Of a stretch of DNA of 53,279 nucleotides, positions 1 to 53,279 are shown one piece after another. Below the pieces are notes generated by a model. The model made no database searches. It saw only the letters and a program-made list of their open reading frames with translations, and was not told the origin of the DNA. Position 1 is the first letter of the stretch. Each line of letters begins with the position of its first letter. The position numbers and the translations under genes are program-made. The DNA comes from a virus, in IMG/VR virus record IMGVR_UViG_3300032288_006150, positions 1-53,279 of that record; one strand, given 5' to 3'.

Positions 1-440
1 AGTATTGGTTCTTTCTTTCCCCAGTTATGATAAATCCCGTTTGAATCGAACTGTTCTTTTTTTAATTTAAGGAGATCATTTCTACTAGTGTGTGTTTTTA
101 TTTGAATATTAAGATCACCGAGGCGAAGATCACCATCATCAAATTGTCCTTTATCTCTAATTGTAGTCCAATCCGGCTCTTCCAGATCATAGCCTCTTCC
201 TCTTAACATTTTATAAACTGCAAACTCCCCTATTTTTCCTTGCGTAGCATCACACTTCCTTTGTCTAGGGGTTCTTCCTTCTTCATCATCATGAAAATAT
301 TTTTGCGAAAATGCCCACTTTACTGACTTTTCTACGTACTCGTTAACATCAAAAGTAGGTTTAAAATTCTTGCCGCTTCTCACATAAAGAGACCCGTTCT
401 TTTCTAGTAATTTATTAAAATTTTTTGCTTCTTGCCCCAA
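1..440 (-). CDS. PD-(D/E)XK nuclease-like protein, C-terminus cut off by window edge
   Basis: Open frame running off the left edge, about 146 residues visible by hand translation. There is no ATG near its 5' end; TTG at 440 is the first plausible start after an in-frame stop, and an internal ATG occurs only at KMLRGRGYD. The stretch GDLRLGDLNIQIKT resembles the D...(E/Q)xK half of a PD-(D/E)XK nuclease core, and the preceding charged region (DDEEGRTPRQRKCDATQGK) is typical of phage nuclease-like proteins. Function is inferred from this one motif. The start is uncertain, and the protein could instead be a non-catalytic relative because Q replaces the usual E. Confidence 0.5.
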   Translation of the reverse strand, partial: MGQEAKNFNKLLEKNGSLYVRSGKNFKPTFDVNEYVEKSVKWAFSQKYFHDDEEGRTPRQRKCDATQGKIGEFAVYKMLRGRGYDLEEPDWTTIRDKGQFDDGDLRLGDLNIQIKTHTSRNDLLKLKKEQFDSNGIYHNWGKKEPI

Positions 441-507
441 GGAGAGAAATTTAAGTATGTCTTATACTAACAAATGTAAAATAATTTCTCGGGTATTTAA
501 AATGAGA

Positions 508-1152
508 TTAGTAGTTCTCCCCGTCTATTTCACCATCCTCATCAAACACTATTTCATTAGATTGTATGGCATGAATTACCCCACTTTCCTCAAATTGTTC
601 GGAATAGCTATTTGAGATTCTAGTTAACACCCAATCCATGTGTTTTTTGAATTTTTCTTCTGCAGATTCAAAATAGGTATAAAGTTCGTCCACCCCCTCT
701 TTACCGAATTTTTCTATTAAGGATTCTTCATCATCTATCTCAAACTCTATCGAGGTATCGGTTGATCTGCCTGAATCTCTAAATGTGTAATATGTGAACT
801 TTCTAAATTTATTAGGAATTCCAAGCCATCTTAAAAAAAGATTATCATTGGAAACATCTAAGGCATCTGCACAATGAATATAATAATTAGGATCCTCTTT
901 ACTGACAAGGGATATATTTTTGCGGGTATTTTCGATCATATGTCGATTCCCATTATTCTCGTAATAATCTGGACCAAACAATGCAGTCATTTCCTCCTCC
1001 GATGGTTCAAATAATGAATCATCATCTATAACCCAATCCATATCGCCAATCCAGTTTCCTCTGTACATCTCCTCCCTGACGTTGTCGATAGCATTTTCCT
1101 TCGCTGAATTGGAAAGCTGATCAAATTCGTAGTATTCAAAAAGATGTCTCAT
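508..1152 (-). CDS. Tagged acidic protein of unknown function
   Basis: 214 residues if it starts at the ATG at 1152, which overlaps the stop of the upstream gene as TAATG. A longer frame to 1206 exists, but it would intrude 54 bases into that gene. The chosen start exposes MRHLFEYYEF, a slightly divergent version of the aromatic N-terminal tag shared by many proteins here, with L-F-E at residues 4-6. The body is very acidic (DDEESLIEKFGKEG, C-terminal EDGEIDGENY) with no domain I recognise and no signal peptide. Last gene of a run transcribed from about 4.5 kb leftward. Confidence 0.75.
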   Translation of the reverse strand: MRHLFEYYEFDQLSNSAKENAIDNVREEMYRGNWIGDMDWVIDDDSLFEPSEEEMTALFGPDYYENNGNRHMIENTRKNISLVSKEDPNYYIHCADALDVSNDNLFLRWLGIPNKFRKFTYYTFRDSGRSTDTSIEFEIDDEESLIEKFGKEGVDELYTYFESAEEKFKKHMDWVLTRISNSYSEQFEESGVIHAIQSNEIVFDEDGEIDGENY

Positions 1153-1406
1153 TAATAATCTACTGGATAATTTCCCCCGTGATACGTTCTTTGAATCACA
1201 TTCCATTGTTTTAATGAGGTTTTTCCGCCTTTCTTCTCAATGGAGTCCAAAACCTTACACGCATAATCAACTTCTCTAGCAGGTCTCAGCCTGAAAACCT
1301 GTCTATAGTGCTGGATTTGACCAGGATTTAAAATCTTATAATCTTTTGGATTATAATTGGGATCAAACCTGGGTTCAAAGTTCTCGTATATTTGTATATG
1401 TTTCAT
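1152..1406 (-). CDS. Tagged small protein
   Basis: 84 residues starting MKHIQIYENFE, a clear member of the tag family with I-Y-E at residues 6-8. The rest is basic and aromatic (NPGQIQHYRQVFRLRPAREVDY) and gives no recognisable fold. An AT-rich ATATATAGG element lies just before the start. Stop and next start overlap (TAATG), so it is probably translationally coupled to the gene at 508-1152. Confidence 0.75.
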   Translation of the reverse strand: MKHIQIYENFEPRFDPNYNPKDYKILNPGQIQHYRQVFRLRPAREVDYACKVLDSIEKKGGKTSLKQWNVIQRTYHGGNYPVDY

Positions 1407-1410
1407 GATC

Positions 1411-1704
1411 CTATATATTTCTAGACAAAATGGATAAAGCCTTTTTTATTTCAGAACACGTTTCATAGTCTTCTATTTCTATCATTTCTTCTAGGCATTT
1501 GTTAAGAGCTTTCTCCCACTGATTTCTTGAAACGGAGAAAACTTTATTCTCATTCCCGACTTGAACCTCAAAGAGATCTACCTCTTCTAATCCTTTAGCT
1601 ATTCCATAAAATACCCCTCTAATGATCTCGTAAATCATTTCGGGATCTTTAACCTCCATGACAGCATCAACTGGATTTTCCTCTTCCTTAAACCTTCTGA
1701 TCAT
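1411..1704 (-). CDS. Small hypothetical protein with UVR-motif-like C-terminus
   Basis: 97 residues from ATG at 1704; an alternative in-frame ATG at 1713 adds three residues. Both starts lie inside the end of the upstream gene (stop at 1688), indicating coupling. Residues about 70-95 (LEEMIEIEDYETCSEIKKAL) resemble the short UvrB/UvrC (UVR) helical hairpin often found as a protein-interaction motif. This is a weak resemblance; the function is unknown. Confidence 0.65.
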   Translation of the reverse strand: MIRRFKEEENPVDAVMEVKDPEMIYEIIRGVFYGIAKGLEEVDLFEVQVGNENKVFSVSRNQWEKALNKCLEEMIEIEDYETCSEIKKALSILSRNI

Positions 1705-2419
1705 CCTTCCCATAAAAACTTAAAAAATAAGATTCAAACTCATGAGGTACTAAGCCCTTGGAGATTTTAATATTCCTATCTATATCATGCATTGCATCAA
1801 TAAAATTCTCCCAGTCCTCTACCGCTCCATCAATAAGCTTGATTGTTTCTTTACAAGTATCATAGAGATCCCTCACAATCTGTGGTTTGTCAGCTAAACC
1901 GAGATCGTATAAAGATTTGTTACTCTCTAAATAAAAATTGATATCATCCATTTCTTCCTCGCTAAGAGGAAAATCATACTGGTCCTTTATCGAGGAATAA
2001 TCGTCAGTTAAATATTCAATATCGTTTAAAATCTCATCAGGATCTTTTGATGTCTCTATTACTAGCCATCCACCTGATCTACCATCTTGACTTATATTTT
2101 CTATCCAATCATACTCCTGTTCAAGATCTTCGATGAATCCTTCTAGCCTATCTGAAATAAATTGGTTGTATTCATCATAAATAAAATCCTCACTTTTCCC
2201 TGTTTTTAATGCAAGTTTTTGCAAATCAAAACCTTCATATATTTTGATATTAAATCTATATGTTCCTGATCCTACTTCTGTGTTTTCTAATTCGTCCTTT
2301 ATGTCCAAAAGACGCTTGATCCCATTATTAAGATCTTCTTCCCAGGGGAGATCATTGAATTCTTCTGGGCTAGAATTAGACTCGTTTAAAAACTGGGCAT
2401 ATTTTAAAAGCTTAATCAC
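1688..2419 (-). CDS. Tagged hypothetical protein, GTG start
   Basis: 243 residues beginning (fM)IKLLKYAQFLNES. The start codon is GTG and overlaps the previous stop as GTGA. The N-terminus fits the tag family, with L-N-E at residues 11-13, the spacing most like the T4 capsid-targeting sequence. The remainder is acidic and helical, with no transmembrane segment and no recognised domain. It sits directly behind the nucleotidase gene. Confidence 0.75.
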   Translation of the reverse strand: MIKLLKYAQFLNESNSSPEEFNDLPWEEDLNNGIKRLLDIKDELENTEVGSGTYRFNIKIYEGFDLQKLALKTGKSEDFIYDEYNQFISDRLEGFIEDLEQEYDWIENISQDGRSGGWLVIETSKDPDEILNDIEYLTDDYSSIKDQYDFPLSEEEMDDINFYLESNKSLYDLGLADKPQIVRDLYDTCKETIKLIDGAVEDWENFIDAMHDIDRNIKISKGLVPHEFESYFLSFYGKDDQKV

Positions 2420-2895
2420 AATGTATTTATCCCAAAACCGGATATTTCCTGGACTCTCATAATAGCAGATTCCCAGGTAGGAAATTGTTCGCTAAAGATC
2501 TTAATCCAAATTCCCTCAAACATCCTTTGATTTGCATTATCTTGGTCGTCAATAAGGATTCTTCCTTTTAGCAGAGATTTGTCACCGCAAAGAATTAATT
2601 TCTTTTGCATCTCATATCCAAAATGTGATTTAACCCATTCGGCTTTTTCTGTATAGGAATGTGTGTTCTTAAATGAGGGTCTGCTTAAAAACCATACATC
2701 ATATTTAGATGCTAGCTCGTTAACAGATTGGATTGCTGATGGTAAAGGACTTAGGTTCAAAAAAAATCCTGGATCTGACCAGGGATATTTAAATTTGATA
2801 CTTTCTTTGTGAAGATCTTTATTATCTTCTCTAAAACGTTGGACTGCTGAGTTTAAATCGCACACTGTTCCATCTAGATCAACATAAATTTTCAT
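2416..2895 (-). CDS. 5'(3')-deoxyribonucleotidase-like HAD phosphatase
   Basis: 159 residues, the usual length for the NT5C-type cytosolic nucleotidase family. HAD motif I is DLDGT at residues 6-10 (nucleophile and proton-donor aspartates). A late ILIDDQDNA stretch fits motif IV, and the serine in FLSRPSF fits motif II. It would dephosphorylate deoxynucleoside monophosphates and so adjust nucleotide pools during infection, as similar enzymes in other large phages are thought to do. Starts at the ATG at 2895 after a small AT-rich gap. Confidence 0.8.
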   Translation of the reverse strand: MKIYVDLDGTVCDLNSAVQRFREDNKDLHKESIKFKYPWSDPGFFLNLSPLPSAIQSVNELASKYDVWFLSRPSFKNTHSYTEKAEWVKSHFGYEMQKKLILCGDKSLLKGRILIDDQDNANQRMFEGIWIKIFSEQFPTWESAIMRVQEISGFGINTL

Positions 2896-2924
2896 ATGTA
2901 TATTTATCTGATTATTGATGCAAT

Positions 2925-3647
2925 TTAAGACATTTTTTCCTTAATCATTAGATCTTTGGCTCTTATTAAATCTTCCGGTGTATCGATAGCAATTGTTTCC
3001 TTATAAGAAAGTGTGTATTTCATTCTATATCCTTCTTCCATCCATCTAATCTGTTCCAATTGTTCAGCAAGAGAACCAGGAGAAGGCTGTAGCTTTGAAA
3101 TTTCTAATATATCGGATTTATGAAACCCGTATATTCCAACATGCTTAAAAATCTTTTTAGACTTTCCGAAAAAGGGAGATCTAGTAAAACATAATATATC
3201 ATCACCGGAGATCATCATTTTTACTGTTGATCTATTAAGCATATCCTCTTCTTTTAATTCGGTCGCTCCTGTTAATATTGTACCTCCTCTGAAGAAAATT
3301 AAATGATTTATTAGCCTATCTAAAAAGTTAGGATCTATAAAAGGTTCATCGCCTTGAACGTTAATAAAATAATCAAATTGATTTACAAGGGTTTCTGCAA
3401 CGTGACAAACCCTTAATGTTCCATTCGGAAGATCTGGTGTCATCATACATTCACCGAAACTAGAAACATGATCGTAAATCCTTGAATCGTCTGTTGCAAC
3501 TATTATTCTTCCAGCTTCCGTTTCTTGACATCTCTCATAAACTCTTTGAATCATAGTTTTACCACCTATATCAGCCATAGGTTTTCCAACAAATCTGGAG
3601 CTATTCCATCTAGAAGGTATAATGATACAAACTTTTCTTCCTTTCAT
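2925..3647 (-). CDS. kdsB: 3-deoxy-manno-octulosonate cytidylyltransferase (CMP-Kdo synthetase)
   Basis: 240 residues, the normal KdsB length, using the ATG at 3647; the frame extends upstream to 3713, but that part overlaps the previous gene. The N-terminal nucleotide-binding signature IIPSRWNSSRFVGKP is at residues 9-23, NVQGDEPFI near residue 97 fits the metal-binding region, and a C-terminal AIDTPEDL segment is typical. KdsB activates Kdo with CTP for lipopolysaccharide core synthesis. In a phage this suggests interference with or alteration of host LPS, or a supply of activated sugar for another transferase. The neighbours are unrelated small genes, so it behaves like a cargo (moron) gene. 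Confidence 0.9.
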   Translation of the reverse strand: MKGRKVCIIIPSRWNSSRFVGKPMADIGGKTMIQRVYERCQETEAGRIIVATDDSRIYDHVSSFGECMMTPDLPNGTLRVCHVAETLVNQFDYFINVQGDEPFIDPNFLDRLINHLIFFRGGTILTGATELKEEDMLNRSTVKMMISGDDILCFTRSPFFGKSKKIFKHVGIYGFHKSDILEISKLQPSPGSLAEQLEQIRWMEEGYRMKYTLSYKETIAIDTPEDLIRAKDLMIKEKMS

Positions 3648-3649
3648 AA

Positions 3650-4033
3650 TCAATAATGTAAATCGATAAATAAAATTTCCTTTCCATCGTCCTCGTAAAG
3701 AACAGGACACCAAGCAGGATGATATTGAGCACTAGCTTCGATTATTTGTTCTTCAGTAAACTTTATTCTCATTTCCTCTTTGAAATTTGGATATTTTTCC
3801 TTGTCGTCAAATTCACCTCTATCCAGTGCAGCATTGTATGACCTCATCCAATTAGATCCTTCTGCTTCTTTTAAATAAACTTTCCAAGAATGATCCTCAT
3901 AATAAAAATCTTCAACTCTTTGAACAACAACTATAGCATCATCAGGGATTTCATGTGTTTCTATGAATTTCTTAAGATTTCCTACTGTCATATATCCATG
4001 ATTTAGATAAGAAAGCAGTTCTTCTTTATTCAT
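3650..4033 (-). CDS. Conserved phage hypothetical protein
   Basis: 127 residues from the ATG at 4033, which sits inside the last codons of the upstream gene; an in-frame ATG at 4054 would add seven residues. The C-terminal signature (YHPAWCPVLYEDD then LFIDLHY) is one I associate with a small family in phages and bacteria of unknown function. No catalytic motif is evident. Confidence 0.7.
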   Translation of the reverse strand: MNKEELLSYLNHGYMTVGNLKKFIETHEIPDDAIVVVQRVEDFYYEDHSWKVYLKEAEGSNWMRSYNAALDRGEFDDKEKYPNFKEEMRIKFTEEQIIEASAQYHPAWCPVLYEDDGKEILFIDLHY

Positions 4034-4259
4034 TGGTGTTATCTTCTTTTCCATTTTTTAAGATATATTTTTTACCGCTCTTGACATATCCGGACGAAAG
4101 TAAAAGAATAACAATTCCCGCTTCAAAAGAAATTCTGTGACTTCTAAGATCTATTTCAGAATCAGAAGCTTCTCTTAAATTGCAATATCCAAATCTTTCC
4201 TTAACAAACTTGAGCGACATAGCTTTTAAATCACTCTCAGTTATCACTTCTTTTACCAT
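4026..4259 (-). CDS. Small hypothetical protein
   Basis: 77 residues, with a weakly hydrophobic patch (GIVILLLSSGY) in the middle and a charged C-terminus. It overlaps both neighbours (4237-4259 and 4026-4033), so it belongs to the same transcript. No family recognised. Confidence 0.65.
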   Translation of the reverse strand: MVKEVITESDLKAMSLKFVKERFGYCNLREASDSEIDLRSHRISFEAGIVILLLSSGYVKSGKKYILKNGKEDNTNE

Positions 4260-4500
4260 CCATATATTTCATATTCTCAATCTCCTTTTTAAGAGCTTCT
4301 ATAGATGATTTTAAATTAACAATAGAACTAGAAACGGGATTTGTCGGGCGCATCTCGTATTTTTCCTCTATTTTCTCGAGTACTCTTTCTAGATCTAAAA
4401 GTTCCTTCTTATAATCAACCTTCTTCTTAGTCTTAGTCTCATCCTTGATGATTTCAGATTTCTTTGCGGGGCTATTTCCAGACCAAGTTAAATTATTCAT
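4237..4500 (-). CDS. Small coiled-coil-forming protein
   Basis: 87 residues, lysine- and glutamate-rich with heptad-like spacing (LLDLERVLEKIEEKYEMR, SSIEALKKEIENMK). It is the first gene of the leftward run. A TATATAAATA sequence stands upstream at 4511-4520 and resembles a T4-type late promoter (TATAAATA). Function unknown; it may be a scaffolding or adaptor peptide. Confidence 0.65.
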   Translation of the reverse strand: MNNLTWSGNSPAKKSEIIKDETKTKKKVDYKKELLDLERVLEKIEEKYEMRPTNPVSSSIVNLKSSIEALKKEIENMKYMDGKRSDN

Positions 4501-4510
4501 CTTTACTTTT

Positions 4511-4520
4511 TATTTATATA
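4511..4520 (-). promoter_or_regulatory. T4-late-promoter-like TATATAAATA box
   Basis: Contains TATAAATA exactly, 10 bases upstream of the start of the 87-residue protein at 4237-4500. Known T4 late promoters consist of this box alone. Assignment is by sequence likeness only. Confidence 0.45.
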
Positions 4521-4544
4521 GACATAAAATTCAATTTTATTTCG

Positions 4545-4552
4545 GATAAATA
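4545..4552 (+). promoter_or_regulatory. Late-promoter-like GATAAATA box
   Basis: ATAAATA on the plus strand, 5 bases before the ATG of the divergent tagged gene at 4558. It faces the minus-strand box at 4511-4520, making a divergent late-type control region. Confidence 0.4.
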
Positions 4553-4557
4553 GGGAT

Positions 4558-5007
4558 ATGAGAATTAAAAAATTCCAGGATTTTATTCAATTGAATGAGT
4601 CGTATGACGATGACGAAGGTTTAGAAATTGGCCCTTCTAAAAAAGCCAAATATAAAATATTTGAAATCGTTAAAAACTGGGACAAGGACGGGGCAGCAGT
4701 TGTAAGAAACACCAGCACCAAAAAGCTTTATTTTTTCTATTATGCTGATATTGAGGAAAGCGAATTTTATGATTATGCTTGGCTTCCTGCTTACATGGAA
4801 CATGACGAGGATGGGGTATCAAGGGTTCCAATAACAGATGATTTCAGATTTGAAGATGATACAGTAGAAGAGTATCTAAACGATAATACAGCTAACCTGG
4901 AATATGGGGAAGGACTTGAAGACTATGAAATAGGGGAATGCGAACTTATTCTAATGGACGAAGCACTAAGGGAAGAGATCGAAAAAGTGTTCGGAAAATT
5001 TGACTAA
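4558..5007 (+). CDS. Tagged acidic protein (plus strand)
   Basis: 149 residues starting MRIKKFQDFIQLNESYDDD. The tag fits, with L-N-E at residues 12-14 and aromatic residues at 6 and 9. The body is strongly acidic, with no recognised domain and no membrane segment. It is one of the few plus-strand genes and the only plus-strand tagged one, so the tag is not a by-product of a shared minus-strand repeat. Convergent with the next gene, with one base between stops. Confidence 0.75.
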   Translation: MRIKKFQDFIQLNESYDDDEGLEIGPSKKAKYKIFEIVKNWDKDGAAVVRNTSTKKLYFFYYADIEESEFYDYAWLPAYMEHDEDGVSRVPITDDFRFEDDTVEEYLNDNTANLEYGEGLEDYEIGECELILMDEALREEIEKVFGKFD

Positions 5008-5008
5008 T

Positions 5009-5410
5009 CTATTTTAATTTTAGTCTCTCCATTTCTTTTTTGCCTTCCTCGGTAACAAAATATAGGGTTTCACCACTCTCGTCTTCTATACAATCTAATA
5101 ATTTTCTGTCGCTTAATCTCTTAATATCTGATTCTATAATAGATCTATTAAGGATATCGCTAAATTCTTCTTCCGGAAAATCCTCCATGTCTTCTCCATT
5201 AACCCAACGGGTAAGGAAAAAATCTGCAAATCTTTTAAATGTAACGTCGTAATCTGCTCCTTCTTTTTCAAAGAATTCAGCTTCTTCTAGCCCTTCTAAA
5301 AGTCTTTCGGTAACATCAGAGACCGAAGATGGGTAGGTTTCATAGTGTGTGGATCTTTTCAATTTGATTCTTACGTAATTATTATACGCAAGAATCAGAT
5401 TTAGTTTCAC
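5009..5410 (-). CDS. Winged-helix-like small protein
   Basis: 133 residues from a GTG at 5410 that overlaps the upstream stop as TAGTG; an upstream in-frame GTG at 5452 would overlap that gene by 43 bases. The C-terminal half (IIESDIKRLSDRKLLDCIED, then a beta-wing-like ETLYFVTEEGKKEMERL) looks like a winged helix of the MarR/PadR type. DNA binding is therefore possible but inferred. Start uncertain. Confidence 0.55.
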   Translation of the reverse strand: MKLNLILAYNNYVRIKLKRSTHYETYPSSVSDVTERLLEGLEEAEFFEKEGADYDVTFKRFADFFLTRWVNGEDMEDFPEEEFSDILNRSIIESDIKRLSDRKLLDCIEDESGETLYFVTEEGKKEMERLKLK

Positions 5411-5649
5411 TAGGATTTGATCTGCTCCGTTCCTATTTTCTGATCTACCCACTTCATAAACTTGTCTCTTTCTTCTTCGATTTCAAAGTCGATAGAAACT
5501 AAATGTTTGCCATTGGAAATAAAATCTAAAGAGTAAATGTCTTTATATTCTTCGGAGGGATTTTCTGACATTCTTCGGTACTCCTTCTCTATAATAAAGG
5601 CTACTTCCTCAAGATTAATTCTCTTTTTACCGTGCTTTATAAAATTCAT
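5410..5649 (-). CDS. Small hypothetical protein
   Basis: 79 residues from the ATG at 5649 (MNFIKHGKKRIN). The open frame extends to 5757, but that extension lies inside the DNA-binding protein upstream. Sequence like NGKHLVSIDFEIEEERDKFMKWVDQ suggests a short alpha/beta protein. No family recognised; coupled to the following gene through TAGTG. Confidence 0.65.
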   Translation of the reverse strand: MNFIKHGKKRINLEEVAFIIEKEYRRMSENPSEEYKDIYSLDFISNGKHLVSIDFEIEEERDKFMKWVDQKIGTEQIKS

Positions 5650-5653
5650 ATCT

Positions 5654-6043
5654 TTATTTTTTAGATAATAAATATTCTTCTCTCTTTTTAAAATAATTGG
5701 ATTTAGCTGTTTCTGGGTCATCCCCTCTTTTAATATAAATAGTTGTTTTCCTATCAATGTGCACAGCTATCATCTCTACTGTAGGTTTAGATTCAAAAAC
5801 TTTAGGCTTTCTTCTATAAACTTTAGCAGGAACGGAAGATTTTCCAACTAATGGTTTTAAAATCAAATTATTTCTCCCGTCTTTCTTGTTTGCTGGCTCT
5901 TTTGATAGATTCATCCTTTTAAGCTTGGACCTGATCCCCTCTATGCTTCTTTCTAAAGCCTCAGAAAGTTCCTTAAAGGATAATGATTGATAATTTGCAA
6001 GTAAAAAATCTTCCTTTTCCTTTGTCCATCTTTTTCCGTCCAT
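5654..6043 (-). CDS. SANT/Myb-like helix-turn-helix protein
   Basis: 129 residues. Residues 5-46 (WTKEKEDFLLANYQSLSF, then ELSEALERSIEGIRSKLKRM) form a Myb/SANT-type three-helix DNA-binding module, like those in many phage regulatory proteins. The middle is a basic linker and the C-terminus (VEMIAVHIDRKTTIYIKRG) is predicted beta. It probably binds DNA; the target is unknown. An in-frame ATG at 6043 follows a short gap. Confidence 0.7.
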   Translation of the reverse strand: MDGKRWTKEKEDFLLANYQSLSFKELSEALERSIEGIRSKLKRMNLSKEPANKKDGRNNLILKPLVGKSSVPAKVYRRKPKVFESKPTVEMIAVHIDRKTTIYIKRGDDPETAKSNYFKKREEYLLSKK

Positions 6044-6114
6044 TTGGTTTCTTTTTTAACGGGGTCCCAGCCCCTAAATCCGATGTTTACCCCGTAAATG
6101 TAAGGGATTTTTGC

Positions 6115-6486
6115 CTAATTTGAAAAAAGATCCTTCCTGCACTTTTTCTTGAGGATGTCTGCTACTAGATTCGACGAGTGCTCCATCGGGTGCTTGTCAT
6201 AGCCTGTTATCTCCATTATTTGATCATAAAATCTGAGACCCTGTAAAAAGTGAGTGTATTCATGTATTACGGTGTCTATAAACTCATTAAAGCTCCGATG
6301 TCTGTCTGGATTAATATAAATTTTACTAGCCTCGCCATCCTCCTCGTAAAGGCCTTTACAGTTAACCTTTCTAGAGATTGAGATAGTTAATTTAGAATTG
6401 TTACGGCATTTAGATTTCCCCAAATTATTGGAGCACCAACTTACTATGGCCCTAGCATTTCTTAAATTAATATCCGAGGTATTCAT
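6115..6486 (-). CDS. Zincin metalloprotease-like protein (HEYTH)
   Basis: 123 residues. H75-E76-Y-T-H79 is a complete HExxH zinc site, and E102 in HPMEHSSN is a good third ligand, as in SprT/WLM-like phage zincins. No signal peptide, so a cytoplasmic or virion enzyme. It could act on host or virion proteins; the substrate is unknown. Two further HExxH proteins occur in the window. Confidence 0.75.
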   Translation of the reverse strand: MNTSDINLRNARAIVSWCSNNLGKSKCRNNSKLTISISRKVNCKGLYEEDGEASKIYINPDRHRSFNEFIDTVIHEYTHFLQGLRFYDQIMEITGYDKHPMEHSSNLVADILKKKCRKDLFSN

Positions 6487-6489
6487 ATA

Positions 6490-6879
6490 TTATTCACCGG
6501 AATCACCCGATCCTTTTTTAGCTTTTTTTATCGCTTTATAAATCATTTCTATCTCCTCGATGGTAATGTCAGTTTTTTTACGGTTGATTTCAACAGTGCA
6601 AGCTACCACATTTCCATCAATGTATCCTATTTTATTATCTATTCTGTCTATGCTTAATGCATAATCTCCCTTCCCATCAAAAACCCTTCCTGTATAGAAA
6701 CACTTCTTTTGTTCCATTAGGTTTTTAAGTACAAGAAAAGATAGATCAAATTTGATGTTCCTGGAATCTGCGCTCTGCTTAAGATTTAGCATTTTTTTGG
6801 CGACATCAAGATCTGTGATCTTTCCTCTTTCTTCAACCTCTGGAGAAACTGTTGTTTCTTTAATTTCATTCTCTTCCAT
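6490..6879 (-). CDS. HNH-type nuclease-like protein
   Basis: 129 residues. The order CFYTGRVF - SIDRIDN - GYIDGNVVACTVEINRKK matches the compact HNH/His-Me-finger family in which an aspartate-rich SIDRIDN replaces the first histidine, as in phage recombination or homing nucleases. The N-terminal 40 residues are charged and may hold a DNA-binding helix. A free-standing homing endonuclease or repair nuclease is likely; no intron is seen next to it. Confidence 0.75.
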   Translation of the reverse strand: MEENEIKETTVSPEVEERGKITDLDVAKKMLNLKQSADSRNIKFDLSFLVLKNLMEQKKCFYTGRVFDGKGDYALSIDRIDNKIGYIDGNVVACTVEINRKKTDITIEEIEMIYKAIKKAKKGSGDSGE

Positions 6880-6887
6880 TCTATATT

Positions 6888-7634
6888 TTATATAAGCCCA
6901 AAATCTTTTAGCTCTCTGAGATTTCCTATTTCTATTTTTTCAAAGATATTTTCAGGAATGTATTTTACTGTTCCTGGAAAATAATCTATGAAATCCTTTA
7001 AAATAGGGATTTCGGGATGTTCTAGAGGCCCTTCTTTTATTGCGGTTTCCCAAGTGTCCGTGGTAAGATGGTTTTGATATCCATAGGATAAAACCTCGAC
7101 GGATGGGGTTCCGCACAGAAAATCCGAATAAACCGGATCTTTCGGCGACAACGGCTGGGGGTCGAAGGAAACCCAGCATTTGTCTGGTCTTTTGGATGCT
7201 AAGAATCTTTTAAACGGGACGTAGTAATAGTTGAAGCAGTCTTTTAAATACTCATAAAAGCCTATCCATATTATCTCATCCCGGTCATATCCGGACTCGA
7301 GCATTTTTCTGTGATATATTCCAGCTGGGGAAAAACTGTTTAAAAACCAGTCAAATCTTGAAATAAGAGAGAGATAAAAATACCGATTAAAAAGACTTAT
7401 GCAGATTGCTGCTTCTTCGTAGCTCGAAACGTAAATCCCAACAAAAGGCTTTCTGTGATATCTCTGCTTAGATGTTTGTTTGATGATAGAGGGATATAAA
7501 TCTCTCCACAAATAGCCATACTTTTCTCTCTGAGGATCATTAAATAATTCTCTAATGTCTAATGGATTTTTTTCCGAATAGATCTCATAAAAAGGAAATA
7601 TAACATTTATTCCCGGGGTTTTTCCTAATATCAT
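6888..7634 (-). CDS. Hypothetical protein, paralogue of downstream-numbered neighbour (copy 1)
   Basis: 248 residues from the ATG at 7634; a further in-frame start at 7667 would overlap the upstream gene. It matches the next protein (7643-8329) in order: an FYE motif near the N-terminus, a D-R-E-K-x-G-Y-x-W-like segment, a GPLE-P segment, a P-x-x-V-K-Y-I segment and the identical ending FGLI. No known domain; rich in aromatic residues. A tandem duplication with strong divergence. Confidence 0.7.
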   Translation of the reverse strand: MILGKTPGINVIFPFYEIYSEKNPLDIRELFNDPQREKYGYLWRDLYPSIIKQTSKQRYHRKPFVGIYVSSYEEAAICISLFNRYFYLSLISRFDWFLNSFSPAGIYHRKMLESGYDRDEIIWIGFYEYLKDCFNYYYVPFKRFLASKRPDKCWVSFDPQPLSPKDPVYSDFLCGTPSVEVLSYGYQNHLTTDTWETAIKEGPLEHPEIPILKDFIDYFPGTVKYIPENIFEKIEIGNLRELKDFGLI

Positions 7635-7642
7635 CCATAGTC

Positions 7643-8329
7643 TTAGATTAGACCAAAACCATGACATTGGTCAAGAAAATCAATTCCCGATTTTTGCCTG
7701 GTTTCTTCATCTATATACTTCACTAAATTAGGATAGGAAAAAGAAAGCTCCTGCCAAGCCATTTCCGGCTCAAATTCTAGGGGACCTAGCAAATCTACTT
7801 CTTCCCAGACGTCCTTTCTATTCATGATCGAAAAATCGTCAGGAAGTGTTTTAATTTCAACCCAATTCCCCCAAAAGCCTTCAATATCCTTTTTAACCAA
7901 CATGCTCCAATAATTATTGGTAGCTATCCAAATGTTACCATTTTTCAAAGAACTATTTAAAGAAGATAAAAAATTCTTTCTTTCTTTTATTCTATCGGAG
8001 AATTGTAATTTAATTTCGGCAACCGTATTTTTTTCTAAATTCTTCACAAGATCCGAATTCCAAAGAATAAAATCAGAGAGTGCATTCTTAATAACAGATC
8101 CCATGGAGAATGTTAAAAATGCCCGGTCAAACATTTTTACGAAATTAGAAAGATCCTCCTCAGAGGAGATCATAAATCCCTGTAAAACCAGCCCCTTACC
8201 CTTTTGATGCTCAACGATAAAATCCTCAAAATCCCAATAATATCCTAATTTTTCGCGGTCAGGATGCAAGAGATCTGCCTTTTTTAAAGGATAGATCCCA
8301 GAGAAATTCTCATAAAAATCGAAGATCAT
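7643..8329 (-). CDS. Hypothetical protein, tandem paralogue (copy 2)
   Basis: 228 residues, MIFDFYENFSG at the start and CHGFGLI at the end. It shares the ordered motifs DREKLGYYW, GPLEFEP and NLVKYIDE with the 6888-7634 product. No signal peptide or catalytic motif seen. It is the first gene after a terminator-bearing gap, so the pair probably has its own promoter. Confidence 0.7.
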   Translation of the reverse strand: MIFDFYENFSGIYPLKKADLLHPDREKLGYYWDFEDFIVEHQKGKGLVLQGFMISSEEDLSNFVKMFDRAFLTFSMGSVIKNALSDFILWNSDLVKNLEKNTVAEIKLQFSDRIKERKNFLSSLNSSLKNGNIWIATNNYWSMLVKKDIEGFWGNWVEIKTLPDDFSIMNRKDVWEEVDLLGPLEFEPEMAWQELSFSYPNLVKYIDEETRQKSGIDFLDQCHGFGLI

Positions 8330-8353
8330 TGAGCAAATTTAATGATAAAACAA

Positions 8354-8383
8354 AAAAGGACCCCTTTAAAAAAGGAGTCCTTT
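8354..8383 (-). terminator. Rho-independent terminator of the NUMOD1 gene
   Basis: Minus-strand hairpin with arms at 8371-8380 and 8358-8367 (GGACTCCTTT / AAAGGGGTCC, one mismatch pair), followed by a run of six T residues. It lies 17 bases after the stop at 8400. Confidence 0.8.
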
Positions 8384-8399
8384 CGATAATTTAGACGTC

Positions 8400-8615
8400 T
8401 TAGACAGTCTGCCAACGGAAACCACCAGCACTCTGAAGAACTCCGCGGGTAACTTTTGAAATGCTGCTAGGATCTACTCCTGTGGTTAAACCAGCCTGAC
8501 GGATAGAGCTATATTTCTTTAGCTTTCTACCACCAGCGGTCATTTGCATTACTGACTTAGAACGGGGATTTGTTGTTGCTTTTTTGCTTTTAGCAGTGTT
8601 TTTTGAATTTGACAT
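8400..8615 (-). CDS. Stand-alone NUMOD1-like DNA-binding protein
   Basis: 71 residues: a basic, Ser/Lys/Thr-rich N-terminus, then KLKKYSSIRQAGLTTGVDPS and SISKVTRG ending in SAGGFRW. This spacing of a short helix-turn-helix closing with GGF.W is the NUMOD1 module, which normally sits at the C-terminus of homing endonucleases. Here no nuclease is attached. It may be a remnant or a small DNA-binding protein of its own; it has its own terminator. Confidence 0.75.
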   Translation of the reverse strand: MSNSKNTAKSKKATTNPRSKSVMQMTAGGRKLKKYSSIRQAGLTTGVDPSSISKVTRGVLQSAGGFRWQTV

Positions 8616-8708
8616 TTTTTTGAAATTTAGGTTTTTAAATAATTAATATACACATATTATAGACCCAAAATTCAAAAAGGTTCCAAAAAATATGAAAAAA
8701 TCAAGGTT

Positions 8709-9131
8709 TTAAGCAAACTGTATTACGACGTCCCCCTTTCCTTGGAGAGCCCCTATGAATCTTTCCACGTCAGCCAAAGCCTCAGTATCAAGATTTATTC
8801 TAATATCTTCCTGTTTGCTTTTGGTGCCTATCGCTCTTAATACCCTACTAAAAATCCCCCTTGCATTTTTACATGGAGACGATGATTCCACAGTATATTT
8901 AATATCATCGACAGGCTCTCCTTTTAGATAATTAAACTTGGAAAGAGAAATTCTAAGCTGATCCTCTGACAAAACAGCAGAACCTCCATTTCCGGATACA
9001 CCTGTATTAAAATCTGTACAGTTTAGGGATTCATATAATATCCAGGATTTACCTTGATTAAAGGCACCTATAGAAATGAAAGAAATTCTTTCACCAGATC
9101 TTTTACATTTTGCAATTATATCGTGAGCCAA
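8709..9131 (-). CDS. Hypothetical protein, TTG start
   Basis: 140 residues; the only usable start is TTG at 9131 (no internal methionine follows). No signal peptide. The pattern of alternating hydrophobics at the C-terminus (DVERFIGALQGKGDVVIQFA) suggests an alpha/beta fold. Family not recognised. Confidence 0.6.
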   Translation of the reverse strand: MAHDIIAKCKRSGERISFISIGAFNQGKSWILYESLNCTDFNTGVSGNGGSAVLSEDQLRISLSKFNYLKGEPVDDIKYTVESSSPCKNARGIFSRVLRAIGTKSKQEDIRINLDTEALADVERFIGALQGKGDVVIQFA

Positions 9132-9182
9132 TTTTTGTAATTTTTACAAATATAAAATCAAGAATGCGTAATAAAAAATGTT

Positions 9183-9734
9183 TTAAATGAATTTCCCAAA
9201 TCTTATCCAAATAACTGCAATATACTTCGTTCCTGAAATGACCGGCAGTCCCGCGTGAAGACTATCATAATCTGGGTTGCCATCTTCAAAGGTATTGTCC
9301 CACAAAACAAGTTTACCTTTCTGTGGGCTTACTCTGATATTAATTTTTGGAAATTCTGTCTCGCCTCCAGTAAAATCATCGTTTAAATAGACAAGAGCAC
9401 TTTTAGCTCTTTGTCCGCCTCTTTTCATTTCACTTTCATAATAGCCTTCACCCGGATGAAAGAAATCGTGATGTGTTTTATACTCCCCACCTATTTCATA
9501 TTTAACAATATGAATTAATTCCATATTCTCTACAGGAAATCCGGAGGCCTCAGAAATCCTCTTTCTATAATTTTTAATAATCTCTGAGCTATCATTTAAC
9601 CATGCTCCATCAGCTACTCGGTATCCCTCAATTTCTTTTCCAAGAGTAGTTGTTCTCATGAATTGCTTTTGCGCAGCTTCTATCATAAACTGGCATTCCT
9701 CGTCAGTTATAAAATTTTCATATTCTTTTACCAT
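9183..9734 (-). CDS. 2-oxoglutarate/Fe(II) dioxygenase (prolyl-4-hydroxylase type)
   Basis: 183 residues, the size of phage P4H-like oxygenases. The iron triad is H88-x-D90 (THHDFFHPG) and H160 (SLHAGLPV), with K170 in GTKYIAVIWIR as the 2-oxoglutarate-binding residue. The middle segment KSALVYLNDDFTGGETEFP is characteristic of the double-stranded beta-helix. It hydroxylates an unknown protein or nucleotide substrate using O2, Fe(II) and 2-oxoglutarate. Relatives are common in marine T4-like phages. Confidence 0.88.
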   Translation of the reverse strand: MVKEYENFITDEECQFMIEAAQKQFMRTTTLGKEIEGYRVADGAWLNDSSEIIKNYRKRISEASGFPVENMELIHIVKYEIGGEYKTHHDFFHPGEGYYESEMKRGGQRAKSALVYLNDDFTGGETEFPKINIRVSPQKGKLVLWDNTFEDGNPDYDSLHAGLPVISGTKYIAVIWIRFGKFI

Positions 9735-9744
9735 AGAATAAAAA

Positions 9745-10023
9745 TTATATTGCAGGATCTAATCTGACACCCTCAGATTGAGGCATAACCTTTGTATCAC
9801 CAGGATCTTCTGAATCATCATACGTAATTATATACTTCTGAAGCATATATTCAGTTACTAATGAAATAAGATTCTCGTCTGTGATTTGTGATCCCTCGTA
9901 AAAGATTTTAACCTTAACATCATTTGTTGAGAGATCCTGTTCTAATTCTACGTTGAGTTTTTTGTCGTCGCAATCGACATCGAAGAATAAAATACAGCGG
10001 GTTGGGTTTGATACGATCCTCAT
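9745..10023 (-). CDS. Small hypothetical protein
   Basis: 92 residues, mostly beta (RCILFFDVDCDDKKLNVELEQDL) with a helical middle, start ATG at 10023. It lies 10 bases before the oxygenase gene on the same strand, so they are likely co-transcribed. Unrecognised. Confidence 0.65.
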   Translation of the reverse strand: MRIVSNPTRCILFFDVDCDDKKLNVELEQDLSTNDVKVKIFYEGSQITDENLISLVTEYMLQKYIITYDDSEDPGDTKVMPQSEGVRLDPAI

Positions 10024-10139
10024 ACGTTTTTTTAAACTATAGTACCAAACCCGGGAAAAATTACAAATTAACCTTCCTTTTACGGAAATAAATTCGCAAG
10101 AAAATGGTCCCTACCCGCTGTATAAGTCTAAGAATGATT

Positions 10140-10778
10140 TTAATTCTTCTTAGGCTTTAAATTAAGTTTCCAATAAACTCCCCCATGGATATAGGGAATA
10201 AATTGACCATACACCCCATCATCTGTCTTGTTCCACACCCCTATACCGATTTGGTAAATTCTACTATTTGGAGTTTGATAAAGTAAAGATGTCCCTAAGG
10301 AGTACATATAATTTGGTTTATCAAATCCCCCATTGAGTCCAAGATAAAAATTAGATGTAGGTTCCTCCTTTACTGTTTGTATTCTTTCCTTAACTGGAAC
10401 TTTAAATTTAGGTATAAAATTTCTGGAAACTATAGAACTTCCAGAAACACTGTCAGTAATAGCAACATACCCATATTCAAATCTTAGCGTGTCTCTGAAT
10501 ATTTTTTTATCCATAAACATTTTTAAAATTGCTAGGGTGTCAATCGGATTACTTACATAAATGATTGAGTCCTTAGTAACAATGTAAGGAACTGGTGTTT
10601 CTATATAAATAGTGTCCTGTGCAAGCAGAAGGGTGTCGTGTATAGTTTCTGGTTGTATTTTAGACATTACCTGTTTGTCTTTTTCCTTTTTAGAATACTT
10701 GCACCCGGTAAATGCCAGTAAGGAAAGAGACAACATAACCATCTGAAGGAATACAACTCCTTTTCTTTTTAAATTCAT
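10140..10778 (-). CDS. Exported lipoprotein, last gene of secreted operon 1
   Basis: 212 residues. The N-terminal hydrophobic stretch ends in the lipobox LLAFTGC (Cys about 26), and the mature part starts KYSKKEKDKQ. The C-terminal half (NFYLGLNGGFDKPNYMYSLG, then IYQIGIGVWNK) alternates like outer-membrane beta-strands. It probably spans periplasm to outer membrane. A short 48-base spacer separates it from the CsgG-like gene, so they share a transcript. Confidence 0.75.
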   Translation of the reverse strand: MNLKRKGVVFLQMVMLSLSLLAFTGCKYSKKEKDKQVMSKIQPETIHDTLLLAQDTIYIETPVPYIVTKDSIIYVSNPIDTLAILKMFMDKKIFRDTLRFEYGYVAITDSVSGSSIVSRNFIPKFKVPVKERIQTVKEEPTSNFYLGLNGGFDKPNYMYSLGTSLLYQTPNSRIYQIGIGVWNKTDDGVYGQFIPYIHGGVYWKLNLKPKKN

Positions 10779-10826
10779 TTTAATACTTTACTTTAGGTCG
10801 TGTAACTAAAGAATAGTCTTAAACAC

Positions 10827-11555
10827 TTACTTTGTGAAAACCCCTTTCTTTACCATCTTGCCAAGAATATTAGCGCAAGCTATATCCAAAGCTTTTTTAG
10901 TTGCTATACTAATTGTTGACTGATTAAATTTAACTGGATCAACAGTAGCATCAGAAACAAATGTTAATTCTCTTGTCGTCTTAGCTTCCCCCAATCCTGA
11001 AGCAGCTATAATAGCTCCAGTCTCAGCATTGGTGAATCTAACTTGCAAACCGATACGAGTAACTAATAAATTCTTTACTCCGTCTTTAAGATTTACTGTT
11101 TCATCTTCAGAAACAGAATAATCATAACACTCAATTTCAACAAAATAATCGGCAAGTTTGATCTTTCCTCTGCCATCTAGTTTGTTTTCAGAAATACCAG
11201 CTTGTGATGCTTGGAATTGCTTAACCATTCTGTTTTTAATTTCAGTTTTATCTTCTGTAAATTCAAAACGATTTAGATTGTCTAGGTATTCTAATACGAT
11301 ATTGGTTACACCAAGTCCTACTCTCTTTTCTTTCAATTCTGGATATGCTTCGTATGTTTCATCATTGATGCCACACTTTAACAACTGAATGTTCTTTTTA
11401 GGTCCTTCGTAATCTAGATATTGAGAGATGTCAGCTTTTTTTTCAAAGTCTGCTTTAAAATCTTCAGTTTGAGTTTTCCCTATAGTTTGTGCAATTGCAT
11501 TTTCTGAAATTAAACAACTTACTAGGAATGCTGGTATAAGTACAAGTCCTTTCAT
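10827..11555 (-). CDS. CsgG-family outer-membrane/periplasmic protein
   Basis: 242 residues. The N-terminal signal has two possible readings: a lipobox LVSC at Cys14, or signal peptidase I cleavage after NAIA. The mature region follows the CsgG pattern: VGLGVTNIVLEYLDNLNRFEF near residue 80, GKIKLADYFVEIECYDYS, ARIGLQVRF-like strands, and a terminal helix ALDIACANILGKMV. CsgG forms the nonameric curli secretion channel in the outer membrane. CsgG-like genes are known from some marine phages. Here it sits among other exported proteins, which supports an envelope role. Confidence 0.82.
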   Translation of the reverse strand: MKGLVLIPAFLVSCLISENAIAQTIGKTQTEDFKADFEKKADISQYLDYEGPKKNIQLLKCGINDETYEAYPELKEKRVGLGVTNIVLEYLDNLNRFEFTEDKTEIKNRMVKQFQASQAGISENKLDGRGKIKLADYFVEIECYDYSVSEDETVNLKDGVKNLLVTRIGLQVRFTNAETGAIIAASGLGEAKTTRELTFVSDATVDPVKFNQSTISIATKKALDIACANILGKMVKKGVFTK

Positions 11556-11567
11556 CCTTAATATTTT

Positions 11568-11798
11568 TTATTTTGCAGGTCCCTCGTAAAAGATGTTGCC
11601 TGGGGTATTTTTAAAACTACCATCAAATTTCCATGCAAGGTGATTTGATATTTTTAGGGTTCTTTCTTGTTGACCTGTAACTTCCAGATAAACAAAAAAT
11701 AATTGGAACGCCAATGCGCAAACTGTCCAGGTCACACATAGGTATAAGAATCCTTTGATCATTGAATCACTTATTCTATCTAATGTTAATGTTTTCAT
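11568..11798 (-). CDS. Small single-pass membrane protein
   Basis: 76 residues, one transmembrane helix at about 16-38 (FLYLCVTWTVCALAFQLFFVYL) followed by a polar C-terminal part probably facing the periplasm. It sits between a holin-like gene and the CsgG-like gene. It could be a lysis or export accessory; no family recognised. Confidence 0.65.
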   Translation of the reverse strand: MKTLTLDRISDSMIKGFLYLCVTWTVCALAFQLFFVYLEVTGQQERTLKISNHLAWKFDGSFKNTPGNIFYEGPAK

Positions 11799-11820
11799 GT
11801 TTTTTATTATATTAATTTAA

Positions 11821-11850
11821 GAAAGAGCGGAGTCGTGTTTCCGCCCTTTC
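11821..11850. other. 11-bp hairpin between membrane-protein genes, loop AACACGAC on minus strand
   Basis: Arms 11821-11831 and 11840-11850 pair fully with one G-T pair; the 8-base loop reads AACACGAC on the transcribed strand. There is no long T-run behind it, so it may be an attenuator or RNA-processing site rather than a simple terminator. Confidence 0.55.
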
Positions 11851-11861
11851 TTTCTTTTGAA

Positions 11862-12113
11862 TTAAGACTCTGAAGAATCATCTTTCTTCTTGTGCGAGAA
11901 CTTATCCAAAGTATCTGCACCCATTCCAATAGCAGTGATAAGCATTACTGCATTAACTAATTCAGGCGCAGGTGCAAAATCCGCATGCGAAAACGAATTT
12001 GCTAACATTGTTCCGCAAAGAAACAAAGCGCCAATAAGTGCAATAACCGGTTTGATTGAGGTAGATCCTCTTTCGTCTTTAAAAAGGTCTAAGACCCATT
12101 GTTTGAAGTTCAT
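11862..12113 (-). CDS. Holin-like two-helix membrane protein
   Basis: 83 residues, hydrophobic segments at about 20-40 (IKPVIALIGALFLCGTMLAN) and 52-70 (LVNAVMLITAIGMGADTL), then a short charged tail KKKDDSSES. Two helices and a charged tail are the shape of class II holins. The neighbouring membrane proteins fit a lysis or envelope cassette. Assignment is by topology alone. Confidence 0.6.
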   Translation of the reverse strand: MNFKQWVLDLFKDERGSTSIKPVIALIGALFLCGTMLANSFSHADFAPAPELVNAVMLITAIGMGADTLDKFSHKKKDDSSES

Positions 12114-12145
12114 AGTCGTGTATTTTATATTCTTTATGACTTATT

Positions 12146-12775
12146 TTACTCTCCCGAGTTTGCTCTAAGCAATCCACAAATTTGGCATTCTTCTTCACCG
12201 TCATTATTTGCATCTCCCCAAACGTGTTGACAATAACGATGTGGAAAATATTCATCGATTGTTCCGTCTCCGTCATAGTCTAAACCATCTGCTAAGCCGT
12301 CACCGTCTTCGTCGATTTCAACTCCTTTCTTTTTGTCATTAACCGGCTCGGTGGATTCCACTACTTCAGCATCATAAGTTGCTGGTTTATCCTTGGAATT
12401 GGAAATAGCTTGTGAAAAATCTGCAGGGATCAATGGAGTTGGTGGTACGGGATTATTAGGCATGTCTGCAGTATTAGACAAAGAAGTTCCGTCTTCCTCA
12501 TCCATTTTCTGAACTAACATTTTATCTTTATCCGTATCACTGAACCAATAATCGATAATTTTTCCATAACTCCCAATAAATGCTCCAAGTAAAAGAAGCA
12601 GAAGTTCTTTCCACTCTCCGGCTATTTCAGATTTATTTAAAATAGCGAAAAACATTCCCCCTATAATTAACATAAATCCTCCTAATACCAACGCAGTAAT
12701 ATACCATCTGCGTTTCATCATTGCGTTTAAAAGATCCTTAAATCCACTTGGTGTTTGTTGATTGTTATTCATCAT
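12146..12775 (-). CDS. Membrane protein with calcium-type repeats and a Cys pair
   Basis: 209 residues. Two transmembrane segments (residues about 24-46 and 55-74) are followed by a proline-rich linker, then DEDGDGLADGLDYDGDGTIDE at about 155-175, an EF-hand or thrombospondin-type-3-like calcium motif. The end has C-x-x-C (ECQICG). The front half resembles phage holin-type proteins. The acidic tail probably faces the periplasm, where Ca2+ could be sensed. A fusion of holin-like and Ca-binding parts is unusual. Confidence 0.65.
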   Translation of the reverse strand: MMNNNQQTPSGFKDLLNAMMKRRWYITALVLGGFMLIIGGMFFAILNKSEIAGEWKELLLLLLGAFIGSYGKIIDYWFSDTDKDKMLVQKMDEEDGTSLSNTADMPNNPVPPTPLIPADFSQAISNSKDKPATYDAEVVESTEPVNDKKKGVEIDEDGDGLADGLDYDGDGTIDEYFPHRYCQHVWGDANNDGEEECQICGLLRANSGE

Positions 12776-12787
12776 TCAATTTTAATA

Positions 12788-13108
12788 TTACCACTGAGCT
12801 GGTTTTTCTTTAAATTCATCGCCATCTTTCTTTTTAGTTGCAGGTGCTGGTTTAGCTGGTTCCGCAGCTTTCTCTTTAATGATAACAGTTTTACCACCAC
12901 CTGCAGCTTGTTGAGCTTGCTGGTTAGAGTTAGTGATGTTGATTACAGGGGCTGGTGCTGGAGCTGGAGCTGCTTCTTTGTCTCCTCCACCTAATAGTGT
13001 TGAGACCCAAACGCCTCCTGCTGTTACAGCTGTTGTAATAACCCCGATGATAGTTTTCTTTAGACCTGACCAGGTTCCGTCGTTGTGGTCTTGTGTTTCT
13101 TCTGACAT
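12788..13108 (-). CDS. Single-pass membrane protein with Ala-Pro and Lys-rich tail, first gene of operon 1
   Basis: 106 residues: a short N-terminal cytoplasmic part, one hydrophobic helix at 17-40 (TIIGVITTAVTAGGVWVSTLL), then AP repeats, an Asn/Gln-rich stretch and a Lys/Ala-rich end. It looks like a spanning adaptor or holin partner. It follows a 167-base leader that is shared in part with the second operon. Confidence 0.65.
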   Translation of the reverse strand: MSEETQDHNDGTWSGLKKTIIGVITTAVTAGGVWVSTLLGGGDKEAAPAPAPAPVINITNSNQQAQQAAGGGKTVIIKEKAAEPAKPAPATKKKDGDEFKEKPAQW

Positions 13109-13130
13109 TTTTTAAAAATTATATTCAATG

Positions 13131-13149
13131 TTCAGAAAAGACCCTCAAA
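13131..13149 (-). promoter_or_regulatory. Shared leader element (copy 1)
   Basis: Reads TTGAGGGTCTTTTCTGAA on the transcribed strand, 23-41 bases before the start at 13108. Matches the leader of operon 2 at 19957-19971 with one inserted base. Confidence 0.5.
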
Positions 13150-13240
13150 ACTTAGAATTCGCTTTTGGAATATTTCGAAAGACGTTACTTACCCGAATCC
13201 TTTCAAGAATCAAGACGGGCTTGTCGTGTTTTTCTTTCGA

Positions 13241-13272
13241 ACAGTATGAGGATTTTTTCATCTTATATATCT
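13241..13272 (-). promoter_or_regulatory. Shared upstream control element (copy 1)
   Basis: On the minus strand GATATATAAGATGAAAAAAT is followed by CCTCATACTG. It matches 20001-20031 at about 24 of 30 positions and lies about 135 bases before operon 1. The intergenic stretch 13109-13275 holds nothing else I can identify apart from a CACGAC hexamer near 13222. Confidence 0.55.
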
Positions 13273-13275
13273 TTT

Positions 13276-14646
13276 TTACAGCATAATTCTGGATCCGATC
13301 ATGAAATTGTGCAATATTTTTGTTCCTGGCTGGGTACCCCCTGAAAATCTATAATTAAGATTTAACCCAAATCTTTGAGTTAATTTATAATCATACGAGA
13401 AACCAGACATGAATCCAAATTGTCGATTAACTATCGTTTGATTGGCGGAAGGGTTCCATGCTATGGGTGAGCTAGTAATAAATACCTGGGGAGAGATGGA
13501 CACCTTTCGATTTACTTGATAAACTTTCGTCCAAAATCCAATAGATGATACTGACATGGAATAATCATATTTGTTCCCATTCTTTAAGAATAAACTAACC
13601 ACTCCGATGTTATATCCATATGTTCCCATCTTAGGATCTGGTTTAATGTACGTATAACCCTGCATAAGCATATAATTTCCCTGTAGGTAAGCTGCAGTAA
13701 AGGAATAAGAATTAATGCTGCTTAAAGCTCCCTTTTTAAAATTCATCTTAGTGTAACCACCGTTCAAAGCAAATTGATCGAATGTTGTCCAGATCATAGA
13801 GGTTAAGCCCCAGCTTTCTGCTCCTGTCATAGAGGATTTGCTTATTCCGGTAGAAATCATAGCTGAATATCTTCCGTCCTTATTTTCAGTTACTGCAAGA
13901 TCTGACGCAACCAAAGTGGGATTGCTCATAGATTGTCTCTTCTTCTTTTCTTCCTCCTTCTTTTTCTTTTCCTCTTCTTTTTTCTTTTCCTCCTCTTTCT
14001 TCTTTTCCTCCTTGCTCTCTGATTTTTCTTCCTTATTTTCCGATTTTTTTTCTTCTTGTTTGCTCTCGGATTTTTCTTCACTCTTACTTTCAGATTTGGA
14101 TTCAGATTTTTGCTCGGAAGAAGTGCTGCTCTCTTTCTTTGTTTCCCCGCCAGAGCTGGATCCTCCAGAACTAGAACTACTTGAACCTCCTGAAGACTGT
14201 GAACCCCCGCTGGAACTAGCAGGGGTAGAAGAAGCTGCTGATGAACTTGCAGAGGTGCTAGCAGACGAAGATGCTGCAGAAGACGCAGAACTACTCGCAG
14301 CGCTACTCGCTGCAGAAGATGCAGCTTGTGAAGCTGCCGCGGAAGCCGCTTGTGAAACCGTTTGTTGAACTGTTTGTTGAACTATCGTTGTTGCCGGACA
14401 AGGTCTGGAGTTATAATCAGCATACACCTGATTCAGCCATGCCTGCACAGTTCCGTTATTAACTTCAGCAGTGGTAAAAGTCTTTATTTGATTATAAAAA
14501 GCAACTACAACCATTCCGTTTCCCATTGGGGTGGTTACAACTGTTTTTATTTCTCCAGTACACTTATCTACGTAGGTTTGTGTAAATATTTGTGCTTTTG
14601 CTTTGACTGAAAAAATCAACAAGAGGATTATTAATAATCTCTTCAT
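13276..14646 (-). CDS. Secreted low-complexity protein with beta-rich C-terminal domain
   Basis: 456 residues. Signal peptide to KAKAQ (about residue 18), a 75-residue N-terminal domain with C-TG and RPCP cysteines, then Ser/Ala tracts (about 95-165), then a very long Lys/Glu/Ser region (about 168-240) likely to be a rigid charged helix. The C-terminal 210 residues alternate like an outer-membrane barrel (YNIGVVSLFLKNGNKYDYSM) and end in GSRIML. It could be a barrel-anchored stalk protein or a fibre. Last gene of operon 2. The low-complexity part gives long false frames on the other strand. Confidence 0.75.
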   Translation of the reverse strand: MKRLLIILLLIFSVKAKAQIFTQTYVDKCTGEIKTVVTTPMGNGMVVVAFYNQIKTFTTAEVNNGTVQAWLNQVYADYNSRPCPATTIVQQTVQQTVSQAASAAASQAASSAASSAASSSASSAASSSASTSASSSAASSTPASSSGGSQSSGGSSSSSSGGSSSGGETKKESSTSSEQKSESKSESKSEEKSESKQEEKKSENKEEKSESKEEKKKEEEKKKEEEKKKKEEEKKKRQSMSNPTLVASDLAVTENKDGRYSAMISTGISKSSMTGAESWGLTSMIWTTFDQFALNGGYTKMNFKKGALSSINSYSFTAAYLQGNYMLMQGYTYIKPDPKMGTYGYNIGVVSLFLKNGNKYDYSMSVSSIGFWTKVYQVNRKVSISPQVFITSSPIAWNPSANQTIVNRQFGFMSGFSYDYKLTQRFGLNLNYRFSGGTQPGTKILHNFMIGSRIML

Positions 14647-14678
14647 TTTTGTCGTGTGCCGTATTTTTATTTTTGGTT

Positions 14679-15047
14679 TTACAGTTTGTTAAAATCTGTA
14701 ATACCAAGTTGATTTCCTTTCGAATCAAATAAGCCTATTCTGTAAGCAGAAGAGGGTAAAGCTGACGTGTAAACTTTTAAAATGTTATCACCAGCATTAA
14801 CTCTCATTACCTCTTTAGAAACTGTTTTATTAGAAATGTCAAAAATTCTAATTGTAACATCCTGTGCAATGTCGCTTTTAACATTCATAGACACCTCTGT
14901 AGTTACGAACGGGTTTTCTAATTTTATACCAACAGTAGAATTTATTTGTAAAGAATTTGGAACTGTTGGCGGTTCAATTACATTAAAAGGATCTTTTGTA
15001 CATCCTATAAGAGATGTAACAATTAAAAGGGAGATTAGCTTTTTCAT
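14679..15047 (-). CDS. Small lipoprotein (A of a tandem pair)
   Basis: 122 residues with lipobox SLIGC at about residue 16 and mature start TKDPFNVIEPP. The C-terminal 80 residues (DVTIRIFDISNKTVSKEV, then NILKVYTSALPSSAYRIGLF) form an immunoglobulin-like or T9SS-tail-like beta sandwich. It has the same architecture as the next gene (NNSVKIYTKSLP in that one), so the two are paralogues. Confidence 0.75.
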   Translation of the reverse strand: MKKLISLLIVTSLIGCTKDPFNVIEPPTVPNSLQINSTVGIKLENPFVTTEVSMNVKSDIAQDVTIRIFDISNKTVSKEVMRVNAGDNILKVYTSALPSSAYRIGLFDSKGNQLGITDFNKL

Positions 15048-15052
15048 TTTTT

Positions 15053-15403
15053 TTATTTTATTATTATTTTGGTTCTCTTGACTTCGTTCTTATTTAAATC
15101 GTCTAAGATCAAATATAAAACTCCGACAGGAAGAGATTTTGTGTATATTTTAACAGAATTGTTTCCTGTTATCAAATTTATTTTTTCTTTACTTAAGATT
15201 TGTCCGGTATTATAATCTTGTATCTTTAATATAAAAGATCCCTCTTTTTCCATGTTAAAAGATAGTTGATCTGAATCGGAAACTGAAACTTCAGAAACCG
15301 AAAAAATATCCACTACCGGTTTGGGTAAGGGCTCGATATTCTCTTTATAACAAGAAGTTAATGAAAGAGAAAAAATTAATAATACAATCCTAATAAATTT
15401 CAT
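15053..15403 (-). CDS. Small lipoprotein (B of a tandem pair)
   Basis: 116 residues, lipobox SLTSC near residue 18, mature start YKENIEPLPKP. The ending NNSVKIYTKSLPVGVLYLIL parallels DNILKVYTSALPSSAYRIG in the 14679 product. Its start overlaps the stop of... the large secreted protein upstream as TAATG at 15403, tying expression together. Probably a periplasm-facing or surface lipoprotein. Confidence 0.75.
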   Translation of the reverse strand: MKFIRIVLLIFSLSLTSCYKENIEPLPKPVVDIFSVSEVSVSDSDQLSFNMEKEGSFILKIQDYNTGQILSKEKINLITGNNSVKIYTKSLPVGVLYLILDDLNKNEVKRTKIIIK

Positions 15404-17682
15404 TATTGAACTTTTACTTTTAATTGTTTAGAATCAGTTCCTATTGTCTCTATGCTTTCAACAGAAACTAATCCAAGTATATTTTTTAAATCCGATTTTG
15501 ATTTAAATACTATTTTATAACCTAGATTACTTACAGGATTACCGTTGGTGTTTAGTGTTCCTACATTTATTAAGGAAGACTCTTTTCTTGAAAAATTTAT
15601 ATCATTTTTGTTGGTGAATTCCGTTTTGTTGTGATCCAAAATTGAATTATCAAATTTCACAATAAATTGAGTTGCACCAATCTGATTTTGACCAGGATCT
15701 ACAGATATTGTAACTTCTACCATTCCATCTTTTATCTCCATCCAGATATCAGCAATAACATCACCAGTAGAGGAATTTGTTCTAACAGCCATCGACTGTA
15801 TTCCGATTTCTTGTTTGTTACTTAAAGAATTAGGTTGGGAAACCCCAGTAGGTAATGCTGAATGAGAAAGATTTACATCGCCTTTCCACGTAACTGCAAC
15901 ATTGTAAGAGTTTAATTGATTATCAACTATAGATGGTAAATAATAAGATCCGGAGGTAAATCTATAGTCCTGCCAATTATTTGATGCTATAGCATCATAA
16001 TCTGATTTTTTTATCAGTTTAATCATGCTAGTTAACTCGTTACTGCTGTTCCAGATTGTTGATTGTCCAAGTAAATGTTGAAGAAGAATGAAACAATCTT
16101 GCTCATTAAAAGCTCCACTTGAATCAACGTCAGCATTTGCAAACTGTACAGGGGTTGTAAACCAAACGTTGGAATTTCCAAATATCCCATTATCAGACAA
16201 TTGCTTAAATGCTAAATAAACATCTCCGACAGTTACAATACTACTATACAGTCCAGAATAACTAGATCCGTAATATTTAATATCAGAGAAATGTGGTTTA
16301 AAAATTTGATTCTGAGTGAATCCAATGCTACAAGAGAATGCCCAGTTATTATATCCAGCATTTCTTATGTTAGCATTGAAAGATGAAGAACCATCTGTTA
16401 CTTTAGTTAGAGTCGATGGAATAATGTAATGAGCCCAATATGTTGAGGTTTGTTGATATGTTACTGGTCCGTCATAACAATCTAATATGGAAACTCTTTT
16501 TATAGTTGATGGGGAAACACTGCCAAAAGTTGATAAATCAATATAGAGGGTAGTAACACCATTAGAAATATTAACATAAGAATACTCAACCTGTCCTGCA
16601 GAAATTGAACTCTTATATCCATCATTTATTTTATTTTGATCAATATTAGGAGTCATATCAATCTTTCCTAGCGAGTTAAGAGCAGCATAATCACCTGATC
16701 CCTGAACGATTCCCTGGTGGTCAGTAAACATCTTTGTTCTAAATAATGTCTCGTTCACATTAGCACCAAAATCATAAACAAATTGAGCTCTCAATACATT
16801 TCCGTTTGAATGGTTAACTGAATTAGAATAGAATTCTGTAAATGTCTGATCATCGGGATTTGTCCAGGTTCCAAATTCAACAACATACGGATTTGAAAAA
16901 TTGGCTGGTAAATCGTTCCACTGCGAGCCATTCCATTTTGTTACCGCGTAATCTTCGTTACCGCTATTGTTTGGTTCCCCGCCCGCCCAGTTATTATATT
17001 GGCCAACAACATTTCCTGCCGTTTGTCCATTCGAAGTTTTAATGAGAGTTCCGTTTTCAGGTCCAGCATCGATTCTCCATTGACCTTCAACAACTTCATC
17101 AGTTAGAGCAAACCATATTTGATTTTGGGGTACATTATTATAAATAAAATTATCTTCATCTGATGATGTGATTGTTACCAAATATCCTTGTTGACCCTTG
17201 AATGTTTGCTGTGCAGAAAGGGATTTAGCATTTGGATATGTTGCACCTGCTGATATTGGTCTATAAAAGTGACCATTTGATGGATTGTAAAAATATCCGG
17301 TCGGATTCACGGTTGCAGATACTGATATCTGAACATTACCCGAAGTTGCAGTAGTGTTTATTTTTAATGTTGCTAGAGCGGCATTTATGTTAGACATTGT
17401 TCCCGTAAAAGCTAAACGGGTTTTGTTACCACTTAAAGTGTATCCACTTGCAGGGGTTAATCCTGTTGTGGTTGTCATATAAAACGTTGTTCCTGAAGGA
17501 GAGACTGGTAATCCAATAGCACAAAGTAAAATTGAAGTAGAATTAAATCCGCCAAGAGAAAATCCGCTCGCATCTTGTGCAGAAGTACTTAATGCAAAGG
17601 ATTTAGCTTCTGGTGCATTGACTTGTTGTCCATACACACCAGAAGCTAAAAGTAGTAATATTGATACGAATAGATTTCTCAT
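15403..17682 (-). CDS. Large secreted protein with C-type-lectin-like, dockerin-like and cohesin-like modules
   Basis: 759 residues, signal peptide ending GVYGQ (about 19). A beta domain comes first. Residues about 135-280 then form a C-type-lectin-like fold (GYFYNPSNGHFYRP, GYLVTITSSDEDNFI, WFALTDEVVEGQWRI, NNWAGGEPNNSGNEDYA), with WAGGEPNN as the usual sugar/Ca site. About 495-540 has a dockerin-like segment (NADVDSSGAFNEQDCFILLQ). The last 100 residues look like a cohesin-type beta domain (ATQFIVKFDNSILD). A ligand-binding surface or virion-fibre protein is likely. Sits in operon 2 next to a paralogue. Confidence 0.78.
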   Translation of the reverse strand: MRNLFVSILLLLASGVYGQQVNAPEAKSFALSTSAQDASGFSLGGFNSTSILLCAIGLPVSPSGTTFYMTTTTGLTPASGYTLSGNKTRLAFTGTMSNINAALATLKINTTATSGNVQISVSATVNPTGYFYNPSNGHFYRPISAGATYPNAKSLSAQQTFKGQQGYLVTITSSDEDNFIYNNVPQNQIWFALTDEVVEGQWRIDAGPENGTLIKTSNGQTAGNVVGQYNNWAGGEPNNSGNEDYAVTKWNGSQWNDLPANFSNPYVVEFGTWTNPDDQTFTEFYSNSVNHSNGNVLRAQFVYDFGANVNETLFRTKMFTDHQGIVQGSGDYAALNSLGKIDMTPNIDQNKINDGYKSSISAGQVEYSYVNISNGVTTLYIDLSTFGSVSPSTIKRVSILDCYDGPVTYQQTSTYWAHYIIPSTLTKVTDGSSSFNANIRNAGYNNWAFSCSIGFTQNQIFKPHFSDIKYYGSSYSGLYSSIVTVGDVYLAFKQLSDNGIFGNSNVWFTTPVQFANADVDSSGAFNEQDCFILLQHLLGQSTIWNSSNELTSMIKLIKKSDYDAIASNNWQDYRFTSGSYYLPSIVDNQLNSYNVAVTWKGDVNLSHSALPTGVSQPNSLSNKQEIGIQSMAVRTNSSTGDVIADIWMEIKDGMVEVTISVDPGQNQIGATQFIVKFDNSILDHNKTEFTNKNDINFSRKESSLINVGTLNTNGNPVSNLGYKIVFKSKSDLKNILGLVSVESIETIGTDSKQLKVKVQ

Positions 17683-17687
17683 TCATC

Positions 17688-19352
17688 TTAGTCTATAATT
17701 AAATCTATTTTGTTTCCTGCTGCATCAACAGCATCGGATAAAACAAAGTAGAATAATCCTGCTGTGTTAGTTAAACTAACCTTAGGTGTGAAAATTAACT
17801 TATAAGGTGTTCCTGTTTTAATTCTAGCTGTCTTTAATTGATCGATTGAACCAAAGGTTAATCTACCATTATCGTGGGTTGAAAAGTTTGTAATGGTTGA
17901 CCCTGCATCAAATACAACATTATCTAAAGTTAATTTTGAATTGTCATAGTTCATAATAACTTCCAGACCTGCTAATCCTTCTTTTGTTAGTGTTGTAGTT
18001 AAAACTACTTTTCCGTTTTCTAGTTTGGAAGATACACTCAGGGTTGCTTGTTCATTAGCTTTCGCTTGATATAAACCAACCATCTGGGATGCTTCTGTTG
18101 TTATGTTCCCAAAAGAAGCAGTAACGTTTCTGTTTGCTGAGTTAGTAACTATGCCGTTTTGAATATTCTGTGCAATAACTGCAGGATCTGTTGAGTGTGA
18201 CCAGTTTAAATCTCCACCCCAAGCAAATACAGCATTTGCGGTTTGGTTGTTAGCTGTAACGAGAACTCTGTATTTGGGGGTTCCATCTAACCAGCTTTGG
18301 TTTAATAATCCACTATACCATCTAACTTGAGTAGCTGTCGAAGTTGGGATGAACGCAGTTGCTGAAACGTCCTGTCCCATAACATGAGCGAAAAGACTGT
18401 ATGAGTCTGACTCGTTAAACACATTATCATTCTTTGTTACGTTACCAACTTTTCTTTCAAAAGTTGGATATGTGAAATAGGTAGGATTTCCGGAAATATC
18501 AGTTTGTGAGTGTCCTAAAAAAGCCTTGTAAGCATCAGACACAGTAATAACGTTGTTCATCCAAGCTTTCTGGAATGATGCTCCAACAAAAACACCAACG
18601 GAGTCTCCGATTTTTAACTGGGTGAAAGTTGCCTCTCCTGCAGCATCTAGTGGTGCGGTGTAAAGAGGTTGCTGTGACCAATCTATGTCTCCGGTTCCGT
18701 CATTTTTCAATCTCATAAGTTGAACATTATGATCGGTAATTGGATATCCATTAGGAAATGCAACTTTAACTTTAAATAAAGAAGATCCACCCGTTACATT
18801 TCCAAGTGAAACGGCATTACCAGATGTTGTGATTGGAGCTATAAAAGCACCGGCAGCATCATTAGAATATGAAAGATTTAGCTGATGTATGTTAGTATAA
18901 TCAGTGTGGTCTTTAACAATAAATTTCTGAGTAGCAAAATCCCCGCTAAGAGAGGCATCCGCTCTTTGAATTGATAATTGGCCAACATTCCAATCACCAT
19001 TAACAGCGTAGTTCCATGGAGTTAATTGATACTGCTCATAAAGTGAAGTGGACGCTTTAGTTGCATTTGGAGTAAACTTATAGTTGTTCCACTCAGTATT
19101 ATATGTTTGTACCTGATTGCCTTGGGTAAAAGCAGTAGTTCCTGCTAACGGAAGCAAAGCCTTATTATTATATTGATATCTTAACCAAAAATATCTCGGA
19201 GTAGTAGTTCCCCTGTCAATATTGTACTTAACTGTAAGGGTATCTCCAACTCTATATGGTCCTGCTGGAGTGACAGTTCTATTTACGGTCAACTGTGCAA
19301 AGACTGACGTGGCCGCCAAAATTAGTGTGGCCAGGGTAATTAGCTTTTTCAT
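17688..19352 (-). CDS. Secreted protein with dockerin-like and cohesin-like modules
   Basis: 554 residues from the ATG at 19352 (ATGA overlap with the gene before); signal peptide ends SVFAQ. A beta-rich N-terminal region is followed by VSDAYKAFLGHSQTDISG and FNESDSYSLFAHVMGQD (dockerin-like, about 290-350) and a C-terminal cohesin-like domain (GLEVIMNYDNSKLTLDNVVF) ending in VDAAGNKIDLIID. Order and motifs parallel the 759-residue neighbour but without the lectin domain. The pair could bind each other or a shared partner. Exported, function unknown. Confidence 0.75.
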   Translation of the reverse strand: MKKLITLATLILAATSVFAQLTVNRTVTPAGPYRVGDTLTVKYNIDRGTTTPRYFWLRYQYNNKALLPLAGTTAFTQGNQVQTYNTEWNNYKFTPNATKASTSLYEQYQLTPWNYAVNGDWNVGQLSIQRADASLSGDFATQKFIVKDHTDYTNIHQLNLSYSNDAAGAFIAPITTSGNAVSLGNVTGGSSLFKVKVAFPNGYPITDHNVQLMRLKNDGTGDIDWSQQPLYTAPLDAAGEATFTQLKIGDSVGVFVGASFQKAWMNNVITVSDAYKAFLGHSQTDISGNPTYFTYPTFERKVGNVTKNDNVFNESDSYSLFAHVMGQDVSATAFIPTSTATQVRWYSGLLNQSWLDGTPKYRVLVTANNQTANAVFAWGGDLNWSHSTDPAVIAQNIQNGIVTNSANRNVTASFGNITTEASQMVGLYQAKANEQATLSVSSKLENGKVVLTTTLTKEGLAGLEVIMNYDNSKLTLDNVVFDAGSTITNFSTHDNGRLTFGSIDQLKTARIKTGTPYKLIFTPKVSLTNTAGLFYFVLSDAVDAAGNKIDLIID

Positions 19353-19882
19353 TGTGTTAATAATTGTTTTATTGCGTTTCCACATACCTTTTTAATAACG
19401 GTAGAGACAGATTGCTGATTCATCTTACCACCTTCGTCAACTATCAAGGTTGACACGGAAATTTCGGAGGCTTTCTCTGTTATCAAGCACTCTTTTATTT
19501 TTTTCCCCTTATTATCAAGAAGATATGCCTTTATTTTTAAAACTGTTTCTGCATTATTCTTATGAAACACTGCCACACTAGATTTGGTGGTCTCAACGTC
19601 AAAGAAAAGAAGATCTATGTTGATTTTATAATCAAATTTGGTCTCGTCTTCTACAATTTCAAAATCATTTTCCTGCAAATATTCCTCTAGAAGATTTCTA
19701 AAACCGAATGTTAATGGTCTAGATCCAGCTAAGCTTCCTATAACGATTTTGTTGTTTATGTCACCAATCAGAACATACTTGCTTTGGCCAATAGCCTGAT
19801 TAAACGAAAGCACCAAAAGGATGCTAAAAATTACCAATATTTTTTGTGGAATCTTGCTTATAATTTTTTCCAGTAGCTTCAT
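19349..19882 (-). CDS. Exported protein related to CsgG, first gene of operon 2
   Basis: 177 residues, signal/anchor helix at 14-33 ending AIGQ. The mature part LLEEYLQENDFEIVEDETKF, YKINIDLLFFDVET and the terminal helix KKVCGNAIKQLL have the CsgG/LppC-like arrangement of helix, strand and terminal helix seen in the 10827 product. No lipobox. It probably works in the periplasm with the other operon products. Confidence 0.65.
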   Translation of the reverse strand: MKLLEKIISKIPQKILVIFSILLVLSFNQAIGQSKYVLIGDINNKIVIGSLAGSRPLTFGFRNLLEEYLQENDFEIVEDETKFDYKINIDLLFFDVETTKSSVAVFHKNNAETVLKIKAYLLDNKGKKIKECLITEKASEISVSTLIVDEGGKMNQQSVSTVIKKVCGNAIKQLLTQ

Positions 19883-19956
19883 AATTTTAAGTTATGTTGG
19901 AAAAAATCATCACAGCCCATGATCTGGGCATCAATTAAACGGGTCTTCCGAAATCA

Positions 19957-19971
19957 TTCAGAAAACCCTCA
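19957..19971 (-). promoter_or_regulatory. Shared leader element (copy 2)
   Basis: TGAGGGTTTTCTGAA on the transcribed strand, about 75 bases before the start at 19882; the same word as 13131-13149 lacking one C. Confidence 0.5.
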
Positions 19972-19982
19972 GAATTGTCGTG

Positions 19983-19990
19983 CAAAGATA
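19983..19990 (-). promoter_or_regulatory. Bacteroidota -7 box TATCTTTG of operon 2
   Basis: TAnnTTTG exactly, followed by a CACGAC hexamer where the transcript would start, giving a leader of about 95 bases. No clear -33 TTG. Confidence 0.5.
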
Positions 19991-20000
19991 TAACTCTTTC

Positions 20001-20031
20001 ACGGTATGAGGATTTTTCGATATTATATATC
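20001..20031 (-). promoter_or_regulatory. Shared upstream control element (copy 2)
   Basis: Minus strand GATATATAATATCGAAAAAT then CCTCATACCG, the partner of 13241-13272. It lies directly upstream of the TATCTTTG box. Confidence 0.55.
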
Positions 20032-20080
20032 TAGCATCCTCCCCGGAAATCAATGCAGTAAAAGAAACTTAAAAAAAATT

Positions 20081-20494
20081 TTACAGAGATATTTCGAACC
20101 GATTTCTCATCTCATTTATCTTAGAATCTGGAACACCGTGCACATTTTTACCCCCGTGACGATTCTCAATAATTAGAGAAACAACCTTGTAGCAGTATTT
20201 ATTGGCTAGTTTGAAATATTCTTCCATCTCCCATTCTCTGGTAAAAGTATTAGAGACAATTATTTCTGGATAAAATTGTGGATTTTTTTCGTTGTCGAGC
20301 ATAAAGGATTCAACCTTATCCCTACAATATTTATGTGCTTCTTTTAATTTGGATGGATCAAAATTGTAATTCCCTTCAGCATCATAAAAAAATTGATCAG
20401 CTTCACATATAACAAAGCTAGACCAAATTAAATTAGCAAAAGAAGATTTTCCAGATCCTGGAAGTCCTCTCAGAAGAACCAAAACTTTTCCCAT
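20081..20494 (-). CDS. P-loop kinase (polynucleotide-kinase / N4BP2L-like)
   Basis: 137 residues. Walker A GLPGSGKS at residues 10-17. An acidic CEADQFF follows, as does a VSNTFTREWEMEEYFKLA segment that is characteristic of the small AAA kinases related to T4 Pnk and human N4BP2L1 (NT.T..WE...Y). A likely role is end-healing of nucleic acid or phosphorylation of a small substrate. No phosphatase domain, unlike T4 Pnk. Confidence 0.78.
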   Translation of the reverse strand: MGKVLVLLRGLPGSGKSSFANLIWSSFVICEADQFFYDAEGNYNFDPSKLKEAHKYCRDKVESFMLDNEKNPQFYPEIIVSNTFTREWEMEEYFKLANKYCYKVVSLIIENRHGGKNVHGVPDSKINEMRNRFEISL

Positions 20495-20549
20495 TGCCTA
20501 AATTTTTATTTAGACAAATATAGAGGTATTATTCGGTAAACAAAAATGA

Positions 20550-20678
20550 TTATCTACCCTGTCCTCTATAATTTCTTTCCTTCCTATCGTGCTTGTTGTG
20601 ATTTTTTTTTGCTTTTCCGTTTCTTCTTTTACCGAAGGTAACTTTTTGACTGCCTGTTGTTCCTTTTGCCTTTGCCAT
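20550..20678 (-). CDS. Small highly basic protein
   Basis: 42 residues found by hand: MAKAKGTTGSQKVTFGKRRN followed by GKAKKNHNKHDRKERNYRGQ and GR. About one third Lys/Arg, with His. Likely nucleic-acid binding. It lies between the kinase and the 153-residue protein on the same strand, with short spacers. Confidence 0.65.
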   Translation of the reverse strand: MAKAKGTTGSQKVTFGKRRNGKAKKNHNKHDRKERNYRGQGR

Positions 20679-20718
20679 TTTCTGGGGTTTTCATTATATA
20701 TTCCCAGAATTCAATTTT

Positions 20719-21180
20719 TTAATGGCCAAATGGAACAACATAAATGTTTCTTCCCCAGGCGGAAGATGTGAATTCATTCAGAAGTGCTTGAGCAATTTTA
20801 AATCTTCTGTAATCATCGTACTTAAGCTCCTCGTTTATTGCTGCAAGTACGTGGTCTAACGGAATAGCAGGAAGGGGATCCCCGTATAGATCTTCTCCAA
20901 TCTTAACCTCTCCCTCCCATATTTCAACGTTCATGTAGTCCATTCCAAGATCAAAAAAATCAGAGGAAGCTGCGTCTACCCCCAGATGATCCCCCTTAAT
21001 ATCCTTAAGAAATTTAAAATCCTTAAATTCAACTGGAACTGATTTTCCCTTACCGAACTGAATAAGATGATTTAATGGGCCGGTTCCTATCTTAGAAACG
21101 TCAACACATGCTATCTCTAAAAATGTTTTCTGATCAACTGAAGAAATTTCTCCCACGTGTAATTTTATCTCGTATCCCAT
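20719..21180 (-). CDS. Hypothetical protein
   Basis: 153 residues, acidic, no export signal. Start ATG at 21180 preceded by ATATATAAACC. Mixed alpha/beta with a helical C-terminus (DDYRRFKIAQALLNEFTS). No family recognised. Confidence 0.65.
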   Translation of the reverse strand: MGYEIKLHVGEISSVDQKTFLEIACVDVSKIGTGPLNHLIQFGKGKSVPVEFKDFKFLKDIKGDHLGVDAASSDFFDLGMDYMNVEIWEGEVKIGEDLYGDPLPAIPLDHVLAAINEELKYDDYRRFKIAQALLNEFTSSAWGRNIYVVPFGH

Positions 21181-21193
21181 GGTTTATATATTT

Positions 21194-21400
21194 TTATTCA
21201 AAATACTCCTTACTGAATATGGACGATACCTTTTCATCAGAATGGATGATTCTGACATATCTTTTGGTATCTATTGATTCCTGATTTGGATGAATATAAA
21301 CAATCTCCTCTGGCAATAATGGATTAGGTAAATGCTTATTCCAATCCTTATCTGCAATTCCTCTTTTTAATTTTTTTCTTTCTAATTTTTCTACTTCCAT
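21194..21400 (-). CDS. Small hypothetical protein
   Basis: 68 residues; basic N-terminus (KLERKKLKRGIADKDWNKHL) and a beta-rich C-terminus. Sits one base from the previous gene's stop, so in the same transcript. Unrecognised. Confidence 0.6.
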   Translation of the reverse strand: MEVEKLERKKLKRGIADKDWNKHLPNPLLPEEIVYIHPNQESIDTKRYVRIIHSDEKVSSIFSKEYFE

Positions 21401-21401
21401 A

Positions 21402-21626
21402 TTAATATGTGTTATGATCTCTGAATAATGGATCTATTTTGTGTTGGATTGTTTGAGTTTCGGTTTGTTTTCTTTTCATGTAATCAATTGCAGCCTTTCC
21501 AGTGTAATCCATTACATCAAAATCATCTTTTAAATTATTAGCAGCCTGTGGATTGAATCCGTTAATCTTGTTAAGAGCATCTAATTTCTTAGCAATATTT
21601 TCCATGTATTCTTTATTGGGTACCAT
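21402..21626 (-). CDS. Small helical protein
   Basis: 74 residues with amphipathic helices (YMENIAKKLDALNKINGF) and no membrane segment. CATATATAAAT precedes its start. Unrecognised. Confidence 0.6.
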   Translation of the reverse strand: MVPNKEYMENIAKKLDALNKINGFNPQAANNLKDDFDVMDYTGKAAIDYMKRKQTETQTIQHKIDPLFRDHNTY

Positions 21627-21646
21627 AATTTATATATGCTTTTTTA

Positions 21647-22345
21647 TTATCGATAGCTTCGAAAATTTTTCTCAAAGTTCTTAATATACTTTTTGAGAGA
21701 TGCAACATCAAATCTATCAATCAATCCGGTTGACATATAAGCTTGTATTTCATCGTCGATTATTTTTACATCGTCTGCATATCCGATCTTGATTAATACT
21801 TTTTTCATTTTGTTATAGTCTGCTTTCTTCATTTCTGAAATAAGAGAATCACACTTTTTCCTATATTCCTTATTGGTGTAGTATAATCCATGAGCTACCT
21901 CGTGATCCATAATCGACGAATCAAAACTATCAGCACCCAAAAGGTACCATTTTTTAACTCTGGGTTTTCCCGATCTAAGCGGATAATTTTCACAACAATG
22001 AATAATCAACGACATTATTTCATCATATTCTCCTCTCCCCTTTTTGCTAAATGTATCAAGAGCTTTCCACAACTTTTCTGATGGAATATTATACCCAGAC
22101 CAGTCCCCGGGGTACGTAAAAAATTTTTCGCCGTTTTTCTCCCGGTAGAGATCCATATATTTTTCCATACTGAAATACTTACCACGAATTTCTTTATAAG
22201 GGGACTCATAAAATTCTTGGTATCTACAAAAGAGCATCGCCCTCTGGTATCTGTCCTTTATAATAACACCGAATATATTGGGTGCAATCTCTCTAACCTC
22301 CCCTTTTACTAGGGGCTTTTTCAGGGAAATTATTGGTTTTTTCAT
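21647..22345 (-). CDS. Zincin-like protein with HEVAH site
   Basis: 232 residues. H148-E-V-A-H152 in IMDHEVAHGLYY is a zinc-peptidase signature, and the later IIDDEIQAYMS offers a glutamate third ligand. A long N-terminal domain (about 130 residues) of unknown fold precedes it, with PGDWSGYN. Cytoplasmic by sequence. It is a distinct family from the 6115 protein and larger than it; the substrate is unknown. Confidence 0.7.
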   Translation of the reverse strand: MKKPIISLKKPLVKGEVREIAPNIFGVIIKDRYQRAMLFCRYQEFYESPYKEIRGKYFSMEKYMDLYREKNGEKFFTYPGDWSGYNIPSEKLWKALDTFSKKGRGEYDEIMSLIIHCCENYPLRSGKPRVKKWYLLGADSFDSSIMDHEVAHGLYYTNKEYRKKCDSLISEMKKADYNKMKKVLIKIGYADDVKIIDDEIQAYMSTGLIDRFDVASLKKYIKNFEKNFRSYR

Positions 22346-22454
22346 ATTCGATCATAGTCATTTTCCTCCTAAAATTACAAAAAAAGGACGGAAATCCAAA
22401 GATGACTCAGTTTTTGGCCTTTTTTTGAATATATAAATCAAATAAGTACAAATC

Positions 22455-22730
22455 ATGAAAATATTATTAGCAGTAGCAGCAGTAGTTTTAGTCTATCTTG
22501 GCTACAAGAAATTTTCTAAAAAGAAAGAATCCCCTGTAGAAGAGCCAAAGAAAGACATCGAAACTAAGGTTGAAGTAAAGGAAGAAGCTCCGATTCTAGA
22601 AGTTGTGGTTGAATCTAAGCCAGCTAGAAAGCCAGCAGCTAAAAAGCCAGCAGCTAAAAAGCCAGCGACAACTAAAGCAACTAAAAAAGTAAAGGAAGAA
22701 ACTAAAAAGGTTACAAAGGCTAAAAAATAA
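22455..22730 (+). CDS. Membrane-anchored Lys/Ala/Pro-rich protein
   Basis: 91 residues: hydrophobic helix 2-17 (ILLAVAAVVLVYLGYKK), an acidic middle, then PAAKKPAAKKPA repeats and a Lys/Thr-rich tail, like a histone-H1-type tail on a membrane anchor. ATATATAAATC stands about 15 bases upstream. The tail should bind DNA or acidic surfaces; membrane-tethered DNA is one possible role. Followed by a terminator. Confidence 0.7.
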   Translation: MKILLAVAAVVLVYLGYKKFSKKKESPVEEPKKDIETKVEVKEEAPILEVVVESKPARKPAAKKPAAKKPATTKATKKVKEETKKVTKAKK

Positions 22731-22753
22731 AAGCCCCTAAAAATAAAATCATC

Positions 22754-22779
22754 AACGACTGGGCATCCAGTCGTTTTTT
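22754..22779 (+). terminator. Rho-independent terminator
   Basis: Arms CGACTGG (22756-22762) and CCAGTCG (22767-22773), loop GCAT, then six T residues. It ends four bases before the ATG of the next gene. Confidence 0.85.
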
Positions 22780-22782
22780 GTT

Positions 22783-22983
22783 ATGGCTATAGTTCAACTA
22801 ATGCAATCTGACCTAACCTACAATGTTACCACCGAAAATGGTAACGAATACACTGTTCTTATAATGGAGGATTTTTTCAGTGGCCATTTCTCAATAGACA
22901 TATTTGATGAAAAAGAGGAAATTGTAGAAGACGAGGAAATAATTCTAGAAATTAGTAACTTAATAGAAAGTAAGAGGGATTAA
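22783..22983 (+). CDS. Small acidic protein
   Basis: 66 residues, acidic (FDEKEEIVEDEEIILE), no domain recognised. The ATG lies directly behind the terminator T-run with no room for a promoter of its own, so it would be made from read-through, or the hairpin controls it. Convergent with the gene at 22984. Confidence 0.6.
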   Translation: MAIVQLMQSDLTYNVTTENGNEYTVLIMEDFFSGHFSIDIFDEKEEIVEDEEIILEISNLIESKRD

Positions 22984-23577
22984 TTAAATACTCCAGTATC
23001 CGTCCTCTCCCTTAGGTTTTGAGTAATAAATCAGTTTACCTTTTCCCCCTTTAAGATCCCTAAACGTAAAACCCAGTTGATAATCAAACTGCTTTCCCCC
23101 GTGTGGAACCTTTTTAAATAAACTAACAAATTCTTCCCATGAAATTTTAGATCTTACGGAATCTTTAGTTATTTTGATCTGTGTTTGCCAGCCAGTCTTT
23201 CCTATAGTTTCTATTTTCCGATCAAAAGCCGAAGGATCTATTTCTTTCACTTTATCAAAAACTTGCTTTTTTAATTTATTAACAGAATCCGATTCTAACT
23301 CTATATCATTATGGTTAAACTCTTCAAAGTGCCCATCTATAACATCAACGCTCGAATACCACATTAATTCGTCATCGCTGTAAGCTTCCACTGCCCATGT
23401 TACTACATGGTCGTGGGTTTCCACTATATCAGTCTTCTCCCAATCTAAATCCTTAGGATCGTGAATGATTTTATAACTATCAAATACTATATCGGTCCAA
23501 AGATCAAACATATCCCTGGCAGAATCCGGAATGTCATCTTCCTCGTTATAGGATTCAAAGGTTTTGACGTGTTTCAT
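22984..23577 (-). CDS. Tagged protein, related to the 41096 product
   Basis: 197 residues beginning MKHVKTFESYNEEDDIPDS; tag core F-E at 7-8 preceded by T rather than I/L/V. Residues 10-28 (YNEEDDIPDSARDMFDLW) match the second protein (NYEDDLPDMARDLFDLY) and mark them as paralogues. The rest is unrelated in length, mixed alpha/beta (SKISWEEFVSLFKKVPHGG). Preceded by a GATATATAA element that also holds the stop of the gene upstream. Confidence 0.75.
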   Translation of the reverse strand: MKHVKTFESYNEEDDIPDSARDMFDLWTDIVFDSYKIIHDPKDLDWEKTDIVETHDHVVTWAVEAYSDDELMWYSSVDVIDGHFEEFNHNDIELESDSVNKLKKQVFDKVKEIDPSAFDRKIETIGKTGWQTQIKITKDSVRSKISWEEFVSLFKKVPHGGKQFDYQLGFTFRDLKGGKGKLIYYSKPKGEDGYWSI

Positions 23578-23580
23578 ATT

Positions 23581-23589
23581 TTATATATC
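23581..23589 (-). promoter_or_regulatory. GATATATAA element
   Basis: Lies 4 bases before the start at 23577 and supplies the codons Asp-Ile-stop of the upstream LRR-like gene. Confidence 0.4.
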
Positions 23590-24753
23590 ATCATCAAAGA
23601 TCCCCGATGAGATCAGATCAGAAACATTTTGGAGTGTTTGATTAAATTCTTTAGGTTCTTCGATGGATTTTTTGATTTGATCTATTACCTTTTTTCTAAT
23701 ATGAACTGGGATACGATCATAGATTTTGGTTATCCCGATAGGATCATCAGTATACATTTTTATAATAAATTCAGAAACCTCCTTATAATCTAGAAAATGA
23801 CTAAGATTTTCTTGGTCACTGTAATCAAGCAAATCCCAAGATAAAGCAAGAGAAACCTTATAGGGTATTCCTTTAACAACCTCTTTAGCAATAATATAAA
23901 AGGACTTATCTGATATTTTGTTTGATTGAATAATAACATCTTCTATATCAACTGAAGGAAGCCCGTCTAACGAGATAAGAAAATTATTGGAAGCATTAAA
24001 TCCCCCACCGACAAATTCAGAACATCCAGAAAGAGATTCAAGTTTATTGTTTCTACAATCGAATCCTCCTGATACTTTTTTTGGGGATCCTTCCAGCGAA
24101 TCTATCAAATTATTAGAACAACAAAAATTTCCTCCTACAGAATTAGGAGATCCTTTAAGATCCCTAAGATAATTTTGAGAGCAACTATAATTCTTCAAAA
24201 CATTTTTAGGACCATTTAATAAGGACTCCAGATTATTATTCTCGCATATAAAAGATCCTCCAATTCCAACAGGAGAACCCGACAAAGAATTTAGTTTATT
24301 GGTAGATACCCTATAATCTCCTCCTACATGTGTAGGACCATTTTCTAAATTTTTTAATTCATTGAAATCCAAAAGCAGATTTCCATAAATTGTATCAGGA
24401 CATCCTAATAGACTTTCTATCTGATTGTACATACAATCAAGATTTGATCCAATATAAGATGGACAAAAATCTAGGGATTTTAGATTATTGGAATAACATT
24501 TGAAAGATCCCCCGATAGATTTGGGGCTATGCTCAAGAGAAATCAAATCGTTATTTGAGCAATTGAAGTCACCCGAAACTGATTCTATTTTGATCTTGGG
24601 TAAAAATCCGGTGTTTAATTTTTTGGACGATTTTAAAAAAAAGGAGCAGTCTAAATTACCGTCGATCGAGATAGATCCGTCGGAATTAAAGCTCCAGGTT
24701 CCGGTAACACATTTATTAAGAAAATCTTCAAAATCTTTCTTTATTTTAGACAT
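23581..24753 (-). CDS. Leucine-rich-repeat-like protein
   Basis: 390 residues. From about 50 to 285 there are roughly eleven repeats of about 21 residues with the pattern G-x-F-x-C-x-x-N-x-L-x-x-L-x-G-x-P (for example GGSFKCYSNNLKSLDFCP). They are rich in Cys and Asn, a degenerate bacterial LRR type. The C-terminal 100 residues are helical and charged. Such repeats usually mediate protein binding. No signal peptide, so it acts in the cell or virion. Similar repeat proteins occur in other large phages; the partner is unknown. Confidence 0.75.
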   Translation of the reverse strand: MSKIKKDFEDFLNKCVTGTWSFNSDGSISIDGNLDCSFFLKSSKKLNTGFLPKIKIESVSGDFNCSNNDLISLEHSPKSIGGSFKCYSNNLKSLDFCPSYIGSNLDCMYNQIESLLGCPDTIYGNLLLDFNELKNLENGPTHVGGDYRVSTNKLNSLSGSPVGIGGSFICENNNLESLLNGPKNVLKNYSCSQNYLRDLKGSPNSVGGNFCCSNNLIDSLEGSPKKVSGGFDCRNNKLESLSGCSEFVGGGFNASNNFLISLDGLPSVDIEDVIIQSNKISDKSFYIIAKEVVKGIPYKVSLALSWDLLDYSDQENLSHFLDYKEVSEFIIKMYTDDPIGITKIYDRIPVHIRKKVIDQIKKSIEEPKEFNQTLQNVSDLISSGIFDDDI

Positions 24754-25024
24754 TTACATCATTCGCATTTTCCCACTTTAAATCTGGCGTTACATTAATG
24801 GATTCGAAAAATATACTTCGAACCTTTGCACCTAACTCCATATCATTCGGAGTGTCTATAATAGTTCTATGATCTATTAAAATTTGTTTTCTTGAAGATC
24901 CGGTAGAATAGCAATTAAAACATAATTGCCCAACTCCTTCGATATATCCTGATCTTAAATCTATATGGGTCGAAAAGTCATATTGTGTTTCATCGCTACA
25001 CATGACGCATTTATCCTTTCCCAT
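24746..25024 (-). CDS. Zinc-ribbon-type small protein
   Basis: 92 residues. Two C-x-x-C knuckles, CVMC (residues 6-9) and CFNC (about 35-38), are separated by 25 residues, as in a treble-clef or zinc ribbon. The remainder is helical. Start ATG at 25024; overlaps the LRR gene by 8 bases. A nucleic-acid or protein-binding role is likely. Confidence 0.65.
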   Translation of the reverse strand: MGKDKCVMCSDETQYDFSTHIDLRSGYIEGVGQLCFNCYSTGSSRKQILIDHRTIIDTPNDMELGAKVRSIFFESINVTPDLKWENANDVNV

Positions 25025-25034
25025 GGGGTACTTT

Positions 25035-25229
25035 TTATTTTTCTAATCCTTTGGTGATCTTCTCTCTGTATCTCGCATCGAGGATCTCCTTTCTTCTCTT
25101 GATAGAAGGTTTAGTAAAAGTTTGCCTTTCTCTAAGCTGTTTTACTAGATTAGTCTTTGCTGTTTTGTTCTTAAAAAATTTAAGAGCTTGCTCGATTGAT
25201 GAGCATTCTTGTACGTTTACTATAATCAT
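25035..25229 (-). CDS. rpsU: Ribosomal protein bS21
   Basis: 64 residues, the normal bS21 length. The core IEQALKFFKNKTAKTNLVKQ and LRERQTFTKPSIKRRKE matches the family pattern in Bacteroidota (a LRxRQxFTKPSxxRR core, then a basic helix). bS21 binds the 30S platform near the 3' end of 16S rRNA. In Flavobacterium it helps bS6 and bS18 cover the anti-Shine-Dalgarno sequence. A phage copy may replace the host protein and change which start sites are used. It stands alone at a divergent junction with the 25296 gene. Confidence 0.92.
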   Translation of the reverse strand: MIIVNVQECSSIEQALKFFKNKTAKTNLVKQLRERQTFTKPSIKRRKEILDARYREKITKGLEK

Positions 25230-25295
25230 ATTATATTTTTTATTGCAATTTAAGGAAAGTGTTTCAGTATATATAGATGTAAATAACCAGGAAAA

Positions 25296-25676
25296 ATGGA
25301 AGACCTATTAGAGGTTGACTGGTACTTCCAATCGCCTATTGATTTTGAGCATAAGCAGTACAAGCTTTTCTCCTACCTACAAAAATGCGATAGTGCATTT
25401 TATGAAAGAATTTTTTCCCCTTATTTGCTCCACACAGAAAAAATAGTAGTTGAGATGGAAACAACCCTCCAGAACATTAAAAATTTCGAAAAGGGAGTTA
25501 CAAAAAAATCCCTATTTTTTAGTCTAGAAGGGGTTTATATAAAGGAAAAGGGGATTCCTAAAATAGATGAGATTCAGATCGTGGAAGAGGTAATCGAATT
25601 TTCTTTGCCCCTTTTATTTCAAAGGATAGAATTGGGATCTAAGTTGTCTAAAAAATACCCAAGAATTCTCTATTAG
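25296..25676 (+). CDS. Hypothetical protein (plus strand)
   Basis: 126 residues, starts MEDLLEVDWYFQSPIDFEHK. Mostly helical; no export signal. A GTATATATAG sequence lies about 20 bases upstream and may be the promoter box. Divergent from bS21 and convergent with the FG-GAP lipoprotein. Confidence 0.65.
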   Translation: MEDLLEVDWYFQSPIDFEHKQYKLFSYLQKCDSAFYERIFSPYLLHTEKIVVEMETTLQNIKNFEKGVTKKSLFFSLEGVYIKEKGIPKIDEIQIVEEVIEFSLPLLFQRIELGSKLSKKYPRILY

Positions 25677-25677
25677 A

Positions 25678-27084
25678 TTATTTAAAAAAGATTTCCTTTA
25701 CCTTTTTAGCATACGGATCAAGCTCGTAGAAGTCTTTTTCAATAAACTTATTACCAGATCTAATAAAAACCGATTTTTTTATTAGATCGTTATTTGGATC
25801 CCCCGATGGCATAACACCGGAATCAATGTATCCTATATCTTTTTTCCCGTCAGAATTAAAATCAGTATAGATTAAACTCCATTTTGAATTTGGTCTCTTT
25901 GAAGAATTTATTGTGTATTCAATCCAGCTGTTATCCAATATGAATGATCCGTCTTTGCGTTGGACGTATACCTTTATTTCCCATTTTTGATCCCCTGATT
26001 GTCCTGTAATGCAATCTAAAGCTACTAAATCTTTAATCCCGTCTTGATTTAAATCGTCCGCCACGTAATCAATTCTTTCCTGATTAAAAATTCCAGTCAA
26101 TGGGAGATTAGTCAAAGAGCTTTGATTAAATCTCCCGCCACCCAGATTTAATAAAAATCTATTGGGGGAATTTGGAGATTCACCTGTTCCTAGCAATAGA
26201 TCATTCTTAGAATCTTCGTTTAGATCCATTGCCCATGCACGAAAAACAAGACCAGCACCATTAGGAACGCTCTCTCCAAAGCTATTGTTAGATGGAAAGT
26301 TTACAACATCAGAAGAGAAGTGTGCAAAATTTCGGTTGGAAAAATAAGGATATGAAGGTATCCCCCAGAAAATATAGGTGTGAGAATTTGCAGCAACGAT
26401 TAAATCAGGGAGATTATCCCCGTTCATATCTCCAACATCACCACCGCAGTAAGTAAACATATTGAAAAGGGATTGGGGTTCTAGATCTAACTGAGAAATG
26501 GTATATTTTCCATTGCCATCACTAAGCAGAATAGTACATTTTTCATTTGGACCTTGTGAGCACTCATCATTGTGACCAATAACAACAATATCGACAAAAT
26601 TATCAGAATTCAAATAAAGGGAAATTGATCTAATAGGACCACCGATAAAGTTCGTTCCATCGTTGATTAGATTTTTCTCCTCAAAAGTTTTATTTGAAGG
26701 ATTCCATAACAGGAAAGAAAGATTAGCAGCTTTACCACGACATGCTCCACCTCCATTAAAAATATCGACCCATCCATCATTATTGAAGTCTCCCAATGAA
26801 AGGGCAAACGTGTTTGATGAATATTCATATTTTCCATTACCGTATGGACCTGTTAAAATCTTAACTCCTTTTTGATAAGCACCAACAAAAAGGTCCGCCA
26901 TAACTGGAAGATTCTTCCAATAGCTTGCACCCATGCTCTTTGCATCAGGACTAACCTTGTATCCTTGAAAATCTTCGGAATTGAATGAAGACGAGGAAGA
27001 GATCACCGATTTTTCTGGCTCTAATACATCCTCCTTGTAACAGGACGAAAGAAAAATTAAAAATATAAAGAGGCCTTTTTTCAT
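25678..27084 (-). CDS. FG-GAP/VCBS beta-propeller lipoprotein
   Basis: 468 residues. Lipobox SSC at Cys15 followed by YKEDVLEPEK. Repeated calcium-type loops DFNNDGWVDI, DMNGDNLPDL, DLNEDSKNDLL, DLNQDGIKDLVA and DFNSDGKKDIG are spaced through the protein, so it is an integrin-alpha-like seven-bladed propeller. Such domains bind partners on the cell surface. The start is preceded by a canonical -7 box (27101-27108), so it probably uses host RNA polymerase. It shares no operon with neighbours. Confidence 0.85.
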   Translation of the reverse strand: MKKGLFIFLIFLSSCYKEDVLEPEKSVISSSSSFNSEDFQGYKVSPDAKSMGASYWKNLPVMADLFVGAYQKGVKILTGPYGNGKYEYSSNTFALSLGDFNNDGWVDIFNGGGACRGKAANLSFLLWNPSNKTFEEKNLINDGTNFIGGPIRSISLYLNSDNFVDIVVIGHNDECSQGPNEKCTILLSDGNGKYTISQLDLEPQSLFNMFTYCGGDVGDMNGDNLPDLIVAANSHTYIFWGIPSYPYFSNRNFAHFSSDVVNFPSNNSFGESVPNGAGLVFRAWAMDLNEDSKNDLLLGTGESPNSPNRFLLNLGGGRFNQSSLTNLPLTGIFNQERIDYVADDLNQDGIKDLVALDCITGQSGDQKWEIKVYVQRKDGSFILDNSWIEYTINSSKRPNSKWSLIYTDFNSDGKKDIGYIDSGVMPSGDPNNDLIKKSVFIRSGNKFIEKDFYELDPYAKKVKEIFFK

Positions 27085-27100
27085 TGTTTGATTTTATACC

Positions 27101-27108
27101 CAAATATA
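27101..27108 (-). promoter_or_regulatory. Bacteroidota -7 box TATATTTG before FG-GAP lipoprotein
   Basis: TAnnTTTG exactly, 17 bases upstream of the start at 27084; no evident -33 TTG. Confidence 0.55.
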
Positions 27109-27150
27109 CTGGGAAAAATCGAAACATTTACGCTGAAATGTGAAACTTTT

Positions 27151-27561
27151 TTAAACAGCGGACGACTTACTGGGAATCCAATTTTCGAAATAGAATTTAC
27201 GAAGGGAATCAAAATTTGATAATGAGGAGATGGACCACCCCGCATAATCTTTTAATTCTTCACCGTTTATCACTATTTTAAGAAAACCGAATTGCTCTCT
27301 AAGCTGATCTCTATGTATTGTATTCTGTATTTGCTTATAGGTTGCAAGGATATGATCGTTATTACTCATTTTAGCTTCAAATACGAGCTTAAATTCTGCT
27401 CCCCTAATATAAGTCTTGGCCTTGAGATAAGTCGGAGCTATGGTGTGTTTCTGTACGCCAAAAATCTCTTGTGCAAGGGGGGAGAGCTCATTGTTTAATC
27501 TAAAATCTACTACCTCCCCAGTCCAAGCCTTGATCTGGTCCTGAGAATAATCGGAAATCAT
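27151..27561 (-). CDS. Hypothetical protein
   Basis: 136 residues from the ATG at 27561; a TTG farther upstream at 27597 opens the frame, but an ATG is preferred. Sequence such as LAKAKTYIRGAEFKLVFEAKM is undiagnostic. No signal, no motif. It may belong to the transcript of the carbamoyltransferase gene. Confidence 0.6.
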   Translation of the reverse strand: MISDYSQDQIKAWTGEVVDFRLNNELSPLAQEIFGVQKHTIAPTYLKAKTYIRGAEFKLVFEAKMSNNDHILATYKQIQNTIHRDQLREQFGFLKIVINGEELKDYAGWSISSLSNFDSLRKFYFENWIPSKSSAV

Positions 27562-27608
27562 AGTCTCCCATCTACTAAGAATTATTTGATTTATCAAAAA
27601 GGTCTATT

Positions 27609-27776
27609 TTAATTGTAATATCTATTTGTTCTCTTCATTCCCTCCAATTCTCTCTCCAATCCTTTTGCGATTCTTCTTACCTCCCTTAGAAGGTCCCTTT
27701 CGTCTATCCGTATTAAGTGATTCTCCAATCCCTTCAGATTTCCTATTCTGGTTTGGATTTGTTCCCTTCTGTTCAT
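27609..27776 (-). CDS. Small charged helical protein
   Basis: 55 residues found by hand, MNRREQIQTRIGNLKGLENH to RTNRYYN, about one third charged and probably a single long helix. Sits ten bases behind the carbamoyltransferase and may be coupled. No family. Confidence 0.55.
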   Translation of the reverse strand: MNRREQIQTRIGNLKGLENHLIRIDERDLLREVRRIAKGLERELEGMKRTNRYYN

Positions 27777-27785
27777 TTTCTGCTT

Positions 27786-29465
27786 TTATCTTTTGGAAAT
27801 TATGAAATTACCTAAAATTAAATAATCCATTTCAGAATCTAAAAATCTGATTATGGCGTCTTCTGGATGCAAAGTTATGGTTTGATCTTTAAAATTAAAT
27901 GATGTATTCAGAATAACCGGTATTCCTGTTAGTTCTCCGAATTTTTTAATCAGGTGGTAATATCTAGGATTGTCATATCGGTTTACGGTCTGAACTCTGG
28001 CAGTTCCGTCTATATGGGTAACAGCGGGTAAATCCCATCCTGGTTTAACCTTGACCACCATATTCATATACGGAACATCACCAGAAATATCAAAGAACTT
28101 GTCTGCACTTTCTTCCGTCACTGAAGGAGCAAAGGGTCTAAATGTTTCTCTTTTCTTGATAACTAGATTTATTCTATCCTGCATATCTTTTATAAGTGGA
28201 GACGCTATGATGGATCTATTACCTAATGCTCTTGATCCGAATTCCATTTTTCCCTGGAACCATCCAATAACTTTCCCATCAGCTAGTTTTTTTGCTACGT
28301 CATTTATAAGCTCAGATGTTTCCATTTTAGAGAAGCTTATGTTGTCAAATTTTTCTATTGACGAAAGAATTCTGTGCTCGTTAAAGTCTGGACCTTGATA
28401 AGGTGATATTGGGCCTTTTCTCTTTTGTCTTCTGATTACATTTATATAAAATAAACATGCACCTATAGCAGAACCCCCGTCTGAAGGAGAAAAGGGAATC
28501 CAGATTTTTTTATAATTACTTCTTTGCTTTATTAATCCATTAGCTAATCCATTATAAGCACATCCTCCTCCTAAACAAATATTCTCTGATGCATTTAATG
28601 AAAAACTGAAATTAACAAATTCTAAAAATATATCCTCATAGACCTTTTGAACAGCAGCAGCAAGATCTTTGTGTTCTTTTAGAATTGGATCTCCAGGAAT
28701 ACGTGGATGAATTCCTAGATAATCTAAAAGATTCTCGTTGAACATTATTCGGTCAGAAACGTGCCAAGAGAAATATTTCATATTGATCTTTAGATCTCCG
28801 TTATTGAAATCCATTAAATCTCTAAGTTTTTGGTAAAAGATTTTAGAATCACCATACGCGGCAAGACCCATTAATTTATACTCCCCCTCGTTTGGTTTAA
28901 ATCCGATGAATGCGGTGAAAGCGGAATAAAAAAGTCCCAATGAATGGGGATAATTTACCGAATGCAATTTGGATATTTTATTTCCAATTGCTTTGGAAAT
29001 TGTTAACGTCTCCTTTTCCCCTACTCCGTCAACTGTAATGATATTAGATTCTTCAAAATCAGAGGTGAAGAACGAAAGAGAGGAATGCGAAAGATGATGG
29101 TCAACAATTTTTAGTGTTTTTTTAAATCCAATCTCTTGTCTAAGAAAATTCTTTAAGTCAAACTGTGGTCCTTTATTAAAAATCCATTTTATAATTCTGG
29201 CAAAATTTTTAATTGGATATTTTTTAAAATTATCTACTATCCTTTCTTTCTTTAAATCAGGATTTTCGTACCAACAAACAACACTAACATCGTCAATGGA
29301 AATTCCATTTGTTCTGAGAAGCCATTTTATAGTATTAAGGGGAAAAGATGAATCACCCTTTATACCAGTAAATCTTTCCTCCTCCGCAGCACCCATCAGA
29401 GTATTATTTCTAAATAGACATGCAGCTGAATCGTGGTAAAATGCAGAAATTCCTAGGATGTACAT
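27786..29465 (-). CDS. Carbamoyltransferase (NodU/CmcH/TobZ family)
   Basis: 559 residues, close to the family's usual 550-600. N-terminal Kae1-like domain starts MYILGISAFYHDSAACL, with DHHLSHSSLSFF (metal-binding histidines) and a VDGVGEKETL segment. The C-terminal YrdC-like part has GKVIGWFQGKMEFGSRALGN with GSRALGNRS as family signature and ends with NTSFNFKDQT. The enzymes use ATP and carbamoyl phosphate to carbamoylate sugars or small molecules. In a phage it could modify surface glycans or phage DNA; no partner gene is evident. Confidence 0.92.
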   Translation of the reverse strand: MYILGISAFYHDSAACLFRNNTLMGAAEEERFTGIKGDSSFPLNTIKWLLRTNGISIDDVSVVCWYENPDLKKERIVDNFKKYPIKNFARIIKWIFNKGPQFDLKNFLRQEIGFKKTLKIVDHHLSHSSLSFFTSDFEESNIITVDGVGEKETLTISKAIGNKISKLHSVNYPHSLGLFYSAFTAFIGFKPNEGEYKLMGLAAYGDSKIFYQKLRDLMDFNNGDLKINMKYFSWHVSDRIMFNENLLDYLGIHPRIPGDPILKEHKDLAAAVQKVYEDIFLEFVNFSFSLNASENICLGGGCAYNGLANGLIKQRSNYKKIWIPFSPSDGGSAIGACLFYINVIRRQKRKGPISPYQGPDFNEHRILSSIEKFDNISFSKMETSELINDVAKKLADGKVIGWFQGKMEFGSRALGNRSIIASPLIKDMQDRINLVIKKRETFRPFAPSVTEESADKFFDISGDVPYMNMVVKVKPGWDLPAVTHIDGTARVQTVNRYDNPRYYHLIKKFGELTGIPVILNTSFNFKDQTITLHPEDAIIRFLDSEMDYLILGNFIISKR

Positions 29466-29493
29466 TATTATCTTTAGTGGTTTATATTATCTC

Positions 29494-29700
29494 TTAAGAT
29501 TGAAGATGTTTCCATCTTTCTTTGTTAATAACCGCTGAAATACTTCTCCTAGACATTCCAAATTTTTCTGCCAATTGGATCATTGTAAAAGACCCAGTCT
29601 TGTAAAGGTCTCTTATCTCCTGAACTTGATCTTCTGTTAATTTGGAATTTGGGTTCTTTTCCCCACTTAAAAAGGGATTGATTGATTTTTCGTCTTTCAT
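29494..29700 (-). CDS. Small helix-turn-helix protein
   Basis: 68 residues. NSKLTEDQVQEIRDLYKTGS then IQLAEKFGMSRRSISAVINK and a final W form a helix-turn-helix of the type found at the end of HNH homing endonucleases and as free phage DNA-binding proteins. Likely DNA binding. Confidence 0.7.
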   Translation of the reverse strand: MKDEKSINPFLSGEKNPNSKLTEDQVQEIRDLYKTGSFTMIQLAEKFGMSRRSISAVINKERWKHLQS

Positions 29701-29705
29701 ATCCC

Positions 29706-29714
29706 TTATATATC
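29706..29714 (-). promoter_or_regulatory. GATATATAA element
   Basis: Exact GATATATAA five bases before the start at 29700; TATATAAGGG also gives a Shine-Dalgarno-like AAGGG. Confidence 0.4.
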
Positions 29715-29733
29715 AATAACGCGAATACGCGTG

Positions 29734-29886
29734 TTATTCTTCTTCCTCAGAGGATTCTTCTTCGCTATCATCGGGGGTTTCTATGTGTCCTTCCTGCTTT
29801 AATTTTTCGCCCATGACTTTAGCTGCTTCCCTCCTAATTTCTCTCTTCTCCTCTAATGAAAGCTTTTTATGTTCTCTCCATTTCAT
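29734..29886 (-). CDS. Small acidic-tailed protein
   Basis: 50 residues found by hand: a basic helix (MKWREHKKLSLEEKREIRRE), then DDSEEESSEEEE as an extreme acidic tail. It could be a nucleic-acid mimic or a charged adaptor. The gene stop lies in a sequence that forms a short AATAACGCG-type hairpin (29717-29739). Confidence 0.6.
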   Translation of the reverse strand: MKWREHKKLSLEEKREIRREAAKVMGEKLKQEGHIETPDDSEEESSEEEE

Positions 29887-29915
29887 AATCAAGTTTATAT
29901 TATCTATATATTTGA

Positions 29916-31112
29916 TTAATTACCCTTTGCTGGAAACCGGGTCCACCCATTTGTCCAAGCTGGAGTACTTAGTTCCGGTATTACTGAATCTATTTCTTTG
30001 TTACCTTTGCCTAATGATAATGTTTTTAATTGATCGCTGGTTAGTATCGTTGTTGCCCTGCTTATAAAATTAAGAGAAGGCGAAAATGCTCCTACTGAAT
30101 TGTTTTCAAATACAGAAATACCATCCTTAACAAACTGAGCAGTTTCGTTGCTTTCCAAACTTAGTCCTCCTTTCATCCATCCCCAGATTACGCTATTCTT
30201 GATCGTGAATTGTGTTGCTCTTCTAAATCTTAAACCCAAATTATGGTTAGCTAGTGCTGAAGCGTTATTAGGACCAACTAAAATCATATTTTCTAATTTA
30301 GGATGGGTGAAAGGCTGGGCAGATGAACCTGTTCCATCATTGTCACATTCTACCCCATTTCCAGCATCACCGTTATCTACAAATTGTGGATCTCTTCTTG
30401 ATACACCATTTGTAATAGTTCCAGTATATCCAAAATCGAAATCGAAATCATCATCTGCAGTTGAAAATGCGTATATGTTTTTAGCATTTACTGTTCCTCC
30501 AAAAAATTCAAAAGCATCATCATTAGCGTAAATAGTTTGAACATTCTCGATGATTGTTCCATTACCAACACCACCTAATGTTAATGCGTTAATTTCAGAG
30601 TTTGGCATTGCTGCAATACCAGCATATTCAATCCTTACATATTTTAGAATACCACTATTATCTAAATCATTAGTACCACCATACGGTCTACCAATCCCAC
30701 CCTCGATAGTCGGTTCTGAGGTTCTGTTGGTTTTTGCCCTTCCCAATATTACAATCCCACCCCAATCACCAGGGGCTCTTTCTCCGGCTGCTCTACCAGA
30801 TGTAAATATTATTGGTTTTGATACAGTTCCCTCCGCAATTATTTGTGCACCCCTTTCGATACACAATGCTCCCTTTTCAGCTATATCAGAAACAATTGTT
30901 GTACCAGGCTGAATAATAAGTTTAGCACCATCTGTTACATAAACATATCCTTTTAATGTCCAAACTTTATCTGACGTTAAAGTAGTGGTAGTGTTGATGT
31001 TTCCAGTTAATGTCGTTGTTAATGGGATGTTTATAGGAGCATCATCTCCACCCAATTCTTTTTGGCAACTAAATAGTCCAAAAATTAAAATACCTGCTAA
31101 TAGCTTTTTCAT
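29916..31112 (-). CDS. Beta-helix-like surface lipoprotein, partner of the TonB receptor
   Basis: 398 residues. Lipobox LFSC at Cys16 then QKELGGDD. The body has right-handed beta-helix-like repeats (TLKGYVYVTDGAKLIIQPGT, KPIIFTSGRA, GTIIENVQTIYANDDAFEFF). Many GGT/NDDAF stretches resemble the partner lipoproteins that often follow TonB-dependent receptors in Bacteroidota. Its start overlaps the receptor's stop as ATGA at 31109-31112, so both are made from one message. Surface-exposed ligand binding is the likely job. Confidence 0.85.
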   Translation of the reverse strand: MKKLLAGILIFGLFSCQKELGGDDAPINIPLTTTLTGNINTTTTLTSDKVWTLKGYVYVTDGAKLIIQPGTTIVSDIAEKGALCIERGAQIIAEGTVSKPIIFTSGRAAGERAPGDWGGIVILGRAKTNRTSEPTIEGGIGRPYGGTNDLDNSGILKYVRIEYAGIAAMPNSEINALTLGGVGNGTIIENVQTIYANDDAFEFFGGTVNAKNIYAFSTADDDFDFDFGYTGTITNGVSRRDPQFVDNGDAGNGVECDNDGTGSSAQPFTHPKLENMILVGPNNASALANHNLGLRFRRATQFTIKNSVIWGWMKGGLSLESNETAQFVKDGISVFENNSVGAFSPSLNFISRATTILTSDQLKTLSLGKGNKEIDSVIPELSTPAWTNGWTRFPAKGN

Positions 31113-33589
31113 AGTGTTAAGTTTAATATTAGGGAAATCGTTTGTTCGTTATTTGTTTTTATTAAATTTCTATTTTGTAATTTTTGATAATAGATCGATG
31201 ATTGTCCAAATACATCGCCTATTGCCATTTTAATTTCTCCGTTTTTGATTTTACGTAAAAAAGTTATGTCTAATACATCTCTACTATTTTCAAAGATGTC
31301 TGGATATCCTTGAAATCCAACAGCAGATATTCTATCTCCTACTCTATTGTAAGTTATGTTAAGTGTATTTTTTTCTTTGTGGAGATTAAATCCTCCATTT
31401 AATACATAATTTGATTGACCCTGTAATTGCCTTTTAGATCCATTTACATTTACTTCAGAATTCATTATTGAAGTGTTGGTGTACAGATCTAACCAATCTG
31501 TTACCTTTTTACGGAATTCTAATTCAACCCCATAAAGAATAGCATTATCAGGATTTGTGTAGGTTAATAATAAATTGGACGGAACTGAACCATCTGCTAC
31601 TATCTGTTCGATAGGCTTAATGAATTTTTTACCAAATAACGATACGGAAATGTTCTCTCCTGCCTTCTGATAAAATTCCCATTTTAAATCTAAGTTATAG
31701 ATATCCGATTTTTCCAATTTTGAATTACCTAATATCTGTGCATTTCTTACAAAATCATAATAAGCAAAATTAGCAACCTCTCTAAATTCAGGTCTTGCTA
31801 ATGTTTTACTCAGTGAAAATCTATATTTTACTTTATCTAAATTATATGAAAGGTTTAATGACGGAAGAAGGTCTAAATACTCTCTGTCTACGTTTACTTT
31901 TTGTCCGCTAAAATCTGCGGTATTAACATTGAATAGGTTGTACTCCCCTCTTAAACCTGTGTTTAATTTTAACTTGCCCCATTCATTTTCATACATTGAG
32001 TAAACTGATCCTAAATCAAAATCTGCAGTGTACCTGTCTGTATTATTTGTTATTTCATCCAGCATATCAGTTGAAAGATATCTGAAGATTCTTGCGTTAA
32101 ATCCCCTAATCTTTTTTAGATAACTTCCCCCAATCTTAATATTACCAAAATCTTTGTTTATGTTACCATTAAAACTGTTTTCGTCCATTACACTCCAAAA
32201 ACGATACGTGTCTCTCCATGCAATAGAATATGGTTCGTTGACACCTAATGATTTTGTGATCGGGTTTACCCTATAATCGGGTTGTTCTCTGAATATAAAA
32301 TTATATCCCAAATTAAAATCCCAATTCTTGAGCTTCCCATCAAATTGGGAATTGATAACAACATTATTAATATGATTAGAAGAATTGCTTAAAACGTTTT
32401 GTACATTATCAAAGTTATTACCATTTCGTGTTAGATAGCTATCATCCTTTTGGTAGTTTAGTAGGGTTTTCCAGCTATATCGATTTTCTCCTAAATAAGT
32501 TAAATTTAATAAACCGCTCGTGGAAAATCTTTTCGTGTATAGAATCTCTTTATAATCATAAGCTAACTCAGTTGATGATTGATAGTCTTTCCTTTCGATC
32601 TTATTTAAGGTGAAAGAATTTCTTACGGTTGAACTGAATAGAGAATTAAATTTACCCTTAGTATATCCAAACGAAAGACCTCCGCTTAAATTTGGAATTG
32701 ACTGAAAAATATTTTCCTGGGGATTACCAAATTGTTTAGTGAATAATCTTTTATCACCGTTGCTACTGATACGATATTTGTATGTGGATGGAAAGGTTGA
32801 TGGAAACTCTGTAGATTTAACTGTCTTAAAATCTCTGAATGTAGAAACTGATCCAGCACCACTTCCTAAAGAGATATTAAAAAAATTATCTGAAACCTCC
32901 TTTGTTGTAATCTGAACCAAACCACCACTCCAATCCCCTGGTAAATTTGCTGATGCTGATTTAGCAACTATGATATTATCAATCAATCCGGTTGGAATTA
33001 TATCAAAAGAAAAAGCCCTCCTATCTGGCTCAGTTGATGGAAGTATAGTTTTGTTTAAAAAAGCAGAATTATATCGATCTGCTAATCCCCTTACTAACAC
33101 AAACTTATCATTCTGTATTGTTACCCCGCTTACTCTTTTAAGGGCATCGCCAACGTTTCTATCTGGAGTTTTTTTAATGAATTCTATTGATACACCATCA
33201 GATACAACATTGCTATTTCTAACTGATCTAATTATCGAAACATCTGTTGTTTTTTGAGGAATAGCTCTAACTACAACCTCATTCAATCCCGTTACATTCT
33301 CCTCGAGCAAAACATTAAATAAAGTATCGGATGTAAAATTTACGGTCTTAATTAAATCCTTGTATCCAACAAAAGTTGCTTTAATATCATATTTTCCTGA
33401 TGGAATTTGAATCTCATAGTTTCCAAATTCGTTAGAAATTGCAGAAAAGGATTTTTGATTTGCATCCTTAAATATGATATGGACGAAATATAATTTTTCG
33501 GTAGGTGACTCTGTTTTACCTGATATTTTAATTTGAGAAAAGGATAGAAGGGGTAATAAAACAAATAATAATAGAATGGATTTTTTCAT
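31109..33589 (-). CDS. TonB-dependent receptor
   Basis: 826 residues. Signal peptide to SFSQ (about 20), then a carboxypeptidase-regulatory-like domain (about 22-95, ending KATFVGYKDLIKTV), a plug domain (about 115-235: PDRNVGDALKRVSGVTIQND, LVRGLADRYN, NIIVAKSASANLPGDWSGG), and a 580-residue barrel that ends in SLILNLTL. This is a complete, Bacteroidota-type uptake receptor. Phages rarely carry one. It could replace a host receptor to block superinfection or feed the cell. The -7 box TAACTTTG (33670-33677) lies about 80 bases before its start. Confidence 0.93.
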   Translation of the reverse strand: MKKSILLLFVLLPLLSFSQIKISGKTESPTEKLYFVHIIFKDANQKSFSAISNEFGNYEIQIPSGKYDIKATFVGYKDLIKTVNFTSDTLFNVLLEENVTGLNEVVVRAIPQKTTDVSIIRSVRNSNVVSDGVSIEFIKKTPDRNVGDALKRVSGVTIQNDKFVLVRGLADRYNSAFLNKTILPSTEPDRRAFSFDIIPTGLIDNIIVAKSASANLPGDWSGGLVQITTKEVSDNFFNISLGSGAGSVSTFRDFKTVKSTEFPSTFPSTYKYRISSNGDKRLFTKQFGNPQENIFQSIPNLSGGLSFGYTKGKFNSLFSSTVRNSFTLNKIERKDYQSSTELAYDYKEILYTKRFSTSGLLNLTYLGENRYSWKTLLNYQKDDSYLTRNGNNFDNVQNVLSNSSNHINNVVINSQFDGKLKNWDFNLGYNFIFREQPDYRVNPITKSLGVNEPYSIAWRDTYRFWSVMDENSFNGNINKDFGNIKIGGSYLKKIRGFNARIFRYLSTDMLDEITNNTDRYTADFDLGSVYSMYENEWGKLKLNTGLRGEYNLFNVNTADFSGQKVNVDREYLDLLPSLNLSYNLDKVKYRFSLSKTLARPEFREVANFAYYDFVRNAQILGNSKLEKSDIYNLDLKWEFYQKAGENISVSLFGKKFIKPIEQIVADGSVPSNLLLTYTNPDNAILYGVELEFRKKVTDWLDLYTNTSIMNSEVNVNGSKRQLQGQSNYVLNGGFNLHKEKNTLNITYNRVGDRISAVGFQGYPDIFENSRDVLDITFLRKIKNGEIKMAIGDVFGQSSIYYQKLQNRNLIKTNNEQTISLILNLTL

Positions 33590-33669
33590 ATGAGTTTTTT
33601 GTCGAACTATTTACCCTCTAGGGTCTGACAAAAAACAAATAAAACCCCCCGTTTCTGAGATATTTTACG

Positions 33670-33677
33670 CAAAGTTA
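33670..33677 (-). promoter_or_regulatory. Bacteroidota -7 box TAACTTTG before the TonB receptor
   Basis: Exact TAnnTTTG; a TTG lies 15 bases upstream (33693-33695), slightly closer than the usual 17-21, so the promoter is moderate. The rest of 33590-33711 is AT-rich and otherwise empty. Confidence 0.55.
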
Positions 33678-33711
33678 ATATTAGAACAATCGCAAGATAA
33701 TATATGAAAAA

Positions 33712-33969
33712 CTAGTCCCACTCTCTAATCTGGAGGACAAGATCATTCTCTCCTTTTATGAGACGATGCCAAACTTTCTTGGGAATGAAAAAAGAATCTA
33801 TTTCGGCGGGCAGTTCGTTGTCTATTTGTATTTTCCAGCCAGATCCCTCTAGTAATTTAATTTCCCGGTTTTTTAAATCTCTGTGCCATAACAATTCAGT
33901 AGGATCTATGTCCTGTGAAAATTTTCTGACTATTAAACCGTTAATCTCTTCTTGTGTATATGGATTCAT
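33712..33969 (-). CDS. Small cupin-like protein
   Basis: 85 residues from the ATG at 33969 (TAATG overlap with the gene before). WHRDLKNREIKLLEGSGWKI then FFIPKKVWHRLIKG gives the paired His and Gly pattern of a small cupin. A known phage family of this shape has no assigned function. Metal binding is possible (two WHR motifs). Confidence 0.65.
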   Translation of the reverse strand: MNPYTQEEINGLIVRKFSQDIDPTELLWHRDLKNREIKLLEGSGWKIQIDNELPAEIDSFFIPKKVWHRLIKGENDLVLQIREWD

Positions 33970-34499
33970 TACCAATATCCTGGATAAGTTTTACCTCCCC
34001 AAAGATGAGCATATCTATTAGCTCTACATGCCCAATATCCAGGTTTAGTTTTATCTTTCTTTTTGTGGCACTGATGTCTAGCAGCAAAACTCTTTCTACG
34101 TTCAGGATCACTAACCTTAGCTCTCATACCAGGTATTCCAAATTGAACCTTAATGATATTTCCAGCAGGATTTTTAACATACACGTAGAATTTTTTGGAA
34201 CCACCTCTCATTGGATAACCAAGCTTTACTTTCTTACCGCGATACTCAGCTTCCTCCAGAATTTCTAGAGGCATATCCAGTGGTACAATTTCTCCTTCGT
34301 ATAATCCAGTTAAGCCAAGATCTGTTGCTTCAAATAGAAGAGCAGTGGATCTATCGACTGTTAAATTTCCTTCTAAATAAAGAGAACGTGCCTCTGATAA
34401 TAGGGAGACATGAGATTCACTACCCGGTCTGAAAATAGATTCTGCTATACAGATTCTATTGTTAATGTGAAATTGGAGGTGTTCAGATATTAAAAACAT
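33969..34499 (-). CDS. Phage protein with conserved C-terminal cap (DUF5872-like)
   Basis: 176 residues. The C-terminal 85 residues (MRGGSKKFYVYVKNPAGN, GMRAKVSDPERRKSFAARHQ, KTKPGYWACRANRYA) match a Cys/His/Trp-bearing domain recurring in large marine phages and in a few other large phage proteins, which I recall as DUF5872. The ending repeats PGYW. The N-terminal 90 residues hold one helix-rich segment. Function unknown; could be virion associated. Confidence 0.7.
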   Translation of the reverse strand: MFLISEHLQFHINNRICIAESIFRPGSESHVSLLSEARSLYLEGNLTVDRSTALLFEATDLGLTGLYEGEIVPLDMPLEILEEAEYRGKKVKLGYPMRGGSKKFYVYVKNPAGNIIKVQFGIPGMRAKVSDPERRKSFAARHQCHKKKDKTKPGYWACRANRYAHLWGGKTYPGYW

Positions 34500-34500
34500 A

Positions 34501-35430
34501 TTAAACCATATTTTTAGCTAGCATGTCGTCTCTAAATGCAGTAGATTTTGCTAGGGTCTCTTGGAAGATAGGTCTACTTAAATCATTACCTAAACCTGAG
34601 TTAACATGGAAGACTGCTTTAAGTGCTGCATCTTTATCTGGAAATCCGTTAGGATCGTTAGATCCATAAAGAGATTTAACTTTAGGATTTTTTAAATTCT
34701 CAATAAAATATAAAACAGCAACTTCAGCAGCAATATCAAGATCGTTCAATGCATCTGGATTACTTACAAAGTTAACGCTCTTGCCTAGTTTTCCGTCCTT
34801 GTCATAAATCTTCTGCATTTTTTCATAACCTGCCTTGAAAGTTATCCCGTTGAATCCTCTTCCTAGATATTTAGCTCCATCACCTGGTTGGGTGTTTCCC
34901 ATTTTTTGAGATGCTCCGGTCGGATCATCAGGTCCGTAAACTCTATCCCAGAATTTAGATGGATCTGCCTTGAGTGCGTTTATTTCAGCATCACTTAAAG
35001 TGGAAACTCTTTTTCCGAAAATCTTTCTGATCCTGTCGTTACTAGTATTGGTATATGGCTCTTCGTTCTGAGGTGCCCAACCACATTCTTTACCTATAAC
35101 TCCTTGGATAGAAGCTCTCATATTTTTATCAGTAATTTCGTGTCTATCCATTGCTTTGTTCACCGCTTCTACACCCTTTTTAACATCTTCTGCGGTGGGG
35201 ACCTTAGCTCCACTTCCTTGTAATCTTTCTCCCCATGTAGAACCACCTCCTTCTGCGTCTGCAGGGATAAATCCAGCATCTCCGAGAATCTTTCCTGCGG
35301 ATTTTAATAAATCGCCGAAGGAATCAAAACCTCCCCCCGATGCGGGTGCCGGTGCTGGAGCAGGTGCTGGAGCAGGAGGTTTAGTCTCTTGCTCGTTAAT
35401 AAATTTTAAAAAGGGATGTATGTGTTTCAT
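34501..35430 (-). CDS. Tagged GH19-like endolysin
   Basis: 309 residues. The tag is MKHIHPFLKFINEQ, with I-N-E at 11-13. An Ala-Pro linker (about 18-31) follows, then a GH19 chitinase/lysozyme-like domain: GVIGKECGW (putative catalytic Glu) with NTSNDRIRKIFGKRV, then GAKYLGRGFNGITFKAGYEK and NPDALNDLDIAAEVAVLYFI. It cuts peptidoglycan glycan or chitin-type bonds. No signal peptide. If the tag works as in T4, it would be carried inside the virion rather than secreted by a holin. Confidence 0.85.
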   Translation of the reverse strand: MKHIHPFLKFINEQETKPPAPAPAPAPAPASGGGFDSFGDLLKSAGKILGDAGFIPADAEGGGSTWGERLQGSGAKVPTAEDVKKGVEAVNKAMDRHEITDKNMRASIQGVIGKECGWAPQNEEPYTNTSNDRIRKIFGKRVSTLSDAEINALKADPSKFWDRVYGPDDPTGASQKMGNTQPGDGAKYLGRGFNGITFKAGYEKMQKIYDKDGKLGKSVNFVSNPDALNDLDIAAEVAVLYFIENLKNPKVKSLYGSNDPNGFPDKDAALKAVFHVNSGLGNDLSRPIFQETLAKSTAFRDDMLAKNMV

Positions 35431-35433
35431 ATC

Positions 35434-35748
35434 TTAATTTCTGAATTTATGTGGGAACATCATTCTTAATTCGTGTCCCTGAGGAATATCTTTCTTTCTA
35501 ATACCAAAAATCTTTTCCTCTGGACAAGGATCTTCTCCATTCCATTTGAAACCATTATTACAAGCCCAGGTTTTCATGCCTTGATTATAACTCTGACCTG
35601 TGGAATATGGAAATCTAATTCCAGCATCATTTTGAATGGAATCTATACGTCCACCTTTAACAGTAAAAATAATTTCCCTTCCCTGTCTAGAGGTTAGTTT
35701 TATTTCCTGTGTGTCAGAATAAGATTCGTATACTTGTAAATGCTTCAT
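35434..35748 (-). CDS. Tagged small protein with two cysteines
   Basis: 104 residues, MKHLQVYESYSD with V-Y-E at 6-8. Later CNNGFKWNGEDPCPEEKIFG suggests a disulfide or metal pair. Basic C-terminus. No family recognised. Its start follows a GATATATAA element that lies in the stop of the gene upstream. Confidence 0.7.
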   Translation of the reverse strand: MKHLQVYESYSDTQEIKLTSRQGREIIFTVKGGRIDSIQNDAGIRFPYSTGQSYNQGMKTWACNNGFKWNGEDPCPEEKIFGIRKKDIPQGHELRMMFPHKFRN

Positions 35749-35751
35749 TTT

Positions 35752-35760
35752 TTATATATC
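35752..35760 (-). promoter_or_regulatory. GATATATAA element
   Basis: Three bases before the start of the gene at 35434-35748; its TAA is the stop codon of the upstream gene (…Asp-Ile-stop). Confidence 0.4.
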
Positions 35761-36741
35761 TTGCTTAAATGGACCTATTGTTTTACACATAATGATAAGA
35801 CCATCTCTTTTAGAGACAAGAACCGAGGTTATTTCGGAAACATAATCTCTATATCCAATTTCATCCGTTCCTCTCTCTGATATTATCTTGGTGCCAACAT
35901 CAAATACTTTGAAACTAGGAAGTCCTCCAATAGGGGGCTTAAATTCCATTCTAATCCCTCCAAAACTATCACGATTTGATGCTAATTGAAAATCCTTTAT
36001 CTCTTTTGTTACTTTTTGTCCATCCTTATTAAGATATGAAATTTTATTTCCTGTTTTAATACCTATTTGGAATTCTGGTCTAAGTTTATTAAAAAGTTCA
36101 GGATTCCTCGTTACCGTAATTTCAGACCTAGTATTCTCTTTATATCTCTCTGGGTCATCCAGATCTATCATCTTTATTTTTGGGGATACTGCTATATCAT
36201 TTCCGTCTTTGTCAGTCTCCTCGGCATTAACAATTCTGTAGCTTCTAAGATTTTTCTTTGCAGATTGATGAATCATATCACGCCCAGCTGTAGCGAGCAT
36301 TTCCTCTTTCGGGATAGGATTTTGGCATCCTTCGCATCTTCTAGGAAATAACATCAAAGTATAGGTTACGTCACCGTGTGAAACGGCTCCATAAACAGAT
36401 CCAGAATAGGTTTCCCTTACAGTCTCCTCTTTTGGAACAGAAAGAATTGGATAATATAAGATATCACCTTTTTTTAAAACTATATCTCCAAAATGGAAAA
36501 CTGTAGTGTATGCATAATCTATCCTAGGGTATTTGTATTTAAGAATATTTACAGAGCATTCTTTTAAGTGTTCCTCGATTTTTTTCCTAGCGAATGATAA
36601 ATCCTCTTCTGATAACCCATCTACCCCACCAATAAACTGGAAATTCTTTCTCAAGTCCATCCTGCTCTTGAAGTGGTCATGATGCTTGTTTTCCCACAGC
36701 AACGAAGATTCAAAAAGTTTAAAGCTTAAAAGAAATTTCAT
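35752..36741 (-). CDS. Tagged protein of unknown function
   Basis: 329 residues beginning MKFLLSFKLFESSLLWENKH, with L-F-E at 9-11. A C-x-x-C (CEGCQNP, near residue 135) may bind zinc. The remainder is beta-rich (KVFDVGTKIISERGTDEIGYRD). One of the larger tagged proteins; no family recognised. Confidence 0.72.
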   Translation of the reverse strand: MKFLLSFKLFESSLLWENKHHDHFKSRMDLRKNFQFIGGVDGLSEEDLSFARKKIEEHLKECSVNILKYKYPRIDYAYTTVFHFGDIVLKKGDILYYPILSVPKEETVRETYSGSVYGAVSHGDVTYTLMLFPRRCEGCQNPIPKEEMLATAGRDMIHQSAKKNLRSYRIVNAEETDKDGNDIAVSPKIKMIDLDDPERYKENTRSEITVTRNPELFNKLRPEFQIGIKTGNKISYLNKDGQKVTKEIKDFQLASNRDSFGGIRMEFKPPIGGLPSFKVFDVGTKIISERGTDEIGYRDYVSEITSVLVSKRDGLIIMCKTIGPFKQDI

Positions 36742-36788
36742 ATAAGGCGATTCCCCTTATATATTCAAAAGATTACAAGGAGTTTTCG

Positions 36789-37961
36789 TTATTTATTAAC
36801 GAAAAGATTTTGCATATGGTCGACAGAGCAAATGCTAAAGCAATAAAGCATTTTATCCTTCCCTTCCCATCTCTTAGCAAAAACGTCGTCCAGATACCGG
36901 CTATCTAAAATCCTGTCTAGAGAATGGTTTTTCAGACTAATGTTATCCATGCCATATTCATAGAGATATTTTTTAATCTGGACAGGATCGTTATAATTGT
37001 ATTCACCATTAAACATGGTACCCACAAAACAGCAGGGAAACACGTTACCTTTGCAATCAACGTAGATTTCTTTGCCTTCGGGATGACACGATTTACAACT
37101 TATAGACTTATTATCTAGATGACTAGTATCTAATTCTAATGGTAATTTGTCAGCTATCTCCTGCCATCTTTTTCTAGATTCTTGCTGATTCTTCTTCTTA
37201 TTTTCAGGAAGAAAAATTTGGGTTTGATCTGATTCAATTTTTTTGGTTGCTCCGTTTAATCTCCAGGGAAGGCTTCCCGCTTCTATCTTATATGCGAGCT
37301 TTCCCTTCTCATCATAAACGTGCATATCCTGATATTCTTCAGGATTCTGTCTTTCAAATCCGAAAGGTCTTTTCGGTTGGAAATAAGTAACACCTATTTT
37401 CTTGGCAAGTGCTTCTGCTTCTTGGATTTGATGTTCATTATGTTTAAAGATTAAAAAATCCCAAGCGCTCTCTGCTCCAGTTGAGCAATACGCTTTCATA
37501 TTTGCCATTAATCTTTTCCAATTAACATTTCTTCTATAAATATGATTGGTGTCTTCTAATCCATCAACAGAGAAGGTAACATATCTTCTACCTTGAGAAT
37601 TTTCTTTAAACATCTTCCCCAGCTTAGTCCAGAAATCTGGACTTCTCATTGATCCATTAGTATTGACCTGAATCTTAGCAGAAGAATTAGAAGCAACATA
37701 TTCCAGAATTTGATATGCATCTTTTGCCATCATTGGATCTCCGTTAGTTCCACAGAAAACCCATCCGGTTGATTTTTCAACAAAGTCTAGAGGAAACCAT
37801 TTTTTAAATTGTTCTAGAGTGACACTACCAAGCTCCAATTCAGGATTGACCATTAAAGATCCACCGATATAACGGGGGCAGATCGGGCATGCTGCATTAC
37901 ACTGATTAGACAGTTCAATATGAACTAATGAAGTGTTTTTATAATTCCAAATACTTTCCAT
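36789..37961 (-). CDS. Radical SAM enzyme with C-terminal Cys cluster
   Basis: 390 residues. The [4Fe-4S]-binding C-x3-C-x2-C motif is C21, C25, C28 (QCNAACPICPR). A typical GxNGDPMM segment follows (FCGTNGDPMMAKDA), as do strand motifs such as KIQVNTNGSMR. The C-terminal cluster CKSCHPEGKEIYVDCKGNVF then PCCFVG looks like a SPASM/Twitch auxiliary site. It likely modifies a peptide or protein or a small substrate. No precursor peptide was recognised next to it. It follows the tagged-protein run and lies just after the CHAP gene's terminator. Confidence 0.88.
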   Translation of the reverse strand: MESIWNYKNTSLVHIELSNQCNAACPICPRYIGGSLMVNPELELGSVTLEQFKKWFPLDFVEKSTGWVFCGTNGDPMMAKDAYQILEYVASNSSAKIQVNTNGSMRSPDFWTKLGKMFKENSQGRRYVTFSVDGLEDTNHIYRRNVNWKRLMANMKAYCSTGAESAWDFLIFKHNEHQIQEAEALAKKIGVTYFQPKRPFGFERQNPEEYQDMHVYDEKGKLAYKIEAGSLPWRLNGATKKIESDQTQIFLPENKKKNQQESRKRWQEIADKLPLELDTSHLDNKSISCKSCHPEGKEIYVDCKGNVFPCCFVGTMFNGEYNYNDPVQIKKYLYEYGMDNISLKNHSLDRILDSRYLDDVFAKRWEGKDKMLYCFSICSVDHMQNLFVNK

Positions 37962-37995
37962 AATAATTCTATTATCGATCAGGATAAAAATTCCA

Positions 37996-38022
37996 AGAAA
38001 AAGCCCCTAATTTCTTAGAGGC
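37996..38022 (-). terminator. Rho-independent terminator of the CHAP gene
   Basis: Arms 38015-38022 and 38003-38010 (GCCTCTAA/TTAGGGGC, one wobble), loop GAAA, then five T residues on the minus strand. Confidence 0.8.
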
Positions 38023-38051
38023 AATTTCCGTTGGTAGAGGATTCAAGGATA

Positions 38052-38888
38052 TTATCTCAAATCATCTAAAACGTTCTTTACATCACCTGGTGTTTTAATA
38101 TCGGCAGGTGGTTTAGCCCCGGTGGCACCTCCTCCTGACAATATATCAGTCAGTGCTTGTTGCATAAACTTAGCTCCTGGATTATCAGGTGCATCACCAA
38201 GTCCTGATCCTACTGTGTTATCGTCTGGATAAGCATCCTGACCTGTTAAAGGTGAAAGCTTAGAGGCTTCCCCTGTTAATGCTTTAGAAATATCAGTTTC
38301 AAACTCGGGGGTTCTTGTATTTTTAAAATAATCAATAAATCCAACTAAATTTGTACCGTCTATCTTTCTTTTATTTGTTCCCACTCTATTTCCCTCTCCG
38401 CTCAGCTGATCGTTGGTGTTACCTTCCATTGAGGTGAATGTTCTGGCTTTTTCATCCACTGCAACCACTATACCGGTGTGTCCTAGTCCTTTTCCTGGAC
38501 GGGTCATGATAAAAATCTGTCCAGGACGGATTAAACTTGGATTAGATTTAACTTGATCTATAGAAATCTTTGCATCCGTTGGTGCTTGACTCCAGTGATT
38601 CATACAGCCTCCAGTTTTAACAATCGTATTGGGTTTACCCAATCTTTTGCAAACCTCATCAAAGATGTAGTAAACAAAGCTCATGCACCAGGGTAATCCT
38701 GGGGAAAGACCAACAGATTGTAAATATTTATTTACCTCTGGTCCTTTGTTGCTACCTTTTGGCGATTCTTCTACGTCTTTATTAGCTGCTAAAACCCCAG
38801 CAAAAGTCTCACCATCAGTAGATGGATTCCCAAGTGGTATTTGCTGAGCTTCTTGTAAAAAGCCTTTAAAATCTTTAATTCTTTTCAT
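38052..38888 (-). CDS. Tagged CHAP-like cysteine hydrolase
   Basis: 278 residues, tag MKRIKDFKGFLQEAQ with L-Q-E at 11-13. Catalytic Cys in LPWCMSFVYYIFDEV (about 68) and His in GLGHTGIVVAV (about 135) follow the CHAP/NlpC order; NHWSQAP and MEGNTND add family features. It would cleave peptidoglycan peptides or other amide bonds. The C-terminal 90 residues are Gly/Ala/Asp-rich. No signal peptide, so the tag is the only visible address. Confidence 0.82.
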   Translation of the reverse strand: MKRIKDFKGFLQEAQQIPLGNPSTDGETFAGVLAANKDVEESPKGSNKGPEVNKYLQSVGLSPGLPWCMSFVYYIFDEVCKRLGKPNTIVKTGGCMNHWSQAPTDAKISIDQVKSNPSLIRPGQIFIMTRPGKGLGHTGIVVAVDEKARTFTSMEGNTNDQLSGEGNRVGTNKRKIDGTNLVGFIDYFKNTRTPEFETDISKALTGEASKLSPLTGQDAYPDDNTVGSGLGDAPDNPGAKFMQQALTDILSGGGATGAKPPADIKTPGDVKNVLDDLR

Positions 38889-38889
38889 A

Positions 38890-39207
38890 TTATTTAGGTG
38901 TTACGTCTTTTATTCTTTGTAGAATTTGGTCCCCTGTTAATTTCGTATATAAATCAGGTTGGGCTTCCTTAATGTCCTGTAAGATTTCTTGTACGAAGTG
39001 TAGGAGTACAACTGAATTTGTGGGTTGGTCGGGTTTAGCTTTCTTTTTTAAAAAGGGTGTTAATTCTGACATAGATCCAGAATCAGCGCTCTTTGTGACC
39101 AATCCTAAATACTCAGCAACAATCGGATATCTCGGAGCTCCTGAAAATGTCCTAGTTCGGATCTGAGCTTCTTGCTCAAATATTGAGAAATCTTCTATGT
39201 GCTTCAT
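38890..39207 (-). CDS. Tagged small protein
   Basis: 105 residues, MKHIEDFSIFEQEAQ with I-F-E at 9-11. Basic, helical, no further motif. Two bases from the CHAP gene, so co-expressed with it. Confidence 0.7.
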   Translation of the reverse strand: MKHIEDFSIFEQEAQIRTRTFSGAPRYPIVAEYLGLVTKSADSGSMSELTPFLKKKAKPDQPTNSVVLLHFVQEILQDIKEAQPDLYTKLTGDQILQRIKDVTPK

Positions 39208-39264
39208 ATTGTATATATTATCGAGGAAATCATTTTTTATTTGATCTATCTATCCTCAAAGAAA

Positions 39265-39284
39265 AACCAGACCTAAGTCTGGTT
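39265..39284 (-). terminator. Rho-independent terminator after epimerase cluster
   Basis: Arms AACCAGAC/GTCTGGTT (39277-39284 and 39265-39272) on the minus strand, loop of four, then TTTTTC. It closes the transcript holding the epimerase and the microprotein. Confidence 0.82.
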
Positions 39285-39288
39285 TAAA

Positions 39289-39363
39289 TTAATCAGTTTC
39301 ACATTTGGCAATGTACCAAATAATAATCACAGCAATCAAAATGCAGAGAATTCCGGCAATCAT
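39289..39363 (-). CDS. 24-residue membrane microprotein
   Basis: MIAGILCILIAVIIIWYIAK followed by CETD. One complete transmembrane helix. Its ATG overlaps the stop of the epimerase gene (ATGA), which makes translation likely, and the terminator sits four bases after its stop. A holin-like or regulatory micropeptide is possible. Too short for certainty. Confidence 0.6.
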   Translation of the reverse strand: MIAGILCILIAVIIIWYIAKCETD

Positions 39364-40340
39364 TCGTTCAATAAATATTTAGAAACGTAATCGTCAACAC
39401 CTTCTTCTAGAGTCATAAATTTTCTATTGTACCCAACACCTCTTAATTTGTTCATTTCAGCTTTAGTAAAGTACTGATATTTAGATCTTAGCTTTTCCGG
39501 CATTTCTATGAATTTGATGTTTGGCTTCATGGATAATGATTTAAAGAGAGCATTAGAAAGATCTAAAAAACTTCTGGGTTTTCCAGTTCCTAGGTTAAAT
39601 AATCCATTGTCAATTCCCACCCAATTACCGGATATCATCATTACCATAATCCAGTATATAACGTTCACTACATCATCCACATAAATAAAATCCCTTACTT
39701 GTTCACCGTCTTTAAAATTGGGATTATAACTTTTAAAAAGTTCGATAGCACCAGTTTCTTTGATCTGATTGAATCCGTGCCATACCACGGAAGCCATCCT
39801 TTCCTTATGTGCTTCCCCTGGCCCATAAACATTAAAGAACTTCAGACCTACCCAATTTTTAGGTGAGTATGGATTTTCAATTGCCCAGAGGTCAAAATCA
39901 TTCTTACTTTGTCCGTAGGGATTAAGCGGTTTTAAATTGGGAATTAATTCTGGTGTGTCTGAATATCCCAAACCTCCATCACCATAGGTAGCTGCAGAGG
40001 AAGCATAGATCAAAGGGATATTTTTCTGACTACAAAAATCCCAAATGGTTTTAGAATATTCAACATTCCATTTTCTATGTACTTCATAATCTAGTTCTAA
40101 TGTGTCTGTTCTAGCTCCTAAATGAATCACAGCTAATATTTCAAGACTGCTATTTAAAAGACCAGATATGTCGCTTCTGTCAATTCTTTCAAGACATTTA
40201 AGTCCTGCCCAATTGGATGTTTTGGAGGCATCCGAAAAATCGTCCACAAGAATTAGATTTTCCATTCCCAATTCATTGAGTTTTTTTGCAAATCTAGTAG
40301 CAATAAAACCTGCAGCTCCTGTTATTACAATATAAGGCAT
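39360..40340 (-). CDS. NAD(P)-dependent sugar-nucleotide epimerase, ADP-heptose-6-epimerase-like
   Basis: 326 residues from the ATG at 40340; the frame extends upstream, but that part lies over the divergent promoter region. Rossmann fingerprint TGAAGFIATRFAKKL at 7-21, SSAATYGDGGLGY and YGQSKNDFDLWA (catalytic Y-x3-K), then KFFNVYGPGE and DFIYVDDVVNVIYW. This is most like HldD/RfaD, which makes ADP-L-glycero-D-manno-heptose for the LPS core. A GDP-sugar or UDP-sugar epimerase cannot be ruled out. With KdsB it marks a phage interest in LPS-core sugars. Confidence 0.85.
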   Translation of the reverse strand: MPYIVITGAAGFIATRFAKKLNELGMENLILVDDFSDASKTSNWAGLKCLERIDRSDISGLLNSSLEILAVIHLGARTDTLELDYEVHRKWNVEYSKTIWDFCSQKNIPLIYASSAATYGDGGLGYSDTPELIPNLKPLNPYGQSKNDFDLWAIENPYSPKNWVGLKFFNVYGPGEAHKERMASVVWHGFNQIKETGAIELFKSYNPNFKDGEQVRDFIYVDDVVNVIYWIMVMMISGNWVGIDNGLFNLGTGKPRSFLDLSNALFKSLSMKPNIKFIEMPEKLRSKYQYFTKAEMNKLRGVGYNRKFMTLEEGVDDYVSKYLLNE

Positions 40341-40419
40341 GTCTTTCCGTTTATCCAAATATAAAACAAAATCACGCAAATCAGAAACGATTCTCGCGAT
40401 TCTTTTATACATTGCAGTT

Positions 40420-40569
40420 ATGCAAAAATACGAATATAAAATATTACCCTTCCTTTACACTGAGCTCGAAGATCTAGAGCTGATCCTTAAAGCAATGGGC
40501 AATAAGGGATGGGAATTGGCTGCTATCCGGGATAATTATTACATCTTCAAAAGACCTCAGAGTAATTAA
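40420..40569 (+). CDS. DUF4177-like small protein
   Basis: 49 residues from the ATG at 40420, with QKYEYKILPF and the NKGWELAAIRDNYYIFKR core seen in DUF4177 proteins. Divergent from the epimerase. Function unknown. Confidence 0.7.
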   Translation: MQKYEYKILPFLYTELEDLELILKAMGNKGWELAAIRDNYYIFKRPQSN

Positions 40570-40594
40570 TATATAGTGCAAATAAAATCACTAT

Positions 40595-40729
40595 ATGGGA
40601 ACAGCAGCTCCAAAGCCAAAGCCAATGAGATCTCGCAGATCCGGCAAAAAATCTTCCAAGCGATATCAAGCTAACGTGGAGATTATTAATCGACTGATTA
40701 AAGAATCTAAAGCCAACAAAAAAGCCTAA
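40595..40729 (+). CDS. Small basic protein
   Basis: 44 residues found by hand: MGTAAPKPKPMRSRRSGKKS then SKRYQANVEIINRLIKESKA and NKKA. Arg/Lys-rich N-terminus and an amphipathic helix. Probably binds nucleic acid. Its stop codon lies in the terminator stem. Confidence 0.65.
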   Translation: MGTAAPKPKPMRSRRSGKKSSKRYQANVEIINRLIKESKANKKA

Positions 40730-40750
40730 GCATTAGCTCAGGCTTTTTTT
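40724..40750 (+). terminator. Rho-independent terminator
   Basis: Arms GCCTAAGC (40724-40731) and GCTCAGGC (40736-40743), one mismatch, loop ATTA, then seven T residues. The TAA stop of the gene at 40595 is inside the stem. Confidence 0.8.
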
Positions 40751-40766
40751 ATGAAAAAATTATGAT

Positions 40767-41069
40767 TTAATATTCTCCTCCGTTAAAAAGACCTTGGGTC
40801 ACGATGGGATTTCCCATTTGCTGGGAAAATGCTTCAAGATCCTCAATTTTTCCTATTAAAGTGTATCCATATTCATCTACTCTTGGATCTCCATTAGGTA
40901 AAGAAGCCACTTTTAGACCTAAAGCACCAAGTTCAGATTCGTCAGGTAGCTCTCCGTGAAAATCTGCAAAGGCTATTGGGGAATCTGATGTTTCTCCTCC
41001 TGCTGGCTGATCCATTGGCATTTGTGACTCTCCATCCATCCAGCTTTCGAATAATTTTATGTGTTTCAT
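40767..41069 (-). CDS. Tagged small protein
   Basis: 100 residues, MKHIKLFESWMDG with L-F-E at 6-8. Acidic middle (FHGELPDESELGALG). No family. GATATATAA stands 16 bases upstream. Confidence 0.72.
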   Translation of the reverse strand: MKHIKLFESWMDGESQMPMDQPAGGETSDSPIAFADFHGELPDESELGALGLKVASLPNGDPRVDEYGYTLIGKIEDLEAFSQQMGNPIVTQGLFNGGEY

Positions 41070-41084
41070 CTGGTATTATTTATT

Positions 41085-41093
41085 TTATATATC
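41085..41093 (-). promoter_or_regulatory. GATATATAA element
   Basis: Exact copy upstream of the tagged gene ending at 41069, in the spacer after the gene at 41096. Confidence 0.4.
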
Positions 41094-41095
41094 AA

Positions 41096-41467
41096 TCAAT
41101 TGCTGGAATATCTGCTCCATTTTTTATTAATCCAATAGTAAAAGTAGTATCCCAGCCCTTCTAAAGTCTCCGCTGTATCTAAATTATCCCAAATAACATC
41201 TTCTATATCAATTTCATTTATGTATTCCCCCTCCTGGCCTTTTAAATTCTCCAGTTTGGTCACTGCATCTTGAAGCTTTTGCATCAGGGGTAGAGCTAAA
41301 TGATAGTTTTCGGCAGGTCCTTTTATTTGACTATGAATGGCTTCCCGGTCTCCTCTGGGGCTTGCCTCAGTATATTTAATCTCAAAGGTCTTGTACAAAT
41401 CAAAGAGATCCCTAGCCATATCAGGTAGGTCGTCCTCATAATTCTCATAAAGAAGGAGATGTTTCAT
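41096..41467 (-). CDS. Tagged protein, related to the 22984 product
   Basis: 123 residues, MKHLLLYENYEDDLPDMARD with L-Y-E at 6-8; residues 9-24 match the second paralogue. GAATATATAA stands 7 bases before the start. The body is helical and acidic. Confidence 0.72.
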   Translation of the reverse strand: MKHLLLYENYEDDLPDMARDLFDLYKTFEIKYTEASPRGDREAIHSQIKGPAENYHLALPLMQKLQDAVTKLENLKGQEGEYINEIDIEDVIWDNLDTAETLEGLGYYFYYWINKKWSRYSSN

Positions 41468-41504
41468 CTTATCCTTATATATTCATGGGAAATGTTTCAT
41501 TCTT

Positions 41505-41539
41505 ACATTTTTTTGTTTCGAAAGATCCCTGTATATTTG
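41505..41539 (+). promoter_or_regulatory. Fixed-spacing promoter of the CAP gene (ACATT - 27 - TATATTTG)
   Basis: ACATTT starts at 41505 and TATATTTG at 41532, exactly 27 bases apart as in the 50.9-53.3 kb early promoters. The box matches TAnnTTTG and is 6 bases before the ATG, so the message may be almost leaderless. Confidence 0.65.
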
Positions 41540-41544
41540 GATCT

Positions 41545-42168
41545 ATGCAAAGATTTATGTTAATTATTTTCTGCTTGGCGTCAATTAGAGCAAATTCGCA
41601 GGTAGTAATTATTGGGGGGGATCTTATCAGAGCAGGGGATCTTATAGACAATAGAATAGTCTACGATAATAAACTTGGATGGAGAATAGATTGTAAAAAA
41701 CTAGAGGATATTATTAGCTCGGATTTAAATAGGTTCAGAAGGAAAAACAATCTTAATAGATTAAAGATTTCAGAGAGATGCGACAGTGTGGCTAGAGAAC
41801 AAACGAGATACATGGTAAAGAGCGGCAATTTTTCACACGAGAGAGATTCATTAAATTTCACGCAAAGAATAAGACTAGTCATAGGAAAGGGGCACTTTGG
41901 GGAAAATCTATTTCATGAAGAAACCCCTGCTCCCTTAGATCTTTACAGAGAAAATTACGAGAAGATAAAATCGAAGTATCCGGGATTTAATTTTATATGG
42001 GAAGCAGATAGGGCAACATACACTTTGCTTGCAAATGAGATCATAAAAAAGTGGATTGATTCTCCTTCTCATTATAAGAATTTGATCAATCCACTTTGGA
42101 ATTATTTTTCGGTTCGCTCAGTTTCGACAGGTAAAGAAATTTATGTTACCCTTGTCTTTGAAGAATGA
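41545..42168 (+). CDS. Secreted CAP/SCP-domain protein
   Basis: 207 residues from the ATG at 41545 (the frame opens at 41485, but the promoter box lies between). Signal peptide MQRFMLIIFCLASIRANSQ. The CAP-like region has a SERCDSVAREQTRYMVKSGN helix, a SHERDS histidine, GHFGENLFHE (second His/Glu) and WIDSPSHYKNLINPLWNYF, the typical CAP 3 and CAP 4 ordering. The catalytic role of such proteins is debated; they are secreted and often bind lipid or modify peptidoglycan-adjacent material. One of few plus-strand genes, with its own early-type promoter. Confidence 0.8.
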   Translation: MQRFMLIIFCLASIRANSQVVIIGGDLIRAGDLIDNRIVYDNKLGWRIDCKKLEDIISSDLNRFRRKNNLNRLKISERCDSVAREQTRYMVKSGNFSHERDSLNFTQRIRLVIGKGHFGENLFHEETPAPLDLYRENYEKIKSKYPGFNFIWEADRATYTLLANEIIKKWIDSPSHYKNLINPLWNYFSVRSVSTGKEIYVTLVFEE

Positions 42169-42190
42169 TTAAAACTTAGAATAAACAATT

Positions 42191-43480
42191 TTACCAAAAC
42201 TTAGGACAAGCCATGCTGCCCCAATTTTTCTTACTTTCCAGTTTGTAAAATAACATGTTCCAATCAATATTAAGCCTAATTTTTAGCTTAAATTTAGGTT
42301 TTTTATGAGCTGTAATCGTTACAAAAAAAGCTTTTTCCTTAACCTCTATTGGTTTTTCAGGATCTATCTTAATTGGTTCTGGTTTAGTTTCCGCACCCTT
42401 AACAGGTTCTTCCTTTTTAGTGTCATTAAAAATTATCCCAGCTTCTACAGAAACTTTCTGATATTTCTTCAGAGCTTGTTTATTTGCGTCAGTTTTATCC
42501 CATTCTTCACCAGACGTACCAGTTAAATCTGTTCCAACAGGCTGGGATGCATAAGCAACTGTGGATTTTTTACCTGCATTGGTACCTTTAGTTGATTTTT
42601 CTATTTTGGTGTCACCATCAATTAGTACACCAATCTTAGCTAATTCTTCTTTTAAATACTTAATTGTAGATTCTGCTCTAAGATCCGAGAGTTCAGCAAA
42701 AGTATGTTTCTTTTTATCCTCAGGAGAAACCCCGTTTGGAATAGTAGAAGAAGAGGTTGTAACCTTCAAAGAATTAAGATAGGATTTAGGTTTGCCGTCT
42801 GGTGGATTTAATTTAGAGATTGCTTCCTTGGAAGGATTTATCACATTTTCATTTAACCACGTTTTAAATTTCTCAGAAAGTGTCCAGCTATTAAACTCAA
42901 AGAAATCTGAAGTGTCGATATCTTGAGGAATTTCTAGTTTAACTTCTGGATATAATATCGGAGGGGTGCCAGATGATTTAGGATCTGTTGATTCCCCAGG
43001 AGTCCCTGTGGTTCCTCTATTATTATAAAAATCAGCAGCATATATTTTTAAATTCTTACCTAGATCTAATGGTGCGGTTCTCTGTACTGGATCATCTTTA
43101 TATTCCTTTGGAAATTTATCATGAGTTGCAAACACAACAAACATAGCATATTTCTCGGGGAATTTCTCTTTAAAGTTTTCAAGTACTGTTCTTGATTCAT
43201 CATCAGCAATAGCTGCTTGAACCCTTTTTTCGCATTTAGCAAATCCGTCTGTCTCCATCCAGTCTAAAAGACTCATATCTTGGGTTAGACCTTTTGCTGA
43301 TGGATATTCACCAGTTGCTCTGTAATTATTAAATCCTTTCAATGATTCAAACCCAAATTTACCTGCTCCACTAGCATCAACATCGTTTGCTTTGAATCCC
43401 CATACATAGTAAGAGGTTAGGTTTTGTTCATTAATCGAATCTGGATCCTTCCATGATTTAAATTCTACTAAATACTTCAT
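42191..43480 (-). CDS. Tagged protein with OmpA-like domain
   Basis: 429 residues from MKYLVEFKSW at 43480, with I-N-E at 16-18 (DSINEQN), the longest spacing in the family. The centre (FFEFNSWTLSEKFKTWLNEN through LSDLRAESTIKYLKEELA) looks like an OmpA-type peptidoglycan-binding fold, with an SxLRA core. The C-terminus is basic. Together with the GH19-like and CHAP-like proteins, it is the third tagged protein with a cell-wall theme. A GATATATAA element (43497-43505) lies upstream. Confidence 0.75.
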   Translation of the reverse strand: MKYLVEFKSWKDPDSINEQNLTSYYVWGFKANDVDASGAGKFGFESLKGFNNYRATGEYPSAKGLTQDMSLLDWMETDGFAKCEKRVQAAIADDESRTVLENFKEKFPEKYAMFVVFATHDKFPKEYKDDPVQRTAPLDLGKNLKIYAADFYNNRGTTGTPGESTDPKSSGTPPILYPEVKLEIPQDIDTSDFFEFNSWTLSEKFKTWLNENVINPSKEAISKLNPPDGKPKSYLNSLKVTTSSSTIPNGVSPEDKKKHTFAELSDLRAESTIKYLKEELAKIGVLIDGDTKIEKSTKGTNAGKKSTVAYASQPVGTDLTGTSGEEWDKTDANKQALKKYQKVSVEAGIIFNDTKKEEPVKGAETKPEPIKIDPEKPIEVKEKAFFVTITAHKKPKFKLKIRLNIDWNMLFYKLESKKNWGSMACPKFW

Positions 43481-43496
43481 GATTTTCTTATTTCCC

Positions 43497-43505
43497 TTAT
43501 ATATC
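43497..43505 (-). promoter_or_regulatory. GATATATAA element
   Basis: TGATATATAAGGG 16 bases before the ATG at 43480. Confidence 0.4.
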
Positions 43506-43516
43506 ATTAGAACCAC

Positions 43517-43948
43517 TTAAAGCTGTTCCATCGAAGTGATTTCGTCACCCATAGTGATAGCATCTAAGACATCCAATCCTTGAGACAGCTTACCAAAGCA
43601 AGTGTGATTGCGATCTAGGTGTTGAGTGTTCTGACGATTGTGACAGATAAAGAATTGACTACCTCCGGTGTTGCGTCCAGCATGAGCCATCGAAAGTACA
43701 CCCCGATCATGATATTGTAGATCCCCTCCAGTCTCACAAGGGATGTTCCATCCTGGTCCGCCGTCGCCTCTTTTATTGGGGCATCCCCCTTGAATCACAA
43801 AATTAGGAATCACTCGATGAAAGTTCAATCCATTATAAAAACCAGAATTAACTAGCTTGAGAAAATTGGCAACAGTACCCGGTGCAGCTTCATCGTAAAG
43901 ATCTGCAATCATTTCACCCTTAGGTGTAGTAATTTTAACTTGAGACAT
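43517..43948 (-). CDS. Cyclophilin-type peptidyl-prolyl isomerase
   Basis: 143 residues, short cytoplasmic cyclophilin. NFHRVIPNFVIQGGCP (Arg of the active site in FHRVIP), GVLSMAHAGRNTGGSQFFIC and HTCFGKLSQGLDVL contain the family signatures. It catalyses prolyl cis-trans isomerisation and helps folding. First gene of the higher-G+C stretch. Confidence 0.92.
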   Translation of the reverse strand: MSQVKITTPKGEMIADLYDEAAPGTVANFLKLVNSGFYNGLNFHRVIPNFVIQGGCPNKRGDGGPGWNIPCETGGDLQYHDRGVLSMAHAGRNTGGSQFFICHNRQNTQHLDRNHTCFGKLSQGLDVLDAITMGDEITSMEQL

Positions 43949-43963
43949 AGTAGTGTATTTTAT

Positions 43964-44539
43964 TTATTTTAAATCATAATATTCTGCGACTTCTTCTAAT
44001 TGTTTAGGATCAGCTAGCCACATCTCCCAATCGTCAGGAGCCACTTCTTTTTCAACCACATTCAAATAGAAGGTCTTAGGAGTGAAAGGAAAGGATTTAA
44101 TCCAACCAGAAGGACGCATCATTAACTCCCTGTTACCTGTGAGATAATCTTCTTCGGTTCTCCAGAAACCTCCATGCCAACGAGATCCATCCGGACATTC
44201 CTTAATAATCGCTTCAATGAAATAAGCTCTTCCATGAGAATCTTTAAACACCCGACTATCTCGCAAATTCTGATATTCCATTGATTCATCCGCTCCAACT
44301 CGTCCCCATTCATCATCCTCACCAGTCAATGGGGCAATCGTTTCAAACAGACAAAGTTTTCGAACTGCAGAGGAAAGAGCTGATGCCACATAAGGAGCAG
44401 AACCCCCGCTTTGACCACTTTGACCAAATTTTTCACACAGAGCTAGCAACTCGTCTTTGAATTCTAGGATCAGTGCATCCGGAACAGTCTGAGCCAGGAT
44501 CTCTAATTCCCGTTGAGCGTGGGATTGAGTATTAGTCAT
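43964..44539 (-). CDS. Conserved phage-type hypothetical protein
   Basis: 191 residues. An internal YQNLRDSRVFKDSHGRAYFI then ECPDGSRWHGGFWR pattern is one I associate with a small phage family; function unknown. No signal peptide or membrane helix. Confidence 0.65.
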   Translation of the reverse strand: MTNTQSHAQRELEILAQTVPDALILEFKDELLALCEKFGQSGQSGGSAPYVASALSSAVRKLCLFETIAPLTGEDDEWGRVGADESMEYQNLRDSRVFKDSHGRAYFIEAIIKECPDGSRWHGGFWRTEEDYLTGNRELMMRPSGWIKSFPFTPKTFYLNVVEKEVAPDDWEMWLADPKQLEEVAEYYDLK

Positions 44540-44622
44540 ATTATTTTTATTTGTTTATAGAGGGTAATTCTCTAAAAGATTCAAAAAATTCTCACATTAA
44601 GTCCCGACAAGAGTCCACAAAA

Positions 44623-44644
44623 AACCCAGCTAATCAGCTGGGTT
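44623..44644 (-). terminator. Bidirectional-looking hairpin terminator
   Basis: AACCCAGCT (44623-44631) pairs perfectly with AGCTGGGTT (44636-44644) with flanking A and T runs on both sides; serves the minus-strand gene at 44654. Confidence 0.85.
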
Positions 44645-44653
44645 AAAAAAAAA

Positions 44654-45022
44654 TTAAAAAGTTTCTTTGGAAGACTGGAGTTTTAATAAAGCATTGAAGA
44701 GAGATTCCACTTCTTCCTCGATATTATGCAGATCTAATTCTTTGCCTTGATAGAGAATTTCTTGTTCATTGCGGTTCACTGTCACGGGATTGCTATTGAT
44801 CCAAGCAATCACCACTCCTGGTTGGATCTCTCTGATGTTACTAACCCAGTCATACTGATAATCATCTCTGATGTAACGATAGATGGTTGCTAGAGATTTG
44901 CGATCGGCCTCGCTCTCAAAACCCATTGAGTGCTTAGCACCCTTAGCTAAACGCGAAAATAAGCCAGCTGGCTTTTTCATGGGTCCGGTTTGGAAGTCTT
45001 CAAAAATTTGAATGTGTTTCAT
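44654..45022 (-). CDS. Tagged small protein
   Basis: 122 residues, MKHIQIFEDFQTGPMKKP with I-F-E at 6-8; then FSRLAKGAKHSMGFES. Helical C-terminus. No family. Confidence 0.72.
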   Translation of the reverse strand: MKHIQIFEDFQTGPMKKPAGLFSRLAKGAKHSMGFESEADRKSLATIYRYIRDDYQYDWVSNIREIQPGVVIAWINSNPVTVNRNEQEILYQGKELDLHNIEEEVESLFNALLKLQSSKETF

Positions 45023-45027
45023 TGTAG

Positions 45028-45273
45028 TTAATTAGATTTAAGTCCGCACATGGTAAAAAACTCGGAGTAATCGAAATCGATATTCTCTCGTTTAAACTGA
45101 CGGATCATGTGGTCGGCAATTTCTTGACGGTTAGTCAAGTCCTTTACCCTTTTAATAAGATCAATAATCCCATATACCATGCCTTGCTGATCTTGATCTA
45201 GATCTTGATCGATTTTGGGATTACCTGTGATCTCCTCGTTCAGAAAGGAAGTATAGGGATGTAAGTGTTGCAT
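45028..45273 (-). CDS. Tagged small protein
   Basis: 81 residues, MQHLHPYTSFLNEEITG with L-N-E at 11-13. IIDLIKRVKDLTNRQEIADH and MIRQFKRENIDFDY resemble a short helical domain that recurs in large phages. No export signal. Confidence 0.72.
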   Translation of the reverse strand: MQHLHPYTSFLNEEITGNPKIDQDLDQDQQGMVYGIIDLIKRVKDLTNRQEIADHMIRQFKRENIDFDYSEFFTMCGLKSN

Positions 45274-45281
45274 AATTTTTT

Positions 45282-45770
45282 TTAGATTTTACGGAAACCG
45301 CAGCCTCCTCCATAACTGGGATTATAAATGATGTCATGTAAAGCCTCGGTGTTAGTATCTCTATATCCTTCATTCACATACCAATCGTAGCAGGCATCGT
45401 ACACAAGACCCTGTAGGGTCTCAATGAATTCTTCCAGATCATTGAATTCTCCAGCTAGGGATTGGATTTTCTCCTCGTTGAAAACTTCGTCAATTTCGTC
45501 GCAGAAACCAGAATCTGCCAATACAAATTTACCCTCGATGAGATGTTGCAGAAGAGTTTCTTCCACCTCTTCATAATCGAGAATGTCTCTAACTATTATT
45601 TCCAAAGGATAAATCTTCCAATTGCCGGGATTGCCTCCATCAGCCGTGGGTTCACAGGAGGTAACATAAATTTTGTAATTGCTAACACCCACAATCCCAA
45701 ATGAACCTGCTGCCAGTAGATCCTCTCTTTCCTGATCTGAAAAATTTTCAAAGAGTTTAAGATATCTCAT
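45282..45770 (-). CDS. Tagged protein
   Basis: 162 residues, MRYLKLFENFSDQEREDLLA with L-F-E at 6-8. GSFGIVGVSNYKIYVTSCEP follows; ends YGGGCGFRKI. Acidic middle. GAATATATAA (45778-45787) precedes the start. No family. Confidence 0.72.
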   Translation of the reverse strand: MRYLKLFENFSDQEREDLLAAGSFGIVGVSNYKIYVTSCEPTADGGNPGNWKIYPLEIIVRDILDYEEVEETLLQHLIEGKFVLADSGFCDEIDEVFNEEKIQSLAGEFNDLEEFIETLQGLVYDACYDWYVNEGYRDTNTEALHDIIYNPSYGGGCGFRKI

Positions 45771-45802
45771 GATACCTTTATATATTCAAGCCAGGAATTT
45801 AA

Positions 45803-46342
45803 TTAAGGTAACAATTGCAAACGAATGCGGCGAGCTAAATCTGCCTGTTGAGCGAAAGCTTCTTGCTCCCAAGGACGTTCATTGTAAGTCATTTGCAGAA
45901 CATCATAGGGTACACCTAGCCAAAGCACCTCAGTGGTGTTACCTACAACTAAGCGTCCCTTTTGATACTGAGCCAGATGTAACAGTTCATGAGCCATGAT
46001 CTCAATCGCACGGGAACGTCCCAGATCTTTATTAACACAAATAGTATAACCCTCCATCCACTCGGCAATGTAAGCTTCCAATTCCATGCCTTCACTGGAT
46101 TCAAACCGACTGCGCATGCGTTCATTCATCGGTTGGATCAGCACCGGGGTGCCTTTGACATTCAGTTCATCCAGACCCACGCTGACCACGGTGTCTAGAT
46201 AAGTCCAGGTGGTAGTGTTCGTGATTTCGTTGTTACCTGATAGGACAACAGGTTCATAAACCTGAGGCTTGGCGGAATTTAGCAGCCAGATAAGCCAACC
46301 TAACAGAAGTAGGACGGCGAGAACGAGGAGGATCTTTTTCAT
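45803..46342 (-). CDS. Membrane-anchored zincin (HELLH)
   Basis: 179 residues. N-terminal helix 3-22 (ILLVLAVLLLLGWLIWLL) anchors it, then the zinc site H118-E-L-L-H122 (MAHELLHLAQYQKG), with a later Glu in NERPWEQEAFAQQA as the likely third ligand. The fold resembles the DUF4157 or M48-like zincins. The active site would face the periplasm or cytoplasm depending on orientation. Third HExxH protein in this window, with a different context. Confidence 0.78.
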   Translation of the reverse strand: MKKILLVLAVLLLLGWLIWLLNSAKPQVYEPVVLSGNNEITNTTTWTYLDTVVSVGLDELNVKGTPVLIQPMNERMRSRFESSEGMELEAYIAEWMEGYTICVNKDLGRSRAIEIMAHELLHLAQYQKGRLVVGNTTEVLWLGVPYDVLQMTYNERPWEQEAFAQQADLARRIRLQLLP

Positions 46343-46359
46343 ATCCCTATTTATCCGGG

Positions 46360-47436
46360 TTAAAAGAATTCGCCTAGAATCGGAGCGTATTTCACACCCT
46401 CAGCATCTGGGTGATTGTCCACATAGGCTTGCCAGATTTCAGGGATGGCATTTCGAATTGTTTTGGCTTGAGCGAAGGTGAATTCTCGACCTTGCATAGC
46501 TTTCAGAATCACATCATTAAAATCACCTAGAGATTGGCCGGATGCAACATTCTTTAGCACCTCCGCCCCTATTTGACGAATTAAATACCATCGATCTAGC
46601 ACACCCTGATCATTTTTCCAAAAACTATTTTCTTTATCCACCAGGGCCTTGTGTAATTTTTTACTCGACCAAACACTATCGGCAAAAGCAGATAAACCTC
46701 CGTCTTCTCCCCCGATATCTATGGTTATTCCAGTGTAGTCAATACTACTTTTTAAAATGGGATAAGGATGCAACTTGATGGCAACACCATAGGTCAGAGC
46801 GTTTTTTAAATAATTATTACCTTCTAGTTCCTCAGGGGAAAAGAAAATTTGGACTAAAGCAGAATCATCCGAGAACAATTGATAATATTGCTGAGTTTTA
46901 TATTGAAGCATCTTCAGTCCTAGCAATTGCAAAGCAGGATACCATTTAGGCAACTTTATAAATTGATCCGCACTCACAATAGGGGTTTTCATCCCTCGAT
47001 GCATGATCTCAACGCTCTTGTCTCGGAGGTCCGCGATTCCTAACGCCTGCCCGGCAAACTCACTGAGGTTGGCATTAACTAGATCTCGGAATGCTTCCAT
47101 GTTCATGCCCTTGGGACGGATAGACGTGCTGTTTAGCAGAAAATCCATCCAACAACCACGCAGACACTCCTCGAGAGTGGGATGAACCCCCTGGCCATAA
47201 ACTCGACCAGTGGCTAACACCCAATGCTCCCAAGATCCGTCCGCCCTTTGTTGAATATAAGTGCGACCTCGTAAACCTTCAATGACTAACTTGCCTTTCG
47301 AGTCCACTCGGTAACGGTTATTACAAACCGCAGCTAAGTCCTGACCCTCCACGGTGTTCTGCATCGCATTCATCAGAATGTCTTCTAGAGGATGTTTCTT
47401 AGCTTCATACAGACCAAAGGCTTTTAAATATCTCAT
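46360..47436 (-). CDS. Tagged protein of unknown function
   Basis: 358 residues from MRYLKAFGLYEAKKHPLED at 47436, with L-Y-E at 9-11. A high-G+C coding sequence with an acidic and aromatic profile (IKLHPYPILKSSIDYTGITID). No recognised domain. A GATATATAA element lies immediately upstream. Confidence 0.72.
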   Translation of the reverse strand: MRYLKAFGLYEAKKHPLEDILMNAMQNTVEGQDLAAVCNNRYRVDSKGKLVIEGLRGRTYIQQRADGSWEHWVLATGRVYGQGVHPTLEECLRGCWMDFLLNSTSIRPKGMNMEAFRDLVNANLSEFAGQALGIADLRDKSVEIMHRGMKTPIVSADQFIKLPKWYPALQLLGLKMLQYKTQQYYQLFSDDSALVQIFFSPEELEGNNYLKNALTYGVAIKLHPYPILKSSIDYTGITIDIGGEDGGLSAFADSVWSSKKLHKALVDKENSFWKNDQGVLDRWYLIRQIGAEVLKNVASGQSLGDFNDVILKAMQGREFTFAQAKTIRNAIPEIWQAYVDNHPDAEGVKYAPILGEFF

Positions 47437-47440
47437 TGTG

Positions 47441-47449
47441 TTATATATC
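47441..47449 (-). promoter_or_regulatory. GATATATAA element
   Basis: Precedes the start at 47436 and encodes Asp-Ile-stop of the gene at 47441-48022. Confidence 0.4.
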
Positions 47450-48022
47450 AGCGGGTTCCTCTGTGTCTTCACTCCACTCTGGATTGAGATATAATTGGTT
47501 CAAGTTGCCATCCACAGAAGCCTTCATCATCGAAGCAACCGTGCGGGATTGTTCGAAATGATCCATGTACCATTCAATCGGTGGATTCTCTTCCTGGATT
47601 TGATGCCCTAACTCCGTGTAGCCTAAAAGGCCAGCAATAAAATCATCAAAAGCGATCTGAGTGTCATTCACCTCGGCATAGTCCATTCCATAGCGTTCGT
47701 AATCCTCCTGAGCTAAGGGATCAACATCATCTCGGTCCTCCACCGAATCAAAATAGTCATCGTAATCCGAAAAAGTGACAAGATTGGCCCAAGCGGGTTC
47801 ATTCTGTTGTAACAATTCAGGAAAGGTCACCAAGGAGCTGAGATGTTGCCAGATCAAATTATCCAGATCGATCTCCGATTCCTGCAAAGGGGCATTATTG
47901 TGTCCGCATTTGTGACACATATAAGGATCATGGCCACCCTGGTCCTTGCGCCAGATCCAACCACACACTGAGCAGTGAATACTGTCACCCTCAAATTCTT
48001 CAAATAGTTGCAGGTATTTCAT
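47441..48022 (-). CDS. Tagged zinc-ribbon protein
   Basis: 193 residues, MKYLQLFEEFEGD with L-F-E at 6-8. Immediately after the tag comes CSVCGWIWRKDQGGHDPYMC, then HKCGHN, a four-cysteine zinc ribbon. The rest is acidic (DDYFDSVEDRDDVD). If delivered to the host it could bind nucleic acid or RNA polymerase. No enzyme motif. Confidence 0.75.
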   Translation of the reverse strand: MKYLQLFEEFEGDSIHCSVCGWIWRKDQGGHDPYMCHKCGHNNAPLQESEIDLDNLIWQHLSSLVTFPELLQQNEPAWANLVTFSDYDDYFDSVEDRDDVDPLAQEDYERYGMDYAEVNDTQIAFDDFIAGLLGYTELGHQIQEENPPIEWYMDHFEQSRTVASMMKASVDGNLNQLYLNPEWSEDTEEPADI

Positions 48023-48027
48023 TGCTT

Positions 48028-48420
48028 TTAGCTAACCCCTGCTATCCTTCTTACAAAATCTTCTCTGCCTATTTGACCTGATTCAAAGGCATCTAATAGA
48101 TCTGAGGCTGCTTGAATCTTTGCCTGTTGATTTGCTGCTGATTTCATTCTTGCTTCCGCTCCGGCAGGATCGAATTCATTTTTTAATACCATCCTGTCAT
48201 CATCGGTTAGGGAATTTACTAAAGGGGCAAGATCTTTCAGAGACGTTGGATCATTCTTTAGGTGAGGATTGTCGTCTATGACTTTTTTGAGGTATCGGAT
48301 TGCATCAGCAGGACTTTTAGACTGCATTGCATCCGCAATAGCTTGTTGGAATTGTTCGGGGGTCATTTTGAAATCCAGTTCGGTCTGATCCCATCCTTCG
48401 AATAATTGAATGTGCTTCAT
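48028..48420 (-). CDS. Tagged helical protein
   Basis: 130 residues, MKHIQLFEGWDQTELDFK with L-F-E at 6-8. Mainly helices (PEQFQQAIADAMQSKSPADA). Less G+C-rich than its flanking genes. Preceded by GATATATAA at 48437-48445. Confidence 0.72.
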   Translation of the reverse strand: MKHIQLFEGWDQTELDFKMTPEQFQQAIADAMQSKSPADAIRYLKKVIDDNPHLKNDPTSLKDLAPLVNSLTDDDRMVLKNEFDPAGAEARMKSAANQQAKIQAASDLLDAFESGQIGREDFVRRIAGVS

Positions 48421-48436
48421 GGCTTTTTTATTTCCT

Positions 48437-48445
48437 TTATATATC
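48437..48445 (-). promoter_or_regulatory. GATATATAA element
   Basis: TATATAAAGG then a 15-base leader before the start at 48420. Confidence 0.4.
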
Positions 48446-48511
48446 TTTGTTCATCTGAGCCAAAACGCGGATCGAGGCCCTTGAACCGTCATAGTGACAT
48501 GGGAGGTGCTC

Positions 48512-48940
48512 TCAGAGTCCCCTGCTACCTTGGTTCACCACTTGGAGGCCGTGATTGCGATCGATATACATCCACTCACAATCAACCAAACCAAATTGAT
48601 CGAAGTGATCGAGGACTTCATCCGCCGCAAAGCACGAACAGGAATAGATGTCAAATTGAAAGAAGGCAGGTTCTAGGCGATCCCAGACATGAATAGCCGC
48701 ATGGGAGGTTGCTAAGGTCACTGTGCCTGTAATGCCTTCATTGCCAGGTTCATCCACGTAAACAGAGGTCGGTCCAGCTACAACAACCATCCGAACTTTT
48801 TCGACTAGGTCTCGGAGCCATTGATTAAGAACCGTCTCCTCACGGGGTGGATTTTGTAAATGACCTCGCACTAGAAGGTGGAGGTGATTGGGCACGAAGC
48901 CCTGGGGTGTTTCTGCTGTTAACTGTGTAATCTCTGTCAT
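48512..48940 (-). CDS. speD: S-adenosylmethionine decarboxylase, small phage type
   Basis: 142 residues. NHLHLLVRGHLQNPP, VVVAGPTSVYVDEPGNEGIT and TSHAAIHVWDRLEPAFFQFD then SCFAADEVLDHFDQFG match the AdoMetDC family, where Ser in T-S-H becomes the pyruvoyl cofactor and D-I-Y-S-C holds the catalytic Cys. It makes the aminopropyl donor for spermidine. SpeD homologues are known from cyanophages. No speE partner is seen. Confidence 0.82.
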   Translation of the reverse strand: MTEITQLTAETPQGFVPNHLHLLVRGHLQNPPREETVLNQWLRDLVEKVRMVVVAGPTSVYVDEPGNEGITGTVTLATSHAAIHVWDRLEPAFFQFDIYSCSCFAADEVLDHFDQFGLVDCEWMYIDRNHGLQVVNQGSRGL

Positions 48941-48973
48941 GCCACTATATATGAACGTATAGGCAAGGTTTTA

Positions 48974-49576
48974 TTAAATTAACTTCACTTTTTTACGTGG
49001 CACAGACAAAGTGGAATCTCCGTCTCTTAGTCTTCTTTTGGGATGAATGATATCCAACCATTGCGGATCATAGATCCCGAGAAAATCGAGGATAAGCGGG
49101 ATATCCTCTCCTGAGACATAGACACCTTCATATGAGGTCAGAATAAACTCAGGGACACATTGATGGGATTGCTCTAAGATCTCCCTTTGAATCCGAGTTA
49201 GCTCAGACTCCATGCTAGAGATCTCCTCCTGATAGGTCTCCAGCCAATCCGGATCTAATTCATAAGGCAAATGAGACTCTCCAGTTTGATGCTGTCGGAT
49301 TAGACTAATACTGCAATCTCGTAGATTTCTCCGAACATGAAAGATCACCCGGTCAAACGAATTGATAAAGGACAGGGGGTCTAAGCCCGCAGCAATGATA
49401 CTCTGCAGGTGCTCTTTCACAATGACATGAGGATTAGACAGGGTGTCTAGGAAATCATCACAGAGCGGTCCATGATGCAAAGGCTCATGATAGGATCTTT
49501 GATCAGTTTCACTTGTAAGCCAGGAAAGCAGGGAGAATCCTCCAGAACGAGGATGAGTGAGTATTAAGATCCTCAT
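48974..49576 (-). CDS. Sulfotransferase-like protein
   Basis: 200 residues. THPRSGGFSLLSWL (7-20) is a 5'-phosphosulfate-binding P-loop, FDRVIFHVRRNLRDCSISLI holds the 3'-phosphate-binding RxxxxxxS-type motif, and a conserved YEGVY follows. Small P-loop sulfotransferase of the phage/Stf0-like class. It would transfer sulfate from PAPS to a glycan or other surface molecule. Preceded by a CATATATAAG element (49584-49592). Confidence 0.8.
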   Translation of the reverse strand: MRILILTHPRSGGFSLLSWLTSETDQRSYHEPLHHGPLCDDFLDTLSNPHVIVKEHLQSIIAAGLDPLSFINSFDRVIFHVRRNLRDCSISLIRQHQTGESHLPYELDPDWLETYQEEISSMESELTRIQREILEQSHQCVPEFILTSYEGVYVSGEDIPLILDFLGIYDPQWLDIIHPKRRLRDGDSTLSVPRKKVKLI

Positions 49577-49598
49577 AGTGATCTTATATATGGGCAGA

Positions 49599-49856
49599 CT
49601 AATAAGCTTGCTGCCAAGATCTTTCTAGACGCCAAGTCACCTCATCACACATCACTCGATGGGCATCACTAATAGCATTCATGGGACCAAAGGTGAATCG
49701 GTCCTCCAGGTGTTTAATGATATTGAGCAGGTGTTCATCCCCGAGATCTTTGATCAAGGTGTCAATTGGGGGATCAGTGCCATCCTTCCCATAAGAACGC
49801 CAGGTCTTAATCTCACGGAGCTCTGAGTGGGGAACATCAAATTCATCAATTATCAT
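49599..49856 (-). CDS. Small hypothetical protein
   Basis: 85 residues, acidic and helical (DTLIKDLGDEHLLNIIKHLE) with a Cys and an aromatic tail. Last gene before the gene-free repeat region. No family. Confidence 0.6.
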   Translation of the reverse strand: MIIDEFDVPHSELREIKTWRSYGKDGTDPPIDTLIKDLGDEHLLNIIKHLEDRFTFGPMNAISDAHRVMCDEVTWRLERSWQQAY

Positions 49857-49983
49857 GGAACAAATATAAGCAAGAAGAACGAGAAAGGAAAATGTAATAC
49901 AAGAAGGATCTGAATATGGGAATCTGAACCGAACAGCCCGGAAGAATATGTTTAAAATATCCGAATGGATAGGCTAGTCGAAT

Positions 49984-50078
49984 CGCGTACGCGCATTGGT
50001 TAGAGCTTGTATACGTGCGCGGGCTCGCACGTGTTTCTTATATAGTATATGATTTAGCCATGAGCGTACGCGCATTGC
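49984..50078. repeat. Direct repeat GCGTACGCGCATTG with intervening hairpin
   Basis: GCGTACGCGCATTG occurs at about 49985 and about 50064, each followed by (g/c)(t)tagag. Between them ACGTGCG and CGCACGT form a 7-bp hairpin with loop CGGGCT (about 50022-50041). The words are palindromic cores (GCGTACGC). Confidence 0.6.
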
Positions 50079-50204
50079 TAGAGGCTAATTACTCTGCGAA
50101 AGAAAAACGAGAAGGAAGAAGGGACCCCCTGGACTAAATTCCTATCTATATTTCATCTTATCCACTCAAGAGTCCCTCCCCTAAAAAACATTAAAAACAA
50201 GCCC

Positions 50205-50370
50205 TATACGGCCCCCCTTTTTAGCCCCCTATTTTAGGGCCCTTTTTAGGGGGATTCCCCCAAGGGTCCCCTCCCCTTTTTTACCCCCTCTACGGTCCCC
50301 CTATTTTAGGCCTGTTTTACCCCCTCTTTTTAGCCCCTTATTTAACCCCCTCCCGGATCCCCTTTTTACT
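50205..50370. repeat. C-rich degenerate tandem repeat
   Basis: Blocks of 4-6 C alternate with (T/A)TTTTAG-like words about every 15-20 bases on the plus strand; on the minus strand these are G runs spaced to permit G-quadruplexes. About seven degenerate copies. Confidence 0.6.
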
Positions 50371-50395
50371 AGGTATTTACTAAATGAATTTGCCC

Positions 50396-50411
50396 GTGGG
50401 GGTTCCCCCGC
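50396..50411. repeat. G-rich hairpin repeat 1
   Basis: GTGGGGGTTCCCCCGC on the plus strand, a near-perfect dyad with a two-base centre. Confidence 0.75.
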
Positions 50412-50445
50412 AAGTGAGATCTCGCATTTACCTTTTTTTCTCCTA

Positions 50446-50461
50446 GTGAGGGTTCCCCCAC
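50446..50461. repeat. G-rich hairpin repeat 2
   Basis: GTGAGGGTTCCCCCAC; the preceding 18 bases (TTTACCTTTTTTTCTCCTA) recur before repeat 4. Confidence 0.8.
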
Positions 50462-50517
50462 CAGAAGAAGCAAAAACCCCAAGAAAACCCCAAATTCCTA
50501 TTTTTCCCTACTTCCCC

Positions 50518-50533
50518 GTGAGGGTTCCCCCAC
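50518..50533. repeat. G-rich hairpin repeat 3
   Basis: GTGAGGGTTCCCCCAC, identical to repeat 2 at the core but in a different flank shared with repeat 5. Confidence 0.8.
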
Positions 50534-50567
50534 GAGAGAGAAATTGGATTTACCTTTTTTTCTCCTA

Positions 50568-50583
50568 GTGAGGGTTCCCCCGC
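50568..50583. repeat. G-rich hairpin repeat 4
   Basis: GTGAGGGTTCCCCCGC, 122 bases after repeat 2; the identity between the two copies extends over about 34 bases. Confidence 0.8.
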
Positions 50584-50628
50584 GGAAAAAACCAAAAAAC
50601 AAAAAAAAACTATTTTTACTACTTTTCC

Positions 50629-50644
50629 GTGGAGGTGCCCTCGC
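50629..50644. repeat. G-rich hairpin repeat 5
   Basis: GTGGAGGTGCCCTCGC, 111 bases after repeat 3; two-sided changes keep most of the stem through wobble pairs. Confidence 0.65.
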
Positions 50645-50698
50645 AGGGATCGTCCTTTTTTAGAAAATTAGAACGTGGTGAAGTCACCCCACAAAAAA

Positions 50699-50722
50699 AC
50701 TCCCATCTTTTCAGATGAGAGT
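50699..50722 (-). terminator. Terminator of the 50747 gene
   Basis: Arms ACTCTCATC (50722-50714) and GATGGGAGT (50707-50699), loop TGAAAA, one A-C mismatch, then seven T residues on the minus strand. Confidence 0.8.
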
Positions 50723-50746
50723 CTCGTTACACTATAAACACTCAAT

Positions 50747-50980
50747 TTAATTCAGTGCGAAATGCTGCAGATAACCTTGCAACATATCTATGCTACTACG
50801 TAGCATGCGGATTCGAGAAATGGTCTTATGTCTTTCGTCCTCAGAGTTAAAGCTCATATGCATTAGCTTGTTTCTTTCTCTTTCTAATTGGGTCTCTAGA
50901 TCTTGTAAGCTAGGATTGTTTAAGAATTTAGGAGTGACATCCCTTTCCATCATCATGTCTTGCGTTTGTATGTTTTCCAT
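50747..50980 (-). CDS. Small early-type protein
   Basis: 77 residues, MENIQTQDMMMERDVTPKFL then amphipathic helices (QLERERNKLMHM, TISRIRMLRSSIDML). The promoter box ends about four bases before the ATG at 50980, so the message may be near-leaderless. An internal MMM at 50956 would instead overlap the upstream stop. Likely a host-takeover peptide; no family. Confidence 0.65.
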   Translation of the reverse strand: MENIQTQDMMMERDVTPKFLNNPSLQDLETQLERERNKLMHMSFNSEDERHKTISRIRMLRSSIDMLQGYLQHFALN

Positions 50981-51231
50981 ATCGCTAAATTATAAATTAA
51001 TCTTCGTAATGTGAAATGTTTTATTCCGGTTCTGGAAGTTTGTTCCTGCTCTCTTAGGATTCTTCTGACGATGGAACGATCTCTAGCTGACAGGCTATTG
51101 AACCAAGTTTGGGAGCAAGTGACCAATGGAGTGGCTGAATCCTTATCATAGCCACCTCTTTGATAAGCAGCGAACATATTAAAGGAATCGGTATCAATAT
51201 AAGAAGCAACGGAGGGTAGATGAATTAACAT
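50953..51231 (-). CDS. Small early-type protein
   Basis: 92 residues, start MLIHLPSVASYIDTDSF; basic C-terminus (RRLIYNLAIWKTYKRKT). It has its own promoter (51257-51291) and no terminator; it overlaps the next gene by 28 bases. Family not recognised. Confidence 0.65.
   Translation of the reverse strand: MLIHLPSVASYIDTDSFNMFAAYQRGGYDKDSATPLVTCSQTWFNSLSARDRSIVRRILREQEQTSRTGIKHFTLRRLIYNLAIWKTYKRKT
50985..51019 (-). promoter_or_regulatory. Fixed-spacing promoter (ACATT - 27 - TAATTTAG)
   Basis: ACATTTC at 51019-51013 and a TAATTTAG box at 50992-50985, 27 bases apart; the box deviates by one position from TAnnTTTA. Confidence 0.6.
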
Positions 51232-51256
51232 ATGGCTATTTGTTTTATTGCGTTAA

Positions 51257-51291
51257 TAAAATTATCAACATTTCCCGAAAAAGAGAAATGT
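51257..51291 (-). promoter_or_regulatory. Fixed-spacing promoter (ACATT - 27 - TAATTTTA)
   Basis: ACATTTC at 51291-51285 and TAATTTTA at 51264-51257, exactly 27 bases apart; drives the gene at 50953-51231. Confidence 0.65.
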
Positions 51292-51341
51292 TCCTTAGTA
51301 AATATCCCTATGTCAACTTGGAAAGTTCCTATAGGATCTAT

Positions 51342-51357
51342 GTGAGGGTTCCCCCAC
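51342..51357. repeat. G-rich hairpin repeat 6
   Basis: GTGAGGGTTCCCCCAC, identical to repeats 2 and 3; lies between the promoter of the 50953 gene and the terminator of the 51457 gene. Confidence 0.8.
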
Positions 51358-51407
51358 CAGTGACAGATTTCTTGCCACGGTTTGTGCTTAACCTATCCCC
51401 ACAAAAA

Positions 51408-51433
51408 ACCCTTGATCTTTTCAGACCAAAGGT
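51408..51433 (-). terminator. Terminator of the 51457 gene
   Basis: Arms 51424-51433 and 51408-51417 (ACCTTTGGTC/GATCAAGGGT, two mismatches), loop TGAAAA, then a run of T on the minus strand; the loop is the same as in the 50699 terminator. Confidence 0.7.
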
Positions 51434-51456
51434 TTTGGTTTAAAGTGATTTATCTA

Positions 51457-51900
51457 TTAAAATTTTATATCCATTTCTTTACCAAATATTGGTTTAGGAT
51501 TAGTTCTAGGGGATTCCTTATAAAAAATAACATTCTCCATATAAGAGGTAGTATTAAAGAAGAGTTCTAAATTATTAAATCTATAAGCTCTCTTAGCATT
51601 CTTGATTTTTTCATTATCTGAATACTCTGGATTATACTTAAGCAATTCCTTCAATTCTTTGTCTGCTTTTTCTACCTCATTATAAGACATTTCATTAGAA
51701 CCTAAAATGAAGCTAATACTATCCGGCGTCATTTTATCAATGTCTTCCGGTTTAAACGAAAGGATTAGGCTATCTTTTTCGTTTACATTATCAACCTTCA
51801 TCTCGTACCAAGATAAAGCGTTTTCTATGTTAGTTGGTAATTTCTCTTGGCAGGAATAAAGGGAGAATACAATAAGAGATAGTGCAATTAATTTTTTCAT
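51457..51900 (-). CDS. Early-type lipoprotein
   Basis: 147 residues, lipobox SLYSC at about Cys17 then QEKLPTNIENALS. Helical and Glu/Lys-rich mature part. Promoter at 51921-51956 and a CACGAC hexamer two bases before the ATG. Possibly modifies the envelope early in infection (for example superinfection exclusion). Confidence 0.75.
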   Translation of the reverse strand: MKKLIALSLIVFSLYSCQEKLPTNIENALSWYEMKVDNVNEKDSLILSFKPEDIDKMTPDSISFILGSNEMSYNEVEKADKELKELLKYNPEYSDNEKIKNAKRAYRFNNLELFFNTTSYMENVIFYKESPRTNPKPIFGKEMDIKF

Positions 51901-51920
51901 GTCGTGTGTTTGTTTAGATT

Positions 51921-51956
51921 GTAAATATAGGGTATAACCGCGGAAATCAGGAATGC
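51921..51956 (-). promoter_or_regulatory. Fixed-spacing promoter (GCATT - 27 - TATATTTAC)
   Basis: GCATTCC at 51956 and TATATTTAC at 51929-51921, exactly 27 bases apart; lies on the 3' end of the 51947 gene. Confidence 0.68.
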
Positions 51957-52168
51957 CTCCATCTTCCTCTGGAAACTATAAACATTCTGATACAAGTAAA
52001 GATCACTGCTATCTGAAGCAAGACTACCCAAGCTCCCAATACAATTTGGGTTCCTGAATCTAAATTTTTTAAATCAATTGGTCCGTCGTGACCGCAGACA
52101 ATTAAGAGGGTTAAGATACTGAAAAGTAACCAGGATAAATTCATTGTGTTTTGAATAAACTTTTGCAT
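51947..52168 (-). CDS. Small two-helix membrane protein
   Basis: 73 residues; helices at about 10-27 (NLSWLLFSILTLLIVCG) and 41-62 (QIVLGAWVVLLQIAVIFTCI), basic C-terminus. The start at 52168 fits its own promoter (52186-52221), with a 10-base leader. No terminator behind it; the next gene's promoter overlaps its end. Confidence 0.68.
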   Translation of the reverse strand: MQKFIQNTMNLSWLLFSILTLLIVCGHDGPIDLKNLDSGTQIVLGAWVVLLQIAVIFTCIRMFIVSRGRWRHS

Positions 52169-52185
52169 GTGTTTGTGTTTAGAAT

Positions 52186-52221
52186 GTAAAAGTAAGGCTT
52201 CAGCCCGAGAAAGTGAAATGC
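52186..52221 (-). promoter_or_regulatory. Fixed-spacing promoter (GCATT - 27 - TACTTTTAC)
   Basis: GCATTTC at 52221-52215 and TACTTTTAC at 52194-52186, 27 bases apart. Confidence 0.68.
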
Positions 52222-52253
52222 ATTCCTAACTGAATCGAAACTGGATCCACCCG

Positions 52254-52269
52254 GTGAGGGCTCACCCAC
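52254..52269. repeat. G-rich hairpin repeat 7
   Basis: GTGAGGGCTCACCCAC; with one base to the left it is a perfect GGTGAG-GG-CTCACC palindrome. Confidence 0.7.
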
Positions 52270-52294
52270 GAGGAAAATTGGACCAATCCAAGCC

Positions 52295-52307
52295 GGGGTG
52301 CCCCCGC
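52295..52307. repeat. G-rich hairpin repeat 8
   Basis: GGGGTGCCCCCGC, a GGGG/CCCC stem with a three-base centre. Confidence 0.7.
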
Positions 52308-52340
52308 GGGTTTGAAATAAAATTTCAAAAACATTAAATA

Positions 52341-52353
52341 GGGGTGCCCCCAC
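52341..52353. repeat. G-rich hairpin repeat 9
   Basis: GGGGTGCCCCCAC, as repeat 8. Confidence 0.7.
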
Positions 52354-52404
52354 GAAGTTACATGAAATTTTTATAAAAGTTAAGTGAAACCACCTCACAC
52401 AAAA

Positions 52405-52432
52405 ATCCCAGACCTGAAATCAGATCTGGGAT
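52405..52432 (-). terminator. Terminator of the 52451 gene
   Basis: Arms 52421-52432 and 52405-52416 pair over 12 bases with one mismatch, loop ATTT, followed by five T residues and then a second GTGA/TCAC hairpin (52384-52398). Confidence 0.85.
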
Positions 52433-52450
52433 TATTTTAACAACGTATGA

Positions 52451-52663
52451 TTACAAAATCTTAATGCCTAGTTCTTTAATGGCTTTACTAATCTTAGAAG
52501 TCAATTTACTTCTTCCTGAGGTAGTAAAAATAAAAGTGGGCCCTTGCAGAGATGTAATGTAATCCATGTATTCGAATCCATTGTCTCTGAGGATGTTTTT
52601 CCCCTCTTCAATTCTCATGGTTTGATGTGGGGAGAATAATGTTTGAATTTCCTGTGTGTTCAT
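52451..52663 (-). CDS. Small early-type protein
   Basis: 70 residues from the ATG at 52663 (MNTQEIQTLFSPHQTMRIEE), mixed fold (FEYMDYITSLQGPTFIFTTS) ending KELGIKIL. The upstream in-frame start at 52711 would lie in the promoter and is rejected. No family. Confidence 0.65.
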   Translation of the reverse strand: MNTQEIQTLFSPHQTMRIEEGKNILRDNGFEYMDYITSLQGPTFIFTTSGRSKLTSKISKAIKELGIKIL

Positions 52664-52682
52664 GGTATATGGGTTTAGAATC

Positions 52683-52717
52683 CAAATGTAACAATATACT
52701 GCGGGTATCAAAAATGC
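52683..52717 (-). promoter_or_regulatory. Fixed-spacing promoter (GCATT - 27 - TACATTTG)
   Basis: GCATTTT at 52717 and TACATTTG at 52690-52683, 27 bases apart; the box matches the Bacteroidota TAnnTTTG consensus, and a TTG lies 18 bases upstream. Confidence 0.72.
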
Positions 52718-52788
52718 TCAGACCCCCTTCGCGAGCGCGGGGTCCTCCCCGGAGGGGGTTTTGCAGTGCAGATAGATTGCATCACAAA

Positions 52789-52805
52789 GTGAGGGTTCCC
52801 TCTCC
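52789..52805. repeat. G-rich hairpin repeat 10
   Basis: GTGAGGGTTCCCTCTCC; next to it at about 52724-52762 is a longer inverted repeat (CCCCCT ... AGGGGG with an inner CGGGG/CCCCG stem). Confidence 0.65.
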
Positions 52806-52912
52806 CCGAATCATCGAGAACAAAAAAAAGTTTGAAAAAAAGTTACGTTTTCCGTTATACTCTCACAACTAACAGTTTTTTTGTAACGGATAGTAAACCT
52901 ATAGGTACCTAT

Positions 52913-52928
52913 GTGTGGGCACCCTCAC
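52913..52928. repeat. G-rich hairpin repeat 11
   Basis: GTGTGGGCACCCTCAC, reversed relative to most other copies. Confidence 0.65.
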
Positions 52929-52981
52929 CCCGTTCAGCATACGCTAGCAATTTTGGTTGCGAAACCTCCGCACACAAAAAA

Positions 52982-53001
52982 CCCTCTGACGAATCAGAGG
53001 G
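52982..53001 (-). terminator. Terminator of the 53026 gene
   Basis: CCCTCTGA (53001-52994) pairs with TCAGAGGG (52989-52982) on the minus strand, then six T residues; a TGCG/CGCA hairpin follows (52958-52972). Confidence 0.85.
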
Positions 53002-53025
53002 CTTTTCAAAAATAAAATATGAAAC

Positions 53026-53211
53026 CTATGAAAATCTTGCTTTTACTTTTTGAAATAAGGAGGTGAATAAATCTTTGCCTCCTAAGTAAAAAATGTAAGC
53101 TAGTGTTCCGTAGAAAATTAGCACACAAATGGACCAGAAGGTAAAGCCGGCTTGTTCAATCCCATCCATTCTTTGGAATACCTGGATTGCTTCATTAATT
53201 TTTTCTTTCAT
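53026..53211 (-). CDS. Small membrane protein
   Basis: 61 residues with one transmembrane helix at about 25-45 (TFWSICVLIFYGTLAYIFYL) and a basic C-terminus. It has its own promoter (53234-53269), and a CACGAC hexamer lies just before the ATG. Topology and position fit an early membrane-targeting or superinfection-related protein. Confidence 0.68.
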   Translation of the reverse strand: MKEKINEAIQVFQRMDGIEQAGFTFWSICVLIFYGTLAYIFYLGGKDLFTSLFQKVKARFS

Positions 53212-53233
53212 GTTGTCGTGTTTTTATTGAGTG

Positions 53234-53269
53234 GTAAATATCTGATGTAAACGAGGAAAGTTGAAATGC
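53234..53269 (-). promoter_or_regulatory. Fixed-spacing promoter (GCATT - 27 - GATATTTAC)
   Basis: GCATTTC at 53269-53263 and GATATTTAC at 53242-53234, 27 bases apart; drives the gene at 53026-53211. Confidence 0.65.
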
Positions 53270-53279
53270 TTTCCTCAGA

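Follow-up and report, generated by a model that had tools for sequence, protein, structure and literature searches.

What use would a phage have for a TonB-dependent receptor (TBDT) of its own, encoded together with a surface lipoprotein? The question is raised by two genes on the minus strand of a virus record in IMG/VR (IMGVR_UViG_3300032288_006150), the whole 53,279-nucleotide stretch of which is the window analysed here and which also encodes endolysins and other phage proteins. An earlier sequence-only reading of this DNA had offered two answers: the phage might replace or mask a receptor of its host, or it might change nutrient uptake during infection.

The receptor gene (31109..33589, minus strand) was defined by its open reading frame and by domain search, and its coordinates, its length of 826 residues and its regulatory-like, plug and barrel domains were all confirmed. 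The protein is built of a signal peptide, a CarboxypepD_reg-like domain, a TonB-box-like segment (LNEVVVRA), a plug and an OMP_b-brl_3 barrel, with significant Pfam matches to CarbopepD_reg_2 (E 9e-11), Plug (E 1e-7) and OMP_b-brl_3 (E 8e-26); the first domain is absent from some phage relatives, which are about 750 residues long. A profile search of the PDB matched known TBDTs, mainly in their N-terminal and plug domains. In NCBIfam the receptor matched TIGR01782 (TonB-Xanth-Caul) alone, at 157.6 bits and below the cutoff of 310. Pairing of a TonB receptor with a surface lipoprotein recalls SusCD and PusCD, an identity that was rejected because the searches revealed neither a SusD domain in the lipoprotein (Pfam, NCBIfam) nor a SusC/RagA match (TIGR04056) for the receptor.

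The 398-residue surface lipoprotein (29916..31112, minus strand) was assigned from its open reading frame, its structural model and its likeness to proteins in the literature. It starts with a signal sequence and lipobox (LFSC-QKELGG), and in most phage relatives the lipobox leads into C-x-K-(D/E)-L-G, which we take to be compatible with a Bacteroidota surface-export signal. Searches of Pfam, NCBIfam and PHROG gave no match, nor did single-sequence and profile searches of the PDB. The AlphaFold2 model is a parallel beta-helix (pLDDT 91) for which Foldseek returned weak pectate-lyase-like and tailspike matches (best E 0.006; Pel9A TM 0.42), bearing out the beta-helix-like body described earlier. 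Alignment of 50 phage and bacterial lipoproteins left 36 columns invariant, including eight acidic residues (D198, D199, E202, D220, D221, D224, E255, and D257) whose presence in both groups suggests a retained site. In some bacteria a single open frame of 1439 residues contains three copies of the lipoprotein domain (G378:C52:78238-81885 and similar).

Relatives of the receptor were found in at least 94 viral stretches and relatives of the lipoprotein in at least 137, with identities of 61-86% and 73-92%, respectively, among those listed. The viral contigs bearing the pair are incomplete fragments; a T4-type capsid gene (Gp23) was present in 18 and a terminase in 20 of 40 long ones. Since the pair recurs in many independent viral contigs, with the gene overlap kept throughout, an assembly chimera is ruled out, and the pair is neither chimeric nor absent from other phages but genuinely phage-borne, as had been claimed. 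Two “Bacteriophage sp.” entries from GenBank/INPHARED (MT837092, MT838075) were rejected, being short, unverified contigs of fecal origin that resemble pieces of bacterial (Bacteroidales) DNA.

The translational coupling proposed for the two genes is real: they share an ATGA stop/start overlap (31109..31112, minus strand), and these four bases are kept in 127/127 adjacent viral pairs measured, whereas in the bacterial pairs that were examined short gaps mostly separate the two genes. The canonical Bacteroidota -7 box said to precede them stands only as a motif. A weak -7-like sequence, TAACTTTG, lies 88 bases upstream of the receptor start (approximately 33670..33680, minus strand) and is not conserved, being found upstream of 17 of 65 distinct relatives against 11.8 expected from shuffles, many of the 17 inside the gene. 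With 64 occurrences across the window, no TTG-17/23-spaced -33 element beside this copy and a near-chance frequency in relatives, the motif does not indicate a promoter.

The function of the pair is best approached through its bacterial relatives. The nearest 20 bacterial homologues were picked by identity alone, 9 kb were fetched on either side, and neighbours were identified by BLAST against reference genes from two Chitinophagaceae loci (L162 and L163). The lipoprotein adjoins a TBDT in all 20, and at least one phosphate (PHO)-type setting was present in 17/20: PhoR-like and PhoB-like regulators in 15, a PhoU-like DUF47 protein in 14 and the transporter PiT in 11, alongside a conserved predicted porin with no Pfam match in eight. 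Family checks agreed with these assignments for PiT (PF01384, E 7e-95), DUF47 (PF01865, E 1e-25) and PhoB (best TIGR02154, E 2.7e-66, below its cutoff), and with one or two PiT genes per 3-6 Mb genome, we estimate that a 19-kb window would contain one by chance about 1% of the time. No PHO genes (PhoBR, PiT, PhoU-like) neighbour the pair at the phage loci, and the phage pair is therefore a family homologue moved out of its locus.

A described counterpart exists in the phoBR operon of Flavobacterium johnsoniae, where the TBDT Fjoh_0545 lies with the lipoprotein FII (Fjoh_0546), a pectin-lyase fold, and both are induced only under Pi depletion, with fold-change values of 8.0 and 9.9 in Table 1 of that study (PMC8115612). 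The Pfam trio of Fjoh_0545 (PF13715, PF07715, PF14905) equals the three domains of the phage receptor, and FII, like the phage lipoprotein, is a beta-helix protein without a Pfam family (PMC8115612); a locus in Flavobacterium micromati (L235) has the same gene order. In contrast to this PHO-regulated bacterial pair, the phage pair is found in T4-like phages, without PHO neighbours and with a 4-base overlap. The Caulobacter crescentus surface lipoprotein ElpS (Cc0170) is similarly produced under phosphate starvation and occurs together with the TBDT Cc0171 (PMC2996285), and the phage receptor scores, below cutoff, to the TonB-Xanth-Caul family. Unlike the phage protein, ElpS is alphaproteobacterial and released by a type II system, and the likeness is drawn from published descriptions and distant matches. 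The phage locus has two hallmarks of a PHO-linked TBDT and FII/ElpS-type pair, namely the three TBDT domains and an adjacent homologous beta-helix lipoprotein (up to 63% identity, trees, model), and its lipoprotein is a relative of the FII/ElpS low-phosphate type. Published induction of such a pair by phosphate depletion is that of F. johnsoniae.

We found no well-described phage example in the open-access literature, where a search for phage TonB receptors gave none, and a 2024 soil-phage survey makes no mention of TonB in its text; with no PHROG family covering the receptor or the lipoprotein either, this agrees with the sequence-only reading, which knew of no such phage pair.

Because 17 of the 20 nearest bacterial homologues sit in PHO loci and the F. 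johnsoniae pair is Pi-induced, we propose a PHO role: the pair is probably a phage-owned version of the Bacteroidota PHO outer-membrane system, installed in the host and raising phosphorus import during infection. The earlier suggestion of a change in nutrient uptake is thereby supported by homology and made specific, pointing to the phosphate-starvation TBDT and lipoprotein family (17/20 PHO loci; Fjoh_0545/0546). The phage would express both proteins during infection; the lipoprotein, presumably exported to the cell surface, would capture or help liberate a phosphorus compound (phosphate or organophosphate), and the receptor would import it to the periplasm, powered by the TonB/ExbBD of the host, so that replicating its large DNA genome might no longer be held back by phosphorus supply. 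As with phage phosphorus auxiliary metabolic genes, the pair is genuinely carried by phages and of bacterial origin, and by analogy it may serve as cyanophage PstS and other phage phosphorus genes are thought to, raising phosphorus acquisition by the infected cell (PMC10976474, PMC10987575). PstS, however, is a periplasmic binding protein, and the products of the phage phosphorus genes known so far work in the periplasm, at the inner membrane or in the cytoplasm, whereas the present pair would be an energised outer-membrane import system. If this is true, nutrient takeover by phages extends to the outer membrane, across distant lineages that infect abundant Bacteroidota.

Several observations count against the proposal. 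In one cyanophage, low phosphate is reported to leave phage DNA replication itself unimpaired (PMC10976474). PhoH, the sole phosphorus-linked gene looked for, occurs in 13/20 long pair-bearing contigs and is not specific to phosphorus, and the phage neighbourhood consists of envelope proteins and a CsgG-like pore instead of phosphorus genes. The long branches between phage and bacterial copies (31-41% identity for the receptor) mean that the substrate could have changed, and the same uptake system might have been turned to metal chelates, oligosaccharides or nucleotides, for example. A pectate-lyase-like fold and the size of a TonB-dependent channel permit many ligands, and glycan binding was suggested for the FI/FII/FIII lipoproteins by Lidbury et al. 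(PMC8115612); we nonetheless consider another substrate very unlikely, as the closest relatives lie in PHO loci and have the invariant residues in common with the phage proteins. The phage pairs are tractable versions of the PHO transporter with which the substrate question could be addressed in bacteria too.

Phylogenetic analysis, based on quick tree searches with SH-aLRT support only and, for the receptor, a simple model, placed the phage lipoproteins (27 representatives) in one clade and the phage receptors (29) in another, each with 100% support. Both clades are nested among Bacteroidota, beside the Chitinophagaceae PHO-locus pairs (L162, L163) and their relatives, and the Bacteroidota hosts are taken from this gene tree. 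A lipoprotein homologue is present in 334/399 genomes of the Chitinophagaceae order, with best identities to the phage protein of 61-63%. The pair is under purifying selection (median dN/dS of about 0.15 for both genes). Contigs with two Gp23 types that share about 38-39% identity carry lipoproteins 74-93% and receptors 63-86% identical between types, and pairs this similar in phages with such divergent capsids imply transfer between phage lineages. The lipoprotein is missing from 18 contigs with related Gp23 (about 53-71%) and is accordingly accessory in the wider group, an inference limited by the fragmentary contigs. The 634.8-kb uncultured phage LR745206.1 (62601-94949) has a distantly related pair from these two families, with the gene order reversed; as it is placed elsewhere in the tree, we take this pair to be an independent acquisition.

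These results also bear on the proposal that the pair displaces, masks or substitutes a TonB receptor of the host and so bars sibling or rival phages. TonB receptors are common as phage receptors, outer-membrane proteins and lipoproteins of phages that block or replace receptors are known (T5 Llp, the Lc porin of phage PA-2), and passage of genes between phage lineages is expected of a competitive trait. T5 Llp and Lc are, however, single proteins and not receptor-lipoprotein pairs. The phage copies form an old clade, their lipoproteins reaching no more than 63% identity to the cellular ones sampled, and the pair is thus not recently copied from a receptor that hosts now have. A decoy, moreover, would need no lipoprotein, TonB-box, plug or invariant acidic residues, yet the lipoprotein stays conserved and every pair retains the coupling of its two genes. 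With no positive evidence for it and a poorer fit, receptor replacement or superinfection exclusion appears unlikely.

In many phages the pair is linked to further envelope genes. Window positions 10140-19882 (minus strand) encode signal-peptide proteins, lipoproteins, a CsgG-like pore and Por_Secre_tail-like small lipoproteins. The pore gene (10827..11555, minus strand) was recognized by a Foldseek match to CsgG (4uv2, E 3e-6; model pLDDT 62) and directly or nearly adjoins the pair in many relatives, as does a block of envelope proteins, mostly with signal peptides or lipoboxes (12146..19882, minus strand), which contains a 759-residue C-type lectin domain protein (15403-17682, minus strand). 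The gene order in many relatives is k-j-i-h-g-e-d-c-TBDT-LIPO-f-b. A virion-structural reading of this 10-20 kb block, based on one weak PHROG match, was rejected because the match falls in a segment rich in Ser and the proteins of the block have signal peptides.

Pair and block may thus have a joint role in surface remodelling. Taken further, the pair could be part of a cell-surface machine of the phage, with the CsgG-like pore and the lectin-bearing, signal-peptide proteins, serving in adhesion, aggregation or timed release, the TBDT having been recruited as a structural part and not for uptake. The position of the pair inside the block in many relatives favours this, as does the distribution of the CsgG-like gene, which occurs in 15/20 of the long contigs bearing the pair and in 0/18 of the Gp23 relatives that lack the pair. 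CsgG genes are known from pelagic phages and have been proposed to act as uptake pore, lysis regulator or means of sibling capture (PMC7029224, PMC9004378). The block is, however, absent within 10 kb of many pair-bearing loci and 10 kb off in the window, and the bacterial relatives show PHO genes and no such block, which makes a purely structural role improbable. A combination with phosphorus import can be drawn more broadly: lineage-crossing, T4-like large phages of Bacteroidota might carry a long-standing energised phosphorus importer linked to the CsgG-like pore and adhesins, the outer membrane being rebuilt for nutrient capture. We put this forward tentatively, as a possibility at somewhat less than even chances. 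An importer of this kind would also raise the testable question of which factor is limiting for large phages in waters poor in phosphorus.

Beside the pair lies a NodU-like carbamoyltransferase (27786-29465, minus strand), with a homologue upstream of the pair in three relatives (L004, L005, L014), and an FG-GAP repeat protein with a lipobox (25678-27084, minus strand) is another predicted surface lipoprotein. An ADP-glyceromanno-heptose 6-epimerase (39360-40412, minus strand; TIGR02197, above cutoff) shows that this phage carries a gene for LPS-core heptose. Many proteins have MK(H/Y/F)...(F/Y)ES-like N-termini (window positions 22984-23577, 34501-35430, 35434-35748, and 35752-36741; also LR745206.1, 62601-94949), which resemble the sequences that target T4 internal proteins to the capsid. 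Between positions 44000 and 51000 of the window the GC content climbs from about 0.35 to 0.40-0.47.
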